From NCBI GenBank assembly GCA_022539475.1, contig VCMS01000141.1, positions 1-64,000 of the forward strand: a DNA stretch of 64,000 bases, written 5' to 3'. Under the pieces are notes generated by a model. It did no database searches and had not been told where the DNA came from. It saw only the letters and a list, made by a program, of their open reading frames with translations. Source of the stretch: Gracilaria domingensis (lineage: Eukaryota > Rhodophyta > Florideophyceae > Gracilariales > Gracilariaceae). The translations under genes were made by a program, and so were the position numbers. This document shows positions 1 through 64,000 of the stretch, one piece after another; positions within the stretch are counted from its first letter, which is position 1; every line of letters starts with the position of its first letter.

Positions 1-2821
1 TGGGAACGACACAGTTTCGGAGACCATCACAAAAGTAACCCGGGTTCTCCCAGCTTGTCTTCGTTTGTCAAGGTCTCGAAGTCGGTATGTAGTTGCTGTC
101 GCTGCCAAGCCACTCCGTCCCCTAAGATCCTCCCTCTGGTCTCCGGTGCATACATTCTCTAATTCGATTGCTTGTTGTCTCGTAGCCCCAACGCCGCACG
201 TATCTGACCAAGCCGAGCATCTAACAACGCCCTCTTCTTCACAAGCAAATGCCTCTCCGTTCTACTCTCCATGTCGTCCACTATACCTCTTCTCGTCGTC
301 ATGTACCTGCCGCTGTCCGCATTGATTATAGAAATCCATGTAGTTCGATTTTCCGGTACCCTGAGGTCTGGGGCTTCTTAGAATTTTTTCTTAAAGAATT
401 CCAGTAAGTCGACGCTTAAATCCGCATCGATGATATTGCTAGGCCTCACAGCCATCTTCAAAGGGTCTTGTCACAAGCAAGGCCTTCTAGAATACAGAAA
501 CCTCTCTCCCGAAGTTCAGCCTTCTTGTTCTTAAAATAAATATACGCGACGGAATCGTTCTTCACTGCCTCTGCCCATAAGGTCCCATCATCAATCTCCC
601 CCTGTCTTACCCCCTCGTTGAGAAGCTTCTGATCCTGATACGCAGCCTCCAAAACAGAGCATGATGTACTCCTTTAAAGTCCCTCGGCTCTAGCAAATGC
701 CCTCCGTGTTCCTTCCCGAGATGTATCGCATCCATCCACGGATATACAGACTTAATCCCGTCCACTTCAGCAGGCCGCCTGGTAGGAACGGCTTTCAACA
801 ATTTCAACCACGAATTCCTTCCTCGTAGGGTCCTTCGTCTGCTTTCTTCAGCCCCGGGGGTAGACTTTCCGGGCCTGTATCGTCGAAAGGATCCATGTCG
901 TCTGCCCGCGTCTCAACATTCAGCGCTGAATCAGAGTCCTTGTCGCTGATGAAGGAGATTTGATGAGCTTTGAGGAAGCTTCTGACCTCTTTCCCTCCGA
1001 GCTTACGCAGATGATTGATGACGAATGTTTCATCTTGGTGCACTTTGCTTACTTTCGCCTTCTTTTGAGCCCTGGGGTTGTTACCGCTCATCATCTTTCT
1101 TCGTCGACGGCTTCCTTTGGTGCCCCCTCTTAATCCCGCACCACTTGGTTCCACTAAAACAACGTCGTGTCCCATTTTCTGAACATCTTCCCCGGCATTC
1201 TTCTCCTTGATAATTTTAGAACGCGACGCCCGAGTATCGGGTTAAGTGACTTGGGTTGTAGTCGTGGTCGTCTTCCTCCCTCCCGCCGTAGCAGACGGCC
1301 CCACAATCGAATTGAAATCCACCTCGATGGACTTCTTCAGCTTTTCACGAGCATATGTCACCCTTCTCGATATCTTCCGGCCCCAAAGCTTCTTTGTCGC
1401 TGCAATTTCCACGCGTGCGGCTTGTCCCGCAAGATACTCACAAAGGCTGATTTTGTCAAACCTAGTGGCTCCAATTTGCATCTCGCACACTTCCTTCAAA
1501 GAGAGTCTCTTTCTTTTTGATACTTCAACGGCCAGCTCATTTAGGGACCGGCAGCATATAAAAAAATACTTCCGTATGTCTTCAAAGCGGACCTTCAGTT
1601 TGGACTCTCTTCTCCTCGCAAAATATGCTGCCAGAGCGTCCAGGGTGAAATCGATTGTGTCCTCATCGATAGAAGAGAACTCATCACTGGAGATACATGT
1701 AATACCAATCTCATTATACTCCCGACACACACTTTGCAAATGCTTCTGCAGGATGCCTTATATGACACTGGCCTATTATTCCGCATACACTTAAAGCACC
1801 CGCTACAGCAGTCCTTTTCATGTTGTTCAACGCTTTCTTCTCCTCTTCAATCATCGTGGTTATAAAGGATACAATGGAATAAACCTTGTCGGCGAAGTTC
1901 ATAAGTCGGGCCTGCTTCAGTCCATCGTTGAAAGCATTACCCAGGCTCAGAAGCTCCCTCGTGTTCAAGCTTTGTCCATCCTTTCTCCTCCATAAGGAAA
2001 CGGTAGCTCCTTCGCACAGTTTCTTTATTTTTGCATCATCTTTACATAGCTCCTTGATTGCCACAAGACGATGAGCCCCATCTATGAGGATACACGCAAC
2101 GTTCACGCGATCGCCCTCCACCATCTACTTCTCGGACCTATCCGTGACCAAAATAGCAACACTCATCGTTCCAAGGGTTTGAAGAAACCCTTCCCTTCGA
2201 ATCTCCGCCTTCAGAGCTTCAACATGCTCCCGAACTGTCCCTCTCACAGTTGCGTCCGGGATTCTGATTAGGTTGATGTCGACCTTCATGGACTCGTACT
2301 CATAATAGGCCAACTTGAATCTGAGCGTTGCCAGCCTCATATCCACGTCATCCAAAGGTAATTCATCACCTTCGTCGAATAGACCATTGGCGTTTCCAGC
2401 CAAGCTCTCCTTCACCAAGACAACGTCATTATCATCCACTTCATGCACATCCACAACTTCCATCCTAGCTCCGCTGCGACTGCCAGCCATTGTAATCGCT
2501 TTAGCAGTGCTATTTCTTGACGACCCAGACTTCACATTTAGCGCTATTTCCTTCTGTAATGCAGAGACCGCACTCTCTGGAGTTATGGTCAATTGTGCAG
2601 GTCCTACCATTGTACCACCCTGGTGTTGCTTAGATGAGTTTTAGGCACAGGATCAGGTGCTGGAGGCGGTACTTCTTTTCCCACTTTGTTCTTCTGTTGC
2701 TTGCCCGGTATTTTGTTCTGGGCTACCTGAGGTGGCAACCGCTTCCCACTGGGTGTACGCCGAGGTTTTGGTGTTTCCGCCATACGCACTCGTTTCCTTC
2801 CTGTCGTGGACGCTGCATTGG
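1..2821 (-). pseudogene. ParB-fold / 2OG-Fe(II) dioxygenase-like gene, copy 1 (runs off window start)
   Basis: The minus strand reads a lysine/proline-rich basic start (about 2780-2620), then a ParB/sulfiredoxin-type segment. Its hallmark IDGAHRLVAIKEL lies near 2040-2090 and is preceded by a helical stretch. Next come a helical region (about 1740-1240) and a basic, probably nuclear-targeting stretch with SRRRRKMM (about 1100). Last, from 650 to the window edge, is the start of a 2-oxoglutarate dioxygenase-like domain with RERGFCILEGL. ParB folds bind or cut DNA or hydrolyse NTP in bacteria and phages; phage ParB domains are often paired with DNA methyltransferases. The reading frame is interrupted several times, so it is not expressible as it stands. 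It matches 17820-20639 almost base for base in inverted orientation. The ParB call is fairly firm from the DGxHR motif; the dioxygenase call rests mainly on copy 2. A host-gene origin cannot be excluded, but the repeat setting argues for a mobile element. Confidence 0.6.
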
Positions 2822-2896
2822 TTACAGTCTCACGCGTGACAGAAACCCGTATCCGTGGCTCCAAGGAGAATGTCGTCCATACCGGTCGCTCTATTC
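2822..2896 (+). repeat. 75-bp module identical to 26726-26652
   Basis: This stretch is identical, base for base, to the reverse complement of 26652-26726. In this orientation it can read TVSRVTETRIRGSKENVVHT and onward. It sits exactly between the ParB gene start (minus strand) and the methyltransferase-side sequence, which begins at TGTACAAAAT. It looks like a recombination patch between families, because the same flanks in the other copies (17820 and about 14578) lack it. Confidence 0.85.
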
Positions 2897-5090
2897 TGTA
2901 CAAAATTTCCGCTACTACCAAGTGGGAACTGCTGGAAGGCATTCGAAGAAAACTTCGGACACGGCTTCTATCTCGTTTTGATGTTTTCTCCGATGAGTAT
3001 TTGGCTACTCTTCGTACCGCTATTGTCCAGCTGAACCTGAGAGCTTCCCAGCAGGCATCCTGGGTGTAGTGGCTGTCCAGCGCTTACGGCCGAAAGCGCA
3101 CACCGGGCCACTCCGTCAGGACGTCAGGAAGGAAGCAATACGGTCACGGTGAAAATTGAGGATCCGATTACCGTACAAAGAACCATTTCCTCGAGGCCAA
3201 CGGCTAAGGAGGTGGGTGAAACATCCGGTAAAACATCCGGTGCAGACCCGGATCCAGTGGGTGTTCTTTTCATAGACGATACGGATGAGGAAGACGATGG
3301 ATCGCACCCACTTTCTAATGTTCCTGATGGTATTCTTCCACCTCACGAATTTGGCGATGTAAGGAAGACGAAGGCTCAGGTTGTGCTCAAAAAGAACATG
3401 GAGCAACAGTTCTCTATGCCTTGCGTTGCTTATGAAGAGTTAGTGGAGGCTCATGGTACACTGTTCTCTTCCGATAATTTCCTAGAAGGCAATGTTCAAC
3501 TCGGACTCACGGACCCACCTTATGGTATACGTGACAGTTAGCATGATGAGCTTAAGCTCGACGAAGATATGCTTAATACTGCATGAATGATGGCCCCAAT
3601 GCTTTGCCATGGCGGTCATTTTATATTATTCTGTACTATCGAACATTTCGCGGACTGGGAGGAGATTCTACGTGAGCATAAATCGGAGAATGTGGTGGGG
3701 AGGCAAAGTGCTTCGTTCTTAGTTGACCCGACACCGAATAAATTCATTCGCTCTCTTACGCAAATCTTCAAGAACCCCGGAAGGAACACAACACGGTTAT
3801 TCTCTGCAACCGAGTATGCCGTGCACGGAGTCCGGAATGAAAATTCGTACGAGGAGCAGAGGGTGATGGTGAACTACAAAAACTTCAAATACGTTCCCAC
3901 GCAATACCGCGGGCATTACTTCATTATGGATCAGGTTCTGCATCTGTAGGATGGTGAAGGACTCCGTTGGAGGGTAGAAAAGCGTTCCAAAATACAGTCG
4001 GTTCAGGTTTGCTTCGAACAGAAACCGAGGGCACTGCTGAAAGAACTCATTGCCAGGTTCTCAAATCCCGGGGACGTTGTGGTTGATTCCTATAGTGGAA
4101 TACTTTCCGGTGCCTCGGCGTGCATGGACATGGAAGAGTCCCGACGCTTCATTGGATATGAGAGGGATGAGCAGTGCTTCGCTCATGCTGAACAAAATGC
4201 TGCAGTGATCTATGCGAGGAAGGTTTGGCGTAACGAGTTCAACGCAAGAATAGCTGTCAGTTATGAGGTCGTTCAAGCCTCGTATTTAGTACAGACAAAG
4301 TTCCCGGGAGGGAAGCAAAGAACCTCGCCGATATGGACCGCACTGAAAGGATTCCCGCCATACAAATGTTTCCCGTTCCATATCAACTCCTACATCGCAA
4401 CTTTCTGCAGAGAACCGAGTCTCATGGCGCAGCACAAGAAGAAACCGGTGCACGAGTGGCCTCTGAATTTCCAAGGCACATTGGAGACGATGGATGTACA
4501 GAGTTTGCTCGCCGTTGAAGCACCAGGTTTATGGTTGTACAGGGAGAAATCAAATATCAAACACCCCATGAGTGGAGATAGAGTGTTCAGTAGTAGATCG
4601 TTCTCGGAAGGAGAGGTTTTTGGGCACTTCTATGCGATATTGGTATATCATGACATAAGCCGATGCAATGCAACACAGATGAAATACGGAAGCGGAATGC
4701 TCGGTGCCACCGTTTCTCGTTTCAGGAGGTATTGCATGGAAGTGAAGCTGAAAGGGCAGATGTAAAGCACGTTTCCTCACTATGATTCCGAAATCAATAC
4801 TTCGATTGCCTGGGTAGTACCCGCTCCTTTCTATGTAGCAGGCTATATCAATGATGCACGGGGATGGAGACGAAGAGAAAGATTTGACCGATATGGTGCC
4901 TTACCAAGGCTGCCTACCAGACGTTATTATTCGACAGCCCTCCGAGCATCAAACTACCACATTGAGTACACTCCCAAGCTATAGACTACTGTTGGTGACA
5001 GCTATAAAGGATATTCATGAACACGACGAACTTTACGTAGACTATGGACCCAGCTATCCATGGGAGAGGTATTTGTAACTCTCCCATGCT
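2897..5090 (+). pseudogene. Beta-class DNA amino-methyltransferase fused to a SET domain, decayed
   Basis: The first part (2897-3180) matches the minus strand at 14340-14590. An acidic linker follows. Then comes a methyltransferase core: motif IV LTDPPYG near 3510-3530, GGHFILF near 3607-3630, and EQKPRALLKELI followed by FSNPGDVVVDSYSG near 4017-4095, with FIGYERDEQCF near 4130-4180. Motif IV before the SAM-binding motif I is the order of beta-class N6-adenine or N4-cytosine methyltransferases, which are bacterial and phage families. Downstream, a SET-like lysine methyltransferase domain is visible: GDRVFSSRSFSEGEVFGHFY near 4575-4630, then TAIKDIHEHDELYVDYG near 5000-5050, which fits the SET C-terminal GEEL...DYG block. 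Several stops and frame changes interrupt it. The inferred ancestral role is methylating both DNA and histones around the element. It is head-to-head with the ParB gene. Confidence 0.7.
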
Positions 5091-6851
5091 TTATAATTTG
5101 ACCTAGTACAAACTGTTGTATTGTATTTCCCTAGAAGAAATAAATAACTACAATACTGCCGCTATTGGCGTACTAATGTTATCTACTAGTGGCGTACAAA
5201 ATTTGCTGCAAATTTAATACAAAACTGCTAAGGGTGGTTGCAATTGACGTACAAGTGATACACTTGTCTCGATTTGTGCTACATTTGTTGGCCAGGAGTC
5301 TGAGTCGGGTACGCCACATGTCAAAATTTCAAATTTAGCACACCCACAAGATGGTTACAAGTAGCAAACAACATTTGCGCTAGAAGCATGCCAAACTTAG
5401 TCGACGCCAAAACTTAAGTAGAACAATTCTTGTAGTTATAGATCGAAATCTTCGCTTTATTAGTCTACATTCACATTATGTCCAGAATCACACCGCCTAC
5501 TCTACTTCTGAGACCCGGCCTTCAGAGCCGTCACATTTGCTTGAAGAAGGTCTTTGTCCGATTTTGGGGGGGATGACCATCAACCAATTTACTCCCACGC
5601 CCTGCTTGGCGCGTAGTGCAGAAATGAAGTCTTTAATCCCGGTACCTGCATCGCAATCAAGCCATCGTTGGCTTGTAAGGTCCTCCACATTCATCATCGA
5701 ACTGAATTGTAATATAATGCTTTGCTGGAACCTCCTCCATGATTCAACTCGTTTTGATCGCTAGCAATGACTGGCGGCAGGCGACAGTGACGAAATGGAG
5801 CAGAAAGGGCCTCCTGCGCTACCATTAGAGCTTGAAGAATAGCATGAGCTCGTATTTCCATGTATAGCTATGAATATTAGCGAAAGAGGTAAGGATGATC
5901 CTGACAGCGCGATGGTGGTTTGAGTTAGCCATCTTGAGTGCTTTCGTTACTCAACATTGCGAAATGTTGAGTACACAGGCCCACACCTCTTCATTAGACG
6001 TGACGGCTTGAACTCGGTTTTTGCGCAGAGCTGTAGCCCAGATCAGAAGAAACACGTCTCCTCGCCAAAAATTAACGGCGAAGATCGATATTCAGATGAC
6101 AAGTACGCGAGCTCTTATTCCTGACCAGAGCTCCCAGAAGCAAACCTTATAAGCCACTGAAGTTTGAACGCATGTCGGGGGTCTACCTGCGACAGAAACA
6201 CCAGTACAAACGAGAGAAACTTACGAGACAAGAACAGTGCGACCAAAGGAAGAGCTCTGTAAAGGTTGCGGGATAGAAGGGGGGCGCGCACTGTGGCGCT
6301 CGTTGTAAACCATTGATTGAAAACTTCTTCTTCGGTAAAAGATGAAAATCACTGCCCATAAAGCTTTGCTGTGAATCTGTTCAACGAACGGCAGAAATCT
6401 TGGTGCCGACGCGCCTCAAAGTCTGTTGACGGCCAAAACAATCGGTCCACGAGCATTCGTCATTTTCAATCGACGCCAGAAATCACCGTGTTCTCTTGCA
6501 GCCTTCGTTCCATATTGGAAGAGCACAGGCAACCCATTCGAATATCCTGTTTCATCTTCGCCCCCTGTTGTTATCGCACATCGCATCTGAGTTGACTCGC
6601 TCCATGGTTTCCAACATGTTTCAGCGCTAGACCAGAGTGATACACGCTTGGAAAGAAAATCTGCGCGAACGCCAGGCTTTTGGTTCATTTTGCGGGTAGA
6701 AACTCTCCTCGAAAGTCAGTAAGCTTGGACATATTTTGGATGAATGCTAGGCGAGTAGAAGTCACCATTATCTCACTCCAGAAGCTTCCGCTTTCCTACT
6801 TCATAATCCGAACATACTCCGTTTCTTTTCACACGATTCTGAAGCCCAATC
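5091..6851. other. Non-coding interval, AT-rich left part
   Basis: No supportable gene is seen. The first 330 bases are AT-rich, with repeated ATTTG/CAAAT words and a short inverted repeat ACAAGTG-ATA-CACTTGT at 5251-5267, which would suit the subterminal part of a DNA transposon. The remaining sequence has only short open frames with no recognisable domain. Confidence 0.5.
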
Positions 6852-7724
6852 ATGGCTCCACATAAATCCAGCAAGGGGGACAACCGAGAAAGGAAGGGAT
6901 CCCAAACAATCCCGCGATATGGTATTGGCGTAGCTAAGCGCAAAACCCCTCCGCCTGCTGCGACCCGAAGAAGTACTCGACGACGAGCTCCCCGTGTCGG
7001 GCTTACTGGAAAGAAGTCTGGTTTAAAGTCAGCACTCCGGGCTACGAAGGCAAAACCGAAATCGAAGCTGGGTGTTAATACGACCCCAACGGAAGTGACA
7101 GAGAGCGAAGTAGTGTTACCACATCACAGCTCAGTGGGCGGGCTTGTTACACGACACATGGCTGCGAAGGATGTGCCAAGAATCATCGATGATGCGAATG
7201 TTGAAAGGAATGTTGCAGAGAGAGGTACGAGAGCGAAAGGAAAACGGGCTAGAAATTTGAGAAACAATGTCATCGAAGAAGAGTTGGACAGACATGAAAG
7301 AGCAATCTCACCTGGTAGAACGAGGCGCATTACAAACGATTCCATTCAACCTCTACGTGGTAGGGACGGAGAAGAAGCCGATGATATACAGCCCGCTGTA
7401 CGTGCGCTCGCAACATCGCGAAGGGAGATAAAAAATCGGAACGATTCCCTTCATGCCGATCGTGCTAATGACGAGGAAAAACTCGATAATATACAGTCCT
7501 CTGTACGTGCGCCTGCACCATCGAGGAAAAGTTTCGGGAAAAGAAACGACTCCATTCATCCCGAACGTCGTACGAACGAGGAAGAAGTCGACGAGATACA
7601 GCCTGCTCCTCGTACGTTCGTACCATCGCAGAATAGGCTCAACCAAATGAGAAGGAAGGGTTCGACCTCGACTTCCTTTGGCGAGATGCGTACGGAACGG
7701 AGAGAGATGAGTCAGAATTACTAA
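6852..7724 (+). CDS. Basic protein with three 35-residue repeats, function unknown
   Basis: An intact 290-residue frame starts at an ATG in a purine-rich context. The first 75 residues are very rich in Arg, Lys and Pro (RRSTRRRAPR), as in nuclear or DNA-binding proteins. Residues 162-266 are three consecutive 35-residue repeats, each starting NDSI/L(Q/H) and holding a (D/E)xIQ(P/S) block. I do not recognise the family. It is the first of several plus-strand remnants (up to 9486) that converge on a Plavaka-type transposase gene, so it may be the accessory (TnpA-like) protein of that transposon. It could equally be a separate low-complexity gene. It is the longest unbroken non-retroelement frame of the region. 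Confidence 0.5.
   Translation: MAPHKSSKGDNRERKGSQTIPRYGIGVAKRKTPPPAATRRSTRRRAPRVGLTGKKSGLKSALRATKAKPKSKLGVNTTPTEVTESEVVLPHHSSVGGLVTRHMAAKDVPRIIDDANVERNVAERGTRAKGKRARNLRNNVIEEELDRHERAISPGRTRRITNDSIQPLRGRDGEEADDIQPAVRALATSRREIKNRNDSLHADRANDEEKLDNIQSSVRAPAPSRKSFGKRNDSIHPERRTNEEEVDEIQPAPRTFVPSQNRLNQMRRKGSTSTSFGEMRTERREMSQNY
7335..7649 (+). repeat. Three tandem 105-bp coding repeats
   Basis: Three in-frame 105-bp units encode NDSIQPLRGRDGEEAD..., NDSLHADRANDEEKLD... and NDSIHPERRTNEEEVD.... The units differ at many bases but keep length and reading phase, so they have diverged under coding constraint rather than being a fresh tandem duplication. Confidence 0.85.
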
Positions 7725-7854
7725 GAGAGACATGGAACGAAAGGGGTCGTAACGTGGCAGGTCCCCGGAAAATTAAACGTAGCTTCCATCTCGTGCTCAT
7801 GCTGGTGTAGACGAAGGAGGTGAAGAAGATGAAAGCCTAGCGGCACGGTACGAG

Positions 7855-9486
7855 GTGTTGGACAAGATTGGAGACTTGAAAGCGGATCTCTTTCGAGTAG
7901 CCGAGGATAATCAAAGTCTGCGCGTACGAATAGCACAGAAACGCATGACGGAACTAGAGCTAAATGTCGAGGACCAAGATGTTCTAGTAAAATCACTTCG
8001 AGAGGCACTGAAGCGAGAAGCAACACGGATGGAGCGTGATTCTCACAGGGGAAGGAAAATATACGAGATGGATGTGAACGACGCTTATGTAGCGGTAGCG
8101 AAGACAGTATACGAGTCCATACTGCTATACGCGAAATACGAGACAAGTAAATTGTGCTTCGAGATGAGTTCACCGGTGAGAAACTGGGGAAATCGAAGTA
8201 AGACACTCGGACGTGAGACTGAGTACAGTGTCCTGGTCGTTGATGGGAAATAGATTGTTCCACGCTGTCAAATGGAGGTCGCGATGGAGATGAGAGCCTA
8301 TACTTAATCGATTCGTTGTACGGGTCATAACTTGGTGATGCAAATCGTGGAGACGGAGGTAATGAAACCTCGTTGGTAATCCATCCGGGAGATGAAGATG
8401 GAAGAGGAATGCATCAGACATCTGACAAGAGACATTTTCTTACGGAAGAGGTTGAGGCAGGCCTTGGGCAATGCGCTGGGGGTTCGAACGCCATGCGAAG
8501 GAGAAGTTGTTGATGGGGCTAGGGTATGGCATATTGGTGAAGACACCATCTCATGAGAGGGAGAGGAGCGTATACCTAAAACAAGCGAAGGAACTACGGG
8601 AGAAGCTTCTGCCGCTTGATGCCAAAGGGTGTGAGATTCTCTCAACATGGAGAACATCCGAAAGAGAGGACATATCATGCTCCGGGTTCAAAATGCGTGG
8701 CGAAGAGAACAAGCTCCAAGACTTGCTGTTAAGAAACGTTCTAAGCCTACAGGTCTTACAGGAGATTCTGGGTTACGATGTAAACTAAAAAGACTCGAGA
8801 AATGCGGCTGACATGGACCCAGTGGATTGCACAATAGTGCAGTTGGCGCGTCTAGACGCTTGGATCGCGTCAGTTTTTCGAGCTACAGAGTTTGAAAGAG
8901 GGCGGGGGGGGGGGTAAAAGGCAGGTGTTGTTCTCCAACTTCTTCCGAAAGTATGTTACACAGAGGTTGGAAAGTGTACTGATGGCTGTGCAAATGAAAA
9001 TGGAGCAGAACTTTGGAACGGAGTTCAGGAACGACTCAATGGCTCAAGATCCACCCTATGGAAATGATGACCATGTGGGAACTGTGGCATAGTAAATGCC
9101 GTCTACGAAGAAGCTATATCTAGCTGATCGAGAAGATGTACGCATCGAAGAGATTATGGAACATCTTTGAGCCGTATTGGATTGCTATATTGGTTATTGT
9201 GACCCATCGGATCGAGTATACTCCCCTATAAGAGCAATCGATGAAATCCGAGATAATAATGTGATCGATTGTAGTCCGAATGTCTGGGAACAAAGTAGGG
9301 AACGAGACGGGGAAGGCGTGGACGATGAGCACGAGATGGAAGACGAGGAGGAGAATATCTAAAGTACATGAACAGTTTATGTTACGAATGTTACGTAGTA
9401 CGAGTATGATGAATGTGAACTCGAAGGTTACGATAAAATCTGTTAATGTAGAAACGATGGAATTGCCAGTAAAGGGAAGGCAATAA
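7855..9486 (+). pseudogene. Helical / coiled-coil gene remnants, unrecognised
   Basis: Several plus-strand open stretches in different frames have a coding-like composition. Near 7855-8253 is a predicted coiled coil (KIGDLKADLFRVAEDNQSL and LVKSLREALKREATRMERD) followed by YVAVAKTVYESILLYAKYE. Near 8471-8788 is a helical Lys/Glu-rich stretch ending LSLQVLQEILGYDVN. Near 8892-9486 are shorter acidic pieces. They probably continue the gene or gene group begun at 6852 and are now broken by frame changes. A run of nine or more G at about 8905 is a likely slippage site. No family is recognised. Convergence on the transposase suggests the accessory gene of the same transposon, as inference only. 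Confidence 0.4.
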
Positions 9487-9784
9487 TGGTCGGACAGAGT
9501 AGTTTTGGCAAACAACGTGTATGGAGCCTTTGATTGAGGAGAACGGGATACGCCTGAACCAAAAAGACACCGTAGCAGAACTAGGTTTCATCCTTGACGT
9601 ACTTGGATGCACGGTGTGATCATGCTCGTCGTCTGTAGCCCAAAAAGAGTGATATACAGTTCAGAGTTTCATCAAAGTTATCCAAAGACTTTGTAACTTC
9701 GAAGAAACGAACGAAAGCGAGCTCCGATTCAGAGTTGTCAAAAGTCTTGTCCCTGACGCAAAGCAATGCAAATACTTTGCATAC

Positions 9785-12680
9785 CTAAGCTGTGGAAAAC
9801 GTACAGTTGGGAGAGGGTGTTCCGTGCACGAGAACCGTGGAGAACTTAGGCAACTTGGAAGGTCCGAAGGAGGTCGTAGCGAAGATTCGTTCACATAATT
9901 GTACATCGGGCTTTCTCAATCTTATGCATCGAAGATCCCGATCGTAATCATCCAGAGAGGGGCAAAAGCCTCTAAGAACGTATGCGGAATTAAGGACAGG
10001 GAGTTTGATGTTCTGATGGTTATTCAGCTGTTGAGTGGTTTCTACACAAAAAGTGCGGAAAGAAGTGAAGGCGTCGCGAGATATTAGGTTGATGAACTGC
10101 AGTGGGTTTGTCGAGAAAAGTTCTGCCAGAGCCGAAAAAGATACATGTGGATGCCATCGTAGGTACTTGTCAGCTGTGCTAATGTCAAAGAGTGAGAAGG
10201 AGTTACCGTGGCAAACCATTGCCTGAAAGCGGTTGATGGAAGGGCTGCAAGAGTTGGAGAAGACAGAGAAGTGACTTCTGAACGAAAGGGATTGCAAATA
10301 GTCCTGCGACTCTTGAATGGCGTTCACCGTTTCCTTATGAGCTGTAGTTCGCCTTCGAGAAGTTCGACGATAGTAGTTCTTAAAGAGAAGATGAGCATGT
10401 TCATACACGCCCGCATCGTCGAAGTGCAGGCCTCCGTATCGCCGTATGTCTGGAATGATGTGGTCAAGGAGGTAGAATTTAAGAGTAAGAAAGTTGGAAG
10501 CTTGGTACGGGCCGAGAATGGAGACTGTGTGAAACTTGAAGTTCTTGGTCATAGTTTCCACTGCATTTATCCGATGCTCCGTCCATTCCGGATCGGTATT
10601 GTAGCGTAGGACGTTATTGATGAGGTTAGGATGTGAACACGGTGGTAATAGGGGCGGAGGATTCCTCACCACAACAGCAGTCGAAGAACGCGCCAATGAA
10701 AGGGAACACCATATCAAGGGAACGGCACTCCTTGGCTTCCAACATACCCCTGATGCCGTCTGTCGTGAAGAAACCGTTGAGAGACTTTTCTTTTTTGGAT
10801 GTGGAGAAGTCAATTTAAAGTCCGGATGCTGGATAAGAGCGCTCAATGTCTGCGAGAATGACTTAGGCGTGGCTTAGAATAGAAGTTAGAACGGTCTTGA
10901 AAAACCTCGAGTTTCCCTGAGACCGAACAGAAGTTTGAAGCGAATCGGACTTGAGGCGGTCAATTGAAGAGAGTTTGATAACTTTAGAGATTCCGAGATG
11001 AAAGTTATGAAGGGGCTCGAAGGAGAAGATTTAGCAAGGAGTGAGCAGTTCGGAGACATTGACCATAGGGAATGATTCGAGAAAGGACTTGTAAGAGGAT
11101 AAGGAGGTGGTTTGGAGTAGTGCAACAGCTTCATTTCTCAGGGTCCTTGCCACTCAAAGTCTGCTGAAGAGCAGAGCCTGCTCAGTGTCGGCAAGTAGAC
11201 CCTGGTGTTTCTTTCTCGTTGCTGAAGTGTGTGACGGTTCGCTCATTGAGAATGGGTTGATAGATGTTGAGTTGCGAACGAGGGATAAGTCCTCTCTGAC
11301 AGGGCCTGTTTGGTTTTGTGCCATGTAGGACAGCGAGAATTTTCTTTGCTTCGGGAATGTCAGCGCTATAGCTAGCGATGATGAGATGACACTGACGAAG
11401 GACTCCCTTGGCGTCTCTGAAGGGGAAGCCTTTTATGCATATGTCGTACAGAGGTTTGAGGATAGTTTCCAAGGACTTCTGAATGAGCTCCATGCGCACA
11501 ACGCGAGTTATGTTCGACGAAAACGGGCCAATTTCCAAAGAGTGGGTGTCGGTGGAGGAGGAATCGGAGGAGCAGGATGTGAAGGAAGTGGGAATGTAGC
11601 CGACGAGAGTGTGGTGGTGTGTGATACATTTTCTGCGGAAAGAGTCCTTGAATTTGAGAAACGTAATATGGAGGTGGCATGATGTGACAGAGGAGCTTTT
11701 TAGCGTGGTGGAGGACTTATCGGAGTGAAGTTGAAGCATGCCGACGAAAGAGTCTATACCACTAGTGGTGAGATTATGCCAGATTACTCCTGGGTTTGGG
11801 GAATGTGCGATGTGCTTTTGGAGAGCGGGAACGCCGTCATGTTCGAGTTTGGAGGCCATGAGATGCGCAAATGCGTCGGTTACAGTGCGGGAGGCGTGGA
11901 GAATTGGGTGAAAGAAGGCGTTCTCATGAGATGCTAGGCGAAGTTGTTGTTGAAGGACTTGAATGGTGTCCTTCACATAGAGGGTGGCAGAGAACTGACT
12001 GTTGTTGTCATGAATGGTGGTGGAGGTGACGCCAATAGAGCTCACGGTCTGTTCAAAGATTTTGGAGTGTAGTTTGAGACACTCAGAAGCGGGGGTGGTG
12101 AAGGTTTCGAGAAGAGATTGGGGAAAGTTGGACTGCCTGAGAATGTTGATAAGCTCGTCTACGAAGCGCTTTCCGAGTTTCGTAGTGATGGAGGAAATGT
12201 ATGTGACAAGATTGTGAACGATATCACTTGGAGCGGACGGGAAGAGGGCATGACCGGAACCTACAGAGAGGGATTGAAAATTGAATGGGGATTGTGGTGT
12301 GGCTAGATGTGCTGCGTCGGAAGAACGTATGGAGAGAGCAAGCTGCTGTTCTTCGTACGATTCGTCAGTAGCGAGTGCTACATTATCGGAGGGGCGGTTG
12401 GAGGAAGAAGAGAGATATGGTTTGGAACTACTGAGTCGGCAACGTTTCGTTCGGGGGGGAAGAGGGAACCGCGGGGGGCTGCAGGAGTCAGAAAAGGGTT
12501 TGGGTCATGCCGGTGTCTGCAACGTCTCTGATGTTGCGCGAGGAAGGCGACAGAGTCTGTGTGAAAGGCGCAGCGTGGGAAACAAGAGATGTACATGATG
12601 CAGTACGGCTGGGAGGTGGAGGAGGGGGTTGGTTGGAACGTTGGATGTGAGGAGCGGAAGTCTATGGTGCAGTGTTGCAA
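9785..12680 (-). pseudogene. Plavaka-type (CACTA superfamily) transposase, decayed
   Basis: The minus strand starts with a Cys/His cluster (CFPRCAFHTDSVAFLAQH, about 12600-12540), fitting the N-terminal zinc finger of Plavaka transposases. The catalytic part follows at about 12045-11180: a DSFVGMLQLHSDKSSTTL block, FKDSFRRKCITHHHTLVGYI, KPLYDICIKGFPFRD, and CHLIIASYSADIPEAKKIL, the family's ASYVADxPE block. Near 11055 another frame carries FSFEPLHNFHLGISKVIK, the family's D/P-LHQ-L-GxFK block. The C-terminal frame (about 10846-9785) contains KFYLLDHIIPDIRRYG and YEHAHLLFKNYYRRTSRR, matching the KFH...HI..DI.R.G...EAH...K..YR.T ending. At least three frame changes separate these blocks, one near a G-run at about 12455, so it is a dead copy. 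Function in life: a DDE-type cut-and-paste transposase. Confidence 0.8.
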
Positions 12681-14333
12681 CTTGGAGGAACTTGTTGACG
12701 TACCGTGTGGGGGATAATATAGGGAGAGTCAAATCGGCGCCATGCACGTGATGGTTTACGTACATCACGATATGACATGAGTACGTCGAGGAGGGAAGGA
12801 ATGGTGAAAAACTGAAAAGTAACATTCCTAAATTTTGGAGACCATACTTTGCGGCAGCGTAAGCTCTACACTAGACGTAGCTAGTGCTGCACTGGAGCAC
12901 TCAGGAAACTGGCATGGCTCGGGCCTGAAGAGTGCGACGTGGGCTCTGATCATGGCCCCTCTCTCCAACACATTATCTTCCAGATCACGCAAGTTCTATA
13001 GGGGTACGTCAAATTCGTAACGGTCTCGACTCTTACTGCCGTCTTATTAGTTTCTGACCTTGTTCAATGCGACCGATGTACGAGTAACAAGCGAACGACT
13101 ATTATGGAGATCATGCGAGTGACATACTGGTACGGTTCACTCTCTAACTACGGTTTTTATGGGATCTAGTTCTTCCTGACCCCGTTTGCCGCGAGGGATT
13201 TACAGAGAGCGAGCGAAGGTGCTAGGAACGCATGTGCGCCCTCGTAAGGTACGTCGTCAATTACGCTCTAAGAGCGACTCGAGTGAGAAATGTACTACAA
13301 TTCTCACTGGAGTCGCGTTTAGAACTTAATTAGCGAGGTTCTAACGACTAACTGCTGCGGTTTAGTTCTGGCTTACTGAATTTTGGGTCGTCCATTGAAT
13401 TGGGTTGGAAACTGTGGCACAGGGCGGCCTTGAGGGTAGATGGCGGAGCGGTAGACCGTGAATGTGTCGAATTATCAGGACTGGAAGACATGGAGAGGTA
13501 TGTAACGTATTGAAAAGAAGTTCGTGTGTGTTATCTGATTGCTAACTGTGTGTCTCATTACTGCTTCTTGCAGGGTCTTGATTCTTGAATAGGGACGTGA
13601 AGGTGTGTTTGGATACGAGAACTGGAGGATTTGAAAAGGTAGAGAGATATCGCATTCAAGGGTTGCGTGTGCGCTATGGGTACTAACTGTTTTCAATGTG
13701 TGTTTGTGTGCGGTGCCGCGATGAAACTGTATGGATGGTGATTGGGACTGAATGGGATGGAGAGGTAAGAGGTTCAGGTATCGAAGAAACGCTTCCTGGT
13801 TGTTTTGAGTATGGCTACTAACTTCGTGTCCGTTTACGGCTTTCTGTGATGGTGCTATCGAGGAATGTGGACTGTGCGAAGGAAGATGTTATATGCAACA
13901 GCGGATGAAGAAATTCTGAAGATGAGGTCTGGGTTTGATCATGATGTTTTGAGTAACTGCGGTCGCGGTGGTGGCGCTCGGGGGGTACTGCCGCAAGTGA
14001 ATATTCCAGCCTTAGTATTCTCGGAGGCTTGCTGCGTTCGATCCAGACTGGTCCTTTCCCTGGGCTTCCTATGTGGTCCGTTGGCAGACCACCCGAATGG
14101 GCCCACTCACCTAGAACACTTGCAAAAGTAAAGAACTGCAAGTACGGTTCTGCCATCTTTCATACTTGCTAGTTCTTGATGTCTAGTATCAGAAACATAG
14201 CTTACTTTGGCATACCTCAGAATCATTCATTAGTGGTTGTTTCTCTAGTTCTTTTTCCAAATCGAAACTACAGAAAGTGCAATGTAACAAATGAAAAACT
14301 AGCATTTAGAAACTAAGATTTTTGGACTGCTAA
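12681..14333. other. Non-coding interval with inverted repeats
   Basis: This is upstream of the Plavaka-type gene. At 12869-12900 the words CACTAG, CTAGTG, AGTGC and GCACT occur in both orientations within 32 bases, as in CACTA subterminal repeats. A strong hairpin lies at 13267-13323. Other than short, unrecognised open frames, nothing coding is supportable. Confidence 0.5.
13267..13323. repeat. Imperfect hairpin, 23-bp arms
   Basis: The inner arms 13274-13289 and 13301-13316 (GCGACTCGAGTGAGAA against TTCTCACTGGAGTCGC) pair with one mismatch around an 11-base loop. The pairing extends outward for about seven more bases with two mismatches. It could be a folded miniature element or a transcribed stem-loop. 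Confidence 0.7.
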
Positions 14334-15640
14334 CTAGCAAAACGAGAACACAATCGATCCTCTATATTCACCGTGAGCGTGTTTCTTCCTTCCTGACGTC
14401 CTGAAAAAGTGGCACAGAATGTCTCCCAGGAAGGTCTCAGGTTCAGCTGGACATTAGCGGTACGATGAGTAGCCAAATACTCATCGGAGAAAGCATCAAA
14501 ACGAGATGGAAACCGTGTCCGAAGTTTCCTTCGAATGCCTTCCAGCAGTTTCCACTTGGTAGTAGCGGACATTTTGTACAGGAATAAGTTCAAGACAACC
14601 TTTTTCAAATCGGACAGGAACGTTTTTGACAAATCCCTTAGTTTGGAAGCGATATCATCCGAAAGGGTGTGAACCCAAGGCACTGTAGCGTTGATTTCTG
14701 TGGTTGGCTTCACTTCGATCCCGAGTGTTTTGAACACCGATGCTGGACTGTATTCGGAAGAACGGCACTCAATTGGGCCGAAAGAAAGCGTCGCTTTCTT
14801 CATGGCAAGATACGGTAACAGCATTTGTTCTGCGTCACGAAATCCAAGACTGGAAGCAAAGGAATCCCATCATAGACATACTATTTGCACAGCATAACCC
14901 ATCCGCCTTATGAGAGCTTGGTTTGACATGAAGAAACCATCGACAAACAGCACCTGTCTCCGAGAACCAGTTGCAGTCTTCGCCTTCTTCGCAACTGAGA
15001 TTCGCCTCTCCATAGTGATACGCTTCACTATAGATACACAGAGCAACTGCTGAAAACGAGTAGCAGGCTCAATCCGGAAGGTAGTTTTCTTCGTCTGCTT
15101 GGATCCCGGACCATGCCCTTTGAATAAGTCATTCCATAACTCACGCTCCATAAAAGAATTCCCGCCATCCACATTCTTATCCAAACTCCATTCGAAAAGA
15201 TCCCTCAGCCGACGATTCTGACTCTAGTCATCCACATCAATGATACGGACATACTTGTAGACGCGAGTTATGAACCTAACATCGGTACATATCTTCACCA
15301 GCTCCTGCAGCGTGTAGTAAGTTTGTGTACGTGCTCTTCGTAACATACGTGAAAACTTCCCGTGCAAAAAACCACACTGGCACGGTTTGCGAAGCGTACT
15401 CAACGAGAACCGTGTATCCAATCTGAAGAGGGAAACCAATGCCGCCTCGAGACGCCGCAAACGAGTCTTTCAGCTCGAGAAGTATGCTGAAAAAACGGAG
15501 GAACCGCGTCGCCATAATATCCTTCTCACCGGAGCTAGACTCCGTAGATGCCACGGAAGATGCTGTAGTCGACATTTCTCTGCTGTTAGGACCACGGGGG
15601 GTCTGTTTCCGCCGGGTGCCATGTAACTCTCGCAAGAACT
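14334..15640 (-). pseudogene. Second copy of the methyltransferase-gene 5' segment, unrecognised domain
   Basis: The end of this minus-strand region (14590-14340) is clearly homologous to 2887-3170 on the plus strand, sharing SATTKWxLLEGIRRKLRTR and FSDEYLATxRTA. The part before it (15640-14600) has no counterpart in copy 1. It encodes helical, coding-like stretches, for example FGPIECRSSEYSPASVFKTL and MERELWNDLFKGHGPGSKQT, which I cannot assign to a family. It presumably represents the real N-terminal portion of the methyltransferase-SET protein, lost in copy 1 where the 75-bp patch replaces it. A few stops and frame changes break it. Homology stops at GAGGATCGATT, next to a 19-bp motif also found near 24345. 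Confidence 0.5.
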
Positions 15641-15838
15641 CGCGAAAGCGAAATGGAAAGTGGCGATAAAACTCGCTGGAAAAGTTCTCGAAAGCGTAGT
15701 AGACGGTGGTGATGAAACGTTATTCTAAATTCGTATTTGAGCGGGTGTTAGTCGTACGCGGGGGCGGTGGGAACAGGTTTACAAGAGCATGTGTAGAAGA
15801 CAGACTTGCGTAAAATCACGTCTAGTAGTGATTATCGT

Positions 15839-16955
15839 GGTGGCCGGATGCGACGTGTTCAGACCGCGATCTGGAGACTGTGGAATCGGGTACCGGGCTA
15901 CGTGTAGAAGGGGTTGCAGCGCGCATGGGGCAGATGGGATATGCTCCTATACGACTCAGAATCGCCGTTCTCTGCCACAGACCGGCTCCACCCACATCAT
16001 TTTCTCCCATAGCCGCCATCATAGGGCTGCATACAAATCTTCTGTACGTTCTCCACCTCCACTCTCGCCGATTGCGCTCCAACTCCTACGCGCACCCAAA
16101 AAGCGGTTGCATTTCGCAGGCTCAAGGCTTCCAGACGCCATCGTCATCGCAACCTTCGACGACCGCATCCGTCGTAATCAACAACAAGAGCGTCTGGAAC
16201 AACATGCGGCTTAGCTCTGCCCACTCCCCGTACTGGTGATAGCAATTTAGTAGCGAGCATGACGTTTTACAGCTCTCACATTCCTTTTCGCCAGAACGTC
16301 CGCCGTGCCTTTTACGTAATAAGGACGACCGTCGCAAGACGCAGACACCGGCTATAGCGCTGCCTTGACGTCTGCAGCCACCGTGGCCGCAGCTGCTTAT
16401 CTCGGTATACCTAATGACTGCGCTACACATCCATCGCCGGGCAGGATGTCTGTCTCAGACGCTCAGTTTTATACGGCCTAGCGCGTGTTGCGTGCATTGC
16501 ACTTTCCGTCTCACACCGTGTTGATGATGCAGCGTCAACACACTTCTTAGCACCCACACCAAGAGCAAAACACGTGTACGGTCGCCGCCCGGCACTGAAC
16601 GTGATGAAGGTCCTTCTCAGAGAGCTCCCACGACAAATATCTATGATCATAATAGCCGTATGATTTCCATTGGTGCTGCCATAACTACCCTCATTCTCGA
16701 AGAGCTCTGCTCTTCAGCATTCAATCTGAACTTCGATAAAACCAAATCCGCGCGTAATCGTTTCTTGTCTCTGTGTAGATACGTATAAAGTGCGATGTTA
16801 AACGATAAATGTTGTTAAACGACAAATGTGCTCTGCGTAGCTCTACTCAGCTCTACGTTGTACCCTACAACATCCTTTTCCACCCCCGTACGGTGGCGTG
16901 GTGGCCGGATGCGTAGTGTTCAGACCGCGATCTGAACACGTCACATCCGTCCACC
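15839..16955. mobile_element. Possible small TIR element with a head-to-head terminal palindrome
   Basis: The word starting GGTGGCCGGATGCG (15839-15873, plus orientation) recurs at 16900-16934 with two changes. It recurs again inverted at 16929-16955, giving a near-palindrome at 16900-16955. The outermost copies are inverted and about 1.1 kb apart, as in a non-autonomous DNA transposon. The interior has no recognisable gene. I cannot identify a clear target-site duplication, so the boundaries are provisional. Confidence 0.4.
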
Positions 16956-17271
16956 CAAGAAGGGTACCAGGCGGAATCTGTGAAGGTTAATCATGCTGTC
17001 TGGTATGCATCTAAGCCTTCTAAACCGTCTCTAACTTCCTGCACCACTCTTTCAAATTGACGCGAATGTTCACGTGCTCATTTCCGCGAGCTGCACTGCA
17101 AATCTGCGAAACGAACGGGTGCGACACTTTAACCGACATCGAAGCCTGTACCGTGTTCAAACCGAGCGGGTGCGCCGTTTGCTGACCTGATCAGAGCATT
17201 ATAGGATTAGCGCTTTGTTCTGCATTCACCTGTATAGGTGTTTGACGAAGCTAAATTCAACAGGCTATACA

Positions 17272-17721
17272 ATGGAGCCAAGATGGTTGGGAAACTGGCA
17301 GATGAGGCGCTCCCGAAAGTCGCGGAAAGTTCGGAACCCCATGGCCCCGCATCTTCGAAGTGCGAAGAATAAAAAAGAAGGAGGGAAGAAGAGTAGCGCG
17401 GAAGCACAGAATCCGGAGAGAAGTATGAGCTCTAACTCGGGGAATGCGAAGCCCGAATCGGAGAACAAAGTGACGCTTCTTTTCGCGGGGAATGGAACGA
17501 AAAAGCTCCCAATTGGCACGGCTGAAGTGGTGGCCATCGAGTCTGCAGGCGACGGCAAAGAGTATCGAAGAGAAATGCATGGTCACACACTGAAAGGGAA
17601 GCCGGGACAGAATATAGTCGGTATATGGCGAGCTGATGTATCCAACGAGCTCCATACACCGTACCCGTATTCACTTAAGTGCGCTGGTGAAGACTCTAAT
17701 CCAAAGTTCGTTGCGAACTGA
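17272..17721 (+). CDS. Unrecognised basic protein upstream of ParB-like copy 2
   Basis: An open frame from an ATG gives about 149 residues. The first third is Arg/Lys/Ser-rich (RRSRKSRKVRN). The remainder is more ordered (VTLLFAGNGTKKLPIGTAEV, EMHGHTLKGKPGQNIVGIWR). No family is recognised. It ends 98 bases before the homology with copy 1 begins and points the same way as the ParB-like gene, so it may be its 5' portion or a short partner gene. Copy 1 has no equivalent because its sequence switches to the 75-bp patch. Confidence 0.35.
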   Translation: MEPRWLGNWQMRRSRKSRKVRNPMAPHLRSAKNKKEGGKKSSAEAQNPERSMSSNSGNAKPESENKVTLLFAGNGTKKLPIGTAEVVAIESAGDGKEYRREMHGHTLKGKPGQNIVGIWRADVSNELHTPYPYSLKCAGEDSNPKFVAN

Positions 17722-17819
17722 AACAGATGGGTTTCTATGCCTAGGACTTGAACTTCATGGTTTCGGGTTAGACCGTTGAGAACACCACGCCGCAGGTGCC
17801 CAGTAAGAAAACACGGGAT

Positions 17820-20800
17820 ACCAATGCAGCGTCCAAGACAGGAGGGGAACGAGTGCGTATGGCGGAAACACCGAAACCCCGGCGTACACCGAGTGGGAAG
17901 CGGTTGCCACCTCAGGTAGCCCAGAACAAAACACCGGGCAAGCAACAGAAGAACAAAGGGGGAAAAGAAGTACCGCCTCCAGCGCCTGATCCTGTGCTTA
18001 AAACTCATCTAAGCAACACCAGGGTGGTACAATGGTAGGAACTGCACAATTGACCACAACTCCAGAGAGTGCGGTCTCTGCGTTACGGAAGGAAATAGCG
18101 CTAAATGTGGAGTCTGGGTCGTCAAGAAATAGCACTGCTGAAGCGATTGCAATGGCTCGGAGTCGCAGTGGAACTAGGATGGAAGTTGTGGATGTGCATG
18201 AAGTGGATGATAATGACGTTGTCTTGGTGAAGGAGAGCTTGGCTGGAGACGCCAATGGTCTATTCGACGAAGGTGATGAATTACCTTCGGATGACGTGGA
18301 TATGAGGCTGGCAACGCTCAGATTCAAGTTGGCCTATTATGAGTACGAGTCCATGAAGATCGACATCAACCTAATCAGAATCGCGGACGCAACTGTGAGA
18401 GGGACAGTTCGGGAGCATGTTGAAGCTCTGAAGGCGGAGATTCGAAGGGAAGGGTTTCTTCAAACCCTTGGAACGATGAGTGTTGCTATTTTGGTCACGG
18501 ATAGGTCCAAGAAGTAGATGGTGGAGGGCGATCGCGTGAACGTTGCGTGTATCCTCATAGATGGGGCTCATCGTCTTGAGGCAATCAAGGAGCTATGTAA
18601 AGATGATGCAAAAATAAAGAAACTGTGCGAAGGAGCTACCGTTTCCTTATGGAGGAGAAAGGATGGACAAAGCTTGAACACGAGGGAGCTTCTGAGCCTG
18701 GGTAATGCTTTCAACGATAGACTGAAGCAGGCCCGACTTATGAACTTCGCCGTCAAGGTTTATTCCATTGTATCCTTTACAACCACGATGATTGAAGAGG
18801 AGAAGAAAGCGTTGAACAACATGAAAAGGACTGCTGTAGCGGGTGCTTTAAGTGTATGCGGAATAATAGGCCAGTGTCATATAAGGCATTCTGCTGAAGC
18901 ATTTGCAAAGTGTGTGTTGGGAGTATAATGAGATTGGTATTACATGTACCTCCAGTGATGAGTTCTTTTCTATCAATGAGGACACAACCGATTTCACCCT
19001 GGACGCTCTCGCAGCATATTTTGCGAGGCGACGAGAGTCCAAACTGAAGGGCCGCTTTGAAGACATACGGAAGTATTTCTTTATATGCTGCCGGTCCCTA
19101 AATGAGCTGGCCGTTGAAGTATCAAAAAAAAGAGACTCTCTTTGAAGGAAGTGTGCGAGATGCAAATTGAAGCCACTAGGTTTGACAAAATCAGCCTTTG
19201 TGAGTATCTTGCGCGACAAGCCGCACGCGTGGAAATTGCAGCGACAAAGAAGCTTTGGGGCCGGAAGATATCGAGAAGGGTGACATATGCTCGTGAAAAG
19301 CTGAAGAAGTCCATCGAGGTGGATTTCAATTCGACTGTGGGGCCGTCTGCTACGATGGGAGGCGGGAAGACGCCCACGCTTACAACCCAAGCCACTAAAC
19401 CCGATACTCGGGGGTCGCGTTCTAAACTTTTCAAGGAGAAGAATGCCGGGGAAGATTTTCAGAAAATGGGACACGACGTTGTTTTAGTGGAACCAAGTGG
19501 TGCGGGATTGAGCAGGAGCACCACAAAAAGCCGTCGACGAAGGAAGATGATGAGCGATAACAACCCCAGGGCTCAAAAGAAAGCGAAAGTAAGCGAAATG
19601 CCCCAAGATGAAACATTCGTCATCAATCATCTGCGTAAGATCGGAGGGAAAGAGGTCAGAAGCTTCCTCAAACCTCCTCAAACCTCCTTTATCAGCGATA
19701 AGCACTCTGATTCAGCGCCGAATGTTGAGACGCCGGCAGACGACACGCATCCTTTCGACGACACAGGCCCGGAAAGTCTACCCCCGGGGCTGAAGAAAGC
19801 AGACGAAGGACCCTACGAGGAAGGAATTCGTGGTTGAAATTGTTGAAAGCCGTTCCTATCAAGCGGCCTGCTGGAGTGGACGGGATTAAGTCTGTATATC
19901 CGTGGATGGATGCGGTAAATCTCGGGAAGGAGCACCGAGAGCATTTGCTCGAGCCAAGGCACTTTAAAGGAGTACACATGCTGTGTTTTGGGAGGCTGCG
20001 TATCAGGGTCAGAAGCTTCTCAACGAGGGGGTAGGAGAGGGGGAGGTTGATGATGGGACCTTATGAGCAGAGGCAGTGAAGAACGATTCCGTCGCGTATA
20101 TTTATTTTGAGAACAAGAAGGCTGAACTTCGGGAGAGAGGTTTCTGTATTCTAGAAGGCCTTGCTTGTGACAACGATCTTTTGAAGATGGCTGTAAGCCC
20201 CAGCAATATCATCGATGGGGATTTAAGCGTCGACTTACTGGAATTCTTTAAGAAAAAATTCTAAGAAGCCCCAGACCTCAGGGTACCGGAAAATCGAACT
20301 ACATGGATTTCTATAATCAATGCGGACAGCGGCAGGTACATGACGACGAGAAGAGGTATAGTGGACGACATGGAGAGTAGAACGGAGAGGCATTTGCTTG
20401 TGAAGAAGAGGGCGTTGTTAGATGCTCGGCTTGGTCAGATACGTGCGGCGTTGGGGCTACGAGACAACAAGCAATCGAATTAGAGAATGTATGCACCGGA
20501 GACCAGAGGGAGGATCTTAGGGGACGGAGTGGCTTGGCAGCGACAGCAACTACATACCGACTTCGAGACCTTGACAAACGAAGACAAGCTGGAGAACCCG
20601 GGTTACTTTGTGATGGTCTCCGGAACTGTGTCGTTCCCACTTTGGATATGTGAAGGATACCACAGTCAATTTGCTGTAACATCAAAAGCATTTGAAGGGT
20701 TGGCACGAGGAATGGTTGTGAGAAAGCTCTTTATCCCACCTATGTCTGTGTTTATTGGGAGAGGGGATGTATTTCATGCCGTGCGGGCACTAAAGATGGC

Positions 20801-21099
20801 AGATTTCCGGAAAACCCACTGTTCGCTACCATATGTATACGGTACCAAAGAAGTACAGTCAGAAGGATGCAGTTCATCTGAATCACCATTTTCGACCGAC
20901 TTTTGTGGAAGAAGACGACCTCATAGGAATGAAGGACAACGCAGGTGGTCCTGCGGTGGACATGGAATTGGTTGAAGATGGGAAGTACGAGGACGAAGAT
21001 GATGCGTTGATGGTCGAGGAAGCGAACAGCGACGAAGAAGACGAGAAATGTGAAGCGCAGGGGATAAAAGAAGTGACAGAGGATGGGTATGAGAACTGA
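17820..21099 (+). pseudogene. ParB-fold / 2OG-Fe(II) dioxygenase-like gene, copy 2
   Basis: This matches 1-2822 in inverted orientation and extends 460 bases further than copy 1 can show. Order: basic Lys/Pro-rich start (17846-18030); helical lead and ParB-type block with LIDGAHRLEAIKEL (18550-18600); helical middle region (18900-19340); basic stretch SRRRRKMM (about 19530-19560). A dioxygenase-like domain follows (20090-20930), with RERGFCILEGL, LHTDFE (HxD metal pair), a strand VMVSGTVSFPLWI, IPPMSVFIGRGDVFHA (distal His), and RYHMYTVPKK in an adjacent frame (2OG-binding Arg position). The tail is acidic. 2OG dioxygenases of this kind hydroxylate or demethylate DNA or protein. The frame is interrupted several times, and most interruptions are the same in copy 1. 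The ParB and dioxygenase calls are inference from motifs. Confidence 0.65.
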
Positions 21100-21816
21100 A
21101 GGAGCGAAGAATTTATGAATTTATGATATTGTATTTGACGAGTGGATATCCAGAGATGTCGTCACCATGTTTTGTTGTTGCTGAAGATATTGATTGTTGT
21201 TTTGCGTAGGAACCTATGTCACAAGTGCTATATATATGTCCACGTGTTTCCACAAACGGACTTCATTAAGAAGGAGTTAAATGTTTGTTCTTTACCTATG
21301 TAATACTAGTAACTAATTATTTCTCTAATAGATGCCAATTCTGGGCTCTAGGATGCTCCCCGAGTTCACACAAGAACCTCTTGAGTTTGACCCGTGGTTC
21401 GTACTTGACGATACCCGCACACACAAGAAGGGAAACGAATACGGTGTTTGTAAGAAGAGAGAGGATTTCTCTGTACCTACGAAAGGCTGATGATTCTAGC
21501 GACTCAGAAAGCGATGGGCGAAGAATACTGGGACCACTCTGTTCAAAAACGTTCTGATGGAGAGCAGTACATCATGGAAAGAGAGAGCCTCTTTGATGGA
21601 GTGTAGGGCACAACCGATGTAGATACAGAGCTTTTTCCATCGATTTCCTACGCGGTGCGAGAGCGATATAATGTTGCTAAAGGTGTTGCCTGCAGATTAG
21701 AAGATATAGAGTGCGTTCACGACGATAATGAATAGGTCGAATAGAAATCCACCTGGAGAAAACGCTCTAGAGGCTGTTCTGACAGATTCTATAGGTTTAG
21801 AGGGGGATGGCCGGAG
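21100..21816. other. Non-coding interval
   Basis: AT-rich sequence follows the acidic end of the ParB-dioxygenase copy, including TATATATG near 21230 and a polypyrimidine-poor spacer. The only open frame (21285-21557) is short and unrecognised. No repeat boundary could be placed. Confidence 0.4.
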
Positions 21817-22600
21817 TTAATAGGGCACGAAGATGAAGAGATTGAGAGCGAAAAGGCCATCGACCGCTATACCCAAGTATTTATTCCTCAATATGAAGGA
21901 GGTGCACGTCATGTGCGAAGGAATCATCGGTCCGACAGCTAGGGTACCGTATCTTGTGGAATGTACGGAAAAGGAAAGGTCGAAGAGAATAATGTGTAAC
22001 ATGGTTTCCAGAATGCTATATGGAATGGTGAAACCTCGCTGAGCATGGCGGGAGGAGCGGTTGAATAGATACGCTTGGGCCAAGACGTGCTTGATGATAC
22101 CGTAAAGTGCGCCTATGGCTAGCGTTAACAACGAAGGAAATAACACCATTGAAAGTAGCGAAATCATGCTAAGAGGATTCTGAGAGTAGAATCTTGACTG
22201 ATATATAGAATTCGAAAGCTCTGGGAGAGTTTGAATAGCGTGAGTAAAGCGTAGGTGCTCCAGAATACTTTCGTGACGGGGTGTGTCATGTAGAATTTTA
22301 TAAAGCTCATTGAGATCATTCTGCAGTGCGGGAGTGATGAGAGTTTGCACCCTACGAATGTGAACTTCTTCAGCATCGATGTCGTACTTTAACTGAGGAC
22401 AGTTGGTTAAAGTGATGTACCGTGCATGCGGGAAAGCATCCAGGTGGATACGTACGAAACGCAGTTGATTGTTTAGCTTGATTTACCATATTTGGTGTGT
22501 CTTGCGAAAAACCAATGCGGAACAGTTTCGTTTTCGAATTCGTACCAAAGAAGAGTAGAGGGGGGTTTGAATGGTTGTAGAAATGCGGTAAATTCATTCA
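21817..22600 (-). pseudogene. Hydrophobic protein gene, unrecognised
   Basis: The longest minus-strand frame (22350-21817, 177 residues) has an amphipathic start (LQNDLNELYKILHDTPRHES). Two or three strongly hydrophobic segments follow (LSMISLLSMVLFPSLLTLAI, ILETMLHIILFDLSFSVHS, GIAVDGLFALNLFIFV), consistent with membrane spans. An upstream stretch to about 22600 (CFPACTVHHFNQL, and ARYITLTNCPQLKYDI in an adjacent frame) reads as its extension, with a frame change between. I recognise no family. The stretch has a coding-like composition on the minus strand only. Confidence 0.4.
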
Positions 22601-22959
22601 TTAGAACGTTATTTGTTTGTCAGTTCCAATACATAGGAAAACATCTCTACTATTACGCTTTTTTAAAAGTGGAGGCTACTAACATTTAGAGAACATGGCT
22701 TTCATAAACGATTGATTAGACTGGTTGCTTTTACACTATACTATGAGACGAGACAGTGATATAAGTAAGTAATAAGGTACATGAATGATGATGAAATGGT
22801 AATATGAAGAGGGGGAGATGGTTGAAAACTGGGGAAATGGGCTAGGGTTTATGAAATTATTTTTGAGAAACAATGATTCACAGGTATAGGAACGGGTGCT
22901 AGGCAGTGGTAGTGAAATCGGGTACATATAGAACAGGGTTCTCGTGCCGTGGTAAGTTA

Positions 22960-23100
22960 ACGGAGCGCCTACGCAAGAATTGAGTTCCGTTTTCTCTCGT
23001 TTCGGATCCTTTTCGTTTCGGATCCCTTTCGTTCCCGTTCCCCTTCGTTCGAGTTCCCTTCGGTTTCCTCCCTTCTCGTTCTTTTCCCTTTTTCCTACCA
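22960..23100. repeat. Pyrimidine-rich imperfect repeat
   Basis: A stretch of repeated CGTTC/CCTTTT words, including TTTCGTTTCGGATC twice in a row near 22995-23030, makes a strongly pyrimidine-biased plus strand. It could be a promoter-type CT tract for the frame starting at 23153, or simple-sequence DNA. Confidence 0.6.
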
Positions 23101-23152
23101 ATACGTTCCCGCTCATTGAAATCTGGTCATGAGCTGCTAGTCTCATTCGAAC

Positions 23153-24010
23153 GTGAAGTGCCCGTGGGATCCCAGCAATCGGGAAAGGTCGATTAAGAAG
23201 ATTAAGAGAAGTTTTGCGGAAAAAGATGAGAGAATGGACAAGGATGAGCTGGAAAGGAGGTCGATGGCGAAGTTGGGGTGCGCATGGGTGATGGGGACCC
23301 GCATTGGTGAGGACAGGCGTCGTCTGACGAAGAAGCTCACAGAATTAGTTGCTAGAGACCTGAGGGGATTGCAGGATGTGCGAAAGGAGTTGATGGGCTG
23401 AGTTCATGAGCTGGAAGGGAAGCTGAAGGAACTCAGTGAGAAGCGCGAGAATATAAGTGAAGTCCGACGTACTGCGGTGACTCCTGCGCTGAGAATTGTG
23501 AACGGCGTCGGAGTCTAGGTCGGGGTCGATGGGGCTAGTATGGATGCAAATCAGGACGCGAGGAATTTTTTGCCGGCTACGGAGAGTTTGGGTGAGGATG
23601 AAATTGTTGTGGATAATGAAGGAAATAAGAGGGGCCGAAAGAGGAGGTAGGGGGAAAGGAAACCAATTGTGGCGAGGAAGCTCGAGGTAGAGGAGGATGT
23701 AGTAAGGCCGAAGGATAGAAAGGAGGAGAAGGAGAAGATGGATAAGAAGAAAAAGACTAGGGTTGGGTTCAGGTGTGTTCCGGAGTCGGTGTGTAATGGA
23801 GGAATCGTTGTGCGATATCAGGAGAAGTGGAGCTGGGAGGATGTGAAGGAAGAGTAAAAGGAGGAGGAACGAGCCGATGATTTAGGGAAAGGGTTTGGGC
23901 TGTTGTCTTTCGCAGATGCGGAGATAGAGGAGAGTGGTGGCGGTGGACTGTTGTAAGTAGGAGGCAACTTGATGTAGTATGGGGTTGGCGAGAGGCATGC
24001 GCGCGGGTTC
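23153..24010 (+). pseudogene. Lys/Glu-rich helical protein, one frame with several stops
   Basis: About 285 codons stay in a single reading frame. The composition is highly charged: RLTKKLTELVARDLRGLQDV, LEGKLKELSEKRENISEV, and KDRKEEKEKMDKKKKTRVGF, then RCVPESVCNGGIVVRYQEKW. Roughly six in-frame stops interrupt it, but I see no length change. The first part suits a coiled coil and the middle looks nuclear-targeted. No family is recognised. The pattern of stops without indels points to decay by base substitution. It could be an accessory gene of the DNA transposon downstream. Confidence 0.4.
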
Positions 24011-24189
24011 AAAAAGTGAGTTTTGTACTATTTAGTCGTAGTAATGATGACTATTCTGGAGTATTTGCAGAAAATTAGCGAACTTAAATACGGCGGCACA
24101 GTTGGACATCACATGATGTCCTCACATGACCACAAATAATACGTCTGATACTTCTATTTAGTGAACATATACTAGCAATCGTGGCGTAC

Positions 24190-26161
24190 GTCAACTGTCC
24201 GGCATTGAATGCAGAAAAAGCGCTAGTGCATTAAAGCGCCGTATACAAATTATTGAAATTAATTGCTTGCACAAAGCCCTATACAGAAATTTTGCAGATT
24301 TTTTGACTAATGTCGTCCGATCATCGTCTTCTAGTGCACTAAAACTAGCAAAACGAGAACAAAGACGCAGCATTGCTCGTTATTATGGTTCTTAGTCTCG
24401 CACGTAAGCCGTCGTTTGCTGGTACGGTCTCGTTGAACATGAATGATTACTCCACTCTTGTTATGTGTTGTATTCGATTTGAAAACGTGGAAATAGTGAC
24501 GAACTTTGTAGAAGTCGGTCAGTGTGTGCACAGGGTGTTCGCCATGGCTCTCTTTTGGATTCGTTTCGACACCTTTCTTGACAGCGGTACATGGAAAAAA
24601 TGGATTGCGTTTCGAAGGGTCCTTGTATTTCACGGTTGAGATATTGCAAGATTTACTAAATAACTGTTCTTCTTAGCGTGGTATCGCTCTCTGGCACTCC
24701 GATTATATCAATCGCGATGTTTGCCTTATACCTCTTCCACTTCGCCGCATTATTCGGCTTCCGAGAAACTGCGAGATTATTGTCGCCGCAGAAAGAGGGA
24801 CTTTTTGGTCCGGGCAATATCAGCCGATTTCGGTTCCAGAGAGCTCCTTCCACAAAGGATTGAATTCTGCCTCACACACCTGATGCACATTGTCACAAAA
24901 ACTGCGTCGTACATGCTTCTCATTATACCTAAACACTGTGACATTCTCCGGAATGACTGCGTCGAAAATATTGAAAGTTTTCGACCTACTGTCTTGCAAC
25001 GGTTCTTCGCTTTGCTCTAAAACAGAAATCGACTCTTTTCTTGAATCAATCTTTCTAATGAACACACTGCATATCACACTTCCTTCTGCTTGTCCAATTG
25101 AGCAGTTTTGGGAGTTTCGACCACCCATTGAGCTATCGGGATGTCCACAAATGACGTGAATGGGATCTTTGCACAATACGCAAGAGTGATTTGGATGTGT
25201 TCCGATAACGCAGTCTAGAGTTCGACAAGTACCTCTGCTATACTCGATGCAGAAATGTATTCTACTCTCTCGATTTGCCTGCGCCATTTCTCAGGATTCG
25301 AAAATCCAATCTCTTGCTACAGTCCTCGATGACTGCTGAGGAGAAGATAGATCTCCTACGATGACGATGTCGCCGTTACGAAGAGTTGTGAAAGTTTACG
25401 AACGACGTGGAAAAACGGATATACAGTTTTATAGCGACCGCTGTCATGTAGTGACATTCTTTCCATCTCGACAGTTCTGTGTCCCTATGTAACTTGTTTT
25501 GTTTGAAATCTCGGCTGATGTGTGATGAGAGAAAGAATACTCTTGGATCCGAAATTTTTTTCATGTCTCTCGTCGCAATTTCGTCCGTATTCTCTTCCGC
25601 CTCATGACCCAAATTAACTGAAGCTAAAATAATGTCTTTCTGCACCATGGTGCACTTGAAAACGTGAATAAGCGGCAATGTAACTAATACCTCTATGTCC
25701 TTGCAAAAAGAAACGGGTCTCTCAGGCAGCCACGAAGATGAAGCCAGTGGCTTACATTTAGCGCTCAGTGCGTTTCTTGCAACAATTTTTCCTTGACGGC
25801 GTATTATCCTAACCTGTGAACAGCCACGTGCAGAGATGTTCATCCACATTTGCATCAAGCTCTCCACTGTTTCGCCGTTGCGCCATACTGATCCTCCGAG
25901 TGATCAAAGCGCATTATATGTCTGAGACAGTGTGAACTGTTGTATTTTTACTTTCATATCATTCGGGGTTTGCGCGACATCATTGGCAGAAACGAGCTCA
26001 GTAGGTTCATGGATTCGCGAATCGCTTTTCCATGCAAATGATAATTTGAAAAGTGCAAACATACAACCTTGTACTGGTGAAATGATGTAGGGTAGGTATA
26101 ATTGAGACATCTTCGTGACCCCATGTCCAGTTCGTTGACTGCTAACTACAACTGCCTTCAT
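24190..26161 (-). pseudogene. Cysteine-rich putative zinc-binding gene remnants
   Basis: The minus-strand frame at about 25287-24820 starts with a Cys/His cluster (CIEYSRGTCRTLDCVIG, then HPNHSCVLCKDPIHVICGH), which has the spacing of a zinc-binding finger, though I cannot name the type. A further frame (25867-25376) has ordered-looking sequence (VLVTLPLIHVFKCTMVQKDI), and 26161-25904 has another (LYLPYIISPVQGCMFALFKL). Frame changes separate them. Their strand and order suggest they belong to the same decayed gene as the disordered segment at 26485-28320. No function can be assigned. Confidence 0.4.
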
Positions 26162-28320
26162 TCCTCTGCATCTGCCGCTATCTCTGCCGCTACCTCAGCC
26201 TGTGCGTCTGCCACTAACTCGACTAAAGCTGCCGATCGGAACACTCTTCCCTCTATCTCCTCCTCCCAAGAAGCCTGGAACAACAGCTTTCATACCTTTA
26301 GTTCGCCCTCTTCCTGGCTTTTGAGCATTTCTTTCAGCTTATGTCTTAACGATTCCGCCAACACCTCCACGTTTCGATACACGATAAGAAAGTGCAAGCC
26401 CAGACGGTCTAGTACGTATCACAGCAGAGTTCAGAAGTACACCGGAAGACTTAAATCCATTACATGCAGCAGACACTGTTGTGCTCACATTCTCCATTGT
26501 TTTTTGATCTCTCCGTTGTCGAGTAAGATCTTTTTTGGGGCGATATGGTCCAGGATTAAATTGATTACGAAGAGAACGCGCGCATTTCCCGCTGTGGGTT
26601 CTGAATTATGACGATGGATCAGCGACGGAGCTCTGAGGGGTAAATGAAATTGAATAGAGCGACCGGTATGGACGACATTCTCCTTGGAGCCACGGATACG
26701 GGTTTCTGTCACGCGTGAGACTGTAAGTGGCCTCTCTCTTTCTATCTCATACCCAACGTAAACACGAGAACAGTTTTCTTGCTCTTCTGATAGAGAGTTG
26801 GGTATACTGCCCGTATCTTGGGTTCTATTACCAAGCGCTGATACCGCGCGTTGTGTACAAGGTTCATAACGACAGAAATTGTTGTCCCCTTCCTGCCCAA
26901 GCGGTTCGTGGACTATGATTCGCCTTTCTGTATATTCTGATGAGGTGTAAGAAGCAAAAGGTATTCTCGTTTCAGTTGCGCCTTGTCGAAGAGGTTCGAA
27001 ACTACCAACAAAGGGCTCTGCTCTACTTTCAGATGCGTCCTTCACTGTTTCGTTGATTAGCCTTTCCGTACGTCTAGGCAGTGGTGCAGGTACTGAAACT
27101 GTTCTCAATATTCATTTCGCACGTTTTGCGACAGGGCAATTGGCAGCAATATTGCGTGCCAAGTCTACATTGCATGCTTCGTTAATTTGCATACCTCCTG
27201 ATTGAACTTGTGAAAGAAATGTAGGATGTGTTTCTCTCGGTTTTTTTTCGCGGTTATCGGTGACCGAAGTAATTTGAAGGACGTAATTCTGTCCAACAGA
27301 ATGTGCGTTAAGTTCTCATCGCGCCGATTGCTGTACAGAATGCGAAAATGAATTCGCTCCAGCTGTATCTCCTTCTTGTTCTACAGCTTCCGCAATAGTA
27401 TCAGATCTCGGGAAAGTACTAACTTCTTCTTCATTTGCAGTGTCATGAGTATGCCTTGGATCTCTAGATTTCTGACGCTCTCTGGTCATTATGGTGCTTC
27501 TTGGCCATATCTAAATAAATTTTGAACACTTCGAACAGCTTGGGGGCATAGGTGCGGCAGCTGGAGGTGTTCTATGTGTCACACGTTGACGAAAAGATGC
27601 ATAATGGCTTTCGGGTTTTGTTGGGCTTTTTCTGGATTTCACGTTTTGCTCCGCAAGCCACCTAATGCACCAAAAGTTGCTGCTCTGCCGATACAGGATA
27701 AAATCTTTTGATCTAGCGGCCGTGCGTACAACTGCTTTGCATTGTGGAGAATAGGAGGTCTTGGTAGCAGTTGCCCAGAAGAAAGTCTATTGCTTTCGCC
27801 AAGTTTCTCGATCATGATGCATTAGAGTGCATCCTTTGCGTCAGTGTTCAGATTCTTATTGAAGATACCCACTGGGAACTGAATATTCTTTTCACTGCCT
27901 TCAGGGATAGATGCGTTTTGGAAATCTATTGCAGCTCTCATCGATGCTGAGCCATTGGACTCACGGACGAGATCTTTACCTCGTAGTGGACTCGGAATTG
28001 GACTGCGTTTGGAGTCGGATTCGAGTCCATGACCACTGTACAACCTCAAGACGTTTGTTAACCAAATCAATGTCTTCCATCCATGTGCGAACGATATCAT
28101 CTTTGGTATCTAGAAGAAAGCGCTCTAGGAGAGTCTGCGAAGAGCTTTGCGCCATATCGACTCTGCATAGATCTACAGGGGTGACTGCCTCGATGCCCAC
28201 CTTTGGACTTCAAGGTTGCAATGTATGCGTGCAAGAAAGCAACGTTGACCGAGATCGACAAACGCGAATCGAAATCTTTGGCTCACTTGCAACGTGTTGT
28301 GAAGGAAGACATTACTTGTG
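26162..28320 (-). pseudogene. Long disordered/helical protein remnants divergent from Tnp2
   Basis: The minus strand shows: a helical stretch (TLLERFLLDTKDDIVRTWME, about 28140-28080); Ser/Arg-rich disordered sequence (about 28030-27830); a longer disordered frame (27108-26485) that contains the 75-bp module also found at 2822-2896; and a helical alanine/glutamate stretch near 26300-26170 (ASWEEEIEGRVFRSAALVEL). The gene starts about 300 bases from, and points away from, the Tnp2 transposase gene. CACTA elements often encode a second, poorly conserved DNA-binding protein. That is a reasonable but unproven identity. Confidence 0.4.
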
Positions 28321-28622
28321 AGCGAAACGAAACATTGTTTGGCTTCACCACCAAGTTTTAAATGTGCGTTAGGATCTAGGCATGCTACAAAGCAGCAAGA
28401 AATTCTTCAATGAGATATTTGGACTCCTCTCCTAGCCTTCGCTGAGAAGAATTCAAGGTTCACACAAACGTCGTTCCTATTTCGCTGGTCACGACATGTA
28501 CCCCAGATATGTCTGTTTACCTGAATATAAGTGCTCGTGCCATCCATGGGAGAAAAGGCAGTTTGCAGAACCACTATGTTGAAGCACACGAAAACGGCTA
28601 AAACTTACGCCTGCAGCAAGGT
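28321..28622. promoter_or_regulatory. Probable bidirectional spacer between divergent transposon genes
   Basis: About 300 bases separate the disordered minus-strand gene from the plus-strand Tnp2 gene, with no supportable frame between. The divergent layout implies a shared promoter region. I see no certain TATA or initiator pair, so the call is positional only. Confidence 0.3.
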
Positions 28623-31600
28623 TTGCGGACTGAACTACCATGGGGACCACGTGAGCAGAAAAGTGTGATCGTTCGAGCACAATATCAGTCTAATGTACAG
28701 CAGTCTCTCTTTGATCCAATCATCCTGAGATCTCTTGGAGCAGAGGAGAGAACCGCTGCCGAAAAAGAGTTGGAGAGAGCCCACAATACAGTGCAGCATC
28801 CCTTCAATTAAACCAAAGCACAGGATGAAGCACAACTTGCCATGGCTAATTTATATCACATGAATGCAGACGCTTCAGTCATTGACGCAGCAAGGCATCA
28901 GGATACCCATGTAGAAGCATCGGTAGCGGGTGCTCTCGAGGAGGTTCCTGGAAGTGCAGAGGAAATTGCTCGATTGTGTTCCAACCTTCGTCATTCAGAA
29001 ACTGGTCATCCTCTGGATAGTGAAAGCAACGTAATTCAGATTGATGGTATGGAATCCATGCATGAAGGTCTTTCAGTTACATCTCAAGAGTCTGCCTATA
29101 GCTTCATAGATTTGATTGAGAACTATTCAATTGCTTCTGGGAACGAAGTGTCATTGTGCTTTCCAAAAAATGGAGCCAGTCATTTTGGACAATGGAAAAT
29201 GGGCACTGGTCTCTCCAATACGTGCTTTACAACGTGTATCCCAGATAAAAAGTCTTGGATAGAGCTTTACTTTCGTCATAACGTTACGCAGGTTGTCATG
29301 GATTCAATTCTAAGGAATATCAATGCGATATATATGTGCTGGAAGACTGTGGTTTTACGCATGTGTCTTGAGTGAGGAATCACGGAGGATGTGATATATT
29401 TTCCTTTCTGTCCAGGCCACATGTTTCTTTCAACGCTACGATTGTGTCATGCTCTATATGTCATAAACCGTGACCGACCAGCAATGCATCATCATTTCCC
29501 TCGGTTTCGTGGGTTTTATTGTGTGGGAGATTGAAAAAGATGTTTTAAAGCAAAGAAAAGTGCGAAAGCTTGTAAAACTACTTCCACTCCAGATTACGAG
29601 AGAACGATGGTTCTATTTCGGAGTTCATGGATACCAAGTCATTTCAACGCATGCAAATCTGTATGGCGGTGTTAACGCCGGGAAAAATGATATCTTTCTA
29701 CTCCTTTTCAACAGATGGTATTCAAGCTTTTCGCAAGCAGACTGATACAGTCTGGCCCATAGCCAGAACTATCTCCATTATGGAACCACGCGAAGGCTTC
29801 CTCATGAGAAACGGGTTGCCATTCACTTTTATCCCTGGTCCAACAGAGCCTGATGATCTTCAATCTTTTCTGGGCCCTCTTTTGGAAGAGTTAAAGCAAC
29901 TGGAAAAAAATGGACACGTTACTGAATTCCTGTTCTAAGATGGCACGAGAATAAAAGTGAGAGTCCATATAATATGATGTTCTGGAGATCTGCCGGCTGT
30001 GAAAAAGATCTCGGGCGCACGAGGCCTCTATTGCAAACGACCATGTCGATGTTGCGATATTGAGGGCGTTTGGTCTGTTGGTCAGAGACATTACTACTTT
30101 CCTAGTTTCTTGAACACGTCCGATGGAGTTCCTCAAATCTTTGACCCTTCCAACCTCCCCCTTCAAGCAGAGCAACAGAGCTGGGAGACCATCAGAGAAT
30201 TGTCATATCTAGATGGTCAGAGAAAGTTGAGTCTGCAGAAGGATACTGGAATTAGTGAAGGCAGTATCACTTTTGATCTTCACAACATTGTTCTATATGC
30301 TTCGTTCCCGATCGACATCATGCCACTCTTCTACAATATTGGAAAAGATATCATACGTGCGTGGATTAATGATGAAGAACAGCCTTATCATCTTTCGAAG
30401 GCTTCTCTGCGGTACATTGATGAAGAGTTGAGAAATTTTGAGAAAAATAATTCTAGCAAAGTATGCTCCAAACCAAGGAGACTTAGTCGCTTTGCTGAGA
30501 GGAAGTTCACAGAGGTTAAAGCATTTATTCTGTCATACAGTCTTATTTTCCTAGACGGCCATCTGCCGGATTCCTATATATCGGGCTGGCGAGATTTTGT
30601 GGAACTTGTGGACATGTACTGGAGTCCTAACTTCTCACGGACTGAGATTGGAAAGCTCAGCCTTTTGTGTTTGAGATTCTACAAGCATAAGGAGCTTATG
30701 TATTTTGGTGGAGAACCTGATCGTATGAACATGTGCAAGTACACCTTGCATTTGATACTACATCTTCTGGAGGGTGTGCTGGAGTGTGGACCGCCACGAA
30801 ACTATTCACAGTATTGGATGGAAAGATTTATTGGCCGGACTTTTGGCCGAATGAATGCTAGAAGCCTCGCATCTTCATCTCTATTCAATGATGCAAAGTT
30901 TATGGAAGCCAATAAAGTCTTCTTCAATGATTCTTGTGATTTGAATGAAGATTAAGAAAGGTATGTTTTTCAAGAGAAATACGAGCTGAAGGGCCAAGAA
31001 CATGCTTATATGGTAGGAGGTGATGATGATCTCGATAATCTCCTCTCTTTCTCTAAGATGAGCCATCTTGTGAGAAAGTATGACTATCTTGGAAATATGA
31101 AGGCTTTGGGCATCCTCGAAGAAGTTTCAGAGGTTATCTTCCGACCACGTTTTTGCTTTAAAAATGGAGAACGTACCCAGGTACCTACCTCAAACTTCGT
31201 TCGTGGCTCTCTGAAAGCCATAAACAATCGGACTCGACAGAACTGGAATATAGCTTGCCATATGGTTTCTGAAGACACTACAGAGGTATACTACGGTCGA
31301 ATCTTGTTGTTTCTCGAATTCAAAGTTGACCACGATCTGTCCTCTAGACGGAAACATTGGCAGAAGACATATCAGGTGGGGGTAATGCAATGGGTCTCTA
31401 GACTGGAGGTGAACCAGTATGATCAAGTATTCAAGAGGGGTCTTTTGTGGGAAGCATTCGGTTCTAAAATCGTAGCGGACCTTTCGGTATTGTCTCGATT
31501 GATGGGTGTTGTCGAACATAAGGTCTCGTCTATTTCCGCTCGTAATCGAGGAAGTCAATGGTGCTATTTCATAGATGACATTCGCCTTCCGGAAAATCTT

Positions 31601-31660
31601 CTACAATCAGATGGAAGTAGCCACAAGATGCTTCGGGGTATAAGAGGTCAATCGTCATAA
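28623..31660 (+). pseudogene. Tnp2-type (CACTA superfamily) transposase, decayed
   Basis: N-terminal helical sequence (28623-29375) precedes the family's core. The core has FSTDGIQAFRKQTDTVWPIA and PDDLQSFLGPLLEELKQLEK (29700-29910), then a CSGDLPA block (about 29980). A Cys cluster follows (RGLYCKRPCRCCDIEGVW, then RHYYFPSF, 30020-30110), matching the Tnp2 C..C...G...HxYYP knuckle. Then come FDLHNIVLYASFPIDIMPLF (30275-30330), a long helical region, and YSQYWMERFIGRTFGRMNAR (30800-30860), the family's fixed W..ER.G.....N block. The C-terminal part has NWNIACHMV and VYYGRILLFLEF (31230-31320), the DNA-binding or accessory end seen in these proteins. From 29627 to 31660 it is one frame with three stops; the N-terminal part lies in another frame. 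In life it would be a DDE transposase acting on CACTA-type ends. Confidence 0.8.
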
Positions 31661-33340
31661 ACATGTATTGTTGGAGTTATGTTGCAAATTCTTGTATATA
31701 TCTGCTGAATCTAGGTCGTCTTCGGGCCGGGTGTCCTTGCATTGGTTCAAAGGCTATTTTTATGCGATTGGGGTGGCGATAGACCAAATATAATGCTGAC
31801 GGCGTCGCGATGGTCAAGGTGAATGGGTTCTTGTCAGGTTCAATAACACACAAACAGCACCGTCTCTGCGTTTCTGAATTTCGAATGCATTACAATTGGG
31901 TGCACTCTGCGGGCGCAAGGAGTGCGACGCATATGCTATAAAGGGGAGTGCAGGGTGAAGGCGTAGAAGGCCGCATGAGCTAGATAGTTCGTATTAGCCT
32001 GATGTAAATGTAGTCTAAGAAAGAGTGCGACAGGATGAATGACGCATACCTGACTGCTATCGGCATTAGTGCAATAGGATGACAGTTGGAGTGTGAACAA
32101 ACGGTGCATGCTGCCACACAATAATGTTTGATACCATGCTGTGAGGGGTGCCACTTTGGAAGTCACACAGAGCTCCTTCTGAATGCATATGGATGGCGAG
32201 AACGTCAAAGCGCACACCAAATGGGGTCCAATTTTTGAAATAAACATGACCTAAATTCATACCAGTTTCACATGCTGCCAACAACCCATTGCACTCCGCG
32301 TGTCTTGAAAAATGTACAAATTTTCTTGTACGGAGAGCCAGTAGACCCAGCCGACCGGCTCGGGAAAGAAGCAGAGGAAGAGTGAAGGTCACTCTGCCAT
32401 TGAACTGTCGCTTGCATTCCGGAGCCTTTTCTTCCGCGCACTTTTCTAGAGATTCATTTTTACCCGGCGGAGATGAAGCCCACTGCCCCAGTCTTCTATA
32501 TATAAAGATTTGAAAAGTGTTTCGTAATTTTTCTAGAATTATATGATCTGGTAACCAATGAGGCACTTTTAAATTGGCCCCTTTTCTTAGCCTCTTCGGC
32601 CCTGAATATGTCACTGAATGGCACTCTAGACGAGGGCAATATATTTCTGCTAACAACGACGAGACCTTTCTACCTGGGCGTTGTATTGTCAAATAGTCTT
32701 ATATTACTCACAACGTTGAGATCCGTGTTGAAACAGAAAAGAATGTAACCTTTTGTCATTTCGGGAAGCAATAAATTGGTGAAGGACATGAAAATGTTAC
32801 TGTACAAAAGCAGTTTTGATTTATGATCTATTTCGACAAATTGCTGTTGTTACTTCTCCTTAGTCTGTTTCTAAAACAAACGTTCTTCTTTATTTTTGAG
32901 GATTTACATCGTTTTGTGACCAGGCAAACCTAACACGGGACTATGTACTAGTGAATGCCACAAAACAGCGCATCGGGAAGACAAAATAAAGTTTGAAATG
33001 CTTTATTTCGGATAATACTAGTTTGTTTTTAATTTAGTTTTCTACGCGGAATCTACCTTCCCTACAAGAACTTTTTGGAGAAAAAGAAGTGCAACTTGAG
33101 GTAGTCCGGCACTCATGGATGCTACTTGCATGCCAGATGGACCTCATTTGGAACGAATGCGATGTCTGTTTTGAGCTCAATTTCCAGGTGTCCAATTGGA
33201 GGACATGCGCCATGCCGATGGAGGGCATAATGAGTGCAAGCGATACACTTTCTACTCCACCTGCGCCCACATTGCTTTCAAGTTGCACCCCGCGTTGTCA
33301 CGTTGCACTCCAAGCGCACTCCGAATAATGAAATAAACTA
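31661..33340. other. Downstream region with recurring GCACTC words
   Basis: No supportable gene is seen. A 208-codon minus frame at 32066-32692 has no recognisable domain. The word GCACTC or its complement GAGTGC occurs near 31899, 31920, 32022, 32290, 32619, 33232, 33305 and 33316, with a tight group at 33290-33325. This distribution would suit the subterminal repeat zone of the CACTA element whose transposase ends at 31660. Confidence 0.4.
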
Positions 33341-36082
33341 TTAAGAAAATTGACTTGCGATTGCAGAGATGTCCAAGTGGAATGCGGATGGCGTACATAG
33401 AGAGTGAACTTGGAGGTTCAGCAAAGCGAAATTTTGCACTTCAAACGCGCTCACAGACATGAAAAAAATTTTCTCTAGGGCTTGCGTGCCGTCAGAAGGC
33501 GCCACTCTGCAAGCCAGACGGCATGGAGTTGTCCACTGAAGCAGCGAAGAACACTCCAGCGTTGGCTGCCGATTCTCGTAGGATGCCAGTCGGCAAATTC
33601 GACGATCGTCCACAGGAGGCGCCCAAGCTTTGCACAAATACACGTGAATTCCACGGTGTGTACCGCGTTGTATAGGCACCCACTGTAACGGCATATGCGC
33701 TAAAACTGTCCACCGTCTACGCTTCCTATAGAACAGAACGGTAGATACAGAGAGATCATTGGCCAACCCAAGCACACATTCAATTCAGGCCCGGAGTCGA
33801 CGCTGTGGTTGTGCATAAAAGTGCCGGAGCAGTCGCCTCCCACTCAATTTTGGCCAGACCACTTTGAATACCTCCTCCCACCAATACATCTCAACCTTCC
33901 AATCTCTTCTTCCTTCTTCCTCCCTTTTGTGGTCTCAAACTTTCCCATATACCCTCCCTCCCAAATCTTCTTCTCTCTCATTCTCCTCTCTTGGCGGCTT
34001 GGTATCACCGCACTTTCACGCTCATTTACGCTCACACTGCCTCCCGTAAGGGCTCGTTCTGTGTGAGTCGGCAAAGCGTGCGCACTGCCCGGCTGTTGGG
34101 TTAGCCTTGTGCGGGCGCGACTCTGCCTTTCACAACCCGTTCTATTGGAACTCTTATCTCTACGTCTTTTTCTTGCTGGATTTTTTTGGCTGCTGTTGTT
34201 ACTGCTGTTGTTATGTCTCGTTTATTTTTGGTTGCTGTTCTCATTGTTGGTTCCCTGTTTTTTATCGTTTTGCGGTTTTCAGGGCCTGGACCTGTTCTCC
34301 TGCTTCTCGTCTCAGCCTTTCTCCCTGTCTTCACTGGTTCTTCCGTGTTCCGATTCAGTTCCTCACATTGTGTTGCATTGTAACTGTTATTGCTGAACAC
34401 ACTGTGTGATACGGGGTGAGGGTCCCATTTCTTACTGCCCTGAGGTAATCGTTCAAGAGTAAATTGTTCACAGCTGCTCTTTTGGTATTTTGTGTGAGTA
34501 TTATCTTTCAGATTGGCTCAATTTGGAACGAGAGATTTTGAAGCGACCTTGACGCTGAGATATACGTCCCTGCTCTCAGCAAAGGAGCCTATTGAGCGGC
34601 GAGAAGTTTGTTTCAACAACAAAGTTCATCAATATGATCTGTACTCAATCACGCTATCTTCGCACGAATGATTTCTGCTTGTGATCCACTGCAAAACGCC
34701 TACTGCAGTACCTGCTCAATTAGGATCACTGACGCTAAGGTCGGGCAAGGCCTCCAATGCAGCACTTACATCCTCCGATAGACCCTGAAAATAATGCACA
34801 ACAGCTTCGCGGCCAGCAAAAGCATTTTGAGGCCATGATCACAAGGCAAAGCGGAGTTAGAGTGATTTGAATGCATATCGTCGATCAGAACGTTGGCTGC
34901 CCTCAACGTCTTTGACAGCGCTGAATCTGAACCTGAAATCTTAGTCTTGAGCTTCTTTGTTTTGCGTGTATCTGATTCAAAATCAAGCTTTTGCCTTGCC
35001 TATACCGGCGTCTTGATCGTCAAAAACTTTGCCAGTACTCCAACGCAAGGAACACGGTTGTCTTTTTTCGTAGAAATCGAAACTGGGGCTGAAACCTCCC
35101 TCACGAACTTGTGCAAAATTAGGGCTGTGTTACCCTTGTCCCGTGCCCAGGCAAACCTTTCCGTCATTGAATATTCAATAACTCTTCTGTATCAAAGCAC
35201 TTTTCTTAGATGCTCAAGGCATTTTCAATGGATTGAAATTTTTAAAAAAATTGCTCTCAATAGAATTTCGTGGGATTTTGAAGCAATGAAGACATAATGA
35301 CGCACGACTTCCTCAAATGAAAATTGACAAAACAAAAAATGAAAATCGTATGATATTCGAACTATGTTTGACTTCACGAGTTTTCGCTGGAGTGGGACGC
35401 ATGGAATCTGATTCAATGCAATTGCGCGAGAAACAGAAGAAGCAAAAATACCTTTGAATTTACCATGTGTCTCTTAGTCACGAATTCTTTCGTGAAAACC
35501 GGGCAGTTCTGCAGAATGCAAAACAAAGCCATCCTTTTCAACTCCTTTGGACGTTTGCTGAGGGCCATTTCTACAAACCTGTAGTCCAAAGGGCACCGCT
35601 CACATCATGTCCAATTTCCAATGATATTTTGGGCTTGGATACATTGACATCCAGAAGCAACGAGCATTAATTTCAAACCAATTGACGTGAGCGGCAGTAG
35701 AGCTATTACCATAACCTCATGCCGCTTGACCCCGGCGAAAACTCTTGAAGTTGAATCGCATCAGATATGGGAATGATTCTCAATCTTGGACGGTCTTTTA
35801 TTCAGTAAACGATGACCAAAGTCATTCTGTTCTCATTAGCTCGAAATGCAATGAGAATCTAAGAAATTAATTGTTTTTAAAACAATTAAACCAATGAACA
35901 TACATTCAGCAATAAATGTTTTCTCTTCACATGATGAGAGACCAACGAAACATTAATGATTGAAAGTTCTACCTGGCGGCACGATCAGATTTTTTGAATC
36001 TCCTGGTGCCAAACTGAACAATGGGGTGCAAAGCGTATTTTGTACTGGCTGGAATTTGCGCGACCTCGATATTGTGAGACTA
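33341..36082. other. Unassigned interval with a pyrimidine-rich tract
   Basis: A CT-rich stretch (about 33840-34010) and a low-complexity TTG/CTG stretch (about 34140-34290) stand out. Open frames here are short or low-complexity. A faint minus-strand peptide near 34860-34740 (VVHYFQGLSEDVSAALEALP) resembles a gag-type helix, and this may be an old retroelement remnant. I could not define its ends. Confidence 0.35.
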
Positions 36083-36087
36083 ACAAG
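36083..36087. repeat. Target-site duplication of Gypsy-A, left (ACAAG)
   Basis: ACAAG directly precedes the left LTR and is repeated at 47857-47861 directly after the right LTR, the 5-bp duplication usual for Ty3/gypsy integration. Confidence 0.9.
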
Positions 36088-36941
36088 TGTAGAGCAAAAC
36101 GCCCTTCGTGGGGATGCACCGAGGTTTTTCTCATAGTTTGTTGATCCGTTACCGGCTTCAACACCTCATGTTATGAGAGTTTACTGTAGTGATGCCCCCA
36201 TTCTGGTGTATGCCTAGGAAGGGTAGTGTTTCTGCACACGTGTGCTGAGTTGGCCCGATGCTGGGTGCGCCGTGGCAAGCCTGCCACGGTTTCACACGTG
36301 TAGGATGGTGGCCGGGAACGCCGGATAGTTAAATATTTTTAATTGATATTTTCAAGCGCCATATATAGGTGCCGGCACTTGCCGCCTCTGTACCGGAAGT
36401 AAACCTCAAGGAGGCTTCTGGCTCTGAATTTCTTGCCGCTTATGAACGGTATTCGTCCCTAATCCGGCAAGCCGCCACAATTCCGGGCTAGTCATCCGAC
36501 CTTTACCACTGAGGAGTTCTAGACCGTCGTTACGGCATCTTTTTTGTTGTTTTATTGTTATTATTTCCGTCATACGGCTTCTATCGCTCTGCCCTGTTAT
36601 ACAGGTTTGACCCACATTTCCTGGGAATATTCCTCGATCTCGCGAGTCAGTGCACCGCTGCGCGGCTCGTTGGTTGCCCGTTTTGCCCAACACCATTGGT
36701 TTGGATATCTCCACTCGCTGTGGCTCGCCGGAACTAACCAGATTCTACGCCGATTCTACCCACCCCAACCTCCGGCTGCACGCCCAGGACGGGGCTGCCC
36801 GGATTTACACCCGGCCTGTGTCAGCCCTACCGGAGGGTTCTACCACCGACCATACCCCTATAGGGAGCGGGGCTCGAACACCGTGTAGGTGCGCTTTCCG
36901 CGACGCGGTCCTTGTTTGCCCACTCGTGGGATTGCACCACA
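36088..36941 (+). repeat. Gypsy-A left LTR
   Basis: It begins TGTAGAGC and ends GCACCACA (TG...CA). It holds a perfect 12-base palindrome GCACACGTGTGC (36234-36245), which contains a CACGTG core, and an 8-bp-arm hairpin at 36270-36289 (CCGTGGCA / TGCCACGG). A TATATA at 36362-36367 is a likely core promoter. The same signals are in the right LTR. Confidence 0.93.
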
Positions 36942-37105
36942 AACGGGTCTCCCGACTTAGAATCGGCTTTGTTGGCCAACATTTGTTGGAGTTGGTTCGT
37001 TTGCTTGGGGTCCAGATAGTTGGGAATATTTGTTCTTACGGTTCTTTCATTGCCCGTTTTCGGAAGTTGTTTTGGTTGCCAATTGACCGACTGTGTCGGT
37101 GAACG
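36942..37105 (+). other. Gypsy-A leader / primer-binding region
   Basis: This short leader sits between the left LTR and the gag-like frame. A stem-loop CCGA-CTTAGAA-TCGG lies at about 36953-36967. It looks like a tRNA anticodon arm, so priming by an internal tRNA segment is conceivable. No classical TGG-type primer site is obvious. Confidence 0.35.
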
Positions 37106-39114
37106 ATGTCGTCCCGTCGCAGGAGTGGCGCGCCACGTGCCGCCTCTGTGCCCGGTTGGTCCGGCTTGCCAGCAAGTCTGCCTCCGCTGCCAAAGGACAC
37201 CCTCGATGTCTCCGGTAATGGCGCTCCGAAACCGGCTTCCCGAGGCCTCCGTTCTGATAACGGGACCCCACCCACTCGTAGGCCAACTGAAACCGCACCT
37301 GCAGCTGATTCCGCCGCAGCAGTTGACCGTATGACGTCGTGGTCGGAGGAGTACACCCTCCGCGAATTAGAGGCTCAGGTTCGCATCCTGCAGAACTCCC
37401 AAGTGGGCCTCATCCAGGATATTACGAAACTCCGGCAACGGCTCGATGAAGCCGGTGTCCGGGATGTTCCGAGCGACGTCCTTGTTTTACTGTCTGATGT
37501 CAACCAGATTATGGACCACCGGCAGGTGTCGGCTGCCTTGCACGAGCAAGGTTCTGCACGCCTGGACCGCTTGGCTCCCGGTCTGGAAACGGTCGAGCAA
37601 ATCATCGTATCTGATGCTGTTGCGCCGGGAGCCCCGGTTTCTGAGGGTTCTCAGCACTCGCGCCGTTCCCGGGATCGTCCAGCAAGGAAGAAGGTCAAGG
37701 TTGAGTCTGACTCGTCTTCTTCGTCCTCTTCAGAAGAGGAAGCCCAAAATGTGGGATCTTCATCCGACTCGTCGCACAGCGAGTACGATCGCTCTCGCCA
37801 GCTTGCGTCCCGTTCGCGGGCTACTGAAGCCACTTCTGGTGTTGCACGAGGCCGTACGAAAGGACGGAGACATCTTGGATTAAAGAAATTGAAGCCGACG
37901 AATCTACTGTATCGGAAGTTACTATCCTACCGATACTATCGGCTTGAAGACACGACGCCACAGAGAACCCCACGTCGGACTGGCAAAGTGCGAAATCATC
38001 TGCGACAAATGGAGCTCACGCTAAAGACCCACAAGTTCTCTGGGGAAGATCCACTTCTTTTCTTGGATTTTCTTGGCTGCTTCGTGGCGGAAGCTGATGA
38101 CTTCGGATGAGCGAGGCACAGGCCTACATTGCGCTGCCGTACTTTTTGACGGGCGTAGCCGAAGATCAATTCAATTCGGTTCGTGGGTCGTCTCGCGCCT
38201 CCGAAGGAGAAGTTACGTGCTGGCCGGAGGCTGTACAATATCTCCTGCACTCTTGCGCGACAGGCAATGCGATACAGGGTGCTATACTCGCGCTGCGAGA
38301 CACGAATCAAGGAGCCGAAGAGTCGGAAACCGTTTATTCTACCCGCCTCAACAAGGCTTTCTACAGATGTGGCAACGTGTTCTCCGCAGCTGAGCGGTGT
38401 ACGATGTTTGTTGATGGCCTGAACCGATCAATTCGGACGTTGTTAGCGCGTTATCGGGAAAACAAACGCCGGATTACGTATCTGGAACTCGTACAATTTG
38501 CCCAAGCTGAGAGAGATGCAGCTCGCGCGCGCGCTGGTGTCAAGTGGTGCACGCGCCCCCTCCTTCATGTAGAAGGCCGGGACTCTTCTTTGCCTCTATC
38601 GCGAGATTCGGTTCAAGGGGGTCATGGCAACTTACACCTGTTACAGGCTGATGGCTCAATGCTGACTACGGAGTTGCCGTCAACGACGGAGCGGTCTACT
38701 GTTGACGTAGACCCCGCTCTGTACACCGGTCAACACGTTCCGGCTTTGCACGTGCCACACGCTGGTGGATATCGTAACCAACGCCATGGTTGGAGGGACC
38801 CCTATTCTCCACGACAGGAGCGCCGTCAGCCGAGTCCAGATCTTCTCCGGCACCTTATTTGCCACACCTGTTACAGGCATGGACACATCGCTCCGAATTT
38901 TTTAATGCCCACACGGGATATGGCAAAGATCGTGCTTCAAGATGAGTCGTTGACGCTCGCCGAGCGGGAACGTGTTCACGACAAATCGTACCTTCGTGCA
39001 AAGGCGGAGACTCAGCCTGAAAACCAGGACACGGTGCCATCGAATGGTGGAACTGTAGCCGCTCCTGTGGAATCGAAACCTCCGCAGATTGGCGGCGAAG
39101 CTCAGAAAAACTGA
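37106..39114 (+). pseudogene. Gypsy-A gag-like region
   Basis: The capsid-type region starts with a disordered Ser/Pro/Arg part, then a coiled coil (YTLRELEAQVRILQNSQVGL) and an acidic serine tract near 37700-37800. A helical capsid-like domain with LMLDFLG-type helices follows (about 38030-38560), and then a Cys/His knuckle-like segment (HLICHTCYRHGH, about 38855-38890). Its position before the protease and its composition support gag. It is treated here as a fossil and is broken. Confidence 0.7.
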
Positions 39115-39314
39115 GCATAGGAGCCTCCAGCAATAGAGAGGTGGCCCCAGCGACGGGGTCTAGCCCGCGTGAGGCTGAGAAGCCTCGCTCCCCGGTCACA
39201 ATCGTTTCGAGGAAGATGGCCACTACAGATGTGGACTCTGAGCACCTTGGTGTCTTGCGTCGCCCGTGGATACGGTCTAGGAACAGCCGGTCCCTGTATA
39301 GAGTCCTGGTCATG

Positions 39315-41670
39315 GCGAAACGAGAATACAAAGTTTACGCCGACCTAGGGGTTTCCGACCAGTATATGGTTCGGCAGATGTCCGTGCTCGATACAGGAGC
39401 TGGGCCAAACTTTTTGGTTAAGTCTATGATTCCGCCGCACTTGCGGTCTCGCGTTCGTGCGACGCCGCATATTGATATCGCGGATGCGAATAATCTGTTA
39501 CTCTCTACAGTGGGAGTGATAGACCTGCTTGTCAGGCTTGGCCACTACGTGGTGAAGCTCGATTTCTTGGTTTGGAAGCAGCTCGCTGCGTCGGTTATAC
39601 TCGGGTGTGACTTCTGTGACCGCTTCGTCGAATCAATTCGACCCCGGCGAAGAACCATCGAAATGGAAGATGGAACCATCGTACCGATCGTGCGGCGTCC
39701 CCTTCGACGGGCTTTGAAGAAGCAAGTTCCCTTGCCTGCTGCGCAGGAGCCTGCGGCTGATGAACGGAAGTCTACGAAGCTCCGAGTTGCTCGGTCTATT
39801 TGCATCCCGCCTGAATCGCACGTCTGGGTTACTGTAACATCTCCACAATGTGGCTTAAAAACGGTGCAACCGTTGCCTGCGTTACAGGAAAAGTATCAGC
39901 TCGCCCTGGCTAACGGGATTGTTTTTGTTGAACCCAAGAAACCTTTTCAGGTGTTGGTTGCGAACTTCAGCCGTTTCCTTCCATGGTTGGTGAGGAGCCA
40001 AGTTATTGGATCATTGCTCCCGCACCTTGCGGCTATAGTGCCTACTCAGTTTTCTATGGACGACGTTCTCGGAATCCTCGAAGCTGAGGAGGGGGAGGCG
40101 GAATGGAACAATTCCGAACCGAATACTGGACCGAATACTCCGTCGCGAGATGCTAAGCCGTCTTCGTCGGAAGCGAATGACCGCAGCCTGTCGAAGGAAG
40201 CAATGCCGACCTCGTCAGACAGTAATGATAAGGACCTGAGTGCTGCTGATACGAAGGATAAGGCAGTACAGGAGCTCGATTCCTTGGACTTCAGTCATGT
40301 TCCAGAGACTCACCGCGATAAATTGCGGCATATGCTCCAAGAGTTCACGCCCATGTGGGATGGTTCCCTCGGAAAGATTGGTATTACCGAACATCGGATT
40401 GATTTGCTACGGAATACTCGGCCCATTTCAGAGCACCATTACAGGACAGGACCGACAGCTCGGGAAGGGGAGAAGGCTCAAGTAGAGAAGATGCTCCGCG
40501 CTGAGTTATTGAGCAGGCTCAGTCACCATGAGCACGCCGGTGGTGCTCGCGCCCAAAGCTGATGGGTCTTGGCGCTTTTGCATCGACTACCGCAAGGTAA
40601 ACGCGGCTACAGTCAAGGATGTGTAGCGACGAATGGATGAATACATCGATTCATTCGGCGACGCGAAAGTTTTTACAAACCTAGACGCGAATTGGGGCTA
40701 TTGGCAAGTTCCCGTGAGGGCTGAAGATCGTGACAAGACAACCATCGTTTGTCATGAAGGATTATACCGATTCAATCGGATGCCCTTTGGGTTAACGAAC
40801 GCGCCAGCCACATTCCAACGTGCTGTGGACATTTTGCTTGCCCGCTTCAAGTGGAAGATTTCCCTGGTTTACCGGGATGACATCATTGTCTACTCCAGCA
40901 ACCTGGAAGAGCACTTGACCCATGTACGGGATGTGATGCGAGTCCTACGAGATGCAGGCATTACACTCAAGCTGAAGAAGTGCGAGTTCTTTACCGAAAC
41001 CGTCAGATATCTCGGCCATGTCATCCGTCCTGGACTGCTATCCATCGACGAAGCACGTTTGAAGTGCCTCAAAGAGGCTAAGCACCCGCAGACGCAGACT
41101 GAACTCAGATCTTTTCTCGGCTTGTGCAATGTTTACCTCCGCTTCATTCCGAACTTCGTGGATATCGCTGCAGCTCTCAACGAACTTCTTCGCAAGGGAC
41201 ATCCAGTACAACTGGAAACGTTCGACGACCGCCAGGCTGCGGCTTTTTCATCGCTCGTTGATGCGGTGACATCGCCACCTATTCTATCCCTACCCAGGGC
41301 TGGTTTGCCGTATGCGATCGATACGGATGCGAGCGACTACCAAGTTGGCTGCGCTCTTTTCCAGACTACAGAGAATGGCGAACGACTCCCAATTGGGTAT
41401 TGGTCAAGAAGCCTCAACGTTCACGAGGGGAATTACTCGGTATCCGAGAAGGAGTGCTTGGCAGTTGTCTGGGCATTACAGACACTGCGGCCCTATCTTA
41501 TGGGAACTCGCTTCATTGTTCATACCGATCATTCGGTCTTACGCTGGCTACTCTCTATAGCAGAGCCATCTGGCCACTTGATGCGGTGGAGACTTCGCTT
41601 GTAGGAATTCGACTTTGAAATCCGCTACAAGAAAGGACTCCTGAACACTCAGGCTGATGCACTTTCCCGC
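39315..41670 (+). pseudogene. Gypsy-A protease, reverse transcriptase and RNase H region
   Basis: An aspartic protease active site (VLDTGAGPNFLV) lies near 39388-39425, followed by a proline/serine-rich linker. Reverse-transcriptase blocks follow at about 40560-41150 ([11 protein letters not shown], then FGLTNAPATFQRAVDILLAR, then LRSFLGLCNVYLRFIPNF). RNase H of the Ty3 type (AIDTDASDYQVGCALFQ, and SEKECLAVVWALQTLRPYL) covers about 41300-41670. This order is standard Ty3/gypsy pol. The region is a broken fossil. Confidence 0.9.
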
Positions 41671-42059
41671 TTGGAAACAGCGGCTGAAGCTACGCCAGTC
41701 GGTGACCTGGAAGTACCGTGCTTCCTCGCGGAAGACGGCTCGGGCGATGCCGATGAAGATTCGGAAGGATGGGAGATCTACGATGCTGTCTTAGCAGTAT
41801 CAGAGACGCGCCCAGAATCGGGTTCTTTCGTACTGATCAAGCCGGAAGAACTCATCAGGGAGCAGCACACGGACCGTTTTTGCACGGAGATTCGTAGCCG
41901 TCTGAACGGCGGAGCACGACTGCTTTTCGTCGAGAACGACCAAGGATTCCTCATCCAAACTGTCGGACACAGGCCACAGATTGTGGTTCCGCACTCCCTT
42001 CAGTCACGAGTACTGCATCTGTCGCACTATGCGAAGCTCTCAGCCCACCCTGGTGGCAG

Positions 42060-44571
42060 GAAATTGTACTAAACCCTGAGAAAGGACTTCTACTGGCCAG
42101 CGATGGCTTTCGACGCGTATGCCACTGTTCGTGGATGTTCTGATTGCGCAAAGAACTGCGTCAAACTGCAGAAGTACTCCAAGAAGTTGGTACTCTTCCC
42201 TGCTAGGGCTCCACTCGAATTCGTGGCTATTGACTTGCTCGGTGAGTTTGTTCGCACCCGTCAGGGAAACCGGTTTCTACTGGTGATCACCGACCGCTTT
42301 TCTAAGCTGGTGCGGACTGTGCCTTTGAAGAAGGTTACCGCCAGTGCGGTCGCCCAAGGTTTCGTTACACACTGGGTTTTTGTCTACGGACCGCCGATTG
42401 ATTTGTTATCGGATAATCGACCGCAGTTCGCGGCTAAGTTCTTTCAAGACGTTTGCCGCATCTTGCGGATTCAAAACTGGTTCACGACAACATATCATCC
42501 CCAGAGTAGTGGGCAGGTTGAACGCTTTAACCGCACAATGCTCAATGCATTACGGACATTCGTTGCCGAGCATCCGTCGGAATGGGATCAATACACCGAT
42601 GCGGTGACGTATGCCTACAATACGCAGGTCCATCGTACTACTCAGATCTCGCCGTTCGAGCTTGTGCTATCAAGCGTTCCACCGTCGGTGGTCATCGAGC
42701 CACAGCCAGTATTGGAAAAATTACCCTCGCCTCGCCTCCATAGGGACGCGTGGAAGGGATGGCTCACGAAGATTATTCCTACGGTTAGGCAGAATATCGC
42801 TAAGGCACAAGCCGCCTACAAGCGAAATTTTGACGCGAGAGTGCGCAAACATGCCCCTCCGATCAGGGAAGGTAGCTATGCCTTCATACGCAAGGAATAC
42901 TACAATTCCGAGAAAGAGAGGCGCCACAAGCTTTCTTCTATCGCGGATGGTTCCAACCGGGTCATTTCAGTTACCAACACTACAATTGTCCTTGACGTCA
43001 AGGGAGAGCACGAGCATTTTTCGCGGAATCGCGTAACGCCTGCACCAACGCCTGCTTCTCAGGAAACGCAACCGGAAACGCCGGACACCGTCACGCTTAC
43101 TGTGGAACCAGCCACCGAAGCGGGAGCGCGCACTTCGCTGTCCCTATTGCCGCATCCCAACCGCGGACTTGCTGATTTGCCGGCTAAGCCGGAATCTAAC
43201 CAGTCAGTCTCTGCTGCCGTTCACGTACGCACGCGGATACTGGCCTCTCCGGGGATACTTATCACCACCCCCGACGTTCCAACTGAGGAGGGGGAGGAGG
43301 AGGCAAATCCCTCGCTTTCATTGTCGCTATCGTCGACGGAATCGCCGTTGCAGGCCTCAATGTCGCACGCAAGTCGTGCTGAACGCGCGAGGACACTCGA
43401 CGCACAGCCGAACAATCGGAAAGACGCGAACAACGCGCAGTTATCGCGGAAGCCTGAGGAGGAACGCACCACTTCGGTGGAGCACAAAGCCGGACACCCG
43501 GAAGAGTACCAGAGTGTAGCTGCTGCAGGAGGCGACGCTTTGCCGGCGGATTGTAGTGTACTGTTGTCACAGACGGAAGGACAGGAGCCAGCGCCAGCTG
43601 TGCAGCGTGAGACCAGTACGCCGGAAAAGAGTGTCGCAGACACAGCAACAGCCACGTCAAAGGCGGAACATACCCGCTCGCCGCAGCCCGAGCCCGACAG
43701 CGGTAGCGCACCTGTGCTGAAGATAGCCGGAAGTCCGGAAGAGAAGTTAGTCAAAAAAGACCGTGCTGTTACGGCATACCTGACTTCGGGAGATCTCAGT
43801 GAAGCATCGAGTGATGAAGCCGTTGAAAACACGGAGGAAACCGCCGATATGGCGAGCCGATACGCCACAGTAAGTGGGAAGGAGCACAACGCTGCACACG
43901 CGCGCACATTGCGTCAAGTGTCTGGCTTCGCCAGCGATCCGCCTCCAGTGGAGGACAACAGCACACGAGTCGGACACGTGCCTGCTGTAAAGCTTGCGGC
44001 CGCCGAAAACGGAAATTCCGAATGCGAATCGGCAACGCACAGCCGTACAACCGCGCAGGCCTCATCACCAGCAGTGAGTGGCGAAACGCCGCCACGGCGC
44101 GCCCAACAGCACCACTCGCAGGCGCACCGCAAGCCCGACCGTTCACCCTCACGACCGGAGATCCCGCCGGAACGCCGGAAGCTCGCTGTTCGAGAAGACC
44201 AAAGTAAAGTCACAGCCCGACAACACGGGGAGGAGAGCCACAAATCTGGAAGCCTGAAAGACAGTAAAGAACCATCGTTATCAGGACCACCTGGCGTACA
44301 GAACGCACTGCCGTCAGGACGGAAGCCGTTTGGCAGCGATGCCCACGACGGGAAAGCAATCAACGACACCTCAGAAGAGGGCACAATACCCGAACCGCAC
44401 ACTGAGCGGCGTGTCCTCGACAGGGAGTACGTTATGGACCGTCTGATTAGTCACGGCTCCGCCTCTGATAGAGAGCTACTGTATCGAGTCCGTTGGTACG
44501 GCTGTCCTTCTTCGAAAAACACACATGAGCCTATCGAGCATTTGCCTCGCTCTAAGGTCCTACAGTACTAG
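42060..44571 (+). pseudogene. Gypsy-A integrase with long linker and chromodomain
   Basis: The zinc-binding start (HYAKLSAHPGGRK onward, CSDCAKNCV) and DDE core (FVAIDLLGEFV, DLLSDNRPQF, SSGQVERFNR) cover about 42060-42620. A C-terminal DNA-binding segment runs to about 43030. Then comes a roughly 450-residue disordered Pro/Ser/Glu-rich linker. A chromodomain-like ending follows at about 44420-44571 (YVMDRLISHG, LLYRVRWYGC, THEPIEHLP). Chromodomains direct integration to marked chromatin. The distance between integrase and chromodomain is unusually long. Confidence 0.85.
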
Positions 44572-44586
44572 CGTCGCACACGGACA

Positions 44587-45307
44587 CCGGTACCGGCTAC
44601 GCTGGACAAAGTCCAAGTGGGTTGACCACCCACAACTTATGAGTTATGCCGTCTCAGACGGAATATGCCGCTTCACGCGGATGAGATTGCATCATGCAAA
44701 ACGTGCCGCTTCACGCGGATGCAACGACGTTGATACTAACAAGCCGCCCTAGGTGGACGCTACTGAAAAGCAGCAACATTCCGCTCTATGCGGACAGTCT
44801 CTGTCTGAACAGACCAGCCGCGAAACGCGGAAGCCACTTACAGTGGAGAAGAAGATGAAGAAGAAAGAAGCCTAAGAAGAATGAAAAGAAGCCATGACAC
44901 TGGAAGGAAGACTAAGAAGTCTTATCGCTACAGCCGCTTCTGCGGAGAGTTACCCCTCTCTTGTGGGCCACTCGTAACAGCCTCGAACGAGGCATTGCCC
45001 CCTGAGAAAGGGGAGAACAAGAAGAAAATTTTGAGCCAAGCCAGCAAGGCTGGAGAAGGTTACCTCTAACTATTGAGTTTGACCCTCATCATCGGGGTCT
45101 ACTACAGACTACTGCAGCCCATCAGGGATCTCGACCTGGAGAATTACACGCCGGACGGTCCAGTACCTGGGGTGCCCCACTACCGGGAGCCCCGGAGAAG
45201 CGCTGTGCCGCTATCGCTTGCAATTCCGACTCGTCGGTCACCGTATCGGGAACGGCCACTCCCACGCCTCGAAGGAAGTCGTGAATGACCGCCGCTCACG
45301 AAGTGAG
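44587..45307. repeat. Dense array of about 25 perfect micro-hairpins
   Basis: Short inverted repeats with 3-6 bp perfect stems and mostly 1-7 base loops follow each other almost without gap. Examples: GGACAAAGTCC (44604), CCGTCTCAGACGG (44649), TTGCATCATGCAA (44687), CAACGACGTTG (44722), GACAGTCTCTGTC (44793), GTCTGAACAGAC (44803), CCGCGAAACGCGG (44818), CCACTTACAGTGG (44834), GCCTCGAACGAGGC (44980), CCAGCAAGGCTGG (45041), CCGGGAGCCCCGG (45183), CCGACTCGTCGG (45226), CTCACGAAGTGAG (45295). Stem sequences differ, so it is an array of structures rather than of one repeat unit. It lies between the chromodomain and the antisense region of Gypsy-A. The function is unknown. Confidence 0.85.
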
Positions 45308-46961
45308 AGAGGAACTGACGCCCCCGGCGGATGCTATGTCCTGAGCCCACATGCCGGTCGGAGCGGGACCCGCTACAGCGGGTGGGACAACAACCACGAC
45401 TTCGTCGTCGTCGCCCATAGCCTCGGGCTCCGGTACAACCTCCCCGCCCTCTGGGCTCCCCTCATCCATGGCGCTTCCTCCCTCTGCAGGGTCATCACCG
45501 TCATCGTCGACGTATACGAACGCACGCGGGTGCCCTTCCAGCATATGACGCTCCTCTCGGCGGCGACCAGCCGCCTCAGCGGGACCAATTATCTCCCAAA
45601 TCCATGGGTCAAAGTATACGAAGTCGCCGATATTGACGTTCCGTTCCGGAGAACGGTCCGACTGCCGACGAACCCCCGTCGGAAACCTGACTAGCAGGCA
45701 CCCCATTCCAGTCAATCTGGTCGATGACGTCCACCAAAGCAGTGGCTTCGCTCGCATTGCGGACCGAGCCGAGCACTTCGGAGAGATTCAATGCCCGGAT
45801 CGCTTGCCGGATGAGCTCCGGGATGAACCACACCCGGTACGAATCATATGCCTCGATGAAGAGGAAAGCCGCAACGCGAACGGTCCATTCTGTGGCAAGA
45901 ATGCTCCACACGACGCGAGGCGGATCGTTCATGAAATACGAGCCTTTGTAAGTTAGGCAGGGCGGTAGCTCTACGTGACACACTCGTGGGACTTCGACCG
46001 CAGGCCAGAACGACGGCAGCGGCAGGTATCGCCCAGTATGGGAGTGACGCGCGATGCGCTCAACCTTCGTGCACTGGTACGGCACCAGTACCCCGAAGCG
46101 GGAGCGCCATTTCCTCTCGAATCTGAGGCCTTCATGGAACTGGGACCGTGCTGGACGGCAAAGATACCGGAACTCGGCGCGAAGGATAGGCCGAGCCCAC
46201 AGGATCAACTCCTGCTGCGGCTGAACGGTGTCCGAATATCGGTCGATTTCGTCCAACGCGTTGGCCAGGTGGTCGCCGTAGCCGATCTCGCCGAAAGTTC
46301 GGTAACGTGCCACATCATACTGGTACTGCGCCGGGACCAGATGTTCGTTCGGAGCTCGGAAGTGTCGCGCGTACCCAATGCGGGCGATCTCATTGCGAGC
46401 GAATTGTCTCGTCTCGTTTCGACCTACAAATAGGCACCTCGGTCTGACCGCAACGCGGACGATCCAGTCCCATGAACGGGTAGCCTCAGCAGAAAGCCCA
46501 TAAGGGAGTTGACCGTCGACAGCGTACGAGTCGACGAGCTCGGTATCCCGAACGGCCTCGGCGTTAAGCCAGGGAGCCTGGGCGAAAAGGAAACTGTGCC
46601 GGTGCGGATCCCGGATGCGTTACGCGCTTGCGGTAGGCCATCCACCCAGCGTAGCTAGCATCTCGGCGTTGAACCAATCCCACACGGGCGCGGGGCCAGC
46701 CTGAGCTGGAGCGTGATCCTGTCCGGAAGAACCCGGCTGGGAGGCAGCCGCCGACTGCGGAAGAGATACAGACCGAAACGGCGGGTTGGAAGCTTGCATA
46801 CGCGCCGTCGAAAACGGATGGGCGTTCGGTGTGTTGGAAATCGCGGGAGGGCTCGAGATGGCGAGGTTCGCTATTGACACCGGAGGTGTTGGTGGCTCCG
46901 AACAGTTCTCGGCAGACCCGTCTTGGGAGACTTCGTTATATACCTCCATCGCGAGGGGCAT
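45296..46961 (-). pseudogene. Gypsy-A antisense coding-like region
   Basis: Antisense to the element, between integrase and the right LTR, long minus-strand stretches have a coding-like composition: a Pro/Ser-rich start (about 46960-46640) and ordered sequence (ELILWARPILRAEFRYLCRP, VVWSILATEWTVRVAAFLFI, WFIPELIRQAIRALNLSEVL; about 46310-45610). An acidic end follows (about 45600-45300). Antisense genes in this position are known from some large plant gypsy groups. I recognise no domain. It is fossil sequence and may be broken. Confidence 0.5.
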
Positions 46962-46987
46962 CGAGCCGACGGAGTCGGTGTCTCAGC

Positions 46988-47002
46988 CTGAGAAGGGGGA
47001 GA
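46988..47002 (+). promoter_or_regulatory. Gypsy-A polypurine tract
   Basis: GAGAAGGGGGAGA abuts the right LTR, as expected for the plus-strand primer of LTR retroelements. Confidence 0.8.
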
Positions 47003-47856
47003 TGTAGAGCAAAACGCCCTTCGTGGGGATGCACCGAGGTGTTTTTCATAGTTTTTGGATCCGTTACCGGCTTCAACACCTCATGTTATGAGAGGTTACT
47101 GTATTGATGGCCCCATTTTGGGGTATGCCTAGGAAGGGTAGTGTTTCTGCACACGTGTGCTGAGTTGGCCCGATGCTGGGTGCGCCGTGGCAAGCCTGCC
47201 ACGGTTTCACACGTGTAGGATGTTGGCCGGAAACGCCGGATAGTTAAATATTTTTAATTGATATTTTCAAGCGCCATATATAGGTGGCGGCATTTGCCGC
47301 CTCTGTACCGGAAGTAAACCTCAAGGAGGCTTCTGGCTCTGAATTTCTTGCCGCTTGTGAACGGTCTTCGTCCCTAATCCGGCAAGCCGCCACAATTCCG
47401 GGCTAGTCATCCGACCTTTACCACTGAGGAGTTCTAGACCGTCGTTACGGCATCTTTTTTGTTGTTTTATTGTTATTATTTCCGTCATACGGCTTCTATC
47501 GCTCTGCCCTGTTATACAGGTTTGACCCACATTTCCTGGGAATATTCCTCGATCTCGCGAGTCAGTGCACCGCTGCGCGGCTCGTTGGTTGCCCGTTTTG
47601 CCCAACACCAATGGTTTGGATATCTCCACTCGCTGTGGTTCGCCGGAAATAACCGGATTCTACGCCGATTCTACCCACCCCAACCTCCGGCTGCACGCCC
47701 AGGACGGGGCTGCCCGGATTTACACCCGGCCTGTGTCAGTCCTACCGGAGGGTTCTACCACCGACCATACCCCTATAGGGAGCGGGGCTCGAACACCGTG
47801 TAGGTGCGCTTTCCGCGACGCGGTCCTTGTTTGCCCACTCGTGGGATTGCACCACA
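47003..47856 (+). repeat. Gypsy-A right LTR
   Basis: It is 854 bases, the same length as the left LTR, and differs from it at about 20 positions by eye, mostly substitutions. It ends GCACCACA and is followed directly by ACAAG. Confidence 0.93.
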
Positions 47857-47861
47857 ACAAG
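47857..47861. repeat. Target-site duplication of Gypsy-A, right (ACAAG)
   Basis: It matches 36083-36087 exactly. Confidence 0.9.
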
Positions 47862-49242
47862 TATCCAGTTGCAAAGCCTAATTTTGTGAAGAATGTCCAT
47901 CCAGAAGAAAGAAAACGGGTATCGATTTCTCCACAAATTTGCATATGAGCTACAATAGGTGCCCAATTATGAGAGGAAGTATTTCTTTCATTGTCAAACC
48001 CCATTTGGTGGCGACGATAAGCCCATATCCGAACAGCCAGTGTTCAGAACAAAGAGAGTGCAGACTGCATTGGGATGAAATACTTCCTTATACTGACCCA
48101 TCAACCATCCTGACATGTTGTCCTTGCCCTCACTCACAAAGATTGGCGGCGCTTTACGAACAGAAGCTGAGACCGCCAAAACAGTTCTAACATGCCTAGA
48201 ACATTTGTTTCTAACAAATGTCGCTCGATACCAACCGTGTTTTGATAATGCAATGCAGACCGTCTCGAATTTTTTATAAACTAAGGGTCAATTGCCGTTA
48301 CGTCCAAGTTCTAAACATATTCGGTTTTTTTGAAGAACGTAGGGTTGAAATGATGTACGGGCCGAAGGCAATCTGCAAAGGTTCAAACTTGTTCCGGGTT
48401 CTTGGCAAGAACTTTGACGGCCTGCTTTGAATCCATTTTGCAAAGAGAGATGTTTCGACAGCGTGTCCTGCAAGCCTGTAGTGTGCTGTCAAAGGGTATT
48501 ACACTGCTGAAAAGCTTTCTTTCATCGTCCGCGATCTGTATCGTGATGTACTGTGCCGCAACGATGTTTACGACGAATCATCTTTCTATAGCGCGGTGCA
48601 TGTTGCGGGCAATAAGTTCGTTTTTTTCGTCACCCAGAATTGGCTTTAGTACTGCACGATGGACTAAAGCATTTTAAGTTTGACCTGGTTCTTGGTCGAC
48701 ACAGCAACTCCGAGGCGATGTAGTGTGGTCTTTGCTGTTCCTGTTTGCGTAAGAATTGTGCTTGTGCGCGCCTGATTTTGAAGCAAAAGCAAGGCGTGCA
48801 TTTTCTGCGCGCTCATTGACTGTTCAGTTGAACTACACGCTTTTTAAAACGTTTTGTCTCCGCATAGAGAGCCGCATTTCTTGTAGCTGGAAGTTAAAAG
48901 TCACAAGCAGTCAATAGAAGTAAGGATCCGTATCTATGCTGAATGAGTGTCCGGTTTGTGTTTTGAACGACAAAGAGTCTCCATTGCTCGCGCAAAAAGT
49001 GAACAGTGGCTACATAGTACTTAATGACTATTAGTCAAGGCGTTTGGTCAGTGAAAACTGTGATTAGACCATATTCGAAGGTTTTACAAAAACACGATGA
49101 TTTTAGTCGTTTTTATCGTGTGAAATGTAGACAGTACTCTTTAACTCGGGTTCTCGAGAAGTAAAAATTAATTGATTGGAGTCCAAATAAACTCGTTTTT
49201 CATATTCAGCCGTTTTGAAGAATAACCTTTTCTTTGTCTCAC
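47862..49242. other. Unassigned interval
   Basis: AT-rich sequence with short minus-strand open stretches (for example near 48000-48180 and 48300-48490). They look faintly coding but match nothing I know. It continues the sequence interrupted by Gypsy-A at 36087. Confidence 0.35.
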
Positions 49243-49302
49243 ATAAATTTCCAAGATCAATCGTTACATCTGGACAGTATATGTCGGTGGTAGACATGGA
49301 AG
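49243..49302 (-). repeat. DIRS/Ngaro-like terminal direct repeat, left
   Basis: It is 60 bases and matches 53615-53674 at 56 of 60 positions in the same orientation. On the minus strand both can encode STTDI(Y/F)CPDVT. Confidence 0.85.
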
Positions 49303-49394
49303 TCTGTAGCTCGGCATCCGGCGAAAACAATGCGTTGCAGTAGAGCTGCTGAGCAGCCAATACGAATCGGGCGTTGGGTGCCGTTCGCTATATG

Positions 49395-49680
49395 CTTTCG
49401 AGCATACGCAGCTTTAAGGTCCTTCACTAGGTTAGTTTGCGTCGGCGATCGGCGTTCGTGGTGTTCATGGAACTTGGAGATGGCTGAAGGATACTGCGGC
49501 AACGACGCTGCCGATATCCGACCCTCTTCTGAGAGAAACGCGATGAAGGCCGCGATAGGCCCATCGGAATCCACCAGTGGCTCGATATGTTCCTGTTCAC
49601 AGTAAGAAAACCACTTCTTCAGCTGCACAGAACGGTTGATCCAGCTTGTCTCAGAGTACCCGTACTTCGAGATCAAATTC
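49395..49680 (-). pseudogene. Tyrosine-recombinase core-binding domain
   Basis: The minus strand reads YSETSWINRSVQLKKWFSYC, then DSDGPIAAFIAFLSEEG, then LPQYPSAISKFHEHH and LVKDLKAAYARK. This is the SAM-like four-helix core-binding domain preceding the catalytic domain in DIRS-type and phage-type recombinases. It is fossil sequence within the DIRS/Ngaro-like element. Confidence 0.7.
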
Positions 49681-49869
49681 GCTGCGGCGACCCCACCATT
49701 ATTCCTGCCTTCTCCGGCTGTCCGAGAGAGAACAGACTCCCGAACGCTCGACTGGTACGTCTTTAGCAGCGAATCTTGGCGATCACAACGCTCCACTTTG
49801 GAGCATGGCGACGACCTTGCAACAGAAGGAACGGGAGCTGAGATGGGTGCACGACGCTGAGCCGCTGTG

Positions 49870-51510
49870 CGATTGATCGTAGCCGATGGTACCACTGCTG
49901 ATTCGGCCAGTGAGGAGCGACAAGAACTCCGCGTGCGGATTCGGTGTCTATCTTGTGGATTATGATGTTCAAGAAATCGAACGGGAGGGTCCACAGATGG
50001 CACACGTTCGGATCCCAACGCTCGAGGAGATGCTTGTACAGATACTTGCGCCGAGCGGCGAGACGTTCGCCGAAGGGACGGTCCCAAAATACGTGGCGAT
50101 CGAACTCGTATTCGTGCCTTAACGCTTGTACGAGGTGAAATGTCGCACGAGTATCGTGCGGCAGCCATGTGCGAGAGAAGCGATCAGCAAACTTGTTTAC
50201 CGCGCTCAGGAGCCAGCTCGATTCCACTGTTATGCCCAGGCACGTGAAAACGTTGTGCAGCTTTCGTAACTCGCTCATCATGGCTGGGGACGCCGAGACC
50301 ATCGCATTCAACACCAGAGCAACGGCCTTGTTGCCTTCGTGGATGAGAAGGTGCTTCACGGATTCCAGCTGAAAGTACCTCGCGAATGGGTGTGACAATA
50401 GGAGCCGTACGGCCCGCAACTCTCTGAGGGTTATGGATTGTTGCCGGCCCTTGGCTCGCCACAATCCACGACTTTCCCCTCACAAACCGCGACTCCCGGC
50501 GAGCAGGTTGGGTCCCAGTGTACCACCGAATCCTATGTCGGACGTATCGTTGTGCATAGCTTACTGTGGCGTTGTGGGCTGGAGTGGGCGCCCGTCTCCA
50601 CGAGTGAATGAGCGCCAGTGCCGGATGTCCCGGATACCTTGCCGAGACAGGCGGACCCTGTCTCCGCTCACATGACCACGACGGACTGCAACGGAGATAC
50701 AGTCGTACAAGGACCTGGTGTAGTACCGTGCGAGTGGGTAGGCAAGGGAGAGGGATATACAAACACCGCAGAAATGCCTCAACAACATCACAGGCACTAG
50801 CCGCTTGTGCAGGCAGGCGATACGCAGCAACGCTTTCGTAAGGCCGTGTACTCTGGCCACCTTGTGATCTACCACGAGAACCTGCATCTTCACTGTGTGG
50901 ATATGAAAACCAAGATGGTTTATCTGCTGCGATCCTGTCCATTCTCTCTTGAGGGGATGCCTCGTAATACCAAGACGGTGCAGTAAGCGATCCAGCTTTC
51001 GAGCGGCACTTGCGCAGTCGCGTAGGGTCGAAACAGTGCCAAACGGCGAAGGGGCCAGGAAAAAGTCATTTATGTAAGCCAGTAGCCGATATCCGAAGGA
51101 TTATCGAATGTAACGAACCAATGGCTTGAAGAGCTTAGTAAACCAGAGGGCAGATCGACCCCAGCCAAATGGAAGCGCGACACAACGAAAGTATCGACCG
51201 TTATAGTGAAACAGAAAGTAGTCCCGCATCCGCGGATGCAAAATGAATGCCCTGTAATCTCCCTTGATGTCCCATGAAAGTAGATAGTCGTCCCGCTCTA
51301 AATCCAAGGCGAACGAAGGGATGGTTTCCATCTTGACGGTCCCTCGCTCCCAATGTTTGGACTGTCGACTGAAGTTGACTACGACGCGTGCTTTCATCTC
51401 GCCGGCAGAGTCCGGCCTCCAGACTGTAAACGCGGATGATATCATCTTCCCCTCTCTTACCTTCTCCATAGCATATAGTTCTGTCACTTTCTCATATATA
51501 TGCTCCAAAA
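49870..51510 (-). pseudogene. DIRS-type reverse transcriptase and RNase H region
   Basis: The reverse-transcriptase part (about 51510-51100) contains RPDSAGEMKARVVVNFSRQS, DDYLLSWDIKGDYRAFILHP and CVALPFGWGRSALWFTKL, the DIRS-style LPFG block. The following RNase H area (about 50950-49870) has VVDHKVARVHGL and ends with VLVAPHWPNQQWYHRL, typical of DIRS-type RNase H. It is a broken fossil. Confidence 0.8.
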
Positions 51511-51517
51511 GTCCTTG

Positions 51518-53251
51518 CTAGAGATCCTTCTCCGCGTGGGTTAGATCTACTAGAGACTGGGGAATCGGTGGCAACACTACTCCGTCAGTAAACGGGACGG
51601 ACGGAGGGTCGTATATGCCGTATCTGACGGCTTGTGCCACGAAAGGAGACGCACCCAAAATGCTAACCCATTTGTCAGCCTTTCGGGACGTCTTGCGCCA
51701 AAGTGAACAGATTCCCGTGCCCTCTTTGCGCGAAGCAGCCATTGGAACTGGTGCTTCCCGGAAGCGCCGTCTTTGGGCGCTCCCTTGCTCTTGGATCCCT
51801 TTTGATTAAGCATCGTCCTCGCAATTTACTTGGCAGTTCCGATTTCTAAGCGGGATGACAAAGCTTCGCGGAATGTCCTATGAGCCTCCGAAAAGACTGC
51901 ATTGTGGTGCAATCCCACGAGTGGGCAAACAAGAGCTGCGTCGCGGAAAGCGCACCGACAGAGTGTTCGAAACCTGCTCCATATAGAGGTAGATGCAGCA
52001 GCAGAACCCTCTGATAGGGCCAGCGCGATGCCGGGTGTAAGTCCGGGTGGCCCCGATCTGAGCGTGCAGTCAGAGGTGAAGGGGAAGAATCGGCGTAGGT
52101 ATCCGGTTGTTCCGGCCAGCCACAGCGAGTAAAGATATCTAGCCTAACGGTAGGGAGTGACAGGGGATCAACCAACGAGCCGCACTGCGGAGTACTGACT
52201 CGTGATAAACGGGAATAAGTCCCGAAACTAGTGGGCAAAAACCTGTAAAACAGGGCAGAGAAACGAGAGCCGTATGACGGAAGTAATAACAAAGAAACAA
52301 CAAAAGATGCCGTAACGACGGTCTAGAACTCCTCACTGGTAGAGGTCGGATGACTAGCCCGGAGTTGCGACGGCTTGCCCGATTACGGACGAAGACCGTT
52401 TACAAGCGGCAAGAAAGTCAGATCCAGAAGCCTCCCTGAAATTTACTTGCCGTACAGTGGCGGTAAGACCCGCCACTTATATACGGCACTTGAAAATATC
52501 AATTAAAATATCTAACTATCCAGCGATGCCGGCCAACACACTTCAGGTGTGCAACCGTGGCAGGTTTGCCACGGCGCACCCGGTATCGGGCCAACTTGGC
52601 ACACGTGTGCAGAAGTACTACCCTTCCTAGACATACCCCAAAATAGGGCCACAACCACAGTATCCTCTCATAACTTGAGGTGTCGAAGCCGGTAACGGAT
52701 CAACAAACTATGAAAAACATCTCGGTGCATTCCCACAAGGGGCGTTTTGCTCTACATGCATCGTGGCTCTCCTCGACGAGGAAAGGGGTTGTGCGTGCAA
52801 GCTCGAGTCCTTTGTCAGTGATATATCGGAAGAACTGTCGTCGCATCGTTAAAACCTCAAGGCAGGCTTCCCTGGCTATTTTTGCAGTTGCAAGAAATCG
52901 AATCATCTGGCTTGGGTCACTGGCAGATAATCTTAGTTTCAGTGCTGCTAGCTGTACGTCTAGCTAGATGCCTGCCGCATTGATATACTTTCATTCTTTA
53001 GTTGAACGTCGGTCACGTGTCCTAAGTTCTGCCAAGAACGCGGTGGTATGCCGTTCGGAAAAACCCATGCGATCGACGGTAACGTCCGATCCACGCTCAG
53101 ACATGGTACTTTTGCCCATCATCTTAGAAGCCGCGAGCTCCGAGCAAATTTCTTGATAGTCTCCCCGCAAAGGTTTGCTTTTCTTGCACAAAGGCTTGAA
53201 GAATTGGTGGTCAACAGGCCATGCGTCAGACAATGACGCCTGATCTGCCAT
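51518..53251 (-). pseudogene. DIRS/Ngaro-like gag-type region, split by the solo LTR
   Basis: Helical, charged minus-strand sequence lies upstream of the reverse transcriptase (for example KIAREACLEVLTMRRQFFRY near 52890-52820 and RGDYQEICSELAASKMMGKS near 53170-53110). It sits where gag is expected. The solo LTR at 51903-52756 interrupts it. It is assigned by position and composition only. Confidence 0.45.
51903..52756 (-). mobile_element. Solo LTR of the Gypsy-A family
   Basis: It is 854 bases, reverse-complementary to the Gypsy-A LTRs, and flanked by TGCAT on both sides (51898-51902 and 52757-52761). It arose by LTR-LTR recombination after insertion into the DIRS/Ngaro-like element, so it postdates that element. 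It is visibly more diverged from the Gypsy-A LTRs than they are from each other. Confidence 0.93.
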
Positions 53252-53614
53252 TTATAAAGCTACGTACGCGCTCTGCTGAAGATGTCGCCGCTTCGGTGTG
53301 AAGGGAAGTTTTGTAGTGAGAAAGAAAGGAACATACGGAGAGTTGAAAAGACGGGCAGTAGAGACCGCGCAGATAGGCGTTATATAAATCGACAAGTGTG
53401 CTGCAAAGACTCTGATGACGGCGCGATGTCTCTGCGAGAGCCAGCGTCTGCGAGAGACACTGTCTCTCTTTGTGAGCCGATAAGTGTTTTTCGACCCTGC
53501 CGCGGGCTTGGCTTCTACTACTTGTGTGTGACGTTTGGGTGGGGAGCGATTCGCTGCTCCGCTCGCCATCCTTAGTCTGGGCCTCTTCATGGCTGTGCAG
53601 GACTGACAGTAGTG

Positions 53615-53674
53615 ATAAATTTCCAAAATCCATCGTTACATCTGGACAGAATATGTCGGTGGTGGACATGGAAG
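53615..53674 (-). repeat. DIRS/Ngaro-like terminal direct repeat, right
   Basis: This is the partner of 49243-49302, with four differences in 60 bases. It marks the 5' end of the minus-strand element. Confidence 0.85.
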
Positions 53675-54565
53675 CGTTTAAAAGACGTTTTTAATTTCGT
53701 TTGGCAGAAAACAAATGTGGACTGTTTAGTCTCTGTGTGGGCAACGTAAGTGTTACTAGTGCCGAGCAGCTGCTCATAGAGAAACGCAAAGTCATTTAAA
53801 TCTACCCCGCAAACAAATTTGAAAGTTCTGTCACGACTGCGACATTACGTGTTAGAATTACCGACAGTTTGAAGTATTTAAAAAAAGCTGTTGCTGTCAC
53901 AGAGCTTTGCGTGGCGCAAATTATGCCAAGCAAGACATTCGCGGCAAGGTTGGTGATATATAGTTATTTGAGCACAAGAACCTGCACGTTTACTGCCGAA
54001 TCAGGCCTGATTCTCTTCCAATTAGGATGCTGAAGAATAATATCATTCCGAATGTATCGTTTTTCATTATTTGCGCATTTTTTCTGTAGTTATTGTTTGC
54101 AATTTTTTGTCTTTTTTTCTCCGCAGTCTATCTGGATAAAGGTATATTTGGCAAATGCTTCTTTATTTTACTAGACTTGAAATATACGGGAGCACGTCTT
54201 TTTCGAGTGTTTTTGTGTTCCGTAGCTGTAACCGACGACGCTTTAGCCAAAATGACGTTTTTAATATCCGCATTATCACATATGGCGTTCTATTGCGCCG
54301 ACAAAAGTAGGAGAGAAGGTCACAGGTCGCGGCGGATTCCGTCGCGCTGAGGCTGGAGTTTTGTTTGTCTTGTACAACAAAGAAATTATCTATAATTCTA
54401 ACTGAACAGTTTATGAACATATTTTGGTGCACTTCTTTCCGTTGCAAACTAATGTGCTGCTTCTTTTGTGTTTATCTGCGTCTAAAGACTGCGGAAAGCA
54501 CCGTTATTATGAGCGTCTTGGGATGTAAAGCTGGCTGTCGTACGACTCGCATTTGCCCCAGCATG
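53675..54565. other. AT-rich interval without a gene
   Basis: The sequence is AT-rich with poly-T runs. Its open frames are short and hydrophobic from T-rich codons. I see no domain or repeat boundary before the Gypsy-B LTR starts. Confidence 0.5.
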
Positions 54566-54690
54566 TGTGTGAAGATGCAGCGCAGAAGGGCGTGTGGAGA
54601 AGCATTGAAGAGGAGCGTCTGTTACGCAAAGAAAGCAGATTTTTACTAGAAGCAGCAGGAAGCCCTCAGTATCAAGCAATTAGGGCGGAC

Positions 54691-55003
54691 TCAACGCTGA
54701 ATACGACGCACACCATTCAGGGTAATACGAGTCAACGGCACGTCTCCAGTTCCTACGGATTCGGCGGCGCGAATTAGCTCCTGTAGCGCGGCGCGGATCC
54801 TGAAAACGGCGTCGCGGAAGCCAGCAATGTAGCCCGTGCGGTAATCGTACGTGACGTTGAAGAGAATTTCGTGAATCTCGTCCACGATGGAGGCCTCCTC
54901 TGCCTCTACATCGAGGACTGAGCGGGTACGGGGTAGCATGGGAGGTGGCAGGATAAACGATAGGTGCAAGGGTGGCTGCAGCGACTCGGTAGGATGTCTG
55001 CAA
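54691..55003 (-). other. Antisense open frame inside the Gypsy-B left LTR
   Basis: About 100 codons on the minus strand read ASIVDEIHEILFNVTYDYRT, GYIAGFRDAVFRIRAALQEL and GTGDVPLTRITLNGV, with a helical, protein-like composition. The right LTR has the same frame. No family is recognised. Confidence 0.4.
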
Positions 55004-55607
55004 GGTGACGAAGACAGTCAGGTGGCGTGATGCAGGTATATGTGCAGCACCACTCAGCAGTTGACAGAGTGGTGGCCACGTGGCAATTTACTGGGTGCAC
55101 CTGAGACATTAGTCCACCAATGCATTGGGAAGGAACTGACAATTAATTAGGGAAATTGATTAATTTTCAACAAGAAATTGTTGGGAAGGAATTAATGTCT
55201 TGTTGACAAACCATTACGAACAAAACAGCTGAGGACATGTCGGTGACATGTCCCATGGAAAGGAATTATTACTTGTCAACGAGGAGATAACCTTACATGT
55301 CATCAATCAAATGGAAACGACTCATCGATTCGGGCAAAACTAATGAAATTTCGGACAACTTTTCTGTGGAATGGAAGGCACACGCGACCTGACCTGTCTC
55401 AATGAGAAGCTGCTTCGCGTCTATAAAGAGACGGTCAAGAGACTCATTATGGCCAGGTGGTTATGACCGCATCGAAACAGCAGTTGTGGGAGGAACCAAT
55501 CAAGAAACCCACACAAGACATAAATATACAAGTAGTAACTAGTGAACCTTTAGATTAGAAATACGACTAGTATGCATTCTTTGAGATTATTCAATGGCTC
55601 ATTTCTT

Positions 55608-55615
55608 TATATAAA
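55608..55615 (+). promoter_or_regulatory. TATA box in Gypsy-B left LTR
   Basis: TATATAAA follows ATTCAATGG about 15-20 bases upstream. The same pair occurs at 63640 in the right LTR. It is the likely core promoter of the element. Confidence 0.6.
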
Positions 55616-56103
55616 CCCCCCTCCGAAGAGCGATGGTCTCTAAAATCTGGAGGGGGCAGACCACCTTGACGACCTCACACACACTTCCTTTGGCAAACCA
55701 CCACCACCCTTCAGAGCAGTCTGCTCCCCCTTGCCATCAACCTTCCTACATTCAACCCAACAGTGAGCGGCTTGGTCTCCCGCTTCACAACTCGTCTCTA
55801 CGCGGCTAGTCGTGCTGCCCTGTCTTGAGCTCGCTTGCACTTCTACGCCGTCGCTTGCAACTACCAGTACACAGTTCCGACGAACTTAGGTTGACGTTTG
55901 CGCACCCTTTGCGTTCTTTCGCTCCCCACCCAGCTGTGGACTACTCTAGTTTGCTGTCACAGGGCTGCTGATCTTTGCTGCCTACCATACGCTAGCAACA
56001 ACAGAACGCTACGTTGCCGTCAACAACAGCACGACGGCTGGTACCCCCTGGTGTTTCGTTTCTGCAGTTGGGTTGTCACCACCCGTGCCATTCGTCCACA
56101 AAA

Positions 56104-57126
56104 ATGGCGTCCACATGGTACCCCCAGCAGGGCCCAGTTCCGCGTGAACCAGTCATGTCTTTCAATGGGACTTCTATGGATGTCCGAAAGTTTCTCTTCT
56201 ATTTGGAGAACGTGGCCACCGTTGGTATGGATGATGGTGAGCGCGCAGTGAGGCTTCTTGGGTTTCTAGAAGGAGAGGCCTTTAACTTTTATTATGATAC
56301 CTACGCTATGAACGGTTCGCTTACGAGTGAAGCCCGAGAATACGCTGGTGTGAAGCAGGCCCTCATTGAGCGCTTTGGGGCCACTGATGAGCCTGAAGAG
56401 CAAATTCGTTGCGCTGTCACTGCTCGTCTAGATTATGGGGATCTATTGGGATCATTGAAGAAGATGGATGCTTATTATGAGTTATCAGGCTTCAACGAGA
56501 AGGCGAAGTTTGGCCTTCTACGTAATGCCGCTATGGAGTATGCCGATCTAGCCCAATTTATCATCTTCCGCGGAGCGGACACTTACGACGCTCTCAAGGG
56601 CTTGGTGAGATCCTTTGTAGCAGGAAGGAAAGCGCTGGGCTCCTACGGCGCATTGAGCGCGCTTCCACCACCGAAGCAAATGTTACAGAGGACCTCGAAG
56701 ACGAAAGCCGCACGCCCGAGTGCAGCGCCACTTGAAGACAAGGTTGAGCGACTGGCTGAGCAAATGGCGGAGCTTCACCTCCTCGTAAAGAAGACTCAAG
56801 CGGCAGGTCCTCGTCAAGAGAAGGAGCAGACTTGCTCCTACTGTCACCAGCCTTGTCACTTTGCAAACCGTTGCGAACTGAACCCGCATCGCAACACGCG
56901 CTGCGGTCGCTGCGGAAGGATCGGTCACTCCGTGACGACTTGTTGGTCCAAGCCTAAGGCGGAACCAGGCTCTAACGTGTCCTTTGAAGGTGTCAAGTCC
57001 GAGTCGGGCGTGGAGAGGGCTTTAAAGGAAAAGAACGTGCGCATCAGGTCTGCGGAAAACCCTGTGTCAGTGGTTATCAATGACTCTGACGATGATGATG
57101 TCGTGACTACGACGAAAAGAGACTGA
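56104..57126 (+). CDS. Gypsy-B gag
   Basis: The frame from the ATG at 56104 encodes a capsid-type helical domain (SFNGTSMDVRKFLFYLENVA, then VRLLGFLEGEAFNFYYDTYA, then EARVEYAGVKQALIERFG-like helices). This is the retrotransposon gag arrangement of Ty3 elements. Near its end are zinc knuckles, the clearest being CGRCGRIGHSVTTC (C-x2-C-x4-H-x4-C) near 56900-56945. An acidic tail closes it. It lies in the expected place between leader and pol. Gag packages the element's RNA in cytoplasmic particles. Confidence 0.88.
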   Translation: MASTWYPQQGPVPREPVMSFNGTSMDVRKFLFYLENVATVGMDDGERAVRLLGFLEGEAFNFYYDTYAMNGSLTSEAREYAGVKQALIERFGATDEPEEQIRCAVTARLDYGDLLGSLKKMDAYYELSGFNEKAKFGLLRNAAMEYADLAQFIIFRGADTYDALKGLVRSFVAGRKALGSYGALSALPPPKQMLQRTSKTKAARPSAAPLEDKVERLAEQMAELHLLVKKTQAAGPRQEKEQTCSYCHQPCHFANRCELNPHRNTRCGRCGRIGHSVTTCWSKPKAEPGSNVSFEGVKSESGVERALKEKNVRIRSAENPVSVVINDSDDDDVVTTTKRD

Positions 57127-57183
57127 GACGGTAACCCTCTGCCAAAGCAGCCCCGCACCACTACCCTTCCAGGCATCTCACCT

Positions 57184-60100
57184 GTGATGTTTCCCCAAAG
57201 CCAGGATGCTGGAGCCGTGGCTAAGCCACCAAGAGGAATCTCGAAGGCACCATCGAAAGCGCGAAAGACTTCAACTGGCAAGCCGAAGGCCAAGCCTAAG
57301 AAGATTAAGATCCAAGAGCATATCGCTAAGTACAACGTTTATGAAGAGCTTGCTAAAGCCCCAACTGGGATTACGTTTGGTCAGTTAGCTCGGGGAGACG
57401 CTGACAACGCTAAGAAAGATCTTCGTCGGATTCTTTCCGGGAGCTTCAGTGGTAAGAAGGTAGCACTCGCTCAGGCTCCGGCGCTGCCTCCATCCCTAAA
57501 AGTGGTTAATGTGGCGGTATACCGGACCGTGTGCCAGGCGTTGCTGGATTCAGGCGCAATCCCCAATTTGATGTCCATCGCTTTTAGCCAAAGGTTGTCT
57601 ATTGAACTAAGGCCTTCAGGCTGGAGGATCATTGTTGCTGACGGGACGAAATCCTTGGTCCGGGGGCGAGTACAAGATATACCAGTAGTATTCGGCTCTC
57701 TGCGAGCACCTTTGGACTTCTTAGTCGTGGAGAACCCCCCCTTTCACGTCATAATTGGGTGCCTTACGCTTGAATCTTTGCAAGCTTGTTTGGACCTTGG
57801 CACTCAGCAAGTCTCCATGCGGTTCGATGGTGACAGCACCGTCTTGCCACTGGACTACCATCGGCCTGATGAAGACTTTGTTGAGGAAATGGCACATACG
57901 GACAGTGAGGACTTCACGTCGGCCTCCGACTCGTACTCCTCCGAAAGTGAGGATGATCAAGATGAAGCAGAACCTACTTTCTTCTTCCCGAAAGGCAAAC
58001 CGGACACGTCGGCATATGCTCTGTCCGCCTTGCATCATGAGCAAGGATTGCCGAGCGGACGTCAGCCCTCAGTTGTCTCGCTCCATCGAAATTATGTGGA
58101 AGATGTTCAGGAGTTGAACGTCACCCAAGAAGAAGGGGAACCCGTGCTGCCTCAACCACAAGTATTGGATGAGAAGCGCGAAAGACTTGAAGCGGCAGAC
58201 GAAAACGAAGACAGTTCGAGTGAGAATGATGAAGAAGGTTCTCCTCCACCCGAGCAAGGTCTTGTCCTTCCGATAAGGAGCGATGTTGTCTTGTTAAGAC
58301 CGGAAGATCCGGATGGTCAGCCGGACTACCTCATCGTCCGAGTTTATCTTCGTTACCCTCAGCTGGCGCCTGGTGATCCTGTCCATCCTCACACATCTCA
58401 ACTACCTTATGGGAACATGGGAGTACTGGAGGTGGATCCCCTCGCCGCACACGTAGTTCGATTCCAAGAGGGGTGGCCAATCCCAGACAGGCAAAGTGAG
58501 CGAGACCCTCCCGACGCACCCCAAGGAGAGGAACGACAAGAACATGTCACTTACGTGGGGCTCCAGGGGTCTGTTGACGACCGTCATCCGAATCCATCGT
58601 CTTTCCAAAGCTCGTCGACGGACACCAGCGTCCAGCAGCCTGATAAGAGCGAGAATGTTGAAGAAGTTGTACACCATGAAGATGAAGTCGAAGTAGATGA
58701 AGAAGAAGATGCAGATGAAGAAGTAGATGATGAAGTGAATAATGAAGTAGGTGATGAAGTAGATCATGAAGAAGATCATGAAGAAATCGCAGAAGAGGAA
58801 GACTCCTCCCCCGAAGAGGTTGAGATCGCTGACACGCCTCTCTATCGGGACCCAGTCCTCACTATCCCCATCAAGGACGAAGTCAAGCTGTTACCACTTG
58901 AAGAAGGCGAGCTTGTTAGCGACTTTTTGGTCGTACGGGTTGAAATACGGTACCCCGTTCCCGATCCTGCACATCCTCCGCACTTAGGGCAACACAACAT
59001 GCCCTTTGGTTGTATGGGAAAGCTGGAGGAGGATGACGAGGGCCTTCTTGTAATCGCCTTCGAGGAAGAGCTTCCTCAAGAGGAATTTCAGACGCAAGAC
59101 ATTGGCAGCTCGGGAAGCACCGGGTTGCGGCCAGGCCCCTCGCAACCACCTCTTAATGCTAGAGATCCCTCCAAAGCATCGAGCGATGAAGAGCAATCTA
59201 GCGAACAGCAGGGTCCACATGGGGTTGACGATAGTGAGAAAAGGGTTGAAGCAAACTGCCTTACCTCCCAGGTTGAGTTCTCATTACTGGATCCCATTGC
59301 TCGGGACGGAGATGGTAGGACCTTTGACAGAAGAGACTATCATCCGGATGCGGATCAAAGGGCAATTATCCTTGAGAGAGTATCGTACTTACCTCTTGAG
59401 GCACAACAGAGGTTGCTAGCCACGTTGCTCGACCTGGATGTCGTAGCCTGGTCTTTGTATGATCTGCGCCCCTCCGATGTCCCCGTGATGCACGAGTTCT
59501 CACTCACTGTCGATACACCCATATACTCTCGAGTAAGACGCCTGCCACCGAAGCATGATGAAGTGGTTAGGAAAGAGGTTCACAAGATGCTATCAGCAGG
59601 TATCATCAAGCCTTGTACATCCCCCTGGTCTTTTCCCGTTGTCATAGCTACTAAGAAGGACGGGAAGCCTAGGTTCTGCGTAGACTATAGGTCGTTGAAC
59701 AGGGTCATGAAAGCCGATCGGTGGCCGTTGCCTCGCATGGAACAGATATTTGACGATATTCGGGGAGCCTCCTTCTTCACGACTCTTGACCTATTCTCAG
59801 GATATTGGCAGATCCGCATGTCACAGAAGTGCAAAGAGATGACCACTTTTGTCTGTAGGCAGGGCACGTACCAGTTTGAAGTCATGCCGTTTGGGCTCAT
59901 GAACGCGCCATCCACGTTCCAACGTATGATGGACTCGATCCTCAATCGCTGTGAGTTTGCTCGGGTCTATGTTGATGATGTGGTAATATTTTCCAAAAGC
60001 CTTGAGGAGCACCTCGAACATGTTGGAACTGTGCTGAAAACTATCTCGTCGCATGGTCTAAAACTGAAGATTTCCAAGTGCGAGTTCGCTCAACCAAATA

Positions 60101-62550
60101 TCAAGCTGCTAGGGCATGTTGTGGAAGAGACTGGTGTGTCTGTGGATACAGGAAAGGTCGAGGCCATTCAAAATGCTCCAGTGCCAAGGACAGTTACCGA
60201 GCTAAGAAGCTTCCTGGGCCTTGCGGGCTACTACCGACGATTTATTACGCATTTTGCCGAGACCTCGTCGGTCCTGCATGCCTCCACCTCGGGTAAGGGA
60301 AGACTAGAGTTCACTGATGAAATGCTCAAGGCTTTCAATGAGTTGAAGCAGAAACTCACGACACCCCCCGTCTTGGCTTTTCCCGACTTTGACTCTCCAT
60401 TCCGCGTTGAAACAGATGCTTCCACAGTCGCACTGGGTGCCGTTCTGGCGCAAAAGAAGTCAGATGGGAACTTTCATCCGCTACAATACGCGAGCAGAAC
60501 CATGACGGCAACAGAGAAAAGGTATTCAGTATGTGAACAAGAAGCCTTAGCTGTTGTCTTTGCGTTGAAGAAGTTCAGAATGTACCTACTTGGTTCTCAG
60601 CCCTTCCAGTTGGTCACGGACCACCAGGCTTTAAAATATGTGTTCACAAAGAAAGATATGCACGGTCGGCTGGCCAGATGGTTGGACTTCTTGGCTGAGT
60701 ATGAGTTCGAAATCGTCTATCGTGCTGGCGACAAGAACCACGCAGCGGACTACCTTTCTCGCTTTGCCATGAACAAATGTGAGAACTCAACTGCCGTGGC
60801 CGCCCCAGTTACTGACGCGTTCAATGGCTTAGAGCCTTACTATGCCAACATCGCACGGCACTTGAACCACATGGCGATCGACGAAGAGGACCCCAAAATT
60901 AGGGCTGCAATCAAACGCAACGCAAAGAAGTTTACAGTCTGGGATGGAGGCCTTTATCGCAGAATAGGTGGTTGGCTAAGGCTCGTCCCCAATGTATCCG
61001 AAAGGATCTAAATCATTCGAACCTTCCATGATGATGTGGGGCACTGGGACTTCAAGGCAACCATGAAACATCTCTCTACTAGATTTTGGTGGCCCACTAT
61101 GCGCTTTGAAGTCTCTGAATATGTCAGGAGCTGTAACGGATGCCAATTCATGGGCGCCTTTCTAGCTTATCGCGCTGGTCAGCGGGCCTCACTTACAAAT
61201 GTTTTCGACACATTTTCTATCGATTTCGCCGGACCGTTCCGCCCCACTCGCAATGGTAATCGGTTCCTTCTGATAGGAGTGGAGCATTTAACAGGATGGC
61301 CTGTCGCTCTAGCTACGAAGAACGCCACAGCGGCTGAAGTCCTAAGATTTGTGAAGCAAGAGATTGTTGCCCCCTTCGGTTACCCACGTGTCATCATATC
61401 TGATAATGCAACATCTTTTCTAGCGGCTACGGTGCAATAATACATGTGGGAGCACGGTATCTCGCTCAAACCTGTTCTAGCGTACGCACCGATGTCAAAT
61501 GGACGAGCAGAAAGGATGGTGGGAACCATTAAGAGGTCACTAAGCAAGATCATTCATGAGAAAAGCGTTGGCTGGGATGAAGCATTGCCTGATGTTTTAT
61601 TCGGGTACAGAACTCGTCAAATGACTGAGGGGTACTCCCCTTTTGAGCTGCTATACGGGGTCTACCCTCGCATGCACCATACCGATCCTCCTCCGTTCAT
61701 AACTTCGGCCTCCCCGGCAAACAGAATTACAGCACTTCAAGCAGCCGCAATCGGTAGGGCCACTCGCGTCGATAGGCAACCCGCGCGAAGGAACGAAGGA
61801 CGCTATGGCCATAGGTTTGCAGTGGGAGACCAGGTCCTAGTCATGCGAGCAGGAGCTATGAATCCCGGAATCAAATGGCCGTCGTTTATCTCAAAGTTCT
61901 ATGGCCCTTGTCATGTTATTCGTGCAAGTCACCCTCGGTACTACCTCATCTCTCCGCATCGCCGCATGTCCCGAAAAGGCATACACGCAAGGAGACTCAA
62001 ACCCTATTACGATGGACCAAGGACCTTGCGACAAGAAGTGAGTCATGCACTTGACATGGTTGCAATGCCAATTGTTGTCGACTACGAAGTTCGCAACCCA
62101 GAAGTAGATTATCTAACTCTGGAAGTCGGTGGTCGTACACTAGAAGACTGGCTTGCGCCATTGGATTGTGAAGATTGGGAGAAGCACAGGGTTGTCTGGA
62201 ACTGCTTCCATCTCTGCCTTAGCGTACACCACGTATATGGTCAGTACATCACAAGACGTTCTCATGAAATGCTGGGAAGGTTGGCACGAAGGCTACACCC
62301 ACAAATGAAGAGACTTGGCGCTGATAGAACCATATTCCTTCTCTATCATTATGTGGTCGGAAAATATGGTCACCTCCCGCCAGCAGCAACACATGAAGAA
62401 CAAGTGGTGGACTACATCCGACTTATCGGACAACGGGAGGAGTTCATTGTGGACTTCAATCCAGACCCCGACTACCCAGAGCCTCCATATCCGTTCCTAT
62501 ACACCACTGAAGAAGTTTCGCGCAACGGAGCTTTGGGAACTACGATGTAA
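57184..62550 (+). pseudogene. Gypsy-B pol (protease, reverse transcriptase, RNase H, integrase)
   Basis: A retropepsin-like site LLDSGAIPNLMS lies near 57541-57576. An acidic linker holding two related 70-residue modules follows. Reverse transcriptase covers about 59540-60100 (FCVDYRSLNRVMKADRWPLP; VYVDDVVIFS near 59968). RNase H is at about 60400-60770 (ETDASTVALGAVLAQ). An integrase zinc domain lies near 61036-61145 (CNGCQF) and the DDE core at about 61215-61560 (IDFAGPF, ISDNATSF, NGRAERM). After the integrase C-terminal domain comes a roughly 165-residue extension of unknown type instead of a chromodomain. It is nearly whole; treated as a fossil. Confidence 0.9.
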
Positions 62551-62586
62551 GATCTAATTCACGGCCGCCCAGGCGAAGCGACCGCT

Positions 62587-62597
62587 TAGGTGGGGAG
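62587..62597 (+). promoter_or_regulatory. Gypsy-B polypurine tract
   Basis: AGGTGGGGAG directly precedes the right LTR, the expected plus-strand priming site. Confidence 0.75.
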
Positions 62598-64000
62598 TGT
62601 GTGAAGATGCAGCGCAGAAGGGCGTGTGGAGAAGCATTGAAGAGGAGCGTCCGTTACGCAAAGAAAGCAGATTTTTACTAGAAGCAGCAGGAAGCCCTCA
62701 GTATCAAGCAATTAGGGCGGACTCAACGCTGAATACGACGCACACCATTCAGGGTAATACGAGTCAACGGCACGTCTCCAGTTCCTACGGATTCGGCGGC
62801 GCGAATTAGCTCCTGTAGCGCGGCGCGGATCCTGAAAACGGCGTCGCGGAAGCCAGCAATGTAGCCCGTGCGGTAATCGTACGTGACGTTGAAGAGAATT
62901 TCGTGAATCTCGTCCACGATGGAGGCCTCCTCTGCCTCTACATCGAGGACTGAGCGGGTACGGGGTAGCATGGGAGGTGGCAGGATAAACGATAGGTGCA
63001 AGGGTGGCTGCAGCGACTCGGTGGGATGTCTGCAAGGTGACGAAGACAGTCGGGTGGCGTGATGCAGGTATATGTGCAGCACCATTCAGCAGTTGACAGA
63101 GTGGTGGCCACGTGGCAATTTACTGGGTGCACCTGAGACATTAGTCCACCAATGCATTGGGAAGGAACTGACAATTAATTAGGGAAATTGATTAATTTTC
63201 AACAAGAAATTGTTGGGAAGGAATTAATGTCTTGTTGACAAACCATTACGAACAAAACAGCTGAGGACATGTCGGTGACATGTCCCATGGAAAGGAATTA
63301 TTACTTGTCAACAAGGAGATAACCTTACATGTCATCAATCAAATGGAAACGACTCATCGATTCGGGCAAAACTAATGAAATTTCGGACAACTTTTCTGTG
63401 GAATGGAAGGCACACGCGACCTGACCTGTCTCAATGAGAAGCTGCTTCGCGTCTATAAAGAGACGGTCAAGAGACTCATTATGGCCAGGTGGTTATGACC
63501 GCATCGAAACAGCAGTTGTGGGAGGAACCAATCAAGAAACCCACACAAGACATAAATATACAAGTAGTAACTAGTGAACCTTTAGATTAGAAATACGACT
63601 AGTATGCATTCTTTGAGATTATTCAATGGCTCATTTCTTTATATAAACCCCTCTCCGAAGAGCGATGGTCTCTAAAATCTGGAGGGGGCAGACCACCTTG
63701 ACGACCTCACACACACTTCCTTTGGCAAACCACCACCACCCTTCAGAGCAGTCTGCTCCCCCTTGCCATCAACCTTCCTACATTCAACCCAACAGTGAGC
63801 GGCTTGGTCTCCCGCTTCACAACTCGTCTCTACGCGGCTAGTCGTGCTGCCCTGTCTTGAGCTCGCTTGCACTTCTACGCCGTCGCTTGCAACTACCAGT
63901 ACACAGTTCCGACGAACTTAGGTTGACGTTTGCGCACCCTTTGCGTTCTTTCGCTCCCCACCCAGCTGTGGACTACTCTAGTTTGCTGTCACAGGGCTGC
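62598..64000 (+). repeat. Gypsy-B right LTR, cut by window end
   Basis: It matches 54566-55968. It has the same TATATAAA (63640-63647) and antisense frame (63085-62723, slightly longer here). Confidence 0.9.

Follow-up and report, generated by a model that had tools for sequence, protein, structure and literature searches.

Two head-to-head genes at the start of a 64,000-nucleotide stretch of DNA from the red alga Gracilaria domingensis (the window) were read in a first-pass annotation as a mobile-element gene set joining ParB, 2OG dioxygenase, beta-class DNA methyltransferase and SET domains. The locus raises the question of what kind of element carries these genes, which of the four domains can be identified in them and what they would do for their carrier.

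Organization of the window

The window carries two broken copies of the element, A and B. Positions 1–5078 hold two divergent genes in decayed form, with ParB and 2OG-like domains encoded on the minus strand and a methyltransferase–SET protein on the plus strand. The proposed head-to-head layout was confirmed: IDGAHRL is on the minus strand (in frame 1714–2124), and the plus strand has LTDPPYG (motif IV DPPY; just before 3541, in the frame ending there), FSNPGDVVVD (frame 3950–4765) and a SET-type end at 5078. Both genes of copy A are broken by stops or frameshifts, and have lost the region that holds their starts, which in C231 spans about 3.3 kb.

The ParB–2OG remnant of copy A (1..2822, minus strand) was delimited by DNA alignment and is truncated by the contig start. 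It shares 96% DNA identity with 17820–20639 of copy B and 88.6–89% with the relative L061; relatives with open frames encode 1326–1327 amino acids. Within the remnant are a ParB-like domain with a ParB-type HTH region (1816..2280, minus strand; one in-frame stop, limits estimated from profile–profile alignment) and the broken N-terminal part of a 2OG-oxygenase-like domain (1..565, minus strand). The latter was placed from the L061 DNA alignment and the domain limits of a protein alignment (A1), has no profile match, and is cut by the contig start ahead of its second metal ligand. The methyltransferase–SET remnant (2894..5078, plus strand), with stops and frame changes, was delimited using L062, of which 2470–2640 aligns with window positions 2894–3064 and 2636–4664 with 3103–5129. 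It comprises the C-terminal (motif I) half of a beta-class DNA methyltransferase (3983..4192, plus strand) and a SET remnant (4540..5078, plus strand; limits estimated) that aligns with relatives. A third gene (6843..8253, plus strand), in two open pieces and with a basic N-terminus, gave no Pfam match above the cut-off. Its protein start matches that of L003 1–639, which lies downstream of a methyltransferase–SET gene, and L027 3–857 is a likely counterpart.

In copy B, the 5′ part of the methyltransferase–SET gene and its upstream region (14357..16934, minus strand; L062 113–2696 aligns to 16934–14357 at 86%) are truncated at 14357, the end of copy A. The ParB–2OG gene of this copy (17191..20975, plus strand), identified by DNA alignment to relatives, has stops and frame changes; it contains ParB (18296–18928) and a 2OG core with an HTDF motif (20484–20783), both on the plus strand.

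The surrounding Plavaka transposon

The gene pair sits inside a Plavaka (EnSpm/CACTA-type) DNA transposon, approximately 21 kb long in one subfamily. The transposase gene of copy A (9785..12504, minus strand) consists of two open pieces: 11182–12504 matches PF18759 at about 11269–11745 (E = 2.6e-13; 50.3 bits versus a cut-off of 26.3), and 9785–10873, which has no Pfam match, was assigned by continuity. The transposase has 99 matches within its own genome, with open frames of up to 1110 amino acids among the long ones, and PF18759 has 123, every one above the cut-off. Pattern searches located the Plavaka-side terminal inverted repeat of copy A (14332..14352, plus strand) and the ParB-side repeat of copy B (24343..24361, plus strand); these two occurrences in the window compare with an expected 0.01. 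The repeat is at least 18 bp long and was found at 94 places in the genome versus none for a reversed control pattern, and the distances between repeats bracket the element genes. No consistent target-site duplication was seen among five paired ends. The proposal of a eukaryotic mobile lineage carrying ParB, a beta-class methyltransferase, SET and, very likely, a 2OG domain is borne out.

Linkage and selection

The element forms two diverged families, I and II, each with many copies in the genome, and gene order is conserved in both: ParB/2OG and methyltransferase–SET diverge, with Plavaka further downstream of the latter and convergent with it. At the 96 methyltransferase–SET loci of family I, ParB/2OG lies divergently upstream in at least 39 and Plavaka convergently downstream in at least 51, mostly 5.2–5.6 kb away; all three genes occur at 15 or more loci, and contigs end inside elements. 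The corresponding minima for family II (130 loci) are 48 for ParB/2OG, 13 for Plavaka and seven for both. The linkage anticipated from the window therefore recurs in other copies. The one off-pattern locus of family II, L072, has an apparent fusion of ParB, a middle part, methyltransferase and SET, which is set aside, there being a run of N between the parts.

Between subfamilies, dN/dS is 0.05–0.10 for methyltransferase–SET and 0.146 for the reading frame with the 2OG domain; the gene pair has therefore been kept by selection, and evolved under purifying selection. The best-preserved copies retain DPPY, HxD, DYG and the glycines of motif I. These results bear on the possibility that the genes are passengers or chance neighbours with no role in the element. 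Many copies are broken, and within subfamilies dN/dS rises to 0.57–0.96, as passengers would lead one to expect; against this stand the low values between subfamilies and an order, orientation and similar spacing common to two families that are 30% identical in the ParB region and 38% in the SET region. Linkage across loci rules out chance neighbourhood when taken with the selection result, and because of both the passenger reading is largely excluded; we regard it as very improbable.

Domain assignments

Among the four domain types, the sole Pfam match on nine pieces of the window was N6_N4_Mtase (PF01555; E = 3.6e-10, residues 12–81 of frame 3950–4765). In the better-preserved copies L003 and L027 both methyltransferase and SET exceed the curated cut-offs (PF01555, E = 2.3e-14 and 1.3e-14; PF00856, E = 7.5e-5 and 2e-6, respectively), as does SET in L072 (E = 2.6e-8). 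An outside protein, P0001, likewise has both domains above the cut-offs (PF00856, E = 4.1e-5). Profile searches thus upheld the methyltransferase in the window and both domains in its relatives, but gave no Pfam match for ParB or 2OG. In L003 and L027, DPPY precedes the motif I glycine motif, which reads DPYSGTF or DLYSGTF. Solved relatives of the methyltransferase include DpnA and MboIIA, both named adenine-specific, and CcrM, a cell-cycle enzyme. The DPPY motif and the nearest solved relatives suggest N6-adenine as the target.

For ParB, hhalign against phage ParB proteins gave a probability of 95.1% over 127 columns (E = 3.5e-8), with null controls at 0.3% or below. Neither Pfam ParB families nor PDB sequences match the region, PF02195 (ParB_N) matches nothing in the whole genome, and the PHROG ParB match reaches E = 0.012 only. 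An AlphaFold model of low confidence (pLDDT 47.4, pTM 0.47) returned no significant fold match, nor was a ParB entry among the matches listed. The ParB identity is accordingly supported by profile–profile comparison and not by Pfam. Residues 250–1170 of the ParB–2OG protein had no homologues among 7991 scored.

The 2OG assignment is very likely and is based on a conserved HxD…H…R motif only. All four rows of A1, which represent families I and II and copy B, share HxD and the distal H; R lies 9–11 residues further on in L071, L061 and L073, at a place where A1 does not cover copy B. No match was found in any Pfam 2OG family, in PHROG or in PDB sequences; tblastn gave nothing in plasmids and a single chance-level match in phages, with no annotated oxygenase. 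The AlphaFold model of the 2OG piece has a pLDDT of 32. Of the proposed domain set, methyltransferase and SET therefore stand on Pfam and ParB on profile–profile alignment, while 2OG is a conserved ligand motif without a profile match; this domain could play another, or no, catalytic role.

Loss of catalysis might also extend further. If the domains still bound DNA or cofactor without acting on it, they would be structural relics that help to target the transposase or act as its scaffold. Several observations agree with this: the SET motif reads YINDA or YINDS instead of the usual NHS, the outside proteins P0002 and P0003 have a methyltransferase Pfam match without a SET match, and of three outside relatives of the 2OG domain only P0005 has HxD, the first metal-ligand histidine being absent from P0004 and P0006. 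Such decay is nevertheless improbable, given strong purifying selection and the survival of DPPY, HxD, DYG and the motif I glycines in the best-preserved copies.

Possible roles of the gene pair

We lean slightly towards a self-directed module by which the transposon would mark its own DNA and histones. The ParB/HTH part would bind sites in the element and bring the oxygenase there, and the methyltransferase–SET protein would methylate DNA and nucleosomes; the 2OG enzyme would erase marks at the same sites or oxidize them further. Between them the two proteins would control how the element's DNA and chromatin are marked, keeping the transposase open to expression, or timing transposition, despite host silencing. 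The writer and eraser roles are ones that we infer. In favour of the module are the constant gene order, the bracketing repeats, the methyltransferase, SET and ParB matches, the 2OG ligand pattern, the adenine-specific relatives and the low dN/dS between subfamilies; the empty profile searches for 2OG, the absence of PF02195 matches from the genome, the want of a consistent target-site duplication and the small share of loci listing all three genes weigh against it. In its fullest form the proposal is a two-protein chromatin system carried by a cut-and-paste transposon, in which one protein writes both adenine and histone methylation and its divergent partner joins sequence-specific ParB binding to an oxidative eraser, selection having preserved the set in both old families. 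This version is less likely than not; if correct, it would be a novel type of epigenetic control encoded by a transposon.

Timing of the Dam type could instead be the main function. The methyltransferase would mark adenines in terminal or promoter sequences, post-replication hemimethylation would gate the transposase, and SET and 2OG would be secondary. The presence of CcrM among the solved relatives and the conservation of the transposase beside the gene pair are in keeping with this, but the conservation of SET and 2OG is left unexplained, and we consider it rather unlikely.

The first-pass annotation had also suggested capture of a phage-type ParB–methyltransferase pair. Capture as such is a conjecture, and the two domains are encoded here in separate divergent genes. 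Three of 28 viral methyltransferase loci fetched from IMG/VR resemble ParB–methyltransferase single proteins, with weak ParB scores (E = 0.0004–0.001). Such single frames would fit a protective function in which, as in phage modification systems, modification shields excised or incoming element DNA from host nucleases or a restriction-like defence. We know of no such defence in red algae, and it is hard to see what a SET domain would do on naked DNA; protection therefore seems a poor candidate.

Should the self-marking module be real, an alga would harbour a selfish element that itself methylates adenines in DNA and makes histone marks, and N6-adenine methylation in red algae might stem from it. 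Modified bases should then concentrate on these elements in long-read base calling, and the natural repeats would directly test the idea that transposons evade silencing by writing marks of their own.

Comparison with known systems

The giant red-algal EnSpm elements of Petroll et al. (2025, Current Biology) are reportedly Plavaka, and they may already include the present gene set. A literature search over titles and the starts of abstracts found, among the entries listed, no element with all four domains. ParB–methyltransferase proteins in algal transposons and giant red-algal EnSpm elements with several accessory genes are already published, ParB–methyltransferase-like proteins being attributed there to Petroll et al. 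2025 (PMC12477816). The giant DNA transposon Sola1-1_Ec32 of Ectocarpus resembles the present element in its accessory content, a ParB-like and N4/N6 DNA methyltransferase protein encoded on the strand opposite the transposase, but it belongs to the Sola-1 superfamily, has ParB and methyltransferase in one protein, and is presented in the section concerned without mention of SET or 2OG (PMC12477816). Fungal DNA transposons carrying TET/JBP dioxygenases share a 2OG-superfamily oxygenase as an accessory gene (motif-based here), and Plavaka is mentioned 32 times in the text concerned; ParB does not appear in that text (PMC12730594). The 2OG domain here matched no 2OG family of Pfam, and any kinship with TET/JBP is conjectural. 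Phytophthora HarbingerS and MuDR elements, cited in the same source, also carry SET genes, but they are of other superfamilies, and fusion to a DNA methyltransferase is not mentioned in the passage concerned (PMC12730594). Retrotransposons with DNMT or Dam-like genes also have a DNA methyltransferase carried by a transposon, for which self-methylation has been proposed, but they differ in being retroelements with cytosine DNMT or Dam-like enzymes and another architecture (PMC5890265).

Genome searches and locus counts

Own-genome searches were run against the 77.9 Mb assembly (680 contigs), whose contig C141 begins with the 64 kb window. Ten of the 12 phycobilisome matches in the genome lie on contig C680, which therefore looks like plastid DNA and marks the host as a red alga. 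Three stretches of the window (1714–3540, 3950–4762 as protein, and 9685–14005) recur in reverse on contig C164 at 99.98–100% identity, so C141 and C164 appear to be overlapping or duplicate contigs; because some contigs are apparently duplicated in this way, the locus counts given here exceed the number of independent copies.

The methyltransferase–SET gene

The first-pass annotation had read a ParB fold, a 2OG dioxygenase, a DNA methyltransferase and a SET domain from sequence motifs. These motifs were reproduced in stop-to-stop frames of the window, and a Pfam check on nine window pieces returned the methyltransferase (PF01555, E = 3.6e-10) and nothing else over the cut-off. A genome search with the methyltransferase–SET (MTase-SET) piece gave 142 matches, itself among them: 103 at 44–100% identity and 39 at 35–37%. 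In two better-preserved copies both domains lie in a single protein and pass the Pfam cut-offs (L003, methyltransferase 2.3e-14 and SET 7.5e-5; L027, 1.3e-14 and 2e-6). The public protein set gave three matches at 26–28% identity; both domains are above the cut-offs in P0001, and the methyltransferase alone in P0002 and P0003. The solved relatives of the methyltransferase include DpnA and MboIIA, both named adenine-specific, and CcrM (designated adenine-specific by NCBIfam); together with the DPPY motif, these favour N6-adenine as the predicted target.

At least 28 IMG/VR loci match through the methyltransferase region. Among the 28 matches listed, three have a frame that also fits a phage ParB profile, weakly (E = 0.0004–0.001); on these viral contigs (L102, L107 and L109) the phage ParB and methyltransferase profiles both match one and the same frame. 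Profiles built from ParB and 2OG of the element itself matched none of the 28 listed loci. Among 46 phage matches, the 25 listed have a query coverage of 26–28%, corresponding to the methyltransferase part alone.

The ParB/2OG gene

On the strand opposite to MTase-SET, a ParB-like region is followed by one whose end is an oxygenase-like domain. The two are joined in one open frame in L071 and in two frames separated by one stop in L061, and relatives in the genome have open frames of 1326–1327 residues. A profile of five ParB-like sequences from both element families (I, which includes the window copies, and II) matched seven phage ParB proteins with a probability of 95.1% (E = 3.5e-8) over 127 columns spanning ParB and the adjacent HTH; three controls run against the same set reached 0.0% (reversed profile), 0.3% (2OG profile) and 0.1% (methyltransferase profile). 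The phage seed was picked as a weak tblastn match of the same region (E = 0.3), so its choice was not independent, and the other six proteins are its relatives. Annotated as ParB-like, the seed has Pfam matches that include the ParB HTH domain but not PF02195. The phage profile match supports the ParB assignment; PF02195 had zero matches across the whole genome. A low-confidence structure model of the region gave no significant fold match.

In an alignment of four 2OG sequences (families I and II and window copy B) the HxD motif and the distal H are invariant, and an R lies 9–11 residues past the distal H in all three sequences covering that site. Three outside relatives were found: P0005 (37% identity) has HxD and lacks the distal part, and the first H of HxD is replaced by R in P0004 (63%) and by N in P0006 (40%). 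No 2OG match was obtained in any library searched, so the domain is a putative 2OG oxygenase called at motif level.

Gene order in two Plavaka families

A stretch at 11182–12504 on the minus strand matches the Plavaka transposase (PF18759, E = 2.6e-13). The 103 nearer MTase-SET matches were merged into 96 family I loci and compared with the ParB/2OG and Plavaka match lists, leaving out 31 short pieces of one 71-row own-genome list and one fragment each from a 59-row list and the 99-row Plavaka list. Within 9 kb, ParB/2OG lies divergently upstream at 39 of the 96 loci and Plavaka convergently downstream at 51, mostly 5.2–5.6 kb away; 15 loci have both neighbours. Exceptions inside this distance are C25, with an additional ParB/2OG match 6.2 kb on the downstream side, and C18, with a second match to Plavaka; other arrangements occur beyond it, for example on C106.

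The 39 loci of the 35–37% group show no linkage of this layout to the family I lists. They coincide with a second family having the same gene layout, for which searches gave 128 ParB and 134 SET matches; 130 SET loci were used after four tiny fragments were excluded. ParB lies divergently upstream at 48 of these (2.3–5.5 kb) and Plavaka convergently downstream at 13 (3.5–4.5 kb), with both neighbours at seven and one locus off-pattern. The linkage seen in the window recurs elsewhere in the genome in both families. Plavaka matches number 123 for the families together. Between families, the ParB regions share 30% identity over 203 residues and the SET regions 38% over 278. In family II, 20 of the 128 ParB matches (query included) tie at the top score with 100% identity, which suggests recent amplification.

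Element ends and window copies

A common 18-mer marks the ends of copy A (14332–14349) and copy B (24343–24360); a genome search allowing one mismatch gave 94 occurrences, against 0 for the reversed control. End distances were measured at 50 of the 96 family I loci. Measured from the MTase piece, 14 of the 17 listed distances to the Plavaka-side end are 8.2–9.6 kb and ten of the 13 to the ParB-side end are 9.2–13.2 kb; added together, they give an element of about 21 kb. On C106, two ends are separated by 21,021 bp, although the off-pattern gene order at that place means that they may not belong to one element. No target-site duplication was established in five end pairs. On C37, C128 and C184, terminal-repeat pairs stand merely 7.2–8.8 kb apart and are probably shorter non-autonomous relatives.

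Both window copies are broken. In copy A the stretch with the starts of both genes, about 3.3 kb long in C231, is missing, and stops and frameshifts interrupt what remains. Copy B breaks off at 14357, a few bases past where copy A ends, suggesting insertion of copy A into copy B.

Selection

Values of dN/dS were calculated by NG86 on stop-free frames. Between subfamilies, MTase-SET gave 0.05–0.10 in 13 computable pairs of 14, at saturated dS (2.3–4.6), and the frame containing 2OG gave 0.146 in one pair (dS 1.8); within subfamilies, 22 pairs gave 0.57–0.96. The genes were thus under selection during element activity, and single copies decay afterwards.

Other elements in the window

A Gypsy-type LTR retrotransposon at 36088–47857 has 855 bp LTRs (97.7% identical), reverse transcriptase, integrase and a chromodomain near the cut-off (24.0 versus 25.1 bits); a reversed stretch at 51902–52757 is 83% identical to its LTR. 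A second, at 54565–64000, has 1404 bp LTRs that are 99.6% identical and is therefore young. Open frames at 49257–51065 (minus strand) give a weak tyrosine-recombinase N-terminal match below the cut-off (PF02899, E = 0.0023), perhaps a Crypton or DIRS-like element. A run of open frames at 28812–31660 (plus strand) may encode a further transposase-type protein; none of three pieces searched exceeded a Pfam cut-off.

Proposed function and comparison with known elements

Two enzymes of kinds that work on DNA and histones and a ParB-type DNA-binding part are conserved beside the transposase, and for this reason the predicted role that fits best is self-marking, in which the transposon would set its own DNA and chromatin state; what the enzymes do, on which substrate, and whether the outcome would be activation, timing or protection are predictions. 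The text of PMC12695648 mentions neither red algae nor ParB. Self-methylation through retrotransposon enzymes is discussed in PMC5890265; PMC12730594 describes fungal transposons with TET/JBP and cites HarbingerS and MuDR elements that carry SET genes. A giant Sola-1 element of Ectocarpus encodes a protein with ParB and an N4/N6 methyltransferase, and similar proteins occur in green and red algal transposons according to the same source (PMC12477816, citing Iyer 2011 and Petroll 2025).
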